Positions 1 through 47,814 of a stretch of DNA of 47,814 nt are shown here, one piece after another. Origin of the DNA: a virus; the IMG/VR virus record IMGVR_UViG_3300032116_000341, positions 1 through 47,814 of that record. One strand, 5' to 3'. Numbering within the stretch: position 1 is the first letter of the stretch; each line of letters starts with the position of its first letter. The notes below the pieces were generated by a model. It was not told the DNA's origin, ran no database searches, and was given only the letters and a program-made list of their open reading frames with translations. The position numbers and the translations under genes are program-made.

Positions 1-279
1 AAGAAAGGATACAATTACAAAAGACATTATAGACAAAGAGCTGTTAGAGCTTTCTTTGTTAGGGTATTTAATCTTGACTGTTGTCATGGTAGATTAAATG
101 TCCACTAAATAATATTACTCTCATCCAATTGCAGGTACACCTCTTTAAATAATGTGGACTTATACATTGCACTAAAGTCGGAAATTATTCCTAAAGCTTG
201 TATGATTTAAGGGTTGCAACCTTGTGAGAGTACTAATTAACTTACAGTAACTTAATTAAAAACTTAAAACTAAACTCAA
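1..279. other. Non-coding leader with inverted repeats
   Basis: No credible ORF is visible in this stretch on either strand. It contains a long-range stem: TACTCTCA at 116-123 is perfectly complementary to TGAGAGTA at 225-232, enclosing about 100 nt. Inside it is the perfect 10-nt palindrome GGTTGCAACC at 212-221. The last 40 nt before the first gene are A-rich and lack a Shine-Dalgarno, as is usual in Bacteroidota phages. It may be a structured 5' leader or an untranslated RNA; no known RNA family was recognised. Confidence 0.4.
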
Positions 280-1050
280 ATGAAAATTCATTTACACTCA
301 AGACAAGGTCTTTATGAAGTAGAGACCTATGGTAGAAACAGTATTACTTGTTCTACTAAACACAACATATTTCAAGTACCAACTAGTGATTTTAAATCAT
401 TTGCAGGTGGTATGTGGAATAATCATGTTACTAAAGATGACATGGATTTATTTCTATCTGTTGTTCAACCTGAAAAATATAAACTCCAGGTTCAACAAGA
501 AAATGAAATCATTACTCTTGCAGCAAGATTAGATATGATTACTAAATCTGTCAAAGCTTCATCTACACCAACTATAGTTGAAGAAGATGGTCCTACTAAA
601 GAAGACTATGAAAGATGGTATAACGAGAAATATGATGAACTTAACAAAGTAAAAGATCATATGAGAACTATTGCATATCAAGTGTATTCTCAGGATCTTG
701 ATTTTACCAACTTTGAGATGCATAAAGGTATCAAGTTCATTATACAGCAGGGTATTTATGATGATAGTTCATTTAGATTCTGTTGGGATCCGTATGGATT
801 TGTATCTAATGGCCATAGTGATATCAGTAGCATCTTTAGACCAGATGACTGGTATACTATCAATGGTGGTTGGATTAAGATCATTGGTGATGATGTGATT
901 CTATACTACAAGTCTGGTGACTATGGGGTATATGATGATGCTCTTGCAATTGAATGTGCAAAGAAACTATTTCCTCGTAAGAATATCCATTCTTATGCAG
1001 GAAGACAATGGGATGAAGAACTTGATAGTAAGTTCTTACTCCCATTCTAA
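280..1050 (+). CDS. Hypothetical protein, 256 aa
   Basis: This is an intact ATG-started ORF ending in TAA. The function is not recognised. The protein is soluble, with no signal peptide or membrane segment. A central charged, probably helical segment (about residues 100-135) links an N-terminal part to an aromatic-rich C-terminal half with several Trp-containing strands. It is followed by a terminator-like hairpin at 1087-1115, so it is probably a single-gene transcription unit with the long non-coding leader in front. ATG at 280 is preceded by an A-rich tract rather than a Shine-Dalgarno. Confidence 0.75.
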   Translation: MKIHLHSRQGLYEVETYGRNSITCSTKHNIFQVPTSDFKSFAGGMWNNHVTKDDMDLFLSVVQPEKYKLQVQQENEIITLAARLDMITKSVKASSTPTIVEEDGPTKEDYERWYNEKYDELNKVKDHMRTIAYQVYSQDLDFTNFEMHKGIKFIIQQGIYDDSSFRFCWDPYGFVSNGHSDISSIFRPDDWYTINGGWIKIIGDDVILYYKSGDYGVYDDALAIECAKKLFPRKNIHSYAGRQWDEELDSKFLLPF

Positions 1051-1086
1051 GATACGGTAGAAAGGTAGTGATATGCTACGTATTCC

Positions 1087-1115
1087 TGGACATGAAGACA
1101 AACTGTCCATTTTTT
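1087..1115 (+). terminator. Rho-independent terminator after the 256-aa gene
   Basis: A six-base-pair stem TGGACA (1087-1092) / TGTCCA (1104-1109) with an 11-nt loop is followed immediately by six T residues (1110-1115). It lies 36 nt after the stop of the preceding gene and 45 nt before the next start. Confidence 0.6.
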
Positions 1116-1159
1116 AAACTTATTAATCAATTTAAACATAAACTTAAAAAAAGAAAACC

Positions 1160-2068
1160 ATGAGAAATTTATCTACAAAAGGTTTGAGTATGTCTCAAGC
1201 ACAATCAATTAGCAATTTGTGTAATCAAAATGCTATGGAAATCCAAAGACAATTGGATTCTTACAACAACTGTAGTAAATCCATTAATGTTGGTGGACAA
1301 TTATATGAACTACAAGAGGGTATGCCAATACCAGGAGATATCCTTGATAAGTTAAAAAACAAGGGTGATCTACATGCATGTCAGGCATTCCTTATGGAAG
1401 CTATCAAGTCTAAAGAAGCTGAGATAGAAAGATTAAGGGATACAAGACCTGATTTTTCACATCTTGTAGAACCAGTTAGACTATATCCTGCTGATTGGGA
1501 TCCAACAGATACTGTTGATGAATCATGGGGTTGGAAACAACTTAGTGATGCAGAGTATTCTGAGTATCTTCAAGTAGAATCCATGGCAGCTCATTTGGGT
1601 CAGTTCATTCATAAGAATGGTAAACTGTCTCAGTTGAGAAAGGACCTACCTAATACTCCTAGTATTGAGTGGTTCCAAGTGGAAGATGGTAAAAAGACTC
1701 CGGTCAAAGTTACCAAACACCATGTATCTTCTGCTTTATTGGGTATGCATGAGTCTATTGCAGATGCTCATAGACAGTATGAGCAACGTGTAAATTATTA
1801 CAAAGCTAAGGTTAAGAACTTAGTTAGTGATGAGAATGCACGTATTCAGAAAGAAAATGCAGATAGAGCTGCTGAGTATACAAAAGAAGAGAAACTTCTC
1901 TTTGATAACTATCAAGCAGAAATGCAGATGTATCAAAGTGAGTTATATACTCTTACTATGGAATTTAATAGTCAACGTGAGTTGAATATTAAAGAAGCTG
2001 CAGCATTGAGAATCAATGTTGATCCTAGATTTCAGCATGTAATTGACATGTTCATTACTGCTGAGTAG
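1160..2068 (+). CDS. Hypothetical protein, 302 aa, coiled-coil rich
   Basis: The ORF runs from ATG to TAG and its family is not recognised. The N-terminal 40 residues are Ser/Asn/Gln rich. Residues around 80-95 and 210-265 have heptad-like, strongly charged helical composition with many Glu, Lys, Ala and Gln, suggesting coiled coils. No membrane segment, signal peptide or catalytic motif was seen. It stands alone between two hairpins (terminator-like at 1087-1115 and 2087-2121). The TAG stop here is one of several showing that TAG is not reassigned. Confidence 0.75.
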   Translation: MRNLSTKGLSMSQAQSISNLCNQNAMEIQRQLDSYNNCSKSINVGGQLYELQEGMPIPGDILDKLKNKGDLHACQAFLMEAIKSKEAEIERLRDTRPDFSHLVEPVRLYPADWDPTDTVDESWGWKQLSDAEYSEYLQVESMAAHLGQFIHKNGKLSQLRKDLPNTPSIEWFQVEDGKKTPVKVTKHHVSSALLGMHESIADAHRQYEQRVNYYKAKVKNLVSDENARIQKENADRAAEYTKEEKLLFDNYQAEMQMYQSELYTLTMEFNSQRELNIKEAAALRINVDPRFQHVIDMFITAE

Positions 2069-2086
2069 GAATGATTTGAAATAGGT

Positions 2087-2121
2087 GAGTAAGAGATAAG
2101 CACAAGCTGATTCTCTTACTC
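2087..2121 (+). terminator. Ten-bp hairpin after the 302-aa gene
   Basis: GAGTAAGAGA (2087-2096) pairs perfectly with TCTCTTACTC (2112-2121) around a 15-nt loop. The downstream T tract is weak (TTTG). It is 18 nt after a stop codon, so it is probably a terminator or an RNA 3'-end stabiliser. Confidence 0.45.
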
Positions 2122-2316
2122 TTTGTACTTAGTAACAGAAATTCTTAACTATAGCAAGTGGTTGTTATCCACATTAAGAAAAATGTTTGATATACATTAT
2201 AAACCGCTTCTCTTCAACTATAAAAACTGAGATAGAACTCATCATCAGACAGGTTACTCCAAGAGTGAGATAACTGGCTGATAACAATGAGACTTAGTAT
2301 TTGTATTTGCCTTTGA
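2122..2316. other. Non-coding interval with nested hairpins
   Basis: No ORF longer than about 15 codons was found. TTCTTAA (2142-2148) pairs with TTAAGAA (2174-2180), enclosing an inner stem GTGG (2158-2161)/CCAC (2169-2172). Near the end, AGAGTGAGATAACTGGC (2262-2278) almost duplicates the intergenic motif at 4622-4637. The region may encode a small structured RNA or act as the leader of the next gene. Confidence 0.35.
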
Positions 2317-2670
2317 ATGAAGAGAAGGTCTTTGACATTGTATTTGCATTTGACTTTAGCTATATATTTCTGTTACTTAGTAACTATAATATTGATTTTA
2401 ATATATTTGAGAATGATTAGTAGAAGAAAATTAAAGAAACAAATTGAAGCTTTAAAAGCTGAAAGACATGATATACTTTACTATAAGCATAGTGGTATTA
2501 GTGTTGACATGGCAATGATTGCCATATCTGACTTAGAATTTAAAATTGCTTCATTAGAAGATCAATTAAATTTTGAAAATAGAATGATTCCATTCACAAT
2601 TATGTTGTATGGATTTATTGCAGTGGGTATAGTCCTTGTATTATGGACTATGCTATTTAGTAACAATTAA
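2317..2670 (+). CDS. Small membrane protein with coiled coil, 117 aa
   Basis: There are two hydrophobic segments, roughly residues 7-31 and 91-113. They flank a charged helical stretch (about residues 33-85) with Lys/Glu heptads, so the topology may be hairpin-like with a coiled coil on one side of the membrane. The family is not recognised. ATG at 2317 was chosen because it keeps the first membrane segment; an internal ATG at 2413 would delete it. Phage genes of this shape can act in lysis timing or superinfection exclusion, but nothing here proves that. Confidence 0.6.
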   Translation: MKRRSLTLYLHLTLAIYFCYLVTIILILIYLRMISRRKLKKQIEALKAERHDILYYKHSGISVDMAMIAISDLEFKIASLEDQLNFENRMIPFTIMLYGFIAVGIVLVLWTMLFSNN

Positions 2671-2682
2671 TAATTAATAAAA

Positions 2683-3039
2683 ATGGCTAAGAAACCAGCA
2701 GAAACAAACAAACCAAAAAGAGTTTACAGAAAGAAAACTGATGCAAAACCTAGAGCAAAAAGAGAACCTAAAACTCCATATGATTGGAGAAAACATTTGA
2801 AACCAAAGCAGGAAGTAGTTGAACCACAAAATGATGAACAATATCTTCGTGCTGAAGCAGCAGTTGAGAAAGATCTTATATTTGCTGAGTTAGACAGATG
2901 GATTGCTATGTTTCCAAATGCTTTAAACTCCCTATTAACTGAAACAGGTGAAATTAAACCTGAAGATGTAATGTATCATTTAAACTTGATTTCTAGAATA
3001 CTTAAAAATAAGTATGAAGAGAAACAAGTAATTATGTAA
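2683..3039 (+). CDS. Hypothetical protein with basic N-terminus, 118 aa
   Basis: The first 45 residues are very rich in Lys, Arg and Pro and probably disordered; such tails often bind nucleic acid. The remainder is a compact, acidic-to-neutral helical domain. The start lies 12 nt after the preceding stop, so the two genes are probably cotranscribed. The family is not recognised, and no enzymatic motif is visible. Confidence 0.7.
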   Translation: MAKKPAETNKPKRVYRKKTDAKPRAKREPKTPYDWRKHLKPKQEVVEPQNDEQYLRAEAAVEKDLIFAELDRWIAMFPNALNSLLTETGEIKPEDVMYHLNLISRILKNKYEEKQVIM

Positions 3040-3101
3040 TTTCCCTTGTGTGCACCCTTGACCGCACTAAGTAGATGAAAGGTGTAATAGTCTACTTACT
3101 T

Positions 3102-3175
3102 GGTCCCATAGCTCAATTGGATAGAGCAACACACTTCTAATGTGTAGGTTTCTGGTTCGACTCCAGATGGGATCA
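3102..3175 (+). tRNA. tRNA-Arg (anticodon UCU)
   Basis: A complete cloverleaf can be drawn. The acceptor stem is 3102-3108 with 3168-3174, containing one G-U pair. The D arm is GCTC/GAGC (3111-3127). The anticodon stem ACACA/TGTGT (3129-3133/3141-3145) carries the loop CTTCTAA, giving anticodon TCT at 3136-3138. The T arm is TCTGG-TTCGACT-CCAGA (3151-3167), and the discriminator is A3175. CCA is not encoded. It decodes AGA, by far the commonest Arg codon in these AT-rich genes. A hairpin, AAGTAGA/TCTACTT, lies just upstream and may help 5' processing. Confidence 0.95.
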
Positions 3176-3200
3176 CTAATATTAATTTAAATTATGATTT

Positions 3201-3530
3201 ATGAATTGGTTAGGAAAAATATTTAAGAGAAAACAGAAGACATATAATCCAGATGGAACTTATAAACTTCTAATTATAAATGATGAAGATGAATATCTTC
3301 ATAATATACTAGGTATTACTCAAGAAAGATCTGAGGAACTTACTCTATTATGTCTGAAATCATTTGCAACTACAAATCATTTACATAGCTATTTAGAAGA
3401 AATAGTTTCTAATTGTAAGCATACAAATGAAATTGTATATGCAACACTGATTGCACAAAGAGTGATGGAAAATCATGAAGCTAAAGAAAGAACAATGAAT
3501 GTATTAAAAAATATGTTTGGTCATGGATAG
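3201..3530 (+). CDS. Hypothetical protein, 109 aa
   Basis: This ORF begins 25 nt after the tRNA and ends in TAG. The N-terminus is basic, and the remainder looks all-helical with a Thr/His/Glu-rich centre. The family is not recognised. It is the first of three genes with overlapping ends (3201-4165), which points to translational coupling within one small operon. Confidence 0.65.
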   Translation: MNWLGKIFKRKQKTYNPDGTYKLLIINDEDEYLHNILGITQERSEELTLLCLKSFATTNHLHSYLEEIVSNCKHTNEIVYATLIAQRVMENHEAKERTMNVLKNMFGHG

Positions 3531-3738
3531 ATATTTAATTACATCTGTTTTAGGATTTAATCTTAAGACAGATATCAAAACTCCGGAAGGAGAGTTGATT
3601 AAAACAGGAGTGAGATCAACCTGTTACAGTTGTGAAGAGCCAGATATCAAGCAAAAAATGATTGATAAGAAGTTCTTTACAAACTTTAATGAAGCTTTGT
3701 TAGCAAAAGTATTAGATTATAGAAGAATAAATGATTAG
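3523..3738 (+). CDS. Hypothetical protein, 71 aa
   Basis: ATG at 3523 overlaps the stop of the upstream gene by 8 nt and is preferred to an in-frame TTG six nt earlier. The protein is small, with one CxxC-like pair (Cys-Tyr-Ser-Cys) that could bind metal but lacks a clear second pair. The family is not recognised. Its 3' end overlaps the next gene. Confidence 0.6.
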   Translation: MDRYLITSVLGFNLKTDIKTPEGELIKTGVRSTCYSCEEPDIKQKMIDKKFFTNFNEALLAKVLDYRRIND

Positions 3739-4165
3739 TAAAAACATGATGATTAGTGTTAGTTATGATGATACTGATATAGCAAGAGCTATTAGTAAAA
3801 TCATCAAAGATTCAAATGCTGAGGAGTTTGTTAAGTTACTTACTCCTATGTTGTGCAGTAATGCTCAAGCTACTGATTATTTTTTCAAACTAATGTTGGG
3901 TGATAAACTACCTGATATTATACCTAATGGTACTTTATGCAAAATACCTGTAGATAACCTTGGTTGGGGTAGTAATAAAGAAGATATCAGAGAGAAATTT
4001 GCTGATGAAGATGGTAAGGTTGTGGTAACTATAAAAGAATTTAGAGGTTATCATGAATATAGTCAGTATCATATTGAGTACACAGATGTCTTAGACAATG
4101 GTACTACAAAGAAAGATACAACCTATGTTCAAGGAAAAGATTTAGAAGTTATTGAAGAGTTTTAA
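3731..4165 (+). CDS. Hypothetical protein, 144 aa
   Basis: The start overlaps the preceding stop by 8 nt. An N-terminal helical half is followed by a beta-rich half (about residues 75-144) containing a Trp-Gly motif and alternating charged strands. It could be a small two-domain binding protein, but no family was recognised. ATG codons at residues 6 and 7 are alternative starts. Confidence 0.65.
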   Translation: MISKNMMISVSYDDTDIARAISKIIKDSNAEEFVKLLTPMLCSNAQATDYFFKLMLGDKLPDIIPNGTLCKIPVDNLGWGSNKEDIREKFADEDGKVVVTIKEFRGYHEYSQYHIEYTDVLDNGTTKKDTTYVQGKDLEVIEEF

Positions 4166-4207
4166 AGAAGTGTATCTTGAGATATGCTTTTCCAGACCAA
4201 ATGATAC

Positions 4208-4225
4208 GGGGATAGCAATATCCCC
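4208..4225 (+). other. GNRA-capped intergenic hairpin
   Basis: GGGGATA (4208-4214) and TATCCCC (4219-4225) form a perfect seven-base-pair stem closed by a GCAA (GNRA) tetraloop. No T tract follows, so it is unlikely to be a simple terminator. It lies in a 149-nt non-coding gap (4166-4314). Downstream in the same gap, GCATATATTTAT occurs twice in direct repeat just before the next start. Confidence 0.5.
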
Positions 4226-4314
4226 AATTCATTGTTTAGCTATATATTGCTAAATATTATTAGTTTAAACTATTAACTTCATTTTAAATAGCATATATTT
4301 ATCTGCATATATTT

Positions 4315-4596
4315 ATGCAGGTAATGTTATATCAACTCCCTAATGGGAAAGTAGTTCACCTCTCAATAGAGGAATATCTGGATCTTACAGATGAAGATAT
4401 ACAGTACCTCATGTCAATAGACTATGGTGAACACATTAGGGATCCATTTAGTGGTTCGGCTGTTGAAAACAACACCAAAGAAAAGTATTATGACTTTGAA
4501 TTCCTTCCACAGGATGATGAAGACATAAATAATATCATATCGGATGACATCCCTTTTGATGATATTATTGATTTATCAGACAATTTGGATATATAG
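4315..4596 (+). CDS. Acidic hypothetical protein, 93 aa
   Basis: The protein is strongly acidic, especially in the last 35 residues, which are dominated by Asp, Glu and Ile. The family is not recognised. The extreme negative charge could mimic nucleic acid or mediate protein binding, but that is only inference. The ATG lies inside a short direct repeat (GCATATATTTAT twice). Confidence 0.65.
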   Translation: MQVMLYQLPNGKVVHLSIEEYLDLTDEDIQYLMSIDYGEHIRDPFSGSAVENNTKEKYYDFEFLPQDDEDINNIISDDIPFDDIIDLSDNLDI

Positions 4597-4617
4597 TCTT
4601 TAGGGCTATACACTTTT

Positions 4618-4638
4618 TGCCAGAGTGAGTAACTGGCA
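4618..4638 (+). repeat. Intergenic hairpin element, second copy
   Basis: TGCCAG (4618-4623) and CTGGCA (4633-4638) form a stem with a 9-nt loop. The core AGAGTGAGTAACTGGC (4622-4637) matches 2262-2278, with one extra base in the other copy. Downstream, four ATTT tetranucleotides lie just before the next gene. Confidence 0.45.
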
Positions 4639-4701
4639 TAATAGTATCTACTCAAAACATCTATTTATTTATTTATTTATTAATTTTTTAAAACTAAAGT
4701 T

Positions 4702-5172
4702 ATGAACTCAAAAGTTTTTGTAGTAGCAGATGAAACAGGTGCAGTTATTAATGTTTCAGAAAAGTCAGATTATGGTTATGTACGTGTACAACAAACTAGA
4801 ACCATGATTGATGACAATGGCTTTGTAAGAAGAAAAAGCATTTCTGCTTTAATGCCAGGTTTAGTAGAAGATCTAAAAGAAATGAATCTTTATGCTGGAC
4901 AAGGATTAGATGGTAAGATTATTATTGAAGAGTCTTTGGAACCTTTTAACAAAAAGAATCCAGAAAGAGATCTTAAAGTAGCTGGTGAAACAGGTATTGT
5001 ATGTACTCTTGGTGGTCTTCCAATCTACCGTAGAACTAAATTTACCTTTAATGAGGCAGCAACAGATACAACTGTTGAACATGATAATGTAGGAGAACTA
5101 CGTGCTGCATATGCTGCATCTCAAGCAGCAACGGCAATGCAGCCTAATGAAGATTTTACTATTGAAGGTTAA
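4702..5172 (+). CDS. Hypothetical protein, 156 aa
   Basis: This is a well-formed ORF with its own AT-rich leader and a strong terminator right after it, so it is probably an independently and well transcribed gene. The predicted fold is beta-rich for about residues 1-110, followed by an Ala/Gln-rich flexible tail ending in an acidic segment. That layout resembles small phage nucleic-acid-binding proteins, but no motif confirms it. Confidence 0.7.
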   Translation: MNSKVFVVADETGAVINVSEKSDYGYVRVQQTRTMIDDNGFVRRKSISALMPGLVEDLKEMNLYAGQGLDGKIIIEESLEPFNKKNPERDLKVAGETGIVCTLGGLPIYRRTKFTFNEAATDTTVEHDNVGELRAAYAASQAATAMQPNEDFTIEG

Positions 5173-5194
5173 TTGTAGTTAGTCAGCCAATAGG

Positions 5195-5220
5195 AGGGGG
5201 TGTAAAAGCCCCCTTTTATT
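5195..5220 (+). terminator. Rho-independent terminator
   Basis: AGGGGG (5195-5200) pairs with CCCCCT (5209-5214) around an eight-base loop, followed by a T-rich tail. It lies 22 nt after the stop of the 156-aa gene and ends just before the ATG at 5227. Confidence 0.8.
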
Positions 5221-5226
5221 TTATTT

Positions 5227-5733
5227 ATGAATTTTAAATGTATGATTAAAATGGAAAAGTTAAAACAAGATTATCAAAATTATCAATTGAATGCAGGTAA
5301 AACCTACATGCAATATGAACAAGATAAGTATTCACCTTATCAAAACTATCTTTATAAAAGAGCACTATATGGTTTAGAAGCTCTTAATAAAGAGGAACTT
5401 GCTACTATTTGTAGTAAAAAGAAACAAAGAATTATTAATGTTTACAAAAGAGCACAATCAGTATTGAATATTGTAAAACAAAAGATTACAATAGAATATA
5501 CTAATTTAATATTTGAAGCATTGTTTCCAAAAAGTCCAATGACACAGATGTTTTTGGAGAATTCTGAGACTGATGAAAAGTTTAAAAACACTTTAACTTT
5601 TAAAGATTTAAACATGAATAAAGATTTTATTATTGCTATCTTTATTACTGAAGGAATCTTGCCTAAAAACTTTTTAAGTTTACAGGAAGAACCAGTCACA
5701 CTACCCAGATTGAAAAATGCAAACAAAGCTTAA
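5227..5733 (+). CDS. Hypothetical protein, 168 aa
   Basis: The protein is Lys/Tyr/Asn-rich and predicted mostly helical, with no transmembrane segment or catalytic motif. The family is not recognised. In-frame ATGs at residues 6 and 9 are possible alternative starts. Its end overlaps the HNH gene by 17 nt, so it is probably coupled to that gene and to the SF2 helicase in one operon that ends at the 7201-7232 terminator. Confidence 0.65.
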   Translation: MNFKCMIKMEKLKQDYQNYQLNAGKTYMQYEQDKYSPYQNYLYKRALYGLEALNKEELATICSKKKQRIINVYKRAQSVLNIVKQKITIEYTNLIFEALFPKSPMTQMFLENSETDEKFKNTLTFKDLNMNKDFIIAIFITEGILPKNFLSLQEEPVTLPRLKNANKA

Positions 5734-6118
5734 AGAATGTGACGGTTGTAAGAAATTGACTGTCATATGGAAGAATCATGAGGGATACAGATACTGCAAA
5801 TATTGCTGGAGTTGCCAAAAACCAACAGATACTGCACAGAAACCAAAATCTGCTATCTCTCAGGTTTCTTCTAAAAGAAAGAAGAAAGATCAAGAGTATC
5901 TTAAACTAAGAGAAAAACATCTTAATAATAATCCCCTGTGTATGGTAAAGGTGAATGGATGTAGTCATAATGCTACTGATATTCACCATACCTATGCTGG
6001 TGCTAATAGAGATGCTTTCTATTTAGTTCAAAGTACTTGGCTTGCAGTATGTAGGAACTGCCATGATTGGATTCATGCACATCCTGCTGAAGCAAGAACA
6101 ATGAATTGGTTAAAATAA
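5717..6118 (+). CDS. HNH / zinc-binding nuclease-like protein, 133 aa
   Basis: This is probably a small nuclease of the HNH superfamily, possibly related to NinG-type recombination proteins. The N-terminus has zinc-knuckle cysteines (C8, C11, C27, C30, C33). After a basic linker comes an HNH-like module: C75 and C82, the His-His pair H90-H91, and C112-x-x-C115 followed by H116 and H120. Paired cysteines framing the beta-beta-alpha fold are typical of zinc-stabilised HNH proteins. It overlaps the upstream gene and lies just before an SF2 helicase, so a role in DNA recombination or repair is more likely than homing. No intron signature is visible around it. Confidence 0.65.
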   Translation: MQTKLKECDGCKKLTVIWKNHEGYRYCKYCWSCQKPTDTAQKPKSAISQVSSKRKKKDQEYLKLREKHLNNNPLCMVKVNGCSHNATDIHHTYAGANRDAFYLVQSTWLAVCRNCHDWIHAHPAEARTMNWLK

Positions 6119-6123
6119 TACTT

Positions 6124-7218
6124 ATGACAAAAGATGAAATACAATTAGAAGCATTAGCTGCAACTAATAACAAACAAAAATGTAGTGTAGTATTAGGTAC
6201 AGGAGTTGGTAAAACTTTGGTAGGCCTAACACATATAGATAAAAATTCTACAGAATTAATGAGAATACTTGTTGTTGCTCCAAAGAAATCTATTTTTCAG
6301 TCATGGAAAGATGATGCTGAGAAATTTAACATGGGGCATCTTCTACAGAGGATAACATTTACTACTTACTTAAGTCTTAACAAACATAGTCCTAATGATT
6401 ATGAGTTGGTTTATCTAGATGAAGCTCACAGTCTACTAGACAGTCACAGAAGTTTTCTTGAAAATTACAAGGGTAGAGTACTTGGTTTAACAGGTACTCC
6501 TCCTAAATATAAGAATTCTGAAAAGGGCCGTCTAGTAGCTGAGTTTTGTCCAGTAGTATTTAATTTTGGTGCAGATGATGCTATAGAAAATAAAATACTA
6601 AATGATTATCAAATCATTGTACATCAGCTTTATTTAAGCAAAAAGAATAATTATCTTGTTGAATTAAAAGGTAAGAAGTTTCCAACTTCTGAAGAAAAGA
6701 ATTATTCTTATTGGGGTACAAGAATAGACACAGGCTCGGGACCACAGCATATTTTGCGTGTAATGAGAATGAAAGCTATGATGGAGTATCCTACTAAAGA
6801 AAAGTATGCAAAGATTTTATTTGACTCTATAGATAGTAAGTGTATTCTATTTGCAAACACACAAGCACAGGCTGACAAGCTTTGCCCGCATAGTTATCAT
6901 AGTAATAATAATACTTCTGAAGAAAACCTTCAGATGTTTAAGGATGGTAAAATTACTAAGCTCTCAACTGTATTGCAGTTAAATGAGGGTGTAAACATAC
7001 CTAATCTTAAACAGGGTATTATTCTTCATGCTTATGGTAATGAAAGGAAAGCAAGTCAAAGAATTGGTAGATTACTCCGGTTAAATCCAGATGATAAAGC
7101 TATTGTACATATATTATGCTACATGAATACTGTAGATGAAAAATGGGTAAAAGAAGCTTTAGAAGGATTTGATCAGACTAAGATTGTATGGAAAGATTTT
7201 GGGGTTAACATTGATTAA
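6124..7218 (+). CDS. SF2 DNA helicase (DEAH type), 364 aa
   Basis: Predicted ATP-dependent superfamily 2 helicase of phage replication/recombination. The first RecA-like domain has Walker A GTGVGKT (25-31), Walker B DEAH (99-102) and motif III TGTP (123-126). The second domain ends with motif VI QRIGRLLR (312-319) carrying the arginine finger. At 364 aa it is a compact enzyme without extra domains. ATG at 6124 was chosen over an upstream in-frame TTG that would overlap the HNH gene. It follows the HNH gene by 5 nt, suggesting they act together on branched or recombination DNA. Its stop codon lies inside the terminator stem at 7201-7232. Confidence 0.9.
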   Translation: MTKDEIQLEALAATNNKQKCSVVLGTGVGKTLVGLTHIDKNSTELMRILVVAPKKSIFQSWKDDAEKFNMGHLLQRITFTTYLSLNKHSPNDYELVYLDEAHSLLDSHRSFLENYKGRVLGLTGTPPKYKNSEKGRLVAEFCPVVFNFGADDAIENKILNDYQIIVHQLYLSKKNNYLVELKGKKFPTSEEKNYSYWGTRIDTGSGPQHILRVMRMKAMMEYPTKEKYAKILFDSIDSKCILFANTQAQADKLCPHSYHSNNNTSEENLQMFKDGKITKLSTVLQLNEGVNIPNLKQGIILHAYGNERKASQRIGRLLRLNPDDKAIVHILCYMNTVDEKWVKEALEGFDQTKIVWKDFGVNID

Positions 7219-7232
7219 CCCCTAAATTTTTT
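7201..7232 (+). terminator. Terminator overlapping the helicase stop
   Basis: GGGGTTAA (7201-7208) and TTAACCCC (7215-7222) form a perfect eight-base-pair stem with a six-base loop, followed by TAAATTTTTT. The stop codon TAA (7216-7218) lies in the downstream arm, so the last codons of the helicase gene double as terminator. Confidence 0.8.
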
Positions 7233-7247
7233 GTATATTGAGATAAT

Positions 7248-7502
7248 ATGGAAGATACAAAAACACATAAGTTAGTATTGTATAATGATGACTCAAATGA
7301 TTTTTTGTATGTTATGGCATGCCTCATAAGATATTGTGAGCATGAGCCTGAACAAGCTGAACAGTGTGCAATTATAACTCATAATAAGGGGAAATGCTCT
7401 GTAAAATCAGGTAATTATCTAGATATGTTAGAATTAAAAAATAATTTTGAAGAACTAGAATTAATTACAGAGATTGAGAGTTATGAAAGTTATATGCATT
7501 GA
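7248..7502 (+). CDS. clpS: ClpS-like N-degron adaptor, 84 aa
   Basis: This resembles ClpS, the adaptor that delivers proteins with destabilising N-terminal residues to the ClpAP protease. Visible family marks are the strand LVLYNDD (residues 9-15) holding the substrate-binding Asn13-Asp14-Asp15, the helix with Pro34-Glu-Gln-Ala-Glu, then T44-H45 followed by K47-G48-K49 and a VKSG turn. E. coli ClpS binds the N-degron through Asn34, Asp35, Asp36 and His66, corresponding here to N13-D15 and H45. The length is that of a core ClpS without a long N-terminal extension. It is the first gene after a terminator. A phage copy could redirect or block host ClpAP; the function is inferred. Confidence 0.8.
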   Translation: MEDTKTHKLVLYNDDSNDFLYVMACLIRYCEHEPEQAEQCAIITHNKGKCSVKSGNYLDMLELKNNFEELELITEIESYESYMH

Positions 7503-7746
7503 TGCCAGCAATAAACCAAAAAAAATATCATTTGATGAATGGCTAGAAGAAGGAGCAGTATATACTGTTATTGAAACTGCCAATATGGGTTTACAACCCG
7601 GAAGAATGGGCTTAAGATTAAAAGAAGTTACCCTTACTAAGAAATCATTTCCTTATGAGTATTATGATGCTAGTAGATTTCTACCAATAGAAGGACTAAT
7701 ACTTGAAGCTCAAAAAGAAAAAGAATTAGAATTAGATTTAATTTAA
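7483..7746 (+). CDS. Conserved phage hypothetical, 87 aa
   Basis: This is a small beta-rich protein of a type often seen in phages of Bacteroidota, with a start of the form Met-Lys-Val-Ile-Cys and a C-terminal Tyr-Glu-Tyr-Tyr segment. The function is unknown. ATG at 7483 overlaps the ClpS-like gene by 20 nt and replaces an in-frame TTG nine nt earlier. The tight overlap suggests coexpression with the ClpS-like gene. Confidence 0.7.
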   Translation: MKVICIDASNKPKKISFDEWLEEGAVYTVIETANMGLQPGRMGLRLKEVTLTKKSFPYEYYDASRFLPIEGLILEAQKEKELELDLI

Positions 7747-7747
7747 T

Positions 7748-8185
7748 ATGGAAGATTACACTAAAGAAGATGTAATAAATGCTCTTTCAAAAATTCCTAA
7801 AAAGTTAAGAAAAAGATCTTTAGTTGACCAAAGAAGTTATCTTATTGGATTACTTGCTTTTAGATTTATGATGACTGAGCATGGTATAGCAGCAGCAACT
7901 GGACATAATAGACATACAGTTAATCATAACAAAAAAATTGTATTGCAATATTACGATGATAAAGAGTATATGCAAAATGTATTTGTTCATTCAGTATGTT
8001 TTCCATTTGATTTTAGTGTAATTAAAAAGATACCTAGAACTCCTAAAAAAGTTAAAATAACAGTAGATCTAGATAGAAAGCTTTACACTAAGTTAAGAGC
8101 TGTGGGCTCCATTTTAGGCCATGAGAATACAAGGGATACAATTAAATTATTTATTGAAAACAGTTTAAAGTTATGGGAAAAATGA
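7748..8185 (+). CDS. HTH plus RHH-like DNA-binding protein, 145 aa
   Basis: Probably a transcriptional regulator. Residues about 30-66 read as a helix-turn-helix, with short helices around an Ala-Ala-Ala-Thr-Gly turn followed by His/Arg/Asn-rich recognition-helix residues. Residues about 101-142 have the pattern of a ribbon-helix-helix: a basic beta strand KVKITVDLD, then two amphipathic helices. It follows the preceding gene by 1 nt. In this compact early region it could control phage or host promoters. Assignment is by pattern only, and a structural role cannot be excluded. Confidence 0.5.
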   Translation: MEDYTKEDVINALSKIPKKLRKRSLVDQRSYLIGLLAFRFMMTEHGIAAATGHNRHTVNHNKKIVLQYYDDKEYMQNVFVHSVCFPFDFSVIKKIPRTPKKVKITVDLDRKLYTKLRAVGSILGHENTRDTIKLFIENSLKLWEK

Positions 8186-8439
8186 AAGAACTTTATATGC
8201 AAGTTTATCAAGCAAATGATGGTATACCAGAACAAATGACTATTGGTGATATCATTAAAATGAAAGAATTACAAATATTTGAATGGAATGCTTATGAAAG
8301 AGAAAAGGAAAGAGCAAGATTACAACAATTTGAATCAAGGGATTCAAGAAAGGCTACAGAGGTATCTCAAATTGAGCAAGAATTTGAAAAGTACCGAGAA
8401 AAGGTTGAAAAAAGAAAAAGTAAAAGGAATAAACAATGA
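8182..8439 (+). CDS. Charged coiled-coil protein, 85 aa
   Basis: ATG at 8182 overlaps the upstream stop as ATGA, the classic coupled arrangement; an ATG at 8173 would add three residues. From about residue 30 on, the protein is almost entirely Glu, Lys, Arg and Gln, consistent with a long coiled coil with a very basic C-terminus. The family is not recognised. It may be a partner of the DNA-binding protein just upstream. Confidence 0.6.
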   Translation: MKELYMQVYQANDGIPEQMTIGDIIKMKELQIFEWNAYEREKERARLQQFESRDSRKATEVSQIEQEFEKYREKVEKRKSKRNKQ

Positions 8440-8455
8440 AGAAGGAGATTAAACT

Positions 8456-8872
8456 ATGAAGAAAATTTTATTATTAGCAGGATTAACATTAGGGATTAAT
8501 GTATCTGCACAAATTAAAGTAGAAGATGCACCACAATCAGAAAAGTTGTATCAGAATCCATTAGGATTACATGCTATATTCAGAACAGTACAAGGTGACA
8601 CTTTAGAAAACTACTCATTAACATTTAAAGATGGACAATACCAACAAATTAATGTATATGAAACAGTAACTTTTCTATCTAAACAAGATGCAATAGACTT
8701 TTTTAATTTAATAAAAACAGTTATTGAAACTAAAGAAGATAAGACAGTTACATTTAATGATCAAACAGTGTCTTTAGTATACTTTAAAAATAATCTTAAG
8801 TTATATGTAGGAGATGCATTTAGCTGGTGGAGTATTAAGTATGCTGATAAGTATCTTGAAGCTTTACAATGA
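8456..8872 (+). CDS. Exported protein with Sec signal peptide, 138 aa
   Basis: The N-terminus MKKILLLAGLTLGINVSAQ is a textbook Sec signal peptide, with probable cleavage after Ala18, in the style of Bacteroidota host proteins (mature N-terminus Gln). The mature part is about 120 aa, beta-rich with few Cys, and looks like a small periplasmic domain. Unusually for this window, a strong Shine-Dalgarno-like AAGGAG lies about eight nt before ATG. It is followed by two tiny membrane proteins (8869-9154), so the three may form an envelope-directed cassette, for instance for superinfection exclusion. That role is inference. Confidence 0.7.
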   Translation: MKKILLLAGLTLGINVSAQIKVEDAPQSEKLYQNPLGLHAIFRTVQGDTLENYSLTFKDGQYQQINVYETVTFLSKQDAIDFFNLIKTVIETKEDKTVTFNDQTVSLVYFKNNLKLYVGDAFSWWSIKYADKYLEALQ

Positions 8873-9069
8873 TACATTTTATTAAATATCTAGTGGTATG
8901 GATAAGCCAAAACTTGTCCATACCTTTCTGGATGTTAGGACATTTTCATTTAATGACTAACATCTATGAGGATATTTATGAATTTATTGCTTCCTTTGGT
9001 ATGAATATAATTGTAGCTATTGGTTTTTGGATTAGCTATAAAGAAGACAAACAAAGAAACAGTAAATAA
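8869..9069 (+). CDS. Small membrane protein, 66 aa
   Basis: Starts inside the stop of the exported protein (ATGA overlap). Two hydrophobic stretches (about residues 3-24 and 40-56) flank a short loop, and the tail is Lys/Arg-rich, suggesting a cytoplasmic C-terminus. It is probably translated together with the exported protein. The function is unknown; holin-like or exclusion roles are possible. Confidence 0.55.
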   Translation: MIHFIKYLVVWISQNLSIPFWMLGHFHLMTNIYEDIYEFIASFGMNIIVAIGFWISYKEDKQRNSK

Positions 9070-9070
9070 A

Positions 9071-9154
9071 ATGTTAGGAATATTATTAATTACAGGAACT
9101 ATAATAGTTTCTTTTATTGCAGTAATGTTAATCATACATTACTTTGAAAAATAA
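9071..9154 (+). CDS. Single-pass membrane peptide, 27 aa
   Basis: This is a short ATG-to-TAA ORF, 1 nt after the previous gene. Residues 2-22 are nearly all Leu, Ile, Val, Gly and Ala, forming one transmembrane helix, with a charged end (His-Tyr-Phe-Glu-Lys). It fills the gap exactly up to the next gene (6 nt), which supports it being real, but size alone makes it uncertain. Confidence 0.4.
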   Translation: MLGILLITGTIIVSFIAVMLIIHYFEK

Positions 9155-9160
9155 TCAGAA

Positions 9161-9628
9161 ATGACAAATTATAATGAAGTTAGTGGAGATCTTATTGATC
9201 TTGCTAAAAAGGGTGAATTTGATGTTGTAGCTCATGGCTGCAATTGCTTTTGTACTATGGGTGCAGGAATAGCACCTCAAATGGCTAATGCCTTTGGATG
9301 TGATGAATTTCCACTTGAAAATCAAAAATATTCAGGAGATAAAAATAAGCTTGGTAAGATAGATTATGAAACAATGCTTGTTAATAATAAACATCTTACT
9401 GTTGTTAATGCATATACACAATATGGATTTGGAGGACAACCATTTGATTATGATGCTTTTGAAAAGATTGTATCTGAAATGAATAAAGTTTTTAAAGGTA
9501 TGCATATTGGTTTACCTAAAATTGGAGCTGGATTAGCTGGAGGTAAATGGAATGTCATTAAAGAAATGATACAAGAAGGATTTACTGATTGTAAAGTAAC
9601 TGTAGTAAAATATAGACCAGTTAGATGA
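9161..9628 (+). CDS. Macro-domain (ADP-ribose-binding) protein, 155 aa
   Basis: Macro-domain fold, probably binding or hydrolysing ADP-ribose derivatives (Appr-1''-p phosphatase-like). Features are the N-terminal GDL strand-loop (9-11), the VVAHGCNCF segment (22-30) with Asn28 in the place of the usual Asn of macro hydrolases, the GAGIA loop (34-38), and a second glycine loop near the C-terminus (IGAGLAGG) that contacts the distal ribose and phosphate. It is a free-standing single domain. The next gene, a radical SAM enzyme, starts inside its stop codon, so the pair is probably a functional unit. A counter-defence role against NAD- or ADP-ribose-based immunity is possible but unproven. Confidence 0.85.
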   Translation: MTNYNEVSGDLIDLAKKGEFDVVAHGCNCFCTMGAGIAPQMANAFGCDEFPLENQKYSGDKNKLGKIDYETMLVNNKHLTVVNAYTQYGFGGQPFDYDAFEKIVSEMNKVFKGMHIGLPKIGAGLAGGKWNVIKEMIQEGFTDCKVTVVKYRPVR

Positions 9629-10491
9629 TAGTCACAAAAGTTACTAGAAAATCTATGACCATAAGACCAAGTGGGAGGAGTACTGATTTCATCAGTCCCT
9701 CCTTTGGTCATGGCTGTTTGTATAACTGTAGTTACTGTTATATGAAGAGACATAAACCGGAAGGATTATCTGTAGCTACAAATACTATGGATATCCTGAC
9801 AGAAATTAATTCACATGCTTATTTTACTGATGTAGAGAAACCTAATCAAACAGGGGAGTATGTAACTTATGATATCTCTTGTAATGAAGACTTTGCTCTT
9901 CATGCTAAATATCATGACTGGAAGACAATTTTTAAGTTCTTTAGAGATCATCCACTTGCTATGGGTTCATTTGCTACTAAGTATGTAAATAAAAACTTAC
10001 TAAGTTTTAATCCAGAAGGTAAGATTAGAATAAGATTTAGTATAATGCCTGAGAAGTGGAGAAAACAATTAGAACCTAATACTAGTCCACTTGATCAGAG
10101 ACTTCAAGCTATTCCAAAATTTATATATGCGGGTTATGATGTACACTTAAACTTTAGTCCAGTTATTGTTCATGACAATTGGCTGACTGAGTATGAGTTT
10201 TTGTTTGATATAATTAAGAAACATGCTCAGTATAATCTTTGGAATTTTGACCTAGTAAAAGCTGAAGTAATATTTCTTACTCATAATGAGGACAAGCATA
10301 AGTATAATCTACAGCATAATCTTCCGGGAGAAGATTTACTTTGGGTACCTAAAATACAAGAAGCTAAAATTTCTCAGTATGGTGGTAAGAATATAAGGTA
10401 TGAACATAACAGAAAAGCTGATTATATCAAACAGTTTGTTGAGTTACATGATAAATATATTCCTTGGAATACAATTAGATACATATTTTAG
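9625..10491 (+). CDS. Radical SAM protein, SplB-like, 288 aa
   Basis: Radical SAM enzyme resembling the spore photoproduct lyase (COG1533-like) branch. The cluster motif is Cys31-x3-Cys35-x2-Cys38 followed by Tyr and Met, within a FGHGCLYNCSYC segment. Later strands carry the SAM-barrel pattern (SFATKY, RIRFSIMP, HLNFSPVIV). The enzyme would use a 4Fe-4S cluster and S-adenosylmethionine to make a radical; the substrate is unknown. It overlaps the macro-domain gene by 4 nt (ATGA), so the two are likely translated together. Repair of photodamaged DNA or nucleotide modification are both possible. Confidence 0.85.
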   Translation: MIVTKVTRKSMTIRPSGRSTDFISPSFGHGCLYNCSYCYMKRHKPEGLSVATNTMDILTEINSHAYFTDVEKPNQTGEYVTYDISCNEDFALHAKYHDWKTIFKFFRDHPLAMGSFATKYVNKNLLSFNPEGKIRIRFSIMPEKWRKQLEPNTSPLDQRLQAIPKFIYAGYDVHLNFSPVIVHDNWLTEYEFLFDIIKKHAQYNLWNFDLVKAEVIFLTHNEDKHKYNLQHNLPGEDLLWVPKIQEAKISQYGGKNIRYEHNRKADYIKQFVELHDKYIPWNTIRYIF

Positions 10492-10493
10492 CT

Positions 10494-10772
10494 ATGACAC
10501 TTTTAGATACTGAAAAAATAGGTAAGAAGCTTGTAAAGCACGGATTCTACAGATCTAATCTTGATCATCAACATTATAGATATCATAATATTGCAGGTGG
10601 ATTATCAGTTACATTTGTATTACAAAGTAATATATGGTCTGCAAATTTTACTCATGGAATTGACATGCACACTACAATAACATTTACTGGTCATCAAGCT
10701 GTATTTACTCCAGAGTGGTTAGTAGAAGAACATAAAAAATTACAAGCAATGTTTAAATTTTTAAGAGGATGA
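10494..10772 (+). CDS. Hypothetical protein, 92 aa
   Basis: Starts 2 nt after the radical SAM stop and ends in an ATGA overlap with the next gene, so it belongs to the same transcription unit. It is His/Thr-rich, with many aromatic residues in a predicted beta-sheet core and a C-terminal helix. Clusters of His (DHQHYRYH) could bind metal. The family is not recognised. Confidence 0.65.
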   Translation: MTLLDTEKIGKKLVKHGFYRSNLDHQHYRYHNIAGGLSVTFVLQSNIWSANFTHGIDMHTTITFTGHQAVFTPEWLVEEHKKLQAMFKFLRG

Positions 10773-11170
10773 AAAAATATAATTTTAGTGATACAAAGAT
10801 TAAGAACTTAATCAAAGATATATGTAATGAGCACTGGGATGTTTGTAAACCTGAAGATAGTAACATGGGTTACTTATGGTATATGTATGCCTCTGGTAAT
10901 AAACAAGGAGAGTTTAAACCATTTATTTTTCTATCTGAGTTAAATTTACTTGTTAAAAAAGGGTATGCTACTGAAGAAGAGAAGCAAAACATGCTCAGGA
11001 TGTTATTAAGTGAAGATGATGATAATGCAAATCTTACTGCATATTCTATACTTACACTTAGAAGTAAAAGACTAGAAGAATTAGGATTATGGACAGATAA
11101 TAATGTAAATTATAAAGATGTCAACTATACAAAGGATATAATTAATCCTGAATTATTTTGGAATAAATAG
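10769..11170 (+). CDS. Hypothetical protein, 133 aa, S-D-DN motif
   Basis: Starts by ATGA overlap with the previous gene. Residues 78-97 hold a motif (Met-Leu-Leu-Ser-x-Asp-x-Asp-Asn, then a hydrophobic/Ala helix) also found in the proteins at 19578-19994 and 22431-23732. This suggests a shared small helical-repeat module. The function is unknown, and no catalytic signature was seen. Confidence 0.65.
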   Translation: MKKYNFSDTKIKNLIKDICNEHWDVCKPEDSNMGYLWYMYASGNKQGEFKPFIFLSELNLLVKKGYATEEEKQNMLRMLLSEDDDNANLTAYSILTLRSKRLEELGLWTDNNVNYKDVNYTKDIINPELFWNK

Positions 11171-11175
11171 ATATT

Positions 11176-11340
11176 ATGGAAAAAACAGCTGTACAATGGA
11201 TAGAAGAAACTATTGGTAGAAAACATATGAATGAGTTTTTAAAATCTGTAATAGACCAAGCTAAAGAAAAAGAAAAGGAATATTTAGAAAAACTTAAAGA
11301 CTTTGATACATGGAAAGAATGGAAAAATAAATCAGAATAA
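11176..11340 (+). CDS. Small charged protein, 54 aa
   Basis: Complete ATG-to-TAA ORF in an otherwise empty gap. It begins with the Met-Glu-Lys-Thr-Ala-Val-x-Trp pattern seen in many tiny Bacteroidota phage proteins, then continues as a Lys/Glu amphipathic helix. The function is unknown. It is followed by the next start after 1 nt. Confidence 0.6.
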   Translation: MEKTAVQWIEETIGRKHMNEFLKSVIDQAKEKEKEYLEKLKDFDTWKEWKNKSE

Positions 11341-11341
11341 G

Positions 11342-11542
11342 ATGGAAAGCTGGGATAAAAGTAAATCTGAGTTTATCAAGACTCCAAAAGAAGTTATTAA
11401 TTTCTTTAATGAAATAGAAAATATCTGTAAAATATATGGGTATTCAATAGCTCATGAAGATGGTCATGGTGCATTCATTATTGAAGGTTATGATCCTACT
11501 AATATTGATTGGTTAAAGAGTGCACATTTAACTATTAAATAA
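11342..11542 (+). CDS. Hypothetical protein, 66 aa
   Basis: ATG at 11342 fits the spacing (1 nt after the previous stop); an in-frame TTG at 11303 would overlap that gene by 38 nt and is rejected. This is a small soluble alpha/beta protein with a His-Glu-Asp-Gly-His segment (residues 38-42). The function is unknown. Confidence 0.6.
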   Translation: MESWDKSKSEFIKTPKEVINFFNEIENICKIYGYSIAHEDGHGAFIIEGYDPTNIDWLKSAHLTIK

Positions 11543-11549
11543 GAATAAG

Positions 11550-11735
11550 ATGAATTGTATAAAATGTGGTAAGAAAGCTTATAGAGTATATAAACCTGAT
11601 CTAGATCTAGAAGGTATAGGTATGTGCTCTGATCATCAAGATGAGATTACTCTTGATCTTATGGTAGCCAACTTTGATTCTAGAGGCTGGGAAAAGTTTG
11701 AAAAGAAATACGGTAAAAAAGATGAGAAGAATTAG
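11550..11735 (+). CDS. Small zinc-ribbon-like protein, 61 aa
   Basis: Cys3-x2-Cys6 near the N-terminus and a second Cys-x2-His pair (about residues 26-29) suggest a single small zinc site. The remainder is acidic then basic. The family is not recognised. Its 3' end overlaps the following 38-codon gene. Confidence 0.6.
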   Translation: MNCIKCGKKAYRVYKPDLDLEGIGMCSDHQDEITLDLMVANFDSRGWEKFEKKYGKKDEKN

Positions 11736-11838
11736 AAAATGGTTTGAACTCAACTGGGGTTGGTTCTTTATTAATGGTAGAAAAAAGGATGCTTGGGCAA
11801 GGTATCTTAGAAAAAAGTATAATGATGACGGAGAATGA
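11722..11838 (+). CDS. Tiny basic Trp-rich protein, 38 aa
   Basis: ATG at 11722 to TGA at 11836-11838. It overlaps both neighbours by about 15 nt, which is typical of this compact cluster. It is rich in Arg, Lys and Trp with a central Trp-Gly-Trp-Phe-Phe-Ile-Asn-Gly segment, a pattern I associate with small proteins of Bacteroidota phages. It explains why the following gene needs no long N-terminal extension. Confidence 0.55.
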   Translation: MRRIRKWFELNWGWFFINGRKKDAWARYLRKKYNDDGE

Positions 11839-12076
11839 ATTAAAAGATTTTGGATTTGATCAGGTTGTTATATCTGATGTAGATAGTGGTAACGGGTATG
11901 ATTATTACTTCTACCAAAAAGAGCTATACAACAATGTAGTTCTGTATACATCAGATAGTATTGATACTAAAGATGACCGGTGGATTATTAGTTGCTGGGA
12001 TTTACCAGCTATAAAAATAGAAAGTGTAGATCATTATCAACAATTTCTAGACACACTAAGAAATATAATTAGATAG
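11822..12076 (+). CDS. Hypothetical protein, 84 aa
   Basis: The ATG-ATG at 11822/11825 was chosen as start; an in-frame TTG at 11744 would swallow the 38-codon gene. It is an acidic, Tyr/Asp-rich, probably alpha/beta protein. The function is unknown. It overlaps the upstream gene by 17 nt. Confidence 0.6.
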   Translation: MMTENELKDFGFDQVVISDVDSGNGYDYYFYQKELYNNVVLYTSDSIDTKDDRWIISCWDLPAIKIESVDHYQQFLDTLRNIIR

Positions 12077-12077
12077 T

Positions 12078-12428
12078 ATGTTTTCTGGTAAGTTTATTAA
12101 GAAGAATGGGAAGCTAGTTTATAACGGACCTCAAGATAAACTAGGATATGAGATATTCATGTCAAAAATTCCTGAAGGACAATTAGTTGAAATGTATATT
12201 GATTTGGCTGATACAAATCATAGTAAAGCACAACTTGCTAAAGTACATGCTTGTATTAGAGAGTTAGCTAAAGAATCTGGATATACTTTTGATGATATGA
12301 AAGTTATTATAAAAGAAACTTCTGGTCTTAAAGCTAAGTCTTTTGCAGACTGTAGTAGAGATGAACTAATGTTAGCAATTGAAACTTGTGTACAAATAGG
12401 AAAAGATCAATTTAATTTGAATCTTTAG
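12078..12428 (+). CDS. NinB-like recombination protein candidate, 116 aa
   Basis: The central part (about residues 50-112) recalls NinB/Orf-type phage recombination proteins: a helix with Lys-Ala-Gln-Leu-Ala-Lys-Val-His, then a helix with Asp-Asp-Met-Lys-Val-Ile-Ile-Lys, a Lys-Ser-Phe-Ala-Asp-Cys-Ser turn and a final helix. NinB-type proteins bind single-stranded DNA and help pair it. The assignment is by pattern and unsure. It ends 17 nt inside the convergent minus-strand gene. Confidence 0.4.
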   Translation: MFSGKFIKKNGKLVYNGPQDKLGYEIFMSKIPEGQLVEMYIDLADTNHSKAQLAKVHACIRELAKESGYTFDDMKVIIKETSGLKAKSFADCSRDELMLAIETCVQIGKDQFNLNL

Positions 12429-12735
12429 ATTCATCATCCTCTTTAACAAAGTTTTTAGTTTCAATTTCTTTCTCATCAATTAAATTATTTTCAGTAGCTT
12501 GTTTTTCAATTTCTGCTAATAATAAAGTTATAGTATAAAAAGATTTTTCATGCGGAGTAAGCTCAGCATAAGACTTTTTTAAGATATTTTGTAGTGATTC
12601 TTCAGTAGTACCTTTTTCTTGAAGAATAGTAAACAGATCATAAAGAACTGCTTTTACCATTACATAATAAGCTTTATTTACCGGAACATTGATGATAGCA
12701 TCATCTTTTATTTCTTTAACTTTTATAGTACTCAT
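12412..12735 (-). CDS. Lone antisense gene, hypothetical 107 aa
   Basis: The only minus-strand gene within the 29-kb plus-strand block. It starts at the ATG whose complement is 12733-12735; longer upstream in-frame versions run into the UDG gene. It fills the otherwise empty 338-nt interval between two plus-strand genes. The protein has a regular soluble layout: an N-terminal beta segment, a Tyr-Tyr-Val-Met helix, an amphipathic helix and an acidic C-terminal tail. The function is not recognised. Being on the strand of the virion genes, it may be expressed late or oppose transcription of its neighbours. Confidence 0.65.
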   Translation of the reverse strand: MSTIKVKEIKDDAIINVPVNKAYYVMVKAVLYDLFTILQEKGTTEESLQNILKKSYAELTPHEKSFYTITLLLAEIEKQATENNLIDEKEIETKNFVKEDDESKDSN

Positions 12736-12766
12736 ATTGTATAATTTTATCAAAAATAGCAAAAAA
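12736..12766. promoter_or_regulatory. Divergent AT-rich promoter interval
   Basis: Only 31 nt separate the start of the minus-strand gene from the UDG start. The plus strand has TATAAT at 12740-12745, 21 nt before the UDG ATG. No matching upstream -35 hexamer or Bacteroidota -33 box stands out, so this is a weak call. Confidence 0.2.
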
Positions 12767-13465
12767 ATGAATTTAGAAGAAATTAAACAAAAAATGTTTG
12801 ATAAACTTGAACCAAGCGGATGGGGAAGAGTTTTTAAATCTTTTATATTTAGTTCTGAGTTTGATGACATACTCATTAAACTTTGGAATTTAAGTAAAGA
12901 AGACAAAAGATTTACTCCACCTCTTAAACAAGTATTTAGGGCATTTGAAGAATGTCCATATAATAAACTAAGAGTTGTTATTGTTGGTCAAGATCCATAT
13001 CCACAACTTGGAGTAGCTGATGGAATATCATTTAGTTGTAGCAATACAAACAAACTACAACCTAGTCTTAAATTTATTCTACAAGAAGTAGATAGAACTG
13101 TATATAATAACCATGTGATTAGTGAAAATTTAGACTTATCAAGATGGTCAAAACAAGGCATACTTATGCTAAATACAGCTCTTACAGTTGAAGTAGGTAA
13201 AATTGGTAGTCATTATGATATATGGAGATCTTTTACTGCTTATTTATTAGATTGGTTAAATAATTATAATCCGGGATTGATATATGTCTACATGGGGAAA
13301 AAAGCTGAAGAATGGTCTGACCTTACTAATGATAATAACTATAAGTTTACTGTTAAACATCCTGCTTCTGCTGCTTATAATGGCTCTAAATGGGATAGTG
13401 ATGATATATTTAATAAGATATCTAGACTTGTAGAAGAATCTAATGGTGAAACTATAATATGGTAA
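12767..13465 (+). CDS. ung: Uracil-DNA glycosylase, 232 aa
   Basis: Family 1 (Ung-type) uracil-DNA glycosylase, which removes uracil from DNA in base-excision repair. The water-activating motif GQDPYP lies at 74-79, followed by Gly-Val-Ala-Asp-Gly, and the C-terminal minor-groove loop His-Pro-Ala-Ser is near residue 204. The length of about 230 aa is normal. ATG at 12767 follows an A-rich tract; an extended ORF starting at 12689 would overlap the divergent minus-strand gene and adds a hydrophobic tail unlike Ung. It leads directly into the replication genes (1 nt to the next gene), fitting crAss-like phages. Confidence 0.92.
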   Translation: MNLEEIKQKMFDKLEPSGWGRVFKSFIFSSEFDDILIKLWNLSKEDKRFTPPLKQVFRAFEECPYNKLRVVIVGQDPYPQLGVADGISFSCSNTNKLQPSLKFILQEVDRTVYNNHVISENLDLSRWSKQGILMLNTALTVEVGKIGSHYDIWRSFTAYLLDWLNNYNPGLIYVYMGKKAEEWSDLTNDNNYKFTVKHPASAAYNGSKWDSDDIFNKISRLVEESNGETIIW

Positions 13466-13466
13466 T

Positions 13467-14054
13467 ATGACAGAAATATTTCTTAGGTGTATTAAAGAGG
13501 GATTAACTCCTAATACCTTTTATGTATTATACTGCATTAAAGAAAAAATTGCAGTAGCAAATTTTGTTAATAAAGCAATAGAATGCAAAAGGCTGCAAAG
13601 TGAAGCATGGCTTGATGAAAACTTGCAATTGACCTCTAAAAGTCATATCTTTATTACTGAAATTGATGGGTACTTTAGAAAGTCAAAGAAGAAAACTACT
13701 ATAGATTTATTGGGTAATAATTTCCTTGATAACATTAAGGATTATAATGAAATATTTCCTAATAAAAAGCTATCAAGTGGCAAGTATGCAAGAGTAAATC
13801 CTAAAACTCTTGAAAATAGTTTTAGATGGTTTTTTGAAACTTATGACTTTACTTGGGATACTATCTTCAAAGCTACTAGAAAATATGTTGATGAATACAG
13901 TATCCGTAGATATGAATATATGAGAACTTCTCAGTATTTCATTAGAAAACAAAATACTGATAAAACTTGGGATTCTGATTTAGCAACATATTGTGAATTA
14001 ATATTAAGTGGAGAAGATTATGTAATAGATTATTTTAAAGAAAGAGTAGATTAA
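13467..14054 (+). CDS. Replication-associated hypothetical, 195 aa
   Basis: A conserved-looking soluble protein between the UDG gene and the DnaB-type helicase. The N-terminal 40 residues suggest a small helical (winged-helix-like) domain, and the C-terminal half is a helix bundle with many Tyr/Arg (Tyr-Met-Arg-Thr-Ser-Gln-Tyr-Phe). Position suggests a helicase loader or replication initiator, but no motif proves it. It starts 1 nt after the UDG stop and ends with a TAATG overlap into a membrane protein. Confidence 0.6.
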   Translation: MTEIFLRCIKEGLTPNTFYVLYCIKEKIAVANFVNKAIECKRLQSEAWLDENLQLTSKSHIFITEIDGYFRKSKKKTTIDLLGNNFLDNIKDYNEIFPNKKLSSGKYARVNPKTLENSFRWFFETYDFTWDTIFKATRKYVDEYSIRRYEYMRTSQYFIRKQNTDKTWDSDLATYCELILSGEDYVIDYFKERVD

Positions 14055-14233
14055 TGGGAAATAAAACACAGTTATTTCTATTTGCTATTATTGGAACTTT
14101 ATTGGCTTGGGTGATTACAGATAATTTTATTATTACAATAGGAATTGGACAGTTTTTACTTATTGAACTGATTATTACAATAATGCATGAAATATACAAT
14201 TTAGCAAAAGCAGATATAATTAAAAAATCATAA
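14054..14233 (+). CDS. Two-pass membrane protein, 59 aa
   Basis: The start overlaps the previous stop (TAATG), and the stop lies 1 nt before the helicase ATG. Two hydrophobic segments, about residues 7-20 and 26-45, are followed by a polar helix ending in Lys-Lys-Ser. A membrane protein inside a replication operon is unusual. It could anchor the replisome or merely be a passenger gene. Confidence 0.55.
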   Translation: MGNKTQLFLFAIIGTLLAWVITDNFIITIGIGQFLLIELIITIMHEIYNLAKADIIKKS

Positions 14234-14234
14234 T

Positions 14235-15263
14235 ATGGCTCAATTATTTAATGGTGCGGCACCTTTAATACCGGTAAGTGAGAGAGATGCTCTCAAGAAA
14301 GCTATCTATAAAATAGAAGCAAGAAGAAAAGGAAGACTGAAGTCACTGAAGAGTGCATGGCCAAAATTTAATGATGCTTTTTGTGATGGATTAGAATGGA
14401 GAACTATCACCGTAGTAGGTGCTAGACCTGGAACTGGTAAAACTTTATTCATGGAACAGTTAATTGATGATATCATCAAAGCTAACCAAGAACAAGAATT
14501 TAGAATACTTAAGTTTCAGTTTGAAATGTTAGATGAGACTAATGGAATACGGAAGTTAAGTCTAAATACTGGTTATGATTACAATGCATTGATGAGTAAG
14601 GCAGAGCCTTTAGATGATGGTGTATTTAATAAATGTGTTGAACTTTATCAAAAATCAAAAGACAGAGATATTATTGATGTTATTTATGATCCATGTACAG
14701 TTGATGTAATGTGTGCTACAATCCATAATCATATGGAAAATCATGCAAAAATGGTAAAAGATAAAGATGGCAACATGATTAAAAAATATACTAACATGCT
14801 TGTCACCATTGACCACTCAGCACTATTCAAAGTGGCTAAAACAGAAAAGGATAAGTTTGAAATGTTATACTCTCTTGGAGAAGCACTAACTTATATGAAG
14901 AAACACTATCCTGTAGCCTTTGTAGTATTAAGTCAGCTCAATAGAAATATTGACAATCCTGACAGAGCTAGAGATGGGGAATATGGTAATTATGTATTAG
15001 ATTCTGATTTATTTGGTGCAGATGCTTTGTTGCAGCATGCTGATGTTGTTCTAGGTATAAATAAACCTTCTATAAGAAAGATTAGACAATATGGTCCGGA
15101 AAAGTTCATCATAGATGATGATGATATATTAGTTTTCCACTTCTTAAAGTCAAGAAATGGTCTAACAAAGATGAGTTTCTTTAAACTAGATAGAGCAGCA
15201 ATGAGAATCATTGAAATTGATCCTCCGGCTCAGGCAACAAATACTCTGAGTACAAAAAAGTAA
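14235..15263 (+). CDS. DnaB-type replicative helicase ATPase, 342 aa
   Basis: Superfamily 4 hexameric helicase, unwinding DNA ahead of the polymerase. Walker A is GARPGTGKT (62-70); Walker B includes Val-Thr-Ile-Asp193; the later Ser-Gln-Leu-Asn-Arg and Phe-His-Phe-Leu-Lys-Ser-Arg segments match the DnaB motifs that sense the gamma phosphate and supply the arginine finger. At 342 aa it is essentially the C-terminal ATPase domain with a short N-terminal linker, so the usual DnaB N-terminal primase-binding domain is missing, as in many phage versions. It is coupled to UDG, Sak4 and SSB genes. Confidence 0.85.
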   Translation: MAQLFNGAAPLIPVSERDALKKAIYKIEARRKGRLKSLKSAWPKFNDAFCDGLEWRTITVVGARPGTGKTLFMEQLIDDIIKANQEQEFRILKFQFEMLDETNGIRKLSLNTGYDYNALMSKAEPLDDGVFNKCVELYQKSKDRDIIDVIYDPCTVDVMCATIHNHMENHAKMVKDKDGNMIKKYTNMLVTIDHSALFKVAKTEKDKFEMLYSLGEALTYMKKHYPVAFVVLSQLNRNIDNPDRARDGEYGNYVLDSDLFGADALLQHADVVLGINKPSIRKIRQYGPEKFIIDDDDILVFHFLKSRNGLTKMSFFKLDRAAMRIIEIDPPAQATNTLSTKK

Positions 15264-15273
15264 AAGTTAAATT

Positions 15274-15939
15274 ATGGATAGAAAACAAAAAGAAAGAGAG
15301 TATTTTGGAAAACATGCTGAAATTTTTAAAAAACTAAAGCTTGCAAGTCCATTATTTACTCTAAAAATGGCTTTCTATGAGAAAGGCCGTTTTGGAAGAA
15401 ACATTCAACTTTATGAAAGTGAACTAAAGAAGAATGAAGATATCTATATGGAATTTATAGATGTAATAAGAGATGAAAGAGGAGCTGAACAAGATTATAC
15501 TCCTATGTATGAAGACAGACCACTGTTTAAATTCAAAGCAAATCCTTTTTATACAGAGGAGTATGAGCTTAGAGAAAGAGCTGGTGGATATTCTGCATAT
15601 GTAATCTCTGCTAGTGAACTAATGATGGTACAAGAAGATGGTACTGAAATTTCTTATTCTCTTTATGAAAAAAGAAGAGAAGAACTTAAGAAAAAAGAAG
15701 ACAGTCTTCCAAAACTACAGAAAACACTTTCAGTATTTCCTGATTTTGAAGAAGAGTTTACTAAAAGAGAAGAAGCAGTACAAACTGCAGGTTCTGATTT
15801 TGACATTGATAAAGTTACAGACACAAGCACATTAGCAAACATATCTCTTAGAGATTTTGCTGCTATAATGTTAGTAAAACCTGTAAGTGATAAACAATGG
15901 TTAAATGATTTAATAACAACAGCAAAAAAAGACATATGA
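15274..15939 (+). CDS. Replication-operon hypothetical, 221 aa
   Basis: This gene lies between the helicase and the Sak4-like gene and overlaps the latter by 4 nt, so it is very likely a partner in DNA metabolism. The N-terminal half is alpha/beta; residues about 128-160 form a charged coiled coil; the C-terminal 40 residues are helical. No known family was recognised. It contains a short Asp-Phe-Asp-Ile-Asp run that resembles the RNA polymerase motif by chance only. Confidence 0.65.
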   Translation: MDRKQKEREYFGKHAEIFKKLKLASPLFTLKMAFYEKGRFGRNIQLYESELKKNEDIYMEFIDVIRDERGAEQDYTPMYEDRPLFKFKANPFYTEEYELRERAGGYSAYVISASELMMVQEDGTEISYSLYEKRREELKKKEDSLPKLQKTLSVFPDFEEEFTKREEAVQTAGSDFDIDKVTDTSTLANISLRDFAAIMLVKPVSDKQWLNDLITTAKKDI

Positions 15940-16658
15940 GTATAGTATTGCCAACAAAAAAAGTAAAGGCTGAAAGACAGAATCCTAAAAGAATTGTGAT
16001 TTATTCTAAGCCAAAGACTGGTAAAACAACAGCTTATGCTGGTCTTGATAATAATTTAATTCTTGATTTAGAAAATGGTGCTGATTATGTAGATGCTTTA
16101 AAAGTAAACATTAATAGTTTACAAGAACTATTAGATACTGGAAAAGCAATTAAAGAAGCAGGTAAACCTTATAAGTTTATTACTGTAGATACTGTAACTG
16201 CATTGGAAGATATGATCATGCCGTTAGCAATAAAGTTATATAAACAAACTCCAATGGGTAAAAACTTTGATGGGGATACTGTAATTACATTGCCAAATGG
16301 TGCAGGATATTTATATATCCGTCAAGCATTCTTTCAAGTTTTAGATTTTATTGATACATTAGCACCCCATATTATTTTATCTGGTCATATTAAAGACAAA
16401 CAGGTAGATGATAAAGGTGAACTTGTAATGTCAGCTAACATTGATTTAACAGGTAAAATTAAATCTTTAATTTGTGCAAATGCAGATGCTATTGGGTACA
16501 TGTACCGAAAGGGTAACAAAACTATTCTCTCATTTAAAACCAATGAGGAAGTTACTTGTGGTGCAAGACCTGAGCATTTACGTAATGAAGAAATAGTAGT
16601 TACCGAGATGAATGAAAATGGTGAACTTGAGTTTCACTGGGAAAAAGTATTTATTTAA
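15936..16658 (+). CDS. Sak4-like RecA-fold ATPase, 240 aa
   Basis: RecA-fold ATPase of the phage Sak4 type (single-strand annealing / recombination). Walker A is SKPKTGKT (24-31); an acidic strand follows in Leu-Asp-Leu-Glu-Asn-Gly (43-48); Walker B is Phe-Ile-Thr-Val-Asp85; and a beta strand with His (Leu-Ser-Gly-His) resembles the sensor region. At 240 aa it matches Sak4 (about 220-250 aa) and is too short for full RecA. It is coupled by ATGA to the previous gene and sits 19 nt before the SSB-like gene, the usual partner of these annealases. Confidence 0.8.
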   Translation: MSIVLPTKKVKAERQNPKRIVIYSKPKTGKTTAYAGLDNNLILDLENGADYVDALKVNINSLQELLDTGKAIKEAGKPYKFITVDTVTALEDMIMPLAIKLYKQTPMGKNFDGDTVITLPNGAGYLYIRQAFFQVLDFIDTLAPHIILSGHIKDKQVDDKGELVMSANIDLTGKIKSLICANADAIGYMYRKGNKTILSFKTNEEVTCGARPEHLRNEEIVVTEMNENGELEFHWEKVFI

Positions 16659-16677
16659 TAATTAAAACAAAAACAAA

Positions 16678-17364
16678 ATGGGATTAAGTACAACTGATTT
16701 GGGCACAGGTTCTGGTGGCTCATCAATGGCAAAAACAATTGCTCCAGGCAATCATGTATTAAAGATTAACAACATTGAATTGGAAGATTTTAGATTCATT
16801 GAAGGAGCTAAACATCTTATATTACATGTAGAAACTGAACCTATTGATGGTTTTGAAGGTTTTGCACTAGACAAGGACAATCCAGAAAAAGGTCATTTTG
16901 CAGGTCAGATTGGTAAAGTAAAAGCTAGTCAGTATGCATTTGCTGATGGTGAAACTAAATCTGGTATTAAAATTCAAAGAGATAGATCAATATTGATCTT
17001 CTTACAAGGTTTATCTAAAGCTTATGGTATAAATGATTGGTTTACTGAACAAGATGGTCAACATGAAACAATTGATGATTTTGTAGAAGCATTTAATAAA
17101 ACTGCACCTATCAAAGATAAGTATCTAGAATTTTGTATTGCTGGTAAAGAGTATTTGAATAAAAACTCTTATACAAGTTATGATCTTTGGCTTCCAAAAG
17201 CAGAAAATAAAAAGTATGCATATGCTGAAGTTGAAGCTGGTAAAGTCATAATATATGATGAAGCTAAGCATCTTAAAAAGTTAGAAGTAAAAGATGTAAA
17301 CAATTTTGGTGATGATGATTTTGGAACATCACCGGGGTTATCTACTGATTTCAGCCTAGACTAA
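16678..17364 (+). CDS. Single-stranded-DNA-binding-like protein, 228 aa
   Basis: Probably the phage SSB: a beta-rich N-terminal domain (about residues 20-190, OB-fold-like strands with aromatic residues) and a flexible C-terminus ending in an acidic Asp-rich tail (DDDFGTSPGLSTDFSLD), the hallmark that lets SSB recruit other proteins. It follows the Sak4-like gene by 19 nt and is closed by the strongest terminator of the region, consistent with high expression. The length is above the roughly 175 aa of bacterial SSB, as is common in phages. Assignment rests on context and tail. Confidence 0.65.
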   Translation: MGLSTTDLGTGSGGSSMAKTIAPGNHVLKINNIELEDFRFIEGAKHLILHVETEPIDGFEGFALDKDNPEKGHFAGQIGKVKASQYAFADGETKSGIKIQRDRSILIFLQGLSKAYGINDWFTEQDGQHETIDDFVEAFNKTAPIKDKYLEFCIAGKEYLNKNSYTSYDLWLPKAENKKYAYAEVEAGKVIIYDEAKHLKKLEVKDVNNFGDDDFGTSPGLSTDFSLD

Positions 17365-17380
17365 ATAATTTATAATAGTA

Positions 17381-17413
17381 TAGGGGGGAGTCAGCTTCCC
17401 CCTATTTTATTTT
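17381..17413 (+). terminator. Strong Rho-independent terminator after the SSB-like gene
   Basis: TAGGGGGGAG (17381-17390) pairs with CTTCCCCCTA (17395-17404), ten base pairs with one G-U and a TCAG tetraloop, followed by TTTTATTTT. It ends 9 nt before the primase start. Confidence 0.9.
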
Positions 17414-17421
17414 CTAAACTT

Positions 17422-18402
17422 ATGATTTCTACAAAGAACCTTGTATCACAGTTAGAAGATGTACCTAAAGAATGGGTATTTGAATATTATTTAAAACTAA
17501 CTGAAAAACTTACTGGTCAAAGTGTAAAGATTAAATCAATTTTTAATAGTAGAGAGAAGACAGCTTCAATGTATATTTATATGGATGATAAAAACACATA
17601 TAAGTACAAAGATTTTTCTTCAGGTTATGGTGGTGATGCATTAAATCTAGTTCAAACACTATTTAATTTTGGAACTAGAGGCAGAGCATCATTTAAAATT
17701 ATTGATGATTACAATGAATATTTAAAAACTAATGATCCAGCACCTGTAATTGAATTAAAAGCTCACAGTAAGTTTAGAGTTTCTGATTATGAAATAAGAC
17801 ACTGGAATAACTTAGATCAAAATTACTGGATGGGTTTTAGTATTGGTTCTAAGATGTTAGAACATTACAATGTAGCTCCATTAGATTTCTATGTCATGAC
17901 AAAAGAAGATAATCTAGGTATGCAAAGTAGCATGAGAATATCTGCAAATTATATCTATGGTTATTTTAAAGATGATGGTACTTTGTATAAGATTTATCAA
18001 CCTAAAGTAAAGGATGGTAAATTTATAAAAGTCCGGGATTATATTCAAGGTAGTGAGCAACTTAGGGGAGATAAGAAGTTTCTTATAATTACTTCTTCAC
18101 TTAAAGACCTTATGGCATTTAATAAATTAAAAATTACTGATGCAGAATGTATTGCTCCAGACAGTGAAAATTCCATGATACCTACAACTTTTATGGTTAA
18201 TGCAATTAAACACTACAAAAGTGTATTTGTATTATTTGATAATGATGAACCTGGTCAGAAAGCAGCTCAAAAATATCAAAAGATGTTTGGAGTAACTACA
18301 ATCAATCTCCCTATGGAGAAAGATCTATCTGATTCAGTTAAATTACATGGCATTGATAGTGTAAGAAACACATTATTACCATTATTAAAACAAGCATTAT
18401 GA
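17422..18402 (+). CDS. DnaG-like Toprim primase, 326 aa
   Basis: Primase of the DnaG family, making RNA primers for lagging-strand synthesis. The N-terminal half has the strand and Gly-Gly-Asp-Ala core of the primase fold (about residues 60-80). The Toprim domain has Leu-Ile-Ile-Thr-Ser-Ser-Leu-Lys-Asp (221-229) and the acidic FDNDEPG (272-278) with Asp273 and Asp275. Where bacterial Toprim primases have a catalytic Glu in Glu-Gly-x-x-Asp, this protein has Ser225/Ser226. No N-terminal zinc-binding domain with four Cys/His is visible. It ends overlapping the next gene by 4 nt. Confidence 0.75.
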   Translation: MISTKNLVSQLEDVPKEWVFEYYLKLTEKLTGQSVKIKSIFNSREKTASMYIYMDDKNTYKYKDFSSGYGGDALNLVQTLFNFGTRGRASFKIIDDYNEYLKTNDPAPVIELKAHSKFRVSDYEIRHWNNLDQNYWMGFSIGSKMLEHYNVAPLDFYVMTKEDNLGMQSSMRISANYIYGYFKDDGTLYKIYQPKVKDGKFIKVRDYIQGSEQLRGDKKFLIITSSLKDLMAFNKLKITDAECIAPDSENSMIPTTFMVNAIKHYKSVFVLFDNDEPGQKAAQKYQKMFGVTTINLPMEKDLSDSVKLHGIDSVRNTLLPLLKQAL

Positions 18403-18824
18403 GTTGGATTTATCAAGGAAAAGAATTTGAGGAATTAGATATTCCTGCAGGAGCCGTAGGGTTCATTTATATTATGACTGCTATCATAGATGGTAAATCA
18501 GTTGCTTACATAGGAAAGAAAAACTTCTTTGCTAATATTAAGAGACCTCTTGGTAAAAAAGCACTGGCCATGTCTACTGATAAAAGGTTAAAAAAGTACA
18601 AGCGGGAACTGAAACCTGACTTTATGAGATATTACAGTAGTAATAAGATTCTTAAAGATGCTCACAAAGCAGGAGTAGTTATCAAGAGAGAGATACTTAG
18701 AATATGTAATTCTCAAATGGAACTTACATATCAGGAAACTAAACATCAGTTCTTGTATGAAGTACTTGAAAAAGAAGAATTCCTAAATGGGAATATCTTA
18801 GGTAGGTTTTATAAAATCAAATAA
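18399..18824 (+). CDS. GIY-YIG-like endonuclease, 141 aa
   Basis: Resembles small GIY-YIG nucleases of the T4 endonuclease II kind: the first strand GFIYI (21-25) is followed after 12-13 residues by AYIGK (36-40), then a Lys/Arg-rich helical region and a hydrophobic C-terminus. Such enzymes nick or cut DNA, for example to degrade host DNA or cut replication intermediates. It overlaps the primase gene by 4 nt, so it is in the replication operon. The catalytic Glu late in the domain could not be fixed with certainty. Confidence 0.6.
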   Translation: MSWIYQGKEFEELDIPAGAVGFIYIMTAIIDGKSVAYIGKKNFFANIKRPLGKKALAMSTDKRLKKYKRELKPDFMRYYSSNKILKDAHKAGVVIKREILRICNSQMELTYQETKHQFLYEVLEKEEFLNGNILGRFYKIK

Positions 18825-18826
18825 TT

Positions 18827-19231
18827 ATGACAGAATTAGAATTAACAAGCCTCCTGTTTCAGTTGGCTGATCATGGTGTGACCGGTATTAAGGTAAAATA
18901 TGATGGTGCTGGAGATTCAGGTGCCATAGAATGGGTTGGTTATACAAATCATCCTTGTGAAACTCCAGAAGATGTATGTGATTATATAGAGGATTGGGAA
19001 AATGATTGGGTATTAGCAAAAATTTCTGCAGATGCACATAATGCAATTGAAGAGTTTGCACAATCTAAACTTCTTGATGATATAGAAGACTGGTGGAATA
19101 ATGAAGGTGGTTTTGGAGAGTTGTGTATTTGTGTTCCTTCAGGAAAGTACATTATCAATAACCATGTAAGAGTTACTGAAACTGAAGATTATTTTCATGA
19201 TGGTAGTCTTCTAGATAAAGTAGATGAGTAA
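18827..19231 (+). CDS. DUF6878-like acidic protein, 134 aa
   Basis: Resembles the DUF6878 family as I recall it: Val-Lys-Tyr-Asp-Gly-Ala-Gly-Asp-Ser-Gly near residues 23-32, and Trp-Trp-Asn-Asn-Glu-Gly-Gly-Phe-Gly later. The protein is strongly acidic. The function of the family is unknown. Together with the next gene (DUF6915-like) it precedes a metallopeptidase/VWA gene and a MoxR ATPase, so it may belong to that cassette. The start lies 2 nt after the nuclease stop. Confidence 0.5.
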   Translation: MTELELTSLLFQLADHGVTGIKVKYDGAGDSGAIEWVGYTNHPCETPEDVCDYIEDWENDWVLAKISADAHNAIEEFAQSKLLDDIEDWWNNEGGFGELCICVPSGKYIINNHVRVTETEDYFHDGSLLDKVDE

Positions 19232-19578
19232 TGGCACATCCTGAAGAACATGCTAAATCCTCTGTTAGAAAATGGGGAGGTAAGCCAGAAGATTATCTTG
19301 AGATTCATGCATGGTTTGATGAAACCAAGGCTTGGATAGGTCACTCTAAACATAGAATGTTTAGACACCATAGTGAAGGTATCTTTCAGTGTGAACAAAT
19401 ATTTGGTGGATATATAATTAATTCTGACGGAAAGAAAGTTTATACCAGATATATTGGTGAACAACATGTAAAAGAGGATTGTAACAACTACATTCCTACT
19501 GCTAAAGAATGGGTAGATATGATTGAAAGTGGCAAACCCAAAGAATGGGCAATAAAAACTTTAAAAATTGAAGACTGA
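19231..19578 (+). CDS. DUF6915-like protein, 115 aa
   Basis: Strongly resembles the DUF6915 family: N-terminal His-Pro-Glu-Glu-His-Ala, a Trp-Gly-Gly-Lys-Pro-Glu-Asp-Tyr segment, Trp-Phe-Asp-Glu-Thr-Lys-Ala, then a His-rich helix His-Arg-Met-Phe-Arg-His-His, and near the C-terminus Tyr-Ile-Gly-Glu-Gln-His-Val-Lys-Glu-Asp. The many conserved His, Asp and Glu suggest a metal site or an enzyme of unknown reaction. It is linked by TAATG to the previous gene and by TGATG to the next. Confidence 0.7.
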   Translation: MAHPEEHAKSSVRKWGGKPEDYLEIHAWFDETKAWIGHSKHRMFRHHSEGIFQCEQIFGGYIINSDGKKVYTRYIGEQHVKEDCNNYIPTAKEWVDMIESGKPKEWAIKTLKIED

Positions 19579-19994
19579 TGGTAAAGATGATTTTTGATAA
19601 AGAAGAGACAAGAAACTTAATGATGATGTTGCAATCACAAGATGCAGACAATCATGTTATAGCTTTTGAAACTCTAAAGAATGTTGATTTTGATAAATAC
19701 ATAGGAGAACTATTAGTTCTCTATAAGTTTGGTGGACATACTATGGAGAACTGGATGATTAACTGTAAAAAGATAGCAACAAAAATATTAGCTATTAAAC
19801 CAGAAACTCCACTTAGTAGTCCTAATACATTAAGTCTGATTACAAAACACAAAGGTTCTAAAGCTTCGGTTGAGCTATTTATGGAATTCTTTATTAAGGA
19901 TATGACTAGAATGTTAGGTTCTATTGGATATCCTACGGATAAGTTTGAGATAGACATTAAATTTAAAGATGATGGACAAACAACAGAGTCTTAG
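19578..19994 (+). CDS. Hypothetical protein, 138 aa, S-D-DN motif
   Basis: Starts at a TGATG junction. Residues 17-36 hold the motif Met-Leu-x-Ser-x-Asp-x-Asp-Asn followed by a hydrophobic helix, shared with 10769-11170 and 22431-23732. It is probably an all-helical repeat-like protein, and its function is unknown. It overlaps the VWA gene by 26 nt, so it is coupled to the MoxR/VWA pair. Confidence 0.6.
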   Translation: MVKMIFDKEETRNLMMMLQSQDADNHVIAFETLKNVDFDKYIGELLVLYKFGGHTMENWMINCKKIATKILAIKPETPLSSPNTLSLITKHKGSKASVELFMEFFIKDMTRMLGSIGYPTDKFEIDIKFKDDGQTTES

Positions 19995-21153
19995 TAAAAT
20001 TGGTAAAGAGCTAATGTTGAAAGAGCCCTATTATGGGTTCTTTCTTATTATGCTTAATAAGTTATGGGATAGTAAAAGAGTTCCTACAGCAGGTGTAAGC
20101 AAGAATGGTATTAATTACCAGCTTGCTATTAATCCTGAATTTTGGGAAAGTCTTAGTGATTCTCACAGACTTGGATTATTGAAACATGAGCTACTTCATA
20201 TTGCATTTGGTCACTTAACTACATTCTTTAAGTTTAGTGATAAGAGACTTGCAAATGTGGCAATGGATATGGAGATTAATCAATATATTGATAAGTCTTG
20301 GTTGCCAGAAGGTGGTATTGATATAGATAACTATCAAGAGCACAATCTTGATAGAAAAGCTGGTTGTAGATATTATTATGACAAGCTGAAACAACTACAG
20401 GATGAGAAAAATAAGAATGGTACATCTGGTAGTGATGCTATGGATCAGTTACTAGACAATATTGAGTCTGGTAATATTCCTGATCATAGTACATGGGAAG
20501 AGTTTGAAGATCTTAGTGAAGCTGAGCAAAAGTTAATTGAGAAACAATTACAGAAAGTTCTTAGTGATGCTAAAGAACAAACTCTTAAGAAAAGAGGTAC
20601 AGTTCCTGGAGAAATTGAAGGAGTAATTATTATTGAAGAAGTTGTCAAGCCTAAATTTAATTGGCGGGGATATATTAGAAGATTTACTGGTGTAAGTACT
20701 AAAGTATTTACTAAGAAAATTAGAAGAAAAGAGAACCGTAGATTTGAGGCTAATCCTGGTCTTAAAGTAAAAATGAGACAACATATGTTGTTGGCCATTG
20801 ATACTTCAGGATCTGTAAGTGATGCGGAACTTCAAGAATTTATGAGTGAAATCTATCACATCTATAAATGTGGTGTAGATATTACAGTTGTACAGTGTGA
20901 TACAATGATTAGATCTGTTGAGCCTTACAAAGGTAAATTTGAAATGGCTGTACAAGGCAGAGGTGGGACTGAATTTGATCCTGTCCTAGAATATTTTAAT
21001 GCCAACCTGAAGAAATACACAAGCCTGGTGTATTTTACAGACGGGGAATGTAGTTATTCTGTAAAACCTAGAGGTAATACTCTGTGGGTTTTGTCAGAAA
21101 GATCTTATATGAATGAAGATTTACCAGGTAAAGTAATTAAATTAGAACTATAA
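19969..21153 (+). CDS. VWA/metallopeptidase-like protein (DUF2201 type), 394 aa
   Basis: Two linked domains. The N-terminal part has HELLH (73-77), a zinc-type HExxH like the putative metallopeptidase domain of this family. The C-terminal part is a von Willebrand A-like domain with a MIDAS motif DTSGS (278-282), a Gly-Gly-Thr loop near residue 333 and a Phe-Thr-Asp-Gly strand. This pairing is known as the partner of MoxR AAA+ ATPases, as found right downstream. Such pairs remodel or insert cofactors into proteins; the client in this phage is unknown. ATG at 19969 or 19972 can serve as start. Confidence 0.85.
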   Translation: MMDKQQSLSKIGKELMLKEPYYGFFLIMLNKLWDSKRVPTAGVSKNGINYQLAINPEFWESLSDSHRLGLLKHELLHIAFGHLTTFFKFSDKRLANVAMDMEINQYIDKSWLPEGGIDIDNYQEHNLDRKAGCRYYYDKLKQLQDEKNKNGTSGSDAMDQLLDNIESGNIPDHSTWEEFEDLSEAEQKLIEKQLQKVLSDAKEQTLKKRGTVPGEIEGVIIIEEVVKPKFNWRGYIRRFTGVSTKVFTKKIRRKENRRFEANPGLKVKMRQHMLLAIDTSGSVSDAELQEFMSEIYHIYKCGVDITVVQCDTMIRSVEPYKGKFEMAVQGRGGTEFDPVLEYFNANLKKYTSLVYFTDGECSYSVKPRGNTLWVLSERSYMNEDLPGKVIKLEL

Positions 21154-21164
21154 AAAGAAAGATT

Positions 21165-22334
21165 ATGAATCAAGTACAGTTGAACGTAGATGAGTTGAAA
21201 AACTTTATTAAGCATATGGTTAAGAATAACCAACATATTCAGTCTGAAGGTAAAGTACCTGTGGCTATTAATATTGAGGGTGATGCTGGTTTGGGTAAAA
21301 CTTCTGCAATCATGCAGTTGGGTAAAGAACTATCTATGGAGGTTGTAAAGCTGAATTTATCTCAGCTAGAAGAGTTAGGTGACTTGGTTGGGTTTCCTGT
21401 AAAAGAATTTCAAATACAAAATGCTGAAGGTAAAACTACCTGGATAAATGAATCTCAGATATCTGCAGCTACTAGTAAAGGGTATAAAGTTGTAGGAAAG
21501 AGAATGTCACATGCTGCTCCTGAGTGGATTCAAGGTAAAGGAGAAGGTGGTTTCTTAATTCTTGATGACTATACTCGTGCTGATGCAAGATTTATGCAGG
21601 CTACTATGGAGATCTTGGATAGACAAGAATATGTTTCTTGGAAACTACCTAAGAACTGGCATGTTATCTTGACTACTAATCCAGATAATGGTGACTATAA
21701 TGTTACTTCTCTTGATGTAGCTCAGAAGACCAGATTTATTTCTGTTGAGTTGAAATATGATTCTGATGTATGGGCTAAGTGGGCAGAGAAAGCAAACATA
21801 GATGGTAGATGTATCAACTTTATGTTGATGCACCCAGAGTTGGTTACTCAAAGAATAAATCCAAGAGCAATTACTACTTTCTTTAATGCTATTAGTTCTA
21901 TTCCTAAGTTTGAGGACAACTTGCCATTGATTCAAATGATTGGTGAAGGTTCTGTGGGAGCTGATTTTAGTTCAATGTTTACTATGTTCATTAATAATAA
22001 ACTTGATAGAATTATTTCTCCTGAAGACATCCTGACTAAAGATGAGCAGTATGTTATGAATAGTTTGACCAATGCTGTTGGTAAAGATGATGAGTTCCGT
22101 GCTGATATATCTAGTGTAATTGCAACCAGATTGATTAACTATTCCCTTACTATTGCTGACAAAGGAGCAGTTGGTAAACCAATTATAGATAGGATAGCTA
22201 AGCTTACTACAGATTGTGAAGCATTTACTAATGACCTTAGATACTATATGGTTAAAGAAATTGTCAACGGTAATAAAGTTAAGTTTAGTCAATTGATGAT
22301 GAATCAAGAGGTGGTGAAGATGGCTGTTAAGTAA
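21165..22334 (+). CDS. MoxR-family AAA+ ATPase, 389 aa
   Basis: AAA+ ATPase of the MoxR branch. Walker A GDAGLGKT is at 39-46; Walker B Leu-Ile-Leu-Asp134-Asp135 follows Gly-Gly-Phe; sensor 1 is Asn172 in ILTTNPDN; an Arg-rich helix follows further on. It hydrolyses ATP to remodel protein partners and lies 11 nt after the VWA/metallopeptidase gene, the classic two-gene arrangement. The C-terminal 120 residues form a helical region. Two downstream hairpins close the unit at 22344-22418. Confidence 0.9.
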   Translation: MNQVQLNVDELKNFIKHMVKNNQHIQSEGKVPVAINIEGDAGLGKTSAIMQLGKELSMEVVKLNLSQLEELGDLVGFPVKEFQIQNAEGKTTWINESQISAATSKGYKVVGKRMSHAAPEWIQGKGEGGFLILDDYTRADARFMQATMEILDRQEYVSWKLPKNWHVILTTNPDNGDYNVTSLDVAQKTRFISVELKYDSDVWAKWAEKANIDGRCINFMLMHPELVTQRINPRAITTFFNAISSIPKFEDNLPLIQMIGEGSVGADFSSMFTMFINNKLDRIISPEDILTKDEQYVMNSLTNAVGKDDEFRADISSVIATRLINYSLTIADKGAVGKPIIDRIAKLTTDCEAFTNDLRYYMVKEIVNGNKVKFSQLMMNQEVVKMAVK

Positions 22335-22343
22335 TTGAAACAT

Positions 22344-22361
22344 AAAGGGTTTTCCCCCTTT
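22344..22361 (+). other. Hairpin between MoxR and the 433-aa gene
   Basis: AAAGGG (22344-22349) pairs with CCCTTT (22356-22361). There is no T tract on either strand, so it is only a stem. Confidence 0.3.
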
Positions 22362-22393
22362 AAAAATACATTACTATAATTAAAAACAAACAT

Positions 22394-22418
22394 AAGGGGA
22401 GGTAATACTCCCCTTTTT
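22394..22418 (+). terminator. Rho-independent terminator after the MoxR gene
   Basis: AAGGGGAG (22394-22401) and CTCCCCTT (22408-22415) form a perfect eight-base-pair stem with a six-base loop, followed by more T. It ends 12 nt before the next ATG. Confidence 0.85.
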
Positions 22419-22430
22419 AAATAAAATTCT

Positions 22431-23732
22431 ATGAAAAAATATTTGTTTATTTATGATGCGGCAACAGATGGAAATGAAATAATTATAAAAGTACAACCAT
22501 TATATTGTGCTTGGGGTGGTGATGAATTTTTACCAGTAGTTGATAAAGAATATATCCCTAATAAAGGAGACAAACTTTATTTCCTTCCTGGTGTAAATAT
22601 TCCTAGAGTAAAACTAAAAGATTTGTCTTTGGAATATGGTATTAAAACAGTTAGAAATATAGAAGATGCTACACATGTTTTCCGTGGTAAAAATACTAGA
22701 GATAAAATTGTATCATCACATTGGTATTATAAAATACCTACATCTGCATTAAGGGCAATCATTGAGGACTCTGAATGTAATATGGATGATTATTACAAAG
22801 AAAACTTAAGAGAAGCACTAGAACACTATACTGAAGACATAGTTATTGTAAATTATGCTGATGCTAGTGTATTAAGAAATAATAATGTACCTGTACTAAG
22901 AAGACATATACAAGCTAGTATGTTAGGTTCATCTAATACATATTATACAATAGATGATGATCACAAAGATTTATTTCCAGATATATTGAGTCTAGAACTT
23001 TATGATGAAAGTAAATTGCTAAAGTACATTAATGGTAATGATGCTGCTACTATAGATGAATCTATGTTCTTACAGATTTCTGATATGTTTGAAAGCTCAG
23101 ATAGAGACAACCATATTCTTGCAATGGAAATTATGGCCAATTGTAATTATATGGAAAGTCTACTATTTATTGAGATGCTTTTTGAAAGATATGCATATAA
23201 GATGAGTGAATGTCATACCAAGAACCATGTTAATTTCAAATCTTTACTTAGTTTTCTAGGTAAAAATAAGAATTACATGAGCACTAGTATTGATGAGATG
23301 ACAACATCTCTTATCAATAAAGAAGTATTTGATTTAGATAAGGTTAATCTTATAATGAAATATTATGGTAAAGAGATAGCTGAAAAAGGTGGTACTCAAT
23401 ACTTTGAAGTAAAAAGTGTAACTCTTAGTGAAGAAGCAGCAAAGTTACTCAATACTAACTATGTTCATGAGATAATACCAGATTTTATTCCTGAAGGTGT
23501 AGAACAAGTAGAAATCCAAGAACCAACAGTGTATCCAGTTAATGAGGCAGAGCATGAAGAACTTCTAGGTGAAGACATAGAAACTGCATTATCTAGAATT
23601 GAGAGAAATCAACTTAAGTCAGAGCTAATAGCTATTGAAGAAGAGTTAAGTGCACCACAGGGGTCCCTGGATGAAGAATCAAATAACAATCAAATAGAAG
23701 AGAAAGATGACAATGGTTTTGAATGGTTCTGA
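22431..23732 (+). CDS. Hypothetical protein, 433 aa, with S-D-DN motif and acidic tail
   Basis: A large soluble protein of unrecognised family. The N-terminal part (1-190) is alpha/beta; residues 219-240 carry the motif Met-Phe-x-Ser-Ser-Asp-x-Asp-Asn with Leu-Ala-Met-Glu following, shared with two smaller proteins of this phage; the last 60 residues are very acidic. It overlaps the PD-(D/E)XK nuclease gene by 26 nt, so the two proteins may cooperate in DNA processing. Catalytic motifs were not seen. Confidence 0.7.
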   Translation: MKKYLFIYDAATDGNEIIIKVQPLYCAWGGDEFLPVVDKEYIPNKGDKLYFLPGVNIPRVKLKDLSLEYGIKTVRNIEDATHVFRGKNTRDKIVSSHWYYKIPTSALRAIIEDSECNMDDYYKENLREALEHYTEDIVIVNYADASVLRNNNVPVLRRHIQASMLGSSNTYYTIDDDHKDLFPDILSLELYDESKLLKYINGNDAATIDESMFLQISDMFESSDRDNHILAMEIMANCNYMESLLFIEMLFERYAYKMSECHTKNHVNFKSLLSFLGKNKNYMSTSIDEMTTSLINKEVFDLDKVNLIMKYYGKEIAEKGGTQYFEVKSVTLSEEAAKLLNTNYVHEIIPDFIPEGVEQVEIQEPTVYPVNEAEHEELLGEDIETALSRIERNQLKSELIAIEEELSAPQGSLDEESNNNQIEEKDDNGFEWF

Positions 23733-24723
23733 TGAACTAGAGAGATTTTATAAGGAGAAGTTTTATTTTAGCTATAGTGGCTTAAATAAACTACTATATT
23801 CTCCTGCACTATTTTATAATCATTATGTGCTCAACCAGAGAGAGGATAGTACAGACCCGCACCTTGTAGGAGGGCGGGTTCTGCACTGTCTTTTATTTGA
23901 GCCTGAGAAGTATGATGAGCAATTTGTATCATTACCGGGTAAACTTCCAACAGATAGTCAAAGAAAAATTATTGATAATATTTTTAGAATACATTGCTCA
24001 GTAGGAAATAATTCTTTACTTTTGGAAGACTACTCAACAGATATACTCACACAGCTTCTTACAGCAAATCTTTATCAATCACTCAAAACAGATGCTCAAA
24101 GATTAGAAAAAATTCTAACAGATGAGAACAAAGAGTATTTTGAATTCCTCAAACAAAGTCAAGATAAAGCAGTAGTAGATCAACCAACTTTGGATGGCTG
24201 CAAAGCACAGGTAGAGATACTAAAAACTAATAATGATGTTAGAGCTTTATTAGCATTAGACAAAGCTGAGGAAGATGATCATATTGAGATATATAATGAG
24301 TTGCATATCAAAATAGATCATGATCAGTTGCCCTTTGGATTTAATGGATTCCTTGATAATGTAGTTATAGACAACCAAGCAAAAGTTATATTTATTAATG
24401 ACTTAAAAACTACTGGCAAGTCTATTCAAGATTTTCCTGATGCTGTTGAGTATTATAAGTATTGGATTCAAGCTGTTATCTATTATATACTGGCAACACA
24501 TAAATTTTTGAAAGGCAAACCAGATATAACATCTTGGCAAGTACAAGTAACCTTTATTGTAATTGACAAATACAATTTAGTTTATCCATATCAAGTGTCA
24601 AGAGAAACAATGTCTAAGTGGCAAAAGGATTTTAAGTCTGTGTTAGAAGTGGCTGTATGGCACTATACAGAGAAGAAATATGACTTGCCATATGACTTAG
24701 CAGTAGGTAATGTAAAATTGTAA
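23707..24723 (+). CDS. PD-(D/E)XK (Cas4/RecB-like) exonuclease, 338 aa
   Basis: Nuclease of the PD-(D/E)XK superfamily, probably a RecB/Cas4-like or lambda-exonuclease-like phage enzyme. The N-terminus has a Gly-Gly-Arg-Val-Leu-His segment in an early helix typical of RecB-type nucleases. The active site is Asp217 in GFLDNV, then a strand with Asp232-Leu-Lys234 (the D-x-K version of E-x-K) and Thr-Thr right after. It lies between replication genes and likely degrades or trims DNA for recombination. ATG at 23713 is an alternative start. Confidence 0.75.
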   Translation: MTMVLNGSDELERFYKEKFYFSYSGLNKLLYSPALFYNHYVLNQREDSTDPHLVGGRVLHCLLFEPEKYDEQFVSLPGKLPTDSQRKIIDNIFRIHCSVGNNSLLLEDYSTDILTQLLTANLYQSLKTDAQRLEKILTDENKEYFEFLKQSQDKAVVDQPTLDGCKAQVEILKTNNDVRALLALDKAEEDDHIEIYNELHIKIDHDQLPFGFNGFLDNVVIDNQAKVIFINDLKTTGKSIQDFPDAVEYYKYWIQAVIYYILATHKFLKGKPDITSWQVQVTFIVIDKYNLVYPYQVSRETMSKWQKDFKSVLEVAVWHYTEKKYDLPYDLAVGNVKL

Positions 24724-24727
24724 AATT

Positions 24728-25294
24728 ATGGTAATTGATGCGCTTTATAGGAAATACTTCCAGAAGTCCAAGATATTTTTATATCCGCTCTTGGGCATTA
24801 AAAGAGGTACAAGTGTTGTTCCAGGTGAGACTTATCTCTCTTGGGAAAACAAAGTAAACTCTGAGGATATGAAACTAGTTTGTGTATACCATACAAGAAC
24901 TGACATGGAATATTTACAGTTTGAGAAAAATATTTTACTCAAACATAATAGACTTGTTGATTTTACTAAGGTAGATGAAGATAAACTAGTTGCAATTTTT
25001 AATTTTTCTGATTTAAGTGATGATTGGTCATACTTTCTAGATGGAAAGTACAGTAAAATGAATACAAATACAAAGCGCAAAATTCTAGACTTCTTTGATA
25101 AGAGAAGTGGTAACTATGCTTATGTAGAAAGCTACCTGTTTCCTGAAAATCATTTTGAAACATATGCTAAAATACTAGGTGTAGATGTTGAAATACTCAA
25201 ATCTGTTGGTGAGCTATGCAATAAGCCAGATTTTGAAAAAGAAAATTTACTTATTGAAGTAGCAGATTTGGAAAACATTAAAATAATTCAATAA
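24728..25294 (+). CDS. Hypothetical protein, 188 aa
   Basis: A soluble alpha/beta protein beginning with a helix and an aromatic-rich segment (Tyr-Pro-Leu-Leu-Gly-Ile). No domain was recognised. It sits 4 nt downstream of the nuclease and 19 nt before another short gene, in the unit that runs to the terminator at 25682-25714. Confidence 0.65.
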   Translation: MVIDALYRKYFQKSKIFLYPLLGIKRGTSVVPGETYLSWENKVNSEDMKLVCVYHTRTDMEYLQFEKNILLKHNRLVDFTKVDEDKLVAIFNFSDLSDDWSYFLDGKYSKMNTNTKRKILDFFDKRSGNYAYVESYLFPENHFETYAKILGVDVEILKSVGELCNKPDFEKENLLIEVADLENIKIIQ

Positions 25295-25313
25295 CTTTGT
25301 TAAAACCAACAAA

Positions 25314-25658
25314 ATGAGTGAAAAAACAATGATGATTGTCCAGTCAACTTGGCAAGACAAACAAACTTTTAGATTGATTCCAATTGCAGAATCATGTCCT
25401 TATGTAGAATGTATTTTTGATCCAGATAGCAAAGTTTTTGTTATTGTATCAAAGATTAGAAAAACTTCTTTACATATGTTGCCCAAACTTGATGAGTACG
25501 GTATTGCCATATCAGGCAACCGTGGAACTAAACAAGAAAGACACAAGATAGAAGTGTTTCAAGAATTCTATATAGAAGACCTAAATGCTATTGAAGAATT
25601 AATTAAAACTTTTGCAGTTAATGCTGAGTTTGATTATAAAACATTTATGAATAACTAA
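25314..25658 (+). CDS. Hypothetical protein, 114 aa
   Basis: A compact alpha/beta protein with a Lys/Arg/Glu-rich second half. The family is not recognised. It is the last gene before the terminator at 25682-25714, in the same unit as the nuclease gene. Confidence 0.65.
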   Translation: MSEKTMMIVQSTWQDKQTFRLIPIAESCPYVECIFDPDSKVFVIVSKIRKTSLHMLPKLDEYGIAISGNRGTKQERHKIEVFQEFYIEDLNAIEELIKTFAVNAEFDYKTFMNN

Positions 25659-25681
25659 CATAAATAGTTTAATTCTACCAG

Positions 25682-25714
25682 AAGGGAGTGTTTACAGGCA
25701 CTCCCTTTTATTTT
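25682..25714 (+). terminator. Strong terminator before the polymerase gene
   Basis: AAGGGAGTG (25682-25690) and CACTCCCTT (25699-25707) form a perfect nine-base-pair stem with an eight-base loop, followed by TTATTTT. It lies 36 nt before the polymerase start. Confidence 0.9.
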
Positions 25715-25750
25715 AACTTAACGGGGGGACAGCTTAACTGAACAAATCTT

Positions 25751-27649
25751 ATGAAAACACATTGGGTAATGGACTATGAAACTCTTAGTAATTGTTTCAT
25801 AGCAGTATTTGAAGATATTAAATCTGATGACCGGGAAATTTTTGTAGTTCATGAGTCTAGAAATGACACTGAAGAACTAGTAAACTTTCTAAATAGGAAC
25901 AAAACCTTTAATGAATGGCATGTCAGCTTTAATGGTCTTGGCTTTGATAGTCAAATCACTGAATATATATTAAGAAAACAGAATGATCTGTGCAGTATGT
26001 CTGCACAGGATGTTGCAGCTTATTTATATTCAAAAGCACAACAAATTATTAATAAACAAAACTCTGGTGAGTTTTTAGAATTTAGTCAAAAAGATCTCCA
26101 GATAAGACAGATTGATGTATTTAAACTTAATCATTGGGATAATCCAGCTAAGAGAAGTTCATTAAAATGGATTCAGTATACTATGGACTGGCACAACATT
26201 GTAGACATGCCAATTCATCATACTAGTCATATTGTTGCTCAGCAAATAGAACCAATTATTAGGTATTGTATTAATGATGTCAAGTCTACTAAACAAATTA
26301 TGCAACTTAGTAAAGGGCAGATTGATTTACGTAGATCTTTAACACAAGAATATAATATTGATTTATTTTCAGCATCTGAACCTAGAATTTCTAAAGAATT
26401 ATTTCTTCATTTTCTAAGTAACCAAACAGGAATAAAGAAATGGGACTTAAGAAACATGAGAACTTACAGACCTAAAATTACTGTTGCCGATATTATTCTG
26501 CCTTATATAAAGTTTGAAACAGCTACTTTTCAAAGATTGCTTAATAAATTTAATGAAGTAGTTATATTCCCAAATGAAACTAAAGGAGGTTTTAAGTATT
26601 CTGTACAGTATAAAGGTGTAAAAACTGACTTTGGTCTTGGTGGTGTGCACGGTGCTAGAGAAAGTAAAGTGTATAAATCAAACTCTGATATGGTTATTAT
26701 GACATCTGATGTTGTAAGTTTCTATCCTAATCTTGCTATAAGAAATAAATGGGCTCCAGCTCATTTGCCGCAGCAAGAATTTTGTAATCTATATGAGTGG
26801 TTCTTTGAGGAAAGAAAGAAGATACCAAAGTCTGATCCTAAGAACTATGTATATAAGATCATTCTAAATTCTACTTATGGTCTTAGCAATGATGAGAATA
26901 GTTTCTTGTATGACCCAGAGTTTACTATGAGAATTACCATCAATGGTCAGTTGAGTCTTACTATGTTGTATGAAATGATTTGTGAAGAGATTCCAAATGC
27001 AGTTCCATTAATGCAGAATACAGATGGTCTTGAAACTATGATTCCAAGAGAGTATCAAGATAAATATATGGAGATTTGCAAAAGATGGGAGCAGATAACT
27101 AATCTTGAACTTGAGCACGGCACATATAGTAAGATAGTTCTAGGTGATGTAAATAATTATATTGCTGTAACTGAAGATGGTAAGTCTAAATGTAAGGGTA
27201 GATTTGAGTATGATAATCTAGCTTTACATAAGAACAAAAGTTTTTTAATTATTCCAAAAGCCTTACATGCATATTTTGTAAATGGTATTAAACCTGAAAT
27301 ATTTATAAAAGAAAATTTAAACATTTTTGATTTCTGTGGAGGAGTCAAGATAAAAGGTGATTGGAGATTTACTGAACATAAAATAGAATTTGGAGAATAT
27401 ACAGAAACAAAACTTCAGGATACTATTAGGTATTTCATCTCTAAATCAGGTAGTAAGATTATCAAGAAACATAACACTGATGGCCGGGAAATACAAGTAG
27501 AAGCTGGAAGATGGTTACAAACTCTATATACCAACCATCATGATAATCCATTTTCTGAATATGATTTAAATTATGATTATTATCTAGAGAAGATTAGAAA
27601 AGAAATAGAATCTCTAGAGCCAAATACAAATCAATTAAGTTTATTTTAA
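25751..27649 (+). CDS. Family B DNA polymerase, 632 aa
   Basis: Replicative DNA polymerase of family B with a 3'-5' proofreading domain. Exonuclease motifs are Asp8-x-Glu10 near the N-terminus, Asn61 to Asp66 (SFNGLGFD), and Tyr172-x3-Asp176. Polymerase motifs are motif A Asp320-Val-Val-Ser-Phe-Tyr-Pro, motif B Lys369-x3-Asn373-Ser-x-Tyr-Gly377, and motif C Asn423-Thr-Asp425-Gly. Motif C shows the single Asp form rather than the common Asp-Thr-Asp-Ser. At 632 aa the enzyme is small, like other phage B polymerases. crAss-like phages carry either a family A or a family B polymerase; this one is of the second kind. Confidence 0.92.
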   Translation: MKTHWVMDYETLSNCFIAVFEDIKSDDREIFVVHESRNDTEELVNFLNRNKTFNEWHVSFNGLGFDSQITEYILRKQNDLCSMSAQDVAAYLYSKAQQIINKQNSGEFLEFSQKDLQIRQIDVFKLNHWDNPAKRSSLKWIQYTMDWHNIVDMPIHHTSHIVAQQIEPIIRYCINDVKSTKQIMQLSKGQIDLRRSLTQEYNIDLFSASEPRISKELFLHFLSNQTGIKKWDLRNMRTYRPKITVADIILPYIKFETATFQRLLNKFNEVVIFPNETKGGFKYSVQYKGVKTDFGLGGVHGARESKVYKSNSDMVIMTSDVVSFYPNLAIRNKWAPAHLPQQEFCNLYEWFFEERKKIPKSDPKNYVYKIILNSTYGLSNDENSFLYDPEFTMRITINGQLSLTMLYEMICEEIPNAVPLMQNTDGLETMIPREYQDKYMEICKRWEQITNLELEHGTYSKIVLGDVNNYIAVTEDGKSKCKGRFEYDNLALHKNKSFLIIPKALHAYFVNGIKPEIFIKENLNIFDFCGGVKIKGDWRFTEHKIEFGEYTETKLQDTIRYFISKSGSKIIKKHNTDGREIQVEAGRWLQTLYTNHHDNPFSEYDLNYDYYLEKIRKEIESLEPNTNQLSLF

Positions 27650-27651
27650 TT

Positions 27652-28857
27652 ATGCCAAAGAAAATTCAAAACACAACAAAGGCACATTTAGTAAGTGTGC
27701 CTCTACCAAATCATGGTGCTAGTTATACTGTAATTAGTCATCAATTTGTTATTGATTATGCTTATCAAGCCCTTGCTAATGCAGGGTTTGGGATTGTAGA
27801 TGAAGAGTACAGATGTACTGCTGATGGACAAATTGCTCAGGGAGTTTACAAACTAAACTTTAATAATGATCCTGAGTTGTCAATGATGTTTGCTTGGACA
27901 AACAGTTATAATAAACAAGTAAAGTTTAAATGTGTAGTTGGTGCATATATAAATAATAGTGGTTCTGTCATGATCTCTGGAGAAGTTGGAAGCTGGGTTA
28001 GAAAACATACAGGTACTGCAGATACAGAAGTCAAAGCTACTATTGATGATTACATTACTAATGCATATATGTATTATACTCAGTTATGCTCTGATAAAGC
28101 TGTAATGGAAACTATCTCTTTAAATAGAAGGAGACAATCACAGCTGTTAGGGGTACTATTTGCCGAGTATGAAATACTTACTACAGAACAAGCTAGTGTT
28201 GTAAGAGATCAAATGAAGAAGCCTTATCATGTATTTGCTAATACAGATAGTTTATGGGCATTCTATAACTATGTAACCAATGCATTACAGTCATCACATC
28301 CTAAGACTTGGATGGAAGACCAAAGAATCTTGCATTATTTCATAGGAACAATCTGTGACTTTAGTGCACCAGTTAGTCAACCAGTTCAAGCTGTTAGTGC
28401 ACCAGTAGAAGATCCTTTATATGTAGATCCAGCACAAACAAATATTCTTGATCAAATTGCAGAAGTTGAATCAGAAGTGGTGCAAGATGAGACTATCTGT
28501 GCAGATGATCTGCACCGATCAGAAGAAATCATTGAAGACACAAATGAACCTGAGATACTTCCATTTGATATAGATGAGGATGATGATGCTGTGTTAGATC
28601 AATTACTAGTTCCAATTGAAAGGGAAATTGAGGAAGAAAAATCTGAGGACATTTTTCCCCAAGATAAAATTGTTCAATATACAGATCCTGTAGGTAATGT
28701 ATTTGAGGCACCAGTTGTTATAGATACAATTGATCTTAATGAAACTACTAAAGCTTCTGTTGTAGTAGTTGAAAATAGTGAAGATACAGATCTAGATTTT
28801 GATCTAGATTTTAATGAAACAGAAACTGGAACAGAGGATGTTCCAGATTTCTTTTGA
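27652..28857 (+). CDS. DUF932-like protein with acidic tail, 401 aa
   Basis: Starts 2 nt after the polymerase gene. Residues 1-230 look like an alpha/beta core; a strand segment Ala-Trp-Thr-Asn-Ser-Tyr-Asn-Lys-Gln-Val and a later Gly-Glu-Val-Gly recall DUF932-type phage/plasmid proteins, but this is uncertain. From about residue 245 the sequence is very rich in Asp, Glu, Val and Thr and probably disordered; a 12-nt tandem repeat encodes Asp-Leu-Asp-Phe twice near its end. It is likely a polymerase-associated factor. Confidence 0.55.
   Translation: MPKKIQNTTKAHLVSVPLPNHGASYTVISHQFVIDYAYQALANAGFGIVDEEYRCTADGQIAQGVYKLNFNNDPELSMMFAWTNSYNKQVKFKCVVGAYINNSGSVMISGEVGSWVRKHTGTADTEVKATIDDYITNAYMYYTQLCSDKAVMETISLNRRRQSQLLGVLFAEYEILTTEQASVVRDQMKKPYHVFANTDSLWAFYNYVTNALQSSHPKTWMEDQRILHYFIGTICDFSAPVSQPVQAVSAPVEDPLYVDPAQTNILDQIAEVESEVVQDETICADDLHRSEEIIEDTNEPEILPFDIDEDDDAVLDQLLVPIEREIEEEKSEDIFPQDKIVQYTDPVGNVFEAPVVIDTIDLNETTKASVVVVENSEDTDLDFDLDFNETETGTEDVPDFF
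28789..28812 (+). repeat. Tandem 12-nt repeat in coding sequence
   Basis: GATCTAGATTTT occurs twice in exact tandem (28789-28800 and 28801-28812), encoding Asp-Leu-Asp-Phe twice in the acidic tail. It is a possible site of slippage-driven length change. Confidence 0.6.
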
Positions 28858-28898
28858 CATCCTTGTTAGCATATAAGGATTTATTGATTTATCATCTA

Positions 28899-28929
28899 GG
28901 GGGTAGCTTCGGCTATCCCCTTTTTTTTT
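28899..28929 (+). terminator. UUCG-capped terminator closing the polymerase unit
   Basis: GGGGGTAGC (28899-28907) pairs with GCTATCCCC (28912-28920), with one G-T pair and a TTCG tetraloop, followed by nine T (28921-28929). Confidence 0.95.
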
Positions 28930-28958
28930 ATTAACTTAGTTTTACAAAAATAAAAGAC

Positions 28959-29132
28959 ATGCATCCAGTAGCATTTAAAAAAGCATTAATTGAAGCATAC
29001 CTTGCAGGAGCAAGTAGTATGTATTGTGGTTGTTATGAAATGCAAACTAAGGCAAGTGCCAGAGAATGGTTTGATAATGAATATGGGGAACAAGAGTCAG
29101 AAGATTGTGACTGTTGTGAAGAAGATGAATAA
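28959..29132 (+). CDS. Small Cys-rich acidic protein, 57 aa
   Basis: ATG to TAA, isolated between two UUCG-capped terminators, so it is a one-gene unit. The protein begins with a helix and contains Cys-Gly-Cys near residue 24, then ends in a Cys/Asp/Glu-rich tail (Asp-Cys-Asp-Cys-Cys). It may bind metal. It is the last plus-strand gene before the convergence with the minus-strand genes. Confidence 0.6.
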   Translation: MHPVAFKKALIEAYLAGASSMYCGCYEMQTKASAREWFDNEYGEQESEDCDCCEEDE

Positions 29133-29134
29133 AT

Positions 29135-29164
29135 AAGGGGAGCCTTCGGGTTCCCCTTTTTTTT
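29135..29164. terminator. UUCG-capped (bidirectional) terminator at the convergence
   Basis: An A-A-GGGG-AGCC / GGTT-CCCC-T-T stem (about 29135-29144 with 29149-29158) has a TTCG loop and eight T on the plus-strand side. On the minus strand the stem is followed by TTATTTATTC, so the same hairpin could also stop the transcript coming from the giant genes. Confidence 0.9.
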
Positions 29165-29165
29165 C

Positions 29166-29306
29166 TCATCTACCTTGTGCTCTATAAGCTTTTTTGTAGT
29201 TTTTTGATCTTTTAGACTTAGAAGTTTTAGTTTTAGCATGTACACCTGGACGGGTTACTTTTACTTTTCTATAAGTCCTTACTGTTCCTGTTGTTGCCTT
29301 TGCCAT
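29166..29306 (-). CDS. Very basic small protein, 46 aa
   Basis: The ORF runs from ATG (complement of 29304-29306) to TGA (complement of 29166-29168), 6 nt after the 2540-aa gene. Of its 46 residues about 18 are Lys, Arg or His, and only Thr, Val, Ser, Ala and Gly are otherwise frequent. Such proteins can condense or coat nucleic acid in a virion, or be cargo. It overlaps no other gene, and its stop lies directly beside the terminator at 29135-29164, which supports its being real. Confidence 0.65.
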   Translation of the reverse strand: MAKATTGTVRTYRKVKVTRPGVHAKTKTSKSKRSKNYKKAYRAQGR

Positions 29307-29312
29307 TATTTA

Positions 29313-32300
29313 TTATTTTAATTTACCTGCACTTTCAAATCCTTCTAATGCCTTATCTACTTGACCTGTGTTACCATTAATACCAACACTCTTAAGTAAG
29401 TGACCTATAACTTTTGGTGACCCCTCTTGTTGCCAGAAGTATTCACCCTCTTTTCTACTATAGTATGCTTTATCATTAAATGTAATTAGTTGGAATACAT
29501 CTTCAAATATTTTAGCATATAAACTAATGGTATTTCCAAATGCAGATGTAGTTGTAGTAACCATTTTAATATAATCATCTGCTCCAAGGTTTACACCAGC
29601 AATTGTTGGTAGTGGAACAAATGCTGAAGTTTCAGCTTGTACACCTAATAATAATAAAAGCATATGATTTTGAATAAATCCCCATGTTTTAAAGTCATCA
29701 GTAAATAAAGCTCCTGATCTTGCTCTAAGTTTATCAAATCTTTTCTTATCATCTGGATCATAACCCCAAAGCATTGATGCAAGAAGAGCGGCAGTTATTA
29801 TAAATAATCCTTCAGAAAGAGTTCTCATCAAATCTCTTTTTTGATCAAGTGGCATATAAGCCCAATACTTACCTTTACTTTTAATAAGTTCTTTCATTCC
29901 AAGATATGCATTTACATAAAAGCCCATAGTAGTTTTACCGGTCATCCAATCATATCTTTTTTTCATTTTTGGTTTCCAGAACTTACCATCTTCTATTTCT
30001 ACTGCAGCTCCCCATCTGTTTGTAAGCATTGGTATAAACCACTTTCTCATGAATGTAAACATTCTATATGGTAAATACATATTACCTTCAGCTTGAGCAA
30101 ACTTATCATATGAACCATACAATCTGTGAGATACACCCTGAAATTTATTTCTAAACTGTTTAAATTTCTCAGATTTAGCAATTATAATTTCTTTACCTTC
30201 TTCAAATTCTATAGCACTAACAACTTTATTTCTTTGCTGAAGTTCTTCAACAGTAACACCATACATTTGAGCAATTTCTTCAAGTGTTTGACCTTTAACA
30301 TACTCATGATATACTGTTCTATTATACCATGCTGGATCAACACCTGGTTTTAATTCAGCTATACCAGTATCTTTATTAAGTTGCCATGCATCTTTATAGT
30401 TAATAGTGATAGTCTTACCATTAGAAAGTCTTTGCTCTACTTTTTCAGCATTTAAAAATGCACCAAAAAGTTGTAAAGCTGCTTCCATTTCAGCATTTTT
30501 TCTAATGTTGTACATCCACTCTCCATTCATAAGATCCTTTGACATGTTTCTAGAGACAGATCTTCCAAAGTCATCTTCAAATTTAAAGGCTGCATCAAAC
30601 ATTTCAATTATCTGAGATGATAATGCAGGAACACCTTTTGTATATACACTCTTAGCTACCCACTCTAACATAGCTGGAGTAGCCCATAGTTTACCTTTTC
30701 CTAAATCTTTTACAGTAATAAATCCACCACCAGCTGATTCAATAATATTTTGTACTATCTGACCATATCTGTTTTTTAAATCTGAAGGTAAGTTTACTGC
30801 TAGTGAAGCTCTTGATGATAGCTTTTGTAGTTTGCCAATAAATTTATCTAAGTAGACAGAGCTTCCCTCACCGCTATATTGTTTACCATAGTATTCTCTT
30901 TCAATAAGAGATCTTACTTGGCCGGCTCTATTATTAGTAGCACCCGGTTTTACAGTATGAGTAAGTTTACCTTTTATCCTATTTATAGTTTTACTATAAG
31001 TGTTAGGAGTCTTTGGTGCATTAGCTGGATCCTCTAATGTATCTAGTATAGAATTAACAAGAGGAAGAGTTTGTAATAATTGTGACTGTTGTTCAAGAGA
31101 TAGTAAATACTTAAACATTCCTCTAACAACATCTGGATCAGTATTATCTATATCTAGATTATATAATCCAGTTACCGGAATATATGAAACTTCTTCAGAA
31201 TTTAAATCAGTATTTACAAGTCTATACTCTTGAAGATTATTATCTCTTTCATAGTTGTGTTCTAATTCAACTTCATCTACAGACTTACCCCAAGCATCTC
31301 TTATTGACTGACCAATACCTTTTTTAATCTGAGAATATCTTTCACCTAATTTACCAGCTTGTAATCTAGATAGGTTATCTCTTAATACATAGCGTGGCAT
31401 ATCTAGATATAACTTAGACTTATTAGACTTATCTTCTTGAAATGAAAGATGAGCTTCTTTCATTACCTCAAGGAGTTGGAATCTTACACTATTTGGTTGA
31501 TCCTTAAGCCTCATGTAATCCTTGTTAATGTATCTATCATCTTTAGCAGAATTAGGATCATTTACATTAGTAAATAATCTTGGAAGATATTGACCTTTAT
31601 TGTCAATGTGTACACCAACTTGTAATTCTACTTCACCTGTCTGAGGATTGTAACCTGTTCTATATTTATCTTTTATTCTATAAATAGAGTGTCTAGCATT
31701 AGGTAAACCATTAAAGGTTTCTTCTTCTCCTGTTAGCTCATTAAGCAATACAGTTTTTTCATAGTACTCTGGATTCTTTGGAACAGACAAAGAATTGGCC
31801 ATAGTTCTTTCATACTTGACTTCAATTTTTCTAGTCTTTCTATTTTTAACCTTTCTAGAAACGTGATTAACTCTAAACCAATCTACTAGTTTCCCATCTT
31901 TTTCTAATAGGGCTTTCATTTCATCACTGTTGATGAAATTAGTTGCATCTTCAACATTAATTGGTGCAACATTTAATCTCTGCAAATGCTCATTTAATGC
32001 ATCAACATAATATTCAGTAGGTATCTTTTGAGTTAATGAAGATAAGTCAGCATAAATACTTTGCATAAGAGCCACTTCACCTACAGATAAACCAGTCTTA
32101 GCTTGTTTTTCCAACAATGTTCTATATCTTAACTTTTGTTCTGGTGTTAGTTTTGCTGGATCTTTTTTACTTATAGCAATATATAAATCAAGTTCTTCAG
32201 ACTCATCTCTAGAAAGTCCAGTTTTAGTATCAAATTTAGCTTTGTAATCAATAATTTTTTGATTAAGCTCTTTAATTGTTTTTAACTTATCTACACCTAA

Positions 32301-35300
32301 CTCTTCTGGAATAGGTTGACCCTGCTCATCTTTATAAGCATACATTAAGTTATAGATTTCACTATAGGCATTGCTGATATCAAAATCTTCTTCTATTACA
32401 GTATTAACTTTTGATTGTAAAGCTTTAAGTTTAGTAATCAAGTCTTTTCTAGAATTATAAAAGTCTTCAGTATAAGCAACTCTTAAATTTTGCTTTACCC
32501 ATTCTTTTTTAGCTTCTTCTATTTCTTCAGGAGTAGCTCCTTCTTGATCCTTTAAACTTAAAAATTCATTAAATGCAGTTTGTAAAGAGCCAGCTCTTGG
32601 GATAAACTCATAATAGTCACCGGTACTTTCTCTATGTTCAAGAAGTATTCTAGTAATAGTTAAGTCATAAATACCATTGATTGGATCATCTACTTTATCA
32701 CTACCATCAGCATACTTTAATGAATACAAATTTTTGTAATCTTGCCAAAGTGACTGAAGTGTAGAATATTTTTGAAATCTTTCTAGCTCATCTGTTAACT
32801 CATTTGATTCATTGTTATATGCATCAAGAGCCATTTTTCTTGCAAGCCATGCCATCTTTCCTATATCACCATACTTATCAAACACACTATCTTTTTGATA
32901 GACTTCTTGAATGTACTCATCATGCATATAGTCTCTTTTAAAAGCTCTATATTCATCAACAGCAGTTCTAATTTTTTCTTGATCTTCAGATGACCATGCC
33001 TCATCAATTTTATATTCAAGTAAATCCTGAACATATCTCCAACCATTTCCAAACTCATTCAAAAAAGTTAATATTTCTTTTTCAACTGGCTTTTTTGTTT
33101 TAGGATCTACATAAAGTATTTTATCCTTAAACATTAATAAGTCTACTAATTGCCTTGTTTTTAAAGTACTATAACCTATTTTTTCTAAAAGTGGTTGAAG
33201 CTTTTTTCTAAATTGATATGACTTTTCCAGGGCCCTGTTATTAGCTTCAGTTATCTGATCATTAATAAAAATAGCTAATCCACCTACTATAGGGTCATTA
33301 CTAGAAGTATAGCTCTCAAAGAATCTGTTAAACCAACTTACATCTTTTAATTTACCTGACAGACCATCAGTAATTGTATCTTGATTTAGCAAAAACTCTT
33401 TATAGTCATCAATAAATTTCTTAATGTATTTAGATTCAATTCCTTTCTTTTCATACTTTGCATACAACTCATCTAAATCTTGATCTGTAAATGATTGTTT
33501 GATAACACCATTGTATAATTCTTCAATCTCCGAAACAGATAGTTTATTAGTTAATGCATTTTTTAAATTATTTCCAAGTTCTTGCATTAGGAAATCATTC
33601 ATATACCCAGTGACTTCTACATAAAAGTTGACACTGTTTTCTTGATAGATATCTCTAATTTTTTTGTCTGCTCTGAGTAAATTATTCTTTGTCTCATTAA
33701 TGAGATCTGTTAGTTCATTTGGTTGAGTAACATCAAAATCATCTTGCTCAATTAAGAATTCATCAAATGTGTTAAACATATCATTCCATGATCTAATTGA
33801 GCTTCTATATAAAAAGAGAAGAGCTACAGCATCCCTAGAGTTAAACTCTTTTGTTTTCTGCATTCTATTTAGATCACTAAATATATTCTGAGAAATATTA
33901 TTGACTACAGCAACACTATTAATAAAACTTCTAGCTCTGTTAGTAAGATCTTGAGTTCTTGCTCTTTCAGCTTCAACTGTATTTTTGATTATCTCATCAA
34001 CAGATAGGTCTTCATAGTTAGTTATTGTTTGAAAGCCAGCTAAACTTCTTTTTATTCTTGGCAATAGTTCTTTAGTACCTTTTACAAATAATGCTTCTTT
34101 AAGCATTTTCTGATACAAAGGTGATCTAGTTTTAAAGTTTATTGCCTTTTCATAAATTAATTGATTAGTAGCAAACAAGTCATTTATAGATTCTTGAATT
34201 TTATCAGCCTTAACATCTTTTACAAGTCTGTTAGCCATGTCTTTAATTTCCCTAGCAAAAGCTACTATGTCTTCATTTTTTATGGCTTCAACATTATACT
34301 CAAAAGTATCTGTCAATAACATTTCTGCTAACTTATCTATCTTTGTATTTACATTAATGTCAGCTACCTTTACTTTAGAGCCAAAAATCTTTTTAAGTAA
34401 GTCTTTTAATACACTTAATAATTTACCTATAAATGACTCAAATCCTTCTGATTCAATTTGATTAGTTACCTGATTAGCTGCTTTTCTTTGTAAAGCATAT
34501 GCTAAAGTTTCCTCCATAAAGAGGGGATTAAGTTGCCTTTCCCCATTTGCATCTATAGTATACTCAGGTAATTCTGGATAGTTTTTTATAACATGATCTC
34601 TTATTATCTGACCTTCAGTAGTTGCCATCAAACTATTATAGAGATTGGTAAATAGAGTTTTGTTTTCTCTATAGATTGCTCTCAATAGTGGGTGGGATAA
34701 TTCATGGAGTACTGTATCAAAATTTACATTGTCTCCTACTATGTATACAGCTCCTCCAAAAAAGAATGCTGGTTCTCCATTATATTTTTTCTTTCTTGAT
34801 TCAAGAATTTGTCTAGCTTCTTGCTCAGTTACATACATATACTGAACACCTAATGATTCAGCAATTTTTTGTCCTAATGCATCTGCAGCTTCTTTTGCTC
34901 TCTCATTATTTATTTTTCCTTCATCAACTGTTAAATCACTTTTGTCAGGCATATTTGTAAAATGATCATCTGCAAAAGTAAAATATCTAAAACCTCTATT
35001 AGTAAATTTATATTTGTCTTCAAAGAAAGGTTGGAAGTATATAAGATCTGTTAAGTCTTTACCTCTACCCATGTTTATTTTTGCTTCAAAGATTTGTTTC
35101 CAGTCTTTATAGTACTGATCAAATATTTCTGGATAATTTCCTTCTTGGGTTCTTAAAAAGAAATCAAGTACATATCTCTTAGGTCTAGTAACCATATTGG
35201 GAACAATTTTTCCCCCATAACTTGCTAATCCATCTTGTACAGTTTCTGTTTCAGTAGGATGTTCAACATAACCCGTAATTGTAATTGACTCTCCCTTCTT

Positions 35301-36935
35301 ATGATCTTTACCAATAAAGGCAGTATCAAAATTCCAACTAGGAAATTGTTCTTTTAAATTTTTATACCAAGATTGTGCTTCAAGATATGGTAAAACTTCT
35401 TTTTTAAAAGTTTCAGAATTTTTTCTGCTCCTAGCTTTACTTAATGGTAAGCCTCTTTCTTCAATCCATTTAAGGAACTGAGCTGCATTTTTCTCACTGT
35501 TAAATTGCTCAAGACTAATAACACCATCAATATCATGCAGATCTTCAGATATAGCTCTTACAACTCTACCATACTTTCTTAATACTAATGAGCCACTAAG
35601 AAAGTATTCAAATGGAGAATTAAATAATTTTTCTACAATCCCTTTAGCAAATGGGTCTCTATTTAAACTTTGATTATAATACTTTTGCTCAAACTCTTCT
35701 CCCTTGCTTGAAAAGAACTTACCATTTGAATCCTCATAGTAACTTCTAATAAACTTCTCATAGTTCTTTTTATAAACATCATCAACAATATCTAAGACAG
35801 TGTCTCTTAGTTCAGCTTCCTTGTATATAGTTATAGCTTTATTGTCCTTAATATTTGCTTGCCACCAGTTCCATAGTTTATTGAACATTCTAATAATCCA
35901 ATTTTCAGCATATTTATCTTTGTAGCCTAAACTTTCAAAGTATTCTTTGCTTATATCAGGATTTTTTCTTTTACTACCATCATATCCATTTTCAACACCA
36001 ACAACTAACATACCGGCAATAAACTCAATAATTACTTGCCTGTGTGCATATGGGTTAAATCTAGCTGGGTCATATTTGTAGATTTCTCTAACTGTTTCTG
36101 CAGCCATATCTCTCTCACCATATGGTGTAACTTCTTCCGCAGTTTGTTCATCTTCTACTTCAAGCCTTCTTGTATTGTATTTATTGTACAATTCATCATA
36201 TCTGCTCCAGCTATTTATACCTTTCCAAAGCTCTAAACCAAGTTTAGATTTTTTACCAAGAAATTGAAATATAACATTTGCAGACTGCATAGCTAATGTC
36301 TTGTCTGATACATTTCTTTTAAGTGCCATATACTTTTGAAGTATATCAAATGCAGCTAAAGGATCCTCTTTTGTTCTTCTTACACCATTCTCATCAATCC
36401 AAGTTCTTCTATCTGAACTTATTATTTCATCAAGATCCTGATCAATTTTAATGTTTAATCCTTCCATGAAAGAAATAAGACTAGTTCTTAGTCTATTACT
36501 AAACTCCCTATTTAAAGATGAATTATTAAAGTTATCCCTCATAAACATAGGGTTTAAACTTTCATCATCCTCAAAGTTTGATACAGGTTCTTTTAGAATA
36601 TCAAAGTCTTTAGTCTCTTCTTTTATTTCTTGTTGGATTCTAACATCATCAAGTATTTGGAATAACTCATCATTTGGTTGAGCATAAAGTGTAACATTTA
36701 TGTCATCCCTATAGAATCTAGATGAATATGGATATCTTGTTTGAACCTCATATGGTTCATTGAAGAAAGAATCATTTTCTTCAAGTTTTAGATTTGGATA
36801 CTTGAGCTGTATAAATCTGGTAAATTCTTCATTAAATTTATTAAATTCAATTGGATCCAATATATCATTGAATTCACCAAGTATACCTCTCTTTTTTAAA
36901 TCTTCTAAAACTGTTGACCTAGATTCACAAAACAT
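29313..36935 (-). CDS. Giant virion cargo-type protein, 2540 aa
   Basis: A very long crAss-like protein, probably packaged or injected with the DNA. Visible parts are: a nucleotidyltransferase-like core with Gly448-Ser449, Asp468-Ile-Asp470 and third acidic Asp594-type strand (Asp591), followed by a Gly-Arg-Gly-Lys-Asp-Leu segment; a zincin-like HELSH at 744-748; long helical and coiled-coil regions; a LysM-like module near 2210-2255; and a hydrophobic stretch near 2375-2395. ATG at 36935 shares one base with the stop of the RNA polymerase gene (TAATG), so translation is likely coupled; a TTG nine nt upstream is a less likely start. The rest is not recognisable by eye. Confidence 0.7.
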   Translation of the reverse strand: MFCESRSTVLEDLKKRGILGEFNDILDPIEFNKFNEEFTRFIQLKYPNLKLEENDSFFNEPYEVQTRYPYSSRFYRDDINVTLYAQPNDELFQILDDVRIQQEIKEETKDFDILKEPVSNFEDDESLNPMFMRDNFNNSSLNREFSNRLRTSLISFMEGLNIKIDQDLDEIISSDRRTWIDENGVRRTKEDPLAAFDILQKYMALKRNVSDKTLAMQSANVIFQFLGKKSKLGLELWKGINSWSRYDELYNKYNTRRLEVEDEQTAEEVTPYGERDMAAETVREIYKYDPARFNPYAHRQVIIEFIAGMLVVGVENGYDGSKRKNPDISKEYFESLGYKDKYAENWIIRMFNKLWNWWQANIKDNKAITIYKEAELRDTVLDIVDDVYKKNYEKFIRSYYEDSNGKFFSSKGEEFEQKYYNQSLNRDPFAKGIVEKLFNSPFEYFLSGSLVLRKYGRVVRAISEDLHDIDGVISLEQFNSEKNAAQFLKWIEERGLPLSKARSRKNSETFKKEVLPYLEAQSWYKNLKEQFPSWNFDTAFIGKDHKKGESITITGYVEHPTETETVQDGLASYGGKIVPNMVTRPKRYVLDFFLRTQEGNYPEIFDQYYKDWKQIFEAKINMGRGKDLTDLIYFQPFFEDKYKFTNRGFRYFTFADDHFTNMPDKSDLTVDEGKINNERAKEAADALGQKIAESLGVQYMYVTEQEARQILESRKKKYNGEPAFFFGGAVYIVGDNVNFDTVLHELSHPLLRAIYRENKTLFTNLYNSLMATTEGQIIRDHVIKNYPELPEYTIDANGERQLNPLFMEETLAYALQRKAANQVTNQIESEGFESFIGKLLSVLKDLLKKIFGSKVKVADINVNTKIDKLAEMLLTDTFEYNVEAIKNEDIVAFAREIKDMANRLVKDVKADKIQESINDLFATNQLIYEKAINFKTRSPLYQKMLKEALFVKGTKELLPRIKRSLAGFQTITNYEDLSVDEIIKNTVEAERARTQDLTNRARSFINSVAVVNNISQNIFSDLNRMQKTKEFNSRDAVALLFLYRSSIRSWNDMFNTFDEFLIEQDDFDVTQPNELTDLINETKNNLLRADKKIRDIYQENSVNFYVEVTGYMNDFLMQELGNNLKNALTNKLSVSEIEELYNGVIKQSFTDQDLDELYAKYEKKGIESKYIKKFIDDYKEFLLNQDTITDGLSGKLKDVSWFNRFFESYTSSNDPIVGGLAIFINDQITEANNRALEKSYQFRKKLQPLLEKIGYSTLKTRQLVDLLMFKDKILYVDPKTKKPVEKEILTFLNEFGNGWRYVQDLLEYKIDEAWSSEDQEKIRTAVDEYRAFKRDYMHDEYIQEVYQKDSVFDKYGDIGKMAWLARKMALDAYNNESNELTDELERFQKYSTLQSLWQDYKNLYSLKYADGSDKVDDPINGIYDLTITRILLEHRESTGDYYEFIPRAGSLQTAFNEFLSLKDQEGATPEEIEEAKKEWVKQNLRVAYTEDFYNSRKDLITKLKALQSKVNTVIEEDFDISNAYSEIYNLMYAYKDEQGQPIPEELGVDKLKTIKELNQKIIDYKAKFDTKTGLSRDESEELDLYIAISKKDPAKLTPEQKLRYRTLLEKQAKTGLSVGEVALMQSIYADLSSLTQKIPTEYYVDALNEHLQRLNVAPINVEDATNFINSDEMKALLEKDGKLVDWFRVNHVSRKVKNRKTRKIEVKYERTMANSLSVPKNPEYYEKTVLLNELTGEEETFNGLPNARHSIYRIKDKYRTGYNPQTGEVELQVGVHIDNKGQYLPRLFTNVNDPNSAKDDRYINKDYMRLKDQPNSVRFQLLEVMKEAHLSFQEDKSNKSKLYLDMPRYVLRDNLSRLQAGKLGERYSQIKKGIGQSIRDAWGKSVDEVELEHNYERDNNLQEYRLVNTDLNSEEVSYIPVTGLYNLDIDNTDPDVVRGMFKYLLSLEQQSQLLQTLPLVNSILDTLEDPANAPKTPNTYSKTINRIKGKLTHTVKPGATNNRAGQVRSLIEREYYGKQYSGEGSSVYLDKFIGKLQKLSSRASLAVNLPSDLKNRYGQIVQNIIESAGGGFITVKDLGKGKLWATPAMLEWVAKSVYTKGVPALSSQIIEMFDAAFKFEDDFGRSVSRNMSKDLMNGEWMYNIRKNAEMEAALQLFGAFLNAEKVEQRLSNGKTITINYKDAWQLNKDTGIAELKPGVDPAWYNRTVYHEYVKGQTLEEIAQMYGVTVEELQQRNKVVSAIEFEEGKEIIIAKSEKFKQFRNKFQGVSHRLYGSYDKFAQAEGNMYLPYRMFTFMRKWFIPMLTNRWGAAVEIEDGKFWKPKMKKRYDWMTGKTTMGFYVNAYLGMKELIKSKGKYWAYMPLDQKRDLMRTLSEGLFIITAALLASMLWGYDPDDKKRFDKLRARSGALFTDDFKTWGFIQNHMLLLLLGVQAETSAFVPLPTIAGVNLGADDYIKMVTTTTSAFGNTISLYAKIFEDVFQLITFNDKAYYSRKEGEYFWQQEGSPKVIGHLLKSVGINGNTGQVDKALEGFESAGKLK

Positions 36936-39900
36936 TACATACAATTTAATGGGTTATTCTCTCCTTCAAATTTAGCTAATATTTCTGCATCTGTTACAGG
37001 TTGATATTTGGCTACCTCTGAACTTACTTCTTTTGCAAACTCCGATCCTGGGTTAAGATATTGGAATTCTTCAAAAAGTCTTCTACTTAAATATACAAAT
37101 AATTCTTTTGGCATCAAAGCAGGATCTCCATATCCATTAATAGAAAATGCAACTTTACCTCCTTTTTCTATTACTTGATTGATTTCTGCAATAGCAAGTT
37201 CTATATCAGCTATCCTATTATCATAGTACTTTTTATCTAGAGTAGAGAAAGCATCGGATACCTTATCTAAACCAGTTACTATACCTACAGAAGAACTATT
37301 AGCTATTTTTTTAAGTAGCACTTGCCCTTTAAGCTTTCTTTTATTAAACTCTTCAGGTGTCATTTTTTCATATGCTTCTTTTTGTGCTAAGCTTAATTGA
37401 TAGATAAATGTAATGTCTTGATTATTATCAACTATATACTGGTATGCTTTTTCACTTCCAGAAAGATCATTGTATACAAATACATTAGCACTAATAGTTG
37501 GTATAAGATTTTTTCTTTCTACCAGCCTTTCTGCATTTTCTATGTCTTCAGCTGTTATTGTTTCTGAATCTGGAATTTTTGAAAGTACATACTGTGTATC
37601 TATAGATTTCTGAACATCTAGTCCTGTCAAATAATTTTTAAATCTATACTTGTCTCTATTTGTTTTACTGTTAACTTGTTCAAACTTATTTTTAAAATCA
37701 ACAAGCATTTTAAGTTTTACAGGAGATTCTAAGAACTTAGCAGTCTCATCATTCATTACATCAATAAACTTATCAAAGTCAGTTAAGCTTAGGAAGTTGT
37801 ATTTACTTTTATTAGTACCTGATTGCAGCATTGCAATGTATGTAATCTTTGCAAAGAAGTCACTAATTCTATCATTCTCATCTTTATCTTCAACCTTTTT
37901 TACAGCCCTATTTGAAAGCTCTTCAAAATTTCTTGAATATAAATTAGACTTAAATGATGTCATGTCTTTATCATCTATATAAAGATTAAACATTGTCTTA
38001 GATTGATTAGTATCTATTACTATTCTAGATAGTACAGGATAATTATCAAAAAGCTCAGTTCTGTATTGAGTCTTAAGCCTTTCTAATCTAACAGCATATG
38101 CATTTTCTTTATCATTAAATAAATGATATGGATTCAATGTGTTATCTAAAGCTCTACTTGCTATAATTTTTTCATAAGTGTATCTTCTATTTTCTGTTTC
38201 CACACCTCTTACACTAGTCTTTTTTACATTTTCAAGTTCTTTTTTAAACTCTTGTGTTTTTACAACTTCATCAAAAGGCATAACATGTCTTAGATACTCT
38301 CTTTCTACAACAAATCTGATATATTCTTCTTTGTTAGAAGCTACATTACTTCCAAAATGACCTGGCTCAAGAGCATATAATCCTCTATCCTCATAACTAT
38401 TTTTAGCTTCACTTCCTCTTAGATAAGACTTGTCAAAGAATTCTTTTTCAATTTGAACTCTATCAACCACCATAGTTGGCCCACCAGCTGTATCTACAAC
38501 CCGTGCACCAAACTTAAGTCCTGCAGCAGGTGTAATTTTAATATTGTCACTTAGGGCATAAGAGCTATATTCTTTTCCAAGACTATATTTTCTTAGTGTA
38601 TTTTGGAACAAATAACTTAAAATATCATTTCTAAATACAACTGGGAATATATCACGATAGTTATATCCAAATGCAGCTTTTAAAATTTCTGCATTTTTAA
38701 AATCAGAAACATAAGATTGTATATAATCTTGTATGTCTTCATCATATCTAAACTTGAATAATGGTTTTGCTAAACCTTTAACAAGTTTTGAATTAAAGAA
38801 AGAACTAATAATTGAATCATTAATCATTCCTAACCTTAGATCTTGATCTATTTTAGTATTTAGTGCTAAAGCCTCAATATTAGATTCAGCTTGAATAGCT
38901 TGTCCTACATCAGTGTTAAGAGCTGTATCAGGATTAGAAGCCATCTTTAATGCTGTGATTCCTTCAATTTGTTTTTCTATAGTAAGATAATGCAAGAACA
39001 TTGTTCTTGATAAGTCACTACTAGCTTTTTCAGGATTATTTTTACTTTCTGTGATTAGATTAAGCATTTCTTCTTTAGTGAAATGTTTGTTATCTTCACT
39101 TCTGTTTTTAAAATATTCATCCATCATATTCTTACCAACAGTATATCTTACTTGGTCATCTGCAAGAAAGTTCTTAAAGTTTTTAGATATAACATTGCTG
39201 GCTGCTTTGAAAGATACTCCTAAATATCCTGGGTCTCTTCTTAATGGTTCTGCAAATGTACTTTGTGCAAGTCTCTTTTCTTTTACATAGTCCCTAACAA
39301 GTGGTTGTGATACAAAGTAAACTGCTTCTTCTACTGGTACTCCTGTCTTAAGTAAGTAAAGTAGTATAGGTGCAACTTCATAGTTACCCTGCACAAAGAA
39401 TATCCAAGCATCTTTTTCAACATCCACCCAACCGTTTATTAATTGGGATATAACATCAGCTATTTTATTTACACCATCAACATCATACTGATTAGACAAT
39501 GATATAACATCTTGTCCATTCTTTTTTGTTGTGTGATGTCTTAAACCTAAGAATGATATTCTATTCATTTCTTCATCACTGTGTTTATACACAGGAGGCA
39601 TTGTTGCTCCTAATGAATTAAATATAACATTGAATGTATTTTCAATAGCACCAAGTCCTAATGTCTTCTTACCAACAACATTTGATTCATGTTTGTATAA
39701 GTTATAACCTACTTCAAAGATTCTTGTTGGACTAATAACTTCTTTTTGCTTACCACTTTTATCTGGAGCTGAAAGATTTGGTACAAGGTTTCCATCTTTA
39801 TCTTTAGTCATCATATTTTGTAATGGACTATAATCCATTACTGATTGTGCTAATCTATCTGCTATAGGTTTAACAAGATAAGTTCCGTTAGGAGTTGTAA

Positions 39901-42900
39901 GAGATACAAAATTTTCTGGTAATTCAAGAATACTTCTTATGTCATTGATCAGTGCATTCTCAAGACCAGCCTTTTGCATAGCATACATCTGCTGCTTAGT
40001 CATATCATATTTTGCTGGATCTTTGAGTGCATTATAGAATTCCTCTGCATTTTCAAACATTGTCTGTTTAACATTGCCATCAGAATCAATGTTATTCATG
40101 AATATAGATAACTTATCAATATCAAAGTCAGCTCCTGATTTAGCAACTATTTCTGCTGGAGGAATGATAATATTACCAGCTTCTGCTGGAAGGAAGTGAT
40201 ATACTTCCATAAATTCCATAGAGTTCAAACCCTGTACTGGAATCCTAACTCCAACCATAGTTATTGCTTTTCTGTTATTTTTATCATTTGCATCTAACCA
40301 TTCATCATCTTTGATAGCTTCATTAAGTCTATCAATAGTTCCTATTGGTTCACCTTTGTATTCTAGATTTAATAAACTCTCATAATCACCTTGAAGAGAT
40401 ATGGCAACTTTCATTGCTGTAGTTTTACCATCAGCTCCTCTATGATATGTAGGTAAAAAGTTAGAGCCCATATATTTTTTAACTGCAGTTTCCCGTGCAG
40501 CAGGACTCATCTTATCTAAATCAATTGGCAACTCAAATAAACCATCATAGAAAGCAGATGATTTCTGTACTAATGGTTCTCCCTTAACTTTTTGTTTAAT
40601 TATTCTTTTATTGATCAATGACAATAAAAGTTTTTCAATCTTCACAGCCTCTGGGTGTAGAGATAAGTCAAATCTTAAATCTCCCTCATCAGTTACATCA
40701 ATGATGTCTATTAGATTGTCACTATATACATCATCTCTTGTAAGAGTATCCCGAATCATTTTTGCAAGCTTTGCAATACTGTCTTTATTTACTGGAATAA
40801 ATTCTCCACTTTCAGTTTCTTCAAACCCTAGTTCATCAACTAATTCATTTTTAAGTAACTCAGTATACTCAGATACCCTGTTTACATAGTTTTCAATTAG
40901 CTTAGTATGTTTTTTTATGGTTATTTGACCATTTTCATACATTCCTTCTAATACTAACTTTCTTAACTGAGTTGAGAATATTGATTTTTGTTTATACTTT
41001 GAGTTTACTTCAGTTTGATTTTTAAGGTATTCTGCAAAAATTACATTCTTGGTTAATGTAACTGAGGTATCTATATTTCCATTTTTGTCCACAATGTTAT
41101 CACCTGAACCAAAATGTCCTACCTTTTCACCAGATTCCATTAATACATAATCAATACCTTGTTTCATCATCATGTCATGAATCTGACCCAATCTAGTATT
41201 GGCAGTATGCACTGTAGGAATCAATGGAGCTAATGAAAATTTATGAAAAGATGTTAATGGTAATCCAGAAACTTTAATGTTACCATAGTACTGTAATTTA
41301 TATGGTGGAAAGTATTCTCTAATTTCAGAAGCTGTAATTGTTTCATTATTTACAATTCTTTTATATAAGTTTTCCTGTTGAGTAGTCCAGTTACCTTCTA
41401 GATTTTTTAACATCTTATATGCTTCAAATCCTATCCAACCTTGACCATCAGCAATTTTCATATCACTGTAGTCTTTAAGAACTATTGTTGCAAGTTCTTT
41501 TGCAAGTCTTTCTGCTTCAGCTTTAGATTTACCAGCTTTTAAATACCTTTGTGTATAATCTTTAACGTGAGCATCATAGTATTCTGACTTATATTTAGAT
41601 TCCCCTATCTCTTCTTCTTTTATAATAGCTGTGTTAAGTGTACCATCATATGGTCTAAATTCATAATTATATTTTTCAGCATAAAGTCTTTCATACATAG
41701 GGCTGTTGATATACATCCTTGCTCTATAATCTGCACGGAATCCTCTACCACCAGAACCTAAACCAGCATTTCTCTTATGGAACTCTTCTTTGTCATGGTT
41801 ATACTGTACTGTATCTCCATATGCCAAAATGGTTGTTTCAAAGTTATGTATCCAATAGTTATAGGTGTATGCTTTAACTAGCATTTTATCTACTTGATCT
41901 TTACTAAGTTCTTCAGAAGATACCATATCATATAAACTTTGGTCTATATATCTAGCATCTTCTAATCTACTGTAGTTTTGTTGTGTTTGAGCATTAAAAT
42001 ATTGAATGACATCATTTTTAATTTTTCTTCTTAATTCAGGATTCTCATTAACAATATCTTTAAGATTAAAATCTTCAGGATTAAAATAACCAGTCTCTAA
42101 TGCATCTTCCATAGTTTTATCTATCAATGCATATAGATCACCTTGTACTTCAGCAGATAAGACATCATCAAATGCTGTAAATGCTTCACCGGCTTTTACA
42201 GTTTGACCATTATCTTTTCTTACTACATTTCTATTATAGGCTGAAAATTTTCCAAAGTATTCTTTATTTGATTTGAATCTGTAAATCCTACCAGCTTCTG
42301 CTGCAATGTAACCAAGTAACACATTAAATGCTTCTGACTCTCCTAGATTATTATTTGCTGTAGTATTACTTGGACTAAATGCCATGATATCTACATAAAG
42401 ATTGGTGAGTTTTTTGCTTGAATAAGTATTTACTTTCTTAGCTCTTAAGTTCATTGCTGTTTGCTTAGAAGCATGTCTCATGAACTCCACAACACCTGAT
42501 TGTAGCATTGTATGCATTTCCTGTAAGAACTTACTTGTTACATCTGTATTTGCAGTTGATGTTCCAGTAGTTTCATTATTCTCTCTATCAATAATTTGAG
42601 TACCTCCAATATTTTCTAATAACAATTCAGCACCTGGAAACTTTTCACCATAGTTTGGTGACATTGGATTTAAATCAAAAATAGAATTTAATACTACAGA
42701 AAATGCTGAAGAAGGATTATTCTCTTCAGACAACCATCTCATGTGTTGGAATCTACCATTTGGATCAGCTTCTTTCATAGTAAGCTGTTGCCAAGAAGAA
42801 GCTTTATTTATTGAAGTTACAATTCTTGTTACTGTATTATCTAAGAACTGTTCCCATACTCTATTCTTTTCAGGAGTTAATACACTGTAGTTTGAGTATC

Positions 42901-45900
42901 CATCTGAAAATCTATTTTGTAATTGTGCAAGTGTTGTAATTTTAGATCTAACATCTCTTGCTTTTCCTCCAGCAGCATCAACTATTGCTTTTGGCATTTC
43001 ATTCATCAAATAATATAGAGGCTGTCTTTTAAAATCCTCTGCTGCAGCCATTAGTCCAATATCATTGGACTTACTAGCTAAGTATACTAATCTTACATTA
43101 TCATATATAAAATCAATATTGTATCTAGAAGCAAATGGTTTTTCTTTATTTCTAACAACATTTCTAATATCAGCACTTGTCATATCTAATTGGATACCAA
43201 GAGCTGCAAGAAACTCACCTGCTTTGTTAGGATTAAGCTTTTTGTCTAATGTAAATTCTTTAATAACCTCATTAACATTTAAGTAATTGTTTCCACCATC
43301 CTTTTCAATAAATCTGTTGGTAACAGAATCAGCAACATTAAAGTTTGTTGTCCAATCATTAATGATTCTATAAATATCAAAGTTAGCTGCAGCAAGTCTA
43401 GCTTCATAGATTGATTTCTCTGGTATTCTTTTACCATCAATTTGTTTAGCTTTCTCTATAACAGTTTTATTTATATTTAATTGAATAAATGGAATAACCG
43501 GCTTCTTAAGATCTTGCCAGAAATTAGTTTCTGATTTAAACTCTGTGTTATTATTATAAGCTAAAGGTCCAAATTGATATGGGTTTGGTAATATTTCAAG
43601 AACTTGAATAAACTCAGGATAATTTTCAATTGAGTTTTTCATTCTATCATACATATCAAGAAAATCCATAGAGCCCTGTAAAGTTCTTGCTAATCTAGCC
43701 CACATTACATCTACTGGTTCTAGCATTGGAAGACCAAAGTCATCTGTTTTTACAGAGTAGGTTTTAACTCCATTTTCATTTTCTTCAATTAAATAATCCC
43801 CATTCTCATCTCTATTAAGTTGGTAGATTCCAGAAAGCATCATCATTGTATCATCAGTTGCTAACTGTTTAGCAGAAATAGAATTACCTTCTTCTGTTTT
43901 AAATAAAGCTACTGTAGCATCTTCTGTATCATCATTATAGGCATCTTTCAAAATATTAAATCTTGATCTTTGCATGTGAAATGCAACTACACCTTTATCT
44001 GTTTTTTTACTTAATGCCTCATCAACAACACCATAATTTTCCACTGCTTTCATCAAAAGATCAAGCTTTGCCATCTCTTTTTGTTCAGCTACAAAATCAG
44101 GATTTTTATTTGTGGGGTCTGCATTTGCAATAGCAATACTTTGTGCAACTTCTATTTGATTATCAAGTAAAACATTTAACTGTTTTTCTATATTACTATA
44201 AAGTTTTTGTCTATTAGTTATATCACTTAAAAGTCTTACTGCTCCACTTGTTGTACCGTATGTAGTATTATATTTATAGAAGGTTCTAGCCATTAATGAA
44301 TCCATAAGATCCACAATCTTATTAGACTGAACATCAGTAATTTCAGTAAAGTCTTTGCCAGTACTTGTGATTGGTTGTATTGTTTTCTTTGCACTATTCA
44401 ATCTTTGAAAACCAGGCATTAAGTTATGCTCAGCATTTTCAGTATCAACTGTAAAGTTTCCGGTATAAAGATTATTATAATATTCTTTTACCATTGGTAT
44501 ATCATACAATCTTGTTACATCTCTCTTAGTTGTTTTACCAAAGAAGAAATCAATAATCTTTTTGATTTTATTAAATATGGTCTGAATAATACCAGATTGT
44601 TTTTTACCATTTACAGCATAGTCAATAAAGTCTTCAGCTAAATCTTCTTCAATTTCTATAAATTCTTTATTGGCCCATTTATCAAATGTTCTAATATGGT
44701 TATATAATGCTGTCTTTTCTTCTATTGTTAGAACCAACTGAGAGAATGCATGCCATGCTTCGTGATATAAAGTAATTGGTTGGGCATCTCCATATAGTTC
44801 TATTCTTGCTGCAAATCCTTCTTCTCTAAGTTTATTTGCTGCATCAGATAAAAGAGATCCTGCAGAAAGAAATGTACCATATGCTGAAGAGTTAAATACA
44901 AGAGCCAGTCTTTCAACATCTACAACACCTTTTAAAGGGGACTTATCAAACCATGCATTTACATCTTCCCAAGCTCTAGCACTTCCATAGAGTTGATTCA
45001 TAACAGAAGCAGCTCTTTTATTTCTATCCATACCTGGAAGATCAGGTATTAAATCAGTACCATTTAGTAAATCATCTATAGAAATTTTATTAATTTTTCT
45101 ATCTTGAACTTTTTGTTGCTCTACTGTTTTAGCTGGTATAGTTGGTTTAGCAGGGACAACAGTTGATGTATCCACTGGTTGAGTAACTTTATTTGCAGCT
45201 TTCTTATAAGTTTTAGTTGACTTGCTAAGAAATCTAGATAGAAAATCTGCTTTAGTATTCTTAGTTGATTTTGAACCTGAAGCTAAATATGGAGCTTGAG
45301 TTCTTAATGCATAACCTGTAAATGCTCTAATCTTAACTGGTATACCTAATTTTTTTGCTGCTTTGATTGAAGCTTCAGCAATACCGGTTTGACCATTACT
45401 AATGATCTTAGATATTGGATAATCCTTTACAACCTCTTTTAAGATATTATAAATATACTTATCTATTTCTGCTTGAGTGTAACCATCTTTAGCAAGCTGT
45501 GCAATATCATTACCAACAATATTTACAACATTACCTTTCATTTTAGAAAGGTTACTTACCATTAAATCAATAGCATTTTGTGGAGGAATTAAATTTTTTG
45601 GAGCTTCACTTTTAGAACCAATTTTTAATCCATACCATTTGTTTACTGCACCAGCTCTTTGTTGTACTAATTTTTCATCAGGAGTAGTAAACTTTGTTCC
45701 TAATCCAAATACTACATCTGCTTCATTTATATTTGCTACAAGAGTTTTATCATTTGGAAGAGTAGATTGTTTAGTTTCTATTGTAAACTTTACTCCTTCT
45801 TCTTCCTCTTCTTCAACTTCTTCTTTTTTAACTTCATCTTGAGTACCATTATCTACATCATCAGAAGTTAAATTACTTTCTTTTGGTATACCTATATCAA

Positions 45901-47752
45901 TCTGTTCATCCATTGGAGTTTCTAAATCTATAGGGACAGCAAATTCTAAATAAGCATTGACTCCAGCAAAATAACCAACATCACCTATTGTATAATCTAC
46001 TTTAGCAAGAGGCTTAATAAAACCAAAATAATCTTTTTGTACTTCTTTTATTATTTCTATGCCATCTTTATTTTGATTGATTTCATAGTCAGTAAATCTT
46101 ACACCTTTTTGTATTGCACCATCCTCTGCAAATGATTTCATGTAACTCATACTAGCAGGATAACTAATTTGAGTTCCATCATTTTTAGTTATAACTTTTA
46201 CTTTTTTAAGATGATTGCTAATTATACTTGCCGCATCATCTTTTTCTAAATCAACAACAGTTGATTCTCCAGTTAATGGATCTTTTATAGTTACAGAAAG
46301 TTGATTAACACCTAATACTTCATTTATTTCAACATTAATATTATTTGTCTCAACTCTATTAGATAAAAAAGTATTGTAGTATTCCAGCTTTGCTTGTGGA
46401 CTTAATGGTTCTCCATTTAATAATCCTTTAGTTGCTAGTATTTTACCTAGGTTGTCTGCAAGAGATTCTGGCATGTCCATTTTTTGCAAATAAATTTGAC
46501 TATTAACAGCAACACCAGCACTGAATTTGTTTACCATGAAAAAACTATAACCCTCTTTTACACCAGAGTCATAAGTATAGATCATAGACAAATCATCAGC
46601 AAAATTTGTATTAGATATTAATTCAGATTTACGTTCTACAATACCAAAGCTTCCACCTGTAATAGGTAATAAGACAGGTTCAGTACTTGTACTAAGTCTA
46701 TCATTTAGCCTTAGTAGATCATTCATTTTTTGTTTTTGTGTATTCTTTATTTTATTTAGGATATCTTGTCTCTCTTGTTCACCATACAAGTTACCTTCTG
46801 CAATACCTTCTTTAATTTCTCTTGCAGCTAATGTCTCAGCAGGTATTAATGTATATAAGAAACCAGATCTATTTCCTAAATATAATTTGCCACCTTGATT
46901 AACAACTGGTCTAATGTACTGGTATACAATTCTACCACCTGTTTCTACAATATTACTATTCTCATCAAATCTAATTGGATTACCTTTTGCATCAGAGATG
47001 ATGGCAATATTAATATCATAAGTTCTATTCTTACTTAAGAAAGTCTTATCATAGTTAGTTAAATCATCAGGATTCAAATCTCTAATGTTCTGAGCTCTAA
47101 GCATGATTGCTTTGTCCCCTAACATTACATTATCATTTATATCCTTTTTCTTAGCTTGTACTACTGCAGTTTTAACTACTTCAAAAAATAATTTTTTATC
47201 CTGGTCTTCTTGATTTCTTTCCTCCTCCGTCATCTTATCAGGATTTTTTGCAATAGCAACATTATCAGATGTTTTATCTGGATAATCTACTTTTGCTTTT
47301 TCCTGCACAGCTGACCAATTTGGTTGTGCATTATTATCATTATTTTGTACTACATTCTTAGAAGTCTTATTGCTCTCTTTAATTTTTTTATCAACGTCTT
47401 TCTTTGTTTTTGTAGTAGTTTTTGGAGTAACAAACTTTAATACATTTTTAGGATCTTCAAATTCCAATGATAAGTCTTGTAAATAGTCAAAACTTAAACC
47501 AGCATCTTGTCTTAAATACTTTTTAATTTCAAGATCATTCTTAACTAAATCTAATATATCAGGAACAGCTTGTGCATAAAGAAGACCATTTGGTTCATCT
47601 TTAAATTCTTCATAGATCTCTCTAATGAATTTATCTAATGCTTTATTATCAAATTTACCTAGTTTAGGATCATTCATCCTATCAAGTATTTCTCCACGGA
47701 CTATTGTATATAAAGCACTTATATCATTTTCAGTATAGAGTTGACAAGCCAT
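36935..47752 (-). CDS. Giant single-chain DNA-dependent RNA polymerase, 3605 aa
   Basis: Main evidence is the pair of double-psi-barrel signatures typical of crAss-like virion RNA polymerases. The first (beta-like) has Lys2171 in FHKFSLAPLIP and Lys2210 in ESGEKVG. The second (beta-prime-like) has Asp2542-Phe-Asp2544-Ile-Asp2546, the metal-binding Asp triad. Known relatives (phi14:2 gp66) act after injection on early genes and resemble eukaryotic QDE-1 polymerases. At 3605 aa it exceeds the roughly 2200 aa of that protein because of extra N-terminal domains: a SLOG-like domain (about 680-820) and a zincin-like HEAWH at 997-1001. An acidic linker near 655 separates the first part. Confidence 0.88.
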   Translation of the reverse strand: MACQLYTENDISALYTIVRGEILDRMNDPKLGKFDNKALDKFIREIYEEFKDEPNGLLYAQAVPDILDLVKNDLEIKKYLRQDAGLSFDYLQDLSLEFEDPKNVLKFVTPKTTTKTKKDVDKKIKESNKTSKNVVQNNDNNAQPNWSAVQEKAKVDYPDKTSDNVAIAKNPDKMTEEERNQEDQDKKLFFEVVKTAVVQAKKKDINDNVMLGDKAIMLRAQNIRDLNPDDLTNYDKTFLSKNRTYDINIAIISDAKGNPIRFDENSNIVETGGRIVYQYIRPVVNQGGKLYLGNRSGFLYTLIPAETLAAREIKEGIAEGNLYGEQERQDILNKIKNTQKQKMNDLLRLNDRLSTSTEPVLLPITGGSFGIVERKSELISNTNFADDLSMIYTYDSGVKEGYSFFMVNKFSAGVAVNSQIYLQKMDMPESLADNLGKILATKGLLNGEPLSPQAKLEYYNTFLSNRVETNNINVEINEVLGVNQLSVTIKDPLTGESTVVDLEKDDAASIISNHLKKVKVITKNDGTQISYPASMSYMKSFAEDGAIQKGVRFTDYEINQNKDGIEIIKEVQKDYFGFIKPLAKVDYTIGDVGYFAGVNAYLEFAVPIDLETPMDEQIDIGIPKESNLTSDDVDNGTQDEVKKEEVEEEEEEGVKFTIETKQSTLPNDKTLVANINEADVVFGLGTKFTTPDEKLVQQRAGAVNKWYGLKIGSKSEAPKNLIPPQNAIDLMVSNLSKMKGNVVNIVGNDIAQLAKDGYTQAEIDKYIYNILKEVVKDYPISKIISNGQTGIAEASIKAAKKLGIPVKIRAFTGYALRTQAPYLASGSKSTKNTKADFLSRFLSKSTKTYKKAANKVTQPVDTSTVVPAKPTIPAKTVEQQKVQDRKINKISIDDLLNGTDLIPDLPGMDRNKRAASVMNQLYGSARAWEDVNAWFDKSPLKGVVDVERLALVFNSSAYGTFLSAGSLLSDAANKLREEGFAARIELYGDAQPITLYHEAWHAFSQLVLTIEEKTALYNHIRTFDKWANKEFIEIEEDLAEDFIDYAVNGKKQSGIIQTIFNKIKKIIDFFFGKTTKRDVTRLYDIPMVKEYYNNLYTGNFTVDTENAEHNLMPGFQRLNSAKKTIQPITSTGKDFTEITDVQSNKIVDLMDSLMARTFYKYNTTYGTTSGAVRLLSDITNRQKLYSNIEKQLNVLLDNQIEVAQSIAIANADPTNKNPDFVAEQKEMAKLDLLMKAVENYGVVDEALSKKTDKGVVAFHMQRSRFNILKDAYNDDTEDATVALFKTEEGNSISAKQLATDDTMMMLSGIYQLNRDENGDYLIEENENGVKTYSVKTDDFGLPMLEPVDVMWARLARTLQGSMDFLDMYDRMKNSIENYPEFIQVLEILPNPYQFGPLAYNNNTEFKSETNFWQDLKKPVIPFIQLNINKTVIEKAKQIDGKRIPEKSIYEARLAAANFDIYRIINDWTTNFNVADSVTNRFIEKDGGNNYLNVNEVIKEFTLDKKLNPNKAGEFLAALGIQLDMTSADIRNVVRNKEKPFASRYNIDFIYDNVRLVYLASKSNDIGLMAAAEDFKRQPLYYLMNEMPKAIVDAAGGKARDVRSKITTLAQLQNRFSDGYSNYSVLTPEKNRVWEQFLDNTVTRIVTSINKASSWQQLTMKEADPNGRFQHMRWLSEENNPSSAFSVVLNSIFDLNPMSPNYGEKFPGAELLLENIGGTQIIDRENNETTGTSTANTDVTSKFLQEMHTMLQSGVVEFMRHASKQTAMNLRAKKVNTYSSKKLTNLYVDIMAFSPSNTTANNNLGESEAFNVLLGYIAAEAGRIYRFKSNKEYFGKFSAYNRNVVRKDNGQTVKAGEAFTAFDDVLSAEVQGDLYALIDKTMEDALETGYFNPEDFNLKDIVNENPELRRKIKNDVIQYFNAQTQQNYSRLEDARYIDQSLYDMVSSEELSKDQVDKMLVKAYTYNYWIHNFETTILAYGDTVQYNHDKEEFHKRNAGLGSGGRGFRADYRARMYINSPMYERLYAEKYNYEFRPYDGTLNTAIIKEEEIGESKYKSEYYDAHVKDYTQRYLKAGKSKAEAERLAKELATIVLKDYSDMKIADGQGWIGFEAYKMLKNLEGNWTTQQENLYKRIVNNETITASEIREYFPPYKLQYYGNIKVSGLPLTSFHKFSLAPLIPTVHTANTRLGQIHDMMMKQGIDYVLMESGEKVGHFGSGDNIVDKNGNIDTSVTLTKNVIFAEYLKNQTEVNSKYKQKSIFSTQLRKLVLEGMYENGQITIKKHTKLIENYVNRVSEYTELLKNELVDELGFEETESGEFIPVNKDSIAKLAKMIRDTLTRDDVYSDNLIDIIDVTDEGDLRFDLSLHPEAVKIEKLLLSLINKRIIKQKVKGEPLVQKSSAFYDGLFELPIDLDKMSPAARETAVKKYMGSNFLPTYHRGADGKTTAMKVAISLQGDYESLLNLEYKGEPIGTIDRLNEAIKDDEWLDANDKNNRKAITMVGVRIPVQGLNSMEFMEVYHFLPAEAGNIIIPPAEIVAKSGADFDIDKLSIFMNNIDSDGNVKQTMFENAEEFYNALKDPAKYDMTKQQMYAMQKAGLENALINDIRSILELPENFVSLTTPNGTYLVKPIADRLAQSVMDYSPLQNMMTKDKDGNLVPNLSAPDKSGKQKEVISPTRIFEVGYNLYKHESNVVGKKTLGLGAIENTFNVIFNSLGATMPPVYKHSDEEMNRISFLGLRHHTTKKNGQDVISLSNQYDVDGVNKIADVISQLINGWVDVEKDAWIFFVQGNYEVAPILLYLLKTGVPVEEAVYFVSQPLVRDYVKEKRLAQSTFAEPLRRDPGYLGVSFKAASNVISKNFKNFLADDQVRYTVGKNMMDEYFKNRSEDNKHFTKEEMLNLITESKNNPEKASSDLSRTMFLHYLTIEKQIEGITALKMASNPDTALNTDVGQAIQAESNIEALALNTKIDQDLRLGMINDSIISSFFNSKLVKGLAKPLFKFRYDEDIQDYIQSYVSDFKNAEILKAAFGYNYRDIFPVVFRNDILSYLFQNTLRKYSLGKEYSSYALSDNIKITPAAGLKFGARVVDTAGGPTMVVDRVQIEKEFFDKSYLRGSEAKNSYEDRGLYALEPGHFGSNVASNKEEYIRFVVEREYLRHVMPFDEVVKTQEFKKELENVKKTSVRGVETENRRYTYEKIIASRALDNTLNPYHLFNDKENAYAVRLERLKTQYRTELFDNYPVLSRIVIDTNQSKTMFNLYIDDKDMTSFKSNLYSRNFEELSNRAVKKVEDKDENDRISDFFAKITYIAMLQSGTNKSKYNFLSLTDFDKFIDVMNDETAKFLESPVKLKMLVDFKNKFEQVNSKTNRDKYRFKNYLTGLDVQKSIDTQYVLSKIPDSETITAEDIENAERLVERKNLIPTISANVFVYNDLSGSEKAYQYIVDNNQDITFIYQLSLAQKEAYEKMTPEEFNKRKLKGQVLLKKIANSSSVGIVTGLDKVSDAFSTLDKKYYDNRIADIELAIAEINQVIEKGGKVAFSINGYGDPALMPKELFVYLSRRLFEEFQYLNPGSEFAKEVSSEVAKYQPVTDAEILAKFEGENNPLNCM

Positions 47753-47754
47753 TT

Positions 47755-47814
47755 CTATTTTGGTTTACAATTATTAATATTATCATCTTTACTCTTATTC
47801 TTCAATGCGGCAAG
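47755..47814 (-). CDS. 3' end of an upstream minus-strand gene (partial)
   Basis: The last 19 codons and a TAG stop (complement of 47755-47757) of a gene running in from the right edge. It ends 2 nt before the polymerase start. The C-terminus is Lys/Asn/Asp-rich, and the identity cannot be seen. Only the tail is present here. Confidence 0.5.
   Translation of the reverse strand, partial: LAALKNKSKDDNINNCKPK

Follow-up and report, generated by a model that had tools for sequence, protein, structure and literature searches.

The question raised by this locus is what a phage-encoded ClpS does with the N-degron pathway of its host. The stretch analyzed here (the window) comprises 47,814 nucleotides of IMG/VR record IMGVR_UViG_3300032116_000341 and carries a short ClpS-like ORF between a helicase and two small ORFs. 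The reading favored here over that of a delivering adaptor, at a probability of roughly 0.4, is that the product would serve as an N-degron binder uncoupled from the host Clp unfoldase, acting as a shield or decoy. The genes on which the argument draws are the following:

6124–7218, plus strand: SF2 helicase (phrog_16), the conserved upstream neighbor of clpS (PHROG match and synteny)
7248–7502, plus strand: clpS, 84 aa with an ATG start, ClpS fold, N-terminal extension absent (Pfam and fold match)
7483–7746, plus strand: w13, an 87-aa partner ORF whose first 20 nt lie within the 3′ end of clpS
7748–8185, plus strand: w14, a 145-aa ORF, the next neighbor after w13
36935–47752, minus strand: 3605-aa protein matching crAss-like RNA polymerase proteins (3000 residues used as query)

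The initial annotation recognized a ClpS core in the 84-aa ORF, and both profile and structure comparisons with ClpS bear this out. The Pfam profile search matched the ORF to PF02617 (ClpS) at E = 2.9e-14 and 53 bits, against a cut-off of 23, and this was the single PF02617 match in the record; the same cut-off was passed in 19 of 19 long records, window included. The PHROG match was to phrog_27368 (E = 8e-4). Single-sequence search of the window protein gave weak matches to E. coli ClpS chains, six rows at E = 0.015–0.026, and an engineered repeat protein, matched by chance, ranked above them (E = 0.012). The AlphaFold2 model (pLDDT 93.2, pTM 0.82) has the b-a-a-b-a-b order of secondary structure found in ClpS, and its top structural match, with Z 15.6, was Mycobacterium smegmatis ClpS (9ayo_B), on which 76 residues superpose at an rmsd of 0.9 Å; the E. 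coli ClpS in complex with ClpA (1r6o) scored Z 13.2, and the fold kinds ranked after ClpS were ribosomal L7/L12 (Z 9.9) and Ubr1 (Z 9.8). All 38 Foldseek matches at E ≤ 0.001 were ClpS chains or the Plasmodium ClpS-like 4o2x. Purifying selection acts on clpS in the phage clade (median dN/dS 0.31, with no pair at or above 1, in 514 pairs from 52 distinct sequences with 0.1 < dS < 1). The ORF is a real gene encoding ClpS, a chance ORF being ruled out by the Pfam E-value, the Foldseek matches, and the selection. The C-terminal tail of about six residues, absent from nearly all hosts, overlaps the start of w13 and is for that reason not claimed as a functional tag.

The phage is probably a deep crAss-like branch, as judged from sequence matches in the window and its relatives, in keeping with the earlier assignment to the crAss-like phages. 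A search with 3000 residues of the 3605-aa protein gave low-identity matches to crAss-like phage proteins from 80 records (∼21–26% to crAss-like RNA polymerase subunits), including the annotated subunit of Cellulophaga phage phi14:2. The terminase and capsid protein of phi14:2 were matched in eight and nine, respectively, of 15 related long records, which reach 122,794 bases, at 22–27% identity; neither had a match in the window, which is a fragment, or in a near-identical 86-kb record (G001). Adjoining the RNA polymerase-like giant, positions 29313–36944 (minus strand) encode a protein of 2543 aa, in which residues 2217–2243 match LysM.

Related loci came from a ClpS query, which found 43 viral loci, and from a profile scan of IMG/VR, in which 459 related stretches were confirmed among 510 and 80 were kept. 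The helicase lies just upstream of clpS in 97 of 101 viral loci and w13 downstream in 99, while w14 was matched in 71. Relatives hold clpS in the corresponding position, the arrangement for which the initial annotation had proposed a search. Since phage genes flank clpS in 97–99 of the 101 loci, host contamination was ruled out as the source of the window gene. A scan anchored on the helicase confirmed 259 loci, and clpS stood next to the helicase in 74 of the 79 with room among the best 80 of these 259. The other five (L300, L301, L312, L314, and L364) lack w13 as well and have a w14-like ORF after the helicase; they form a natural comparison set. No family was matched by w13 at E ≤ 1 in Pfam or PHROG profile searches, and its model gave no Foldseek match at E ≤ 0.001, with weak SH3-like ones only. 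Further along the plus strand, the protein encoded at 9161–9628 matches phrog_335 (phosphatase; E = 8e-47); it resembles a macro domain, and as such would take off ADP-ribose and could work against a host ADP-ribosylation defense. The 288-aa product of positions 9625–10491 (plus strand) matches phrog_13321 (E = 1e-6) and contains the stretch CLYNCSYCYM, which by eye resembles radical SAM proteins; it was matched in 52 of the 101 related loci at a median identity of 82%.

The N-degron pocket was located by alignment with E. coli ClpS:

7284–7292, plus strand: Asn13-Asp14-Asp15, pocket residues equivalent to E. coli N34, D35, and D36 (alignment columns)
7380–7382, plus strand: His45, pocket residue equivalent to E. 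coli H66 (alignment column)

Over residues 5–50 the two proteins align at a constant offset of 21, and the counterparts of N34, D35, and H66, which hold the amino terminus of the bound protein, are all in the window protein. The match of these four residues to the E. coli pocket, pointed out in the initial annotation, thus stands for the window; across the clade only N13 and D14 are invariant (60 of 60 distinct sequences), D15 being retained in 40 and H45 in 49, with Asp in 10 and Asn in one, against 78 of 78 hosts with the His66 equivalent. The loss of H45 (11/60) and of D15 (20/60) could mean a weaker pocket. Asp replaces the pocket His in L014, L024, L028, L029, L031, L034, L036, L037, L038, and L039, several of which also have Asn for the third Asp, and these variants possibly have altered specificity.

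Conservation elsewhere on the protein raises the possibility, which we consider improbable though worth weighing, that the ClpS fold has been put to a new use, with a clade-specific surface site for a new partner, perhaps w13 or the helicase. H7, Y21, and A24 are present in 60 of 60 clade sequences and variable in hosts, and the candidate site also takes in T/S6, a hydrophobic residue 61, and an acidic residue 62. The tight synteny of clpS with the helicase and w13 fits such a partnership, as does the absence of w13 from the five loci without clpS, but the joint loss of the two neighbors can be explained by one deletion, and the invariance of N13 and D14 is what would be expected if the amino-terminus pocket were still in use.

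The N terminus differs from that of cellular ClpS, and its start is bounded in the window by one upstream feature:

7239–7241, plus strand: in-frame TGA, three codons 5′ of the clpS ATG (read in the sequence, with the upstream frame translated)

With this stop codon in place the window protein cannot begin further upstream, which excludes a wrong start codon masking an extension; 12 residues stand ahead of the pocket Asn. Of 102 viral loci, among them the window as a single locus and L075, L088, L097, and L099, 100 have the nearest ATG at a distance of precisely 12 residues from the pocket Asn. The two exceptions are L044 and L098, the latter through a chance Met in the core in addition to an ATG at 12. 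No ATG occurs farther upstream in 82 of the 102; the other 20, L044 included, have a further in-frame ATG, 18 at 21–31 residues and two at 41–56, and these loci, unlike the window, could encode a longer ClpS. The helicase stop and the clpS ATG are separated by 4–37 nt in 97 of 97 loci, and the mean identity of the translated sequences rises from 0.20 over the 16 codons 5′ of the ATG to 0.69 over the 16 that follow it; an in-frame stop falls within those 16 upstream codons in 37 of 63 distinct loci and in none of the other 26. Among 75 of 80 host loci with a closed frame and an ATG, the furthest ATG lies at least 24 residues before the Asn (median 28) and the nearest at least 23 residues before it in 68, a nearer ATG leaving the start ambiguous in seven. 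In the 71 other viral ClpS loci the furthest ATG is likewise at least 23 residues before the Asn, with a nearer ATG making the start ambiguous in nine, including L231 and L232. The extension that enters the unfoldase channel is absent from the window ClpS. Truncated E. coli ClpS binds substrate yet does not deliver it. In E. coli the extension reaches into the channel of ClpA, and degradation assisted by ClpS is inhibited when it is blocked (PMC9663308); its removal ends the in vivo degradation of ClpS itself by ClpAP (as stated in part of PMC12974527).

In a phylogenetic tree of the ClpS cores, a single clade (99/99) lying among Bacteroidota ClpS took in 59 phage rows but not L044; L042, which is incomplete at its 3′ end, L108, and identical cores were left out, and L116, whose frame continues into another protein, was trimmed to 94–95 residues for alignments and trees. 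A host-profile scan for viral ClpS confirmed at least 523, and the 80 kept comprised eight extension-less proteins, 71 others, and one without the ClpS motif (L248). In a wider tree, which omitted every second host, every second extension-less row, L042, L108, L204, L248, short cores, and identical cores, the extension-less ClpS formed one clade (100/99), and loss of the extension was a single change in 100% of 200 bootstrap trees. This clade was nested in a moderately supported group (96/77) of 59 rows, most of them viral; support one node further out was weak (91/18), and the placement of L216 and L218 as its sister pair was not firm (80/37). The same helicase lies upstream of the other viral ClpS in 16 of 71 loci, at no more than 500 nt from the ClpS match in 11. 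The likeliest history suggested by these trees and gene neighborhoods is that the extension was lost once while the gene itself stayed in place. Extension-bearing ClpS also occur in viral records of 345, 348, and 313 kb (L211, L212, and L217), the last with a second, nearer ATG. The loss of the extension, and of some pocket residues in part of the clade, is what an acquired host gene drifting as a neutral passenger under decay would show; this is highly improbable in view of the purifying selection, the presence of clpS in nearly all of the helicase-anchored loci with room, and the grouping of its varied members in one well-supported clade.

The surface that would contact the unfoldase appears to have diverged as well:

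7416–7454, plus strand: predicted helix 3 (residues 57–69), the Clp-docking helix (AlphaFold2 model and alignment)

The numbering step from M. smegmatis ClpS to E. coli positions E79 and E82 is one that we take to hold. The E. coli ClpS core binds the ClpA N-domain with contacts through E79, E82, and K84 (described in part of PMC12493166). Window residues L58, L61, and L63 face E79, E82, and K84 in an ungapped register, near which MAFFT, applied to all rows but identical ones, set a two-residue gap and where hosts vary too; this register is favored because the structural match to 9ayo_B is gap-free. L58 and L61 thus occupy positions that are frequently charged in hosts, and the host Pro of this helix is replaced by E62. 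In the same ungapped register, a hydrophobic residue takes the place of E79 in 55 of the 60 clade sequences, compared with two of 54 among the other viral ClpS and 14 of 78 among hosts, and that of E82 in 60 of 60 versus 17 of 54 and 13 of 78, while the helix-3 Pro of 65 of the 78 hosts is Glu or Asp in 58 of the 60 (alignments for residue counts left out L042, L108, L150, L203, L204, L248, and identical rows). As far as these alignments indicate, the Clp-docking helix is changed in the phage clade, its charged positions having become hydrophobic. Host ClpS, however, vary at E79 and E82 and mostly lack Lys84, so that the group as a whole has no fixed docking face, which counts against reading the phage protein as an uncoupled binder.

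A pathway on which such a protein could act exists in the presumed host phylum, since Bacteroidota have ClpS (116 of 118), Leu/Phe transferase (nine of 10 genomes), and ClpP (nine of 10). Clp_N matches were found in all 10 genomes, although these fit ClpB too, and the ClpA cut-off (TIGR02639) was reached by none of the 10, all of which have long lower-scoring matches; the partner in Bacteroidota is therefore probably ClpC-like, and the argument from the ClpA-bound extension is one by analogy. In Bacteroides ihuae, a control genome, neither ClpS nor Leu/Phe transferase was matched, in contrast to most of the Bacteroidota sampled, and gut Bacteroides may have lost the N-degron pathway. A phage-encoded Clp machine was rejected, as ClpP, the Clp N-domain, and Leu/Phe transferase were each found in 0 of 19 phage records, some of which may be fragments.

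These observations bear on whether the phage protein delivers substrates. That it is a working adaptor, docking on host ClpC or ClpA and feeding selected proteins to the host protease, is the strongest of the competing explanations, if still an unlikely one: the phage protein belongs to the ClpS family and shares its pocket, its presumed hosts own large Clp ATPases and ClpP, a proposal of this kind by Iyer et al. is in print for jumbo-phage ClpS (in part of PMC7824862), and, with no ClpA over the cut-off in the 10 host genomes, delivery free of the extension is conceivable. Yet the phage clade has lost the extension although other viral ClpS retain it, and its docking helix appears changed. 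The uncoupled binder is favored over this adaptor, although a host ClpC-like partner may not need the extension. With the extension absent and the docking face apparently changed, the phage ClpS should bind and hold proteins and itself escape the protease. Its pocket would still bind proteins by a destabilizing N-terminal residue, and proteins so bound would be shielded, or host ClpS would be competed against; the host N-degron pathway might then be damped in infection, protecting phage proteins or host proteins that the phage needs. Of the roles first suggested, blocking or shielding through the pocket therefore fits better, and redirected proteolysis less well, because the delivery extension is missing. 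A stripped ClpS kept under selection in a phage lineage would indicate that the N-degron pathway matters in infection, and the phage-clade protein, as a natural loss-of-delivery form, could be used to trap substrates.

Phage ClpS as such is already known. The jumbo-phage proteins and the adaptor idea have been published (in parts of PMC7824862 and PMC6102473) and the proteins are annotated in deposited records, contrary to the initial remark that no well-described phage ClpS system was known. No paper linking ClpS with crAss-like phages was found in the open-licence literature among the matches listed, and a phrase search there for phage or viral ClpS gave one unrelated paper; the clpS discussed in PMC5082946 is a host gene, and PMC12419801 names a ClpS-L7/L12 domain in a different setting. 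A search with the window protein through 50,697 deposited phage records gave matches at E ≤ 0.1 in only three genomes, all of huge phages. Two Acinetobacter contigs were among the 22 phage records matched by an E. coli ClpS query; one of the two, the "phage" contig H40, has argC and clpA beside clpS and resembles host DNA. Among 12 deposited phage records inspected, the three huge phages, Phosso, PA5oct, and Atu_ph07 have 25–29 residues before the pocket Asn position, and the N-terminal part is far longer in Kaldavass and GAP32.

The jumbo-phage ClpS (Atu_ph07 gp708, AMM43882.1, PA5oct, and Phosso) are likewise phage-encoded and, in the published passages, proposed to steer host Clp, but Phosso, PA5oct, and Atu_ph07 have 25–26 residues before the pocket Asn position, as opposed to 12 in the window clade, Atu_ph07 has His at that position, and the window-clade core, unlike theirs, is of Bacteroidota type. 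The ClpS-like AUS02627.1 of Vibrio phage 2.275 (L194, 292–648), found by the E. coli query, also has 12 residues before the pocket Asn but a longer C terminus than the window ClpS; in this jumbo phage the extension was possibly lost independently. Leptospira ClpS1 has Asp for the pocket His, as does a subset of the phage clade, although it is cellular and has the extension (according to part of PMC12493166). The extension-bearing viral ClpS (L209, L216, L218, and others) share the Bacteroidota type with the window clade but keep the extension and have more polar docking positions. Host Bacteroidota ClpS are the closest cellular kin (39–53% identity to the window protein across 22 aligned host proteins) and conserve the pocket pair, yet differ in having the extension, the helix-3 Pro (65/78), and His66 (78/78). 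Set beside these systems, the extension-less form with an apparently altered docking helix, in one crAss-like clade, looks new, and through it phage ClpS, until now a side note on jumbo phages, becomes a regular constituent of the genomes of a large crAss-like group.
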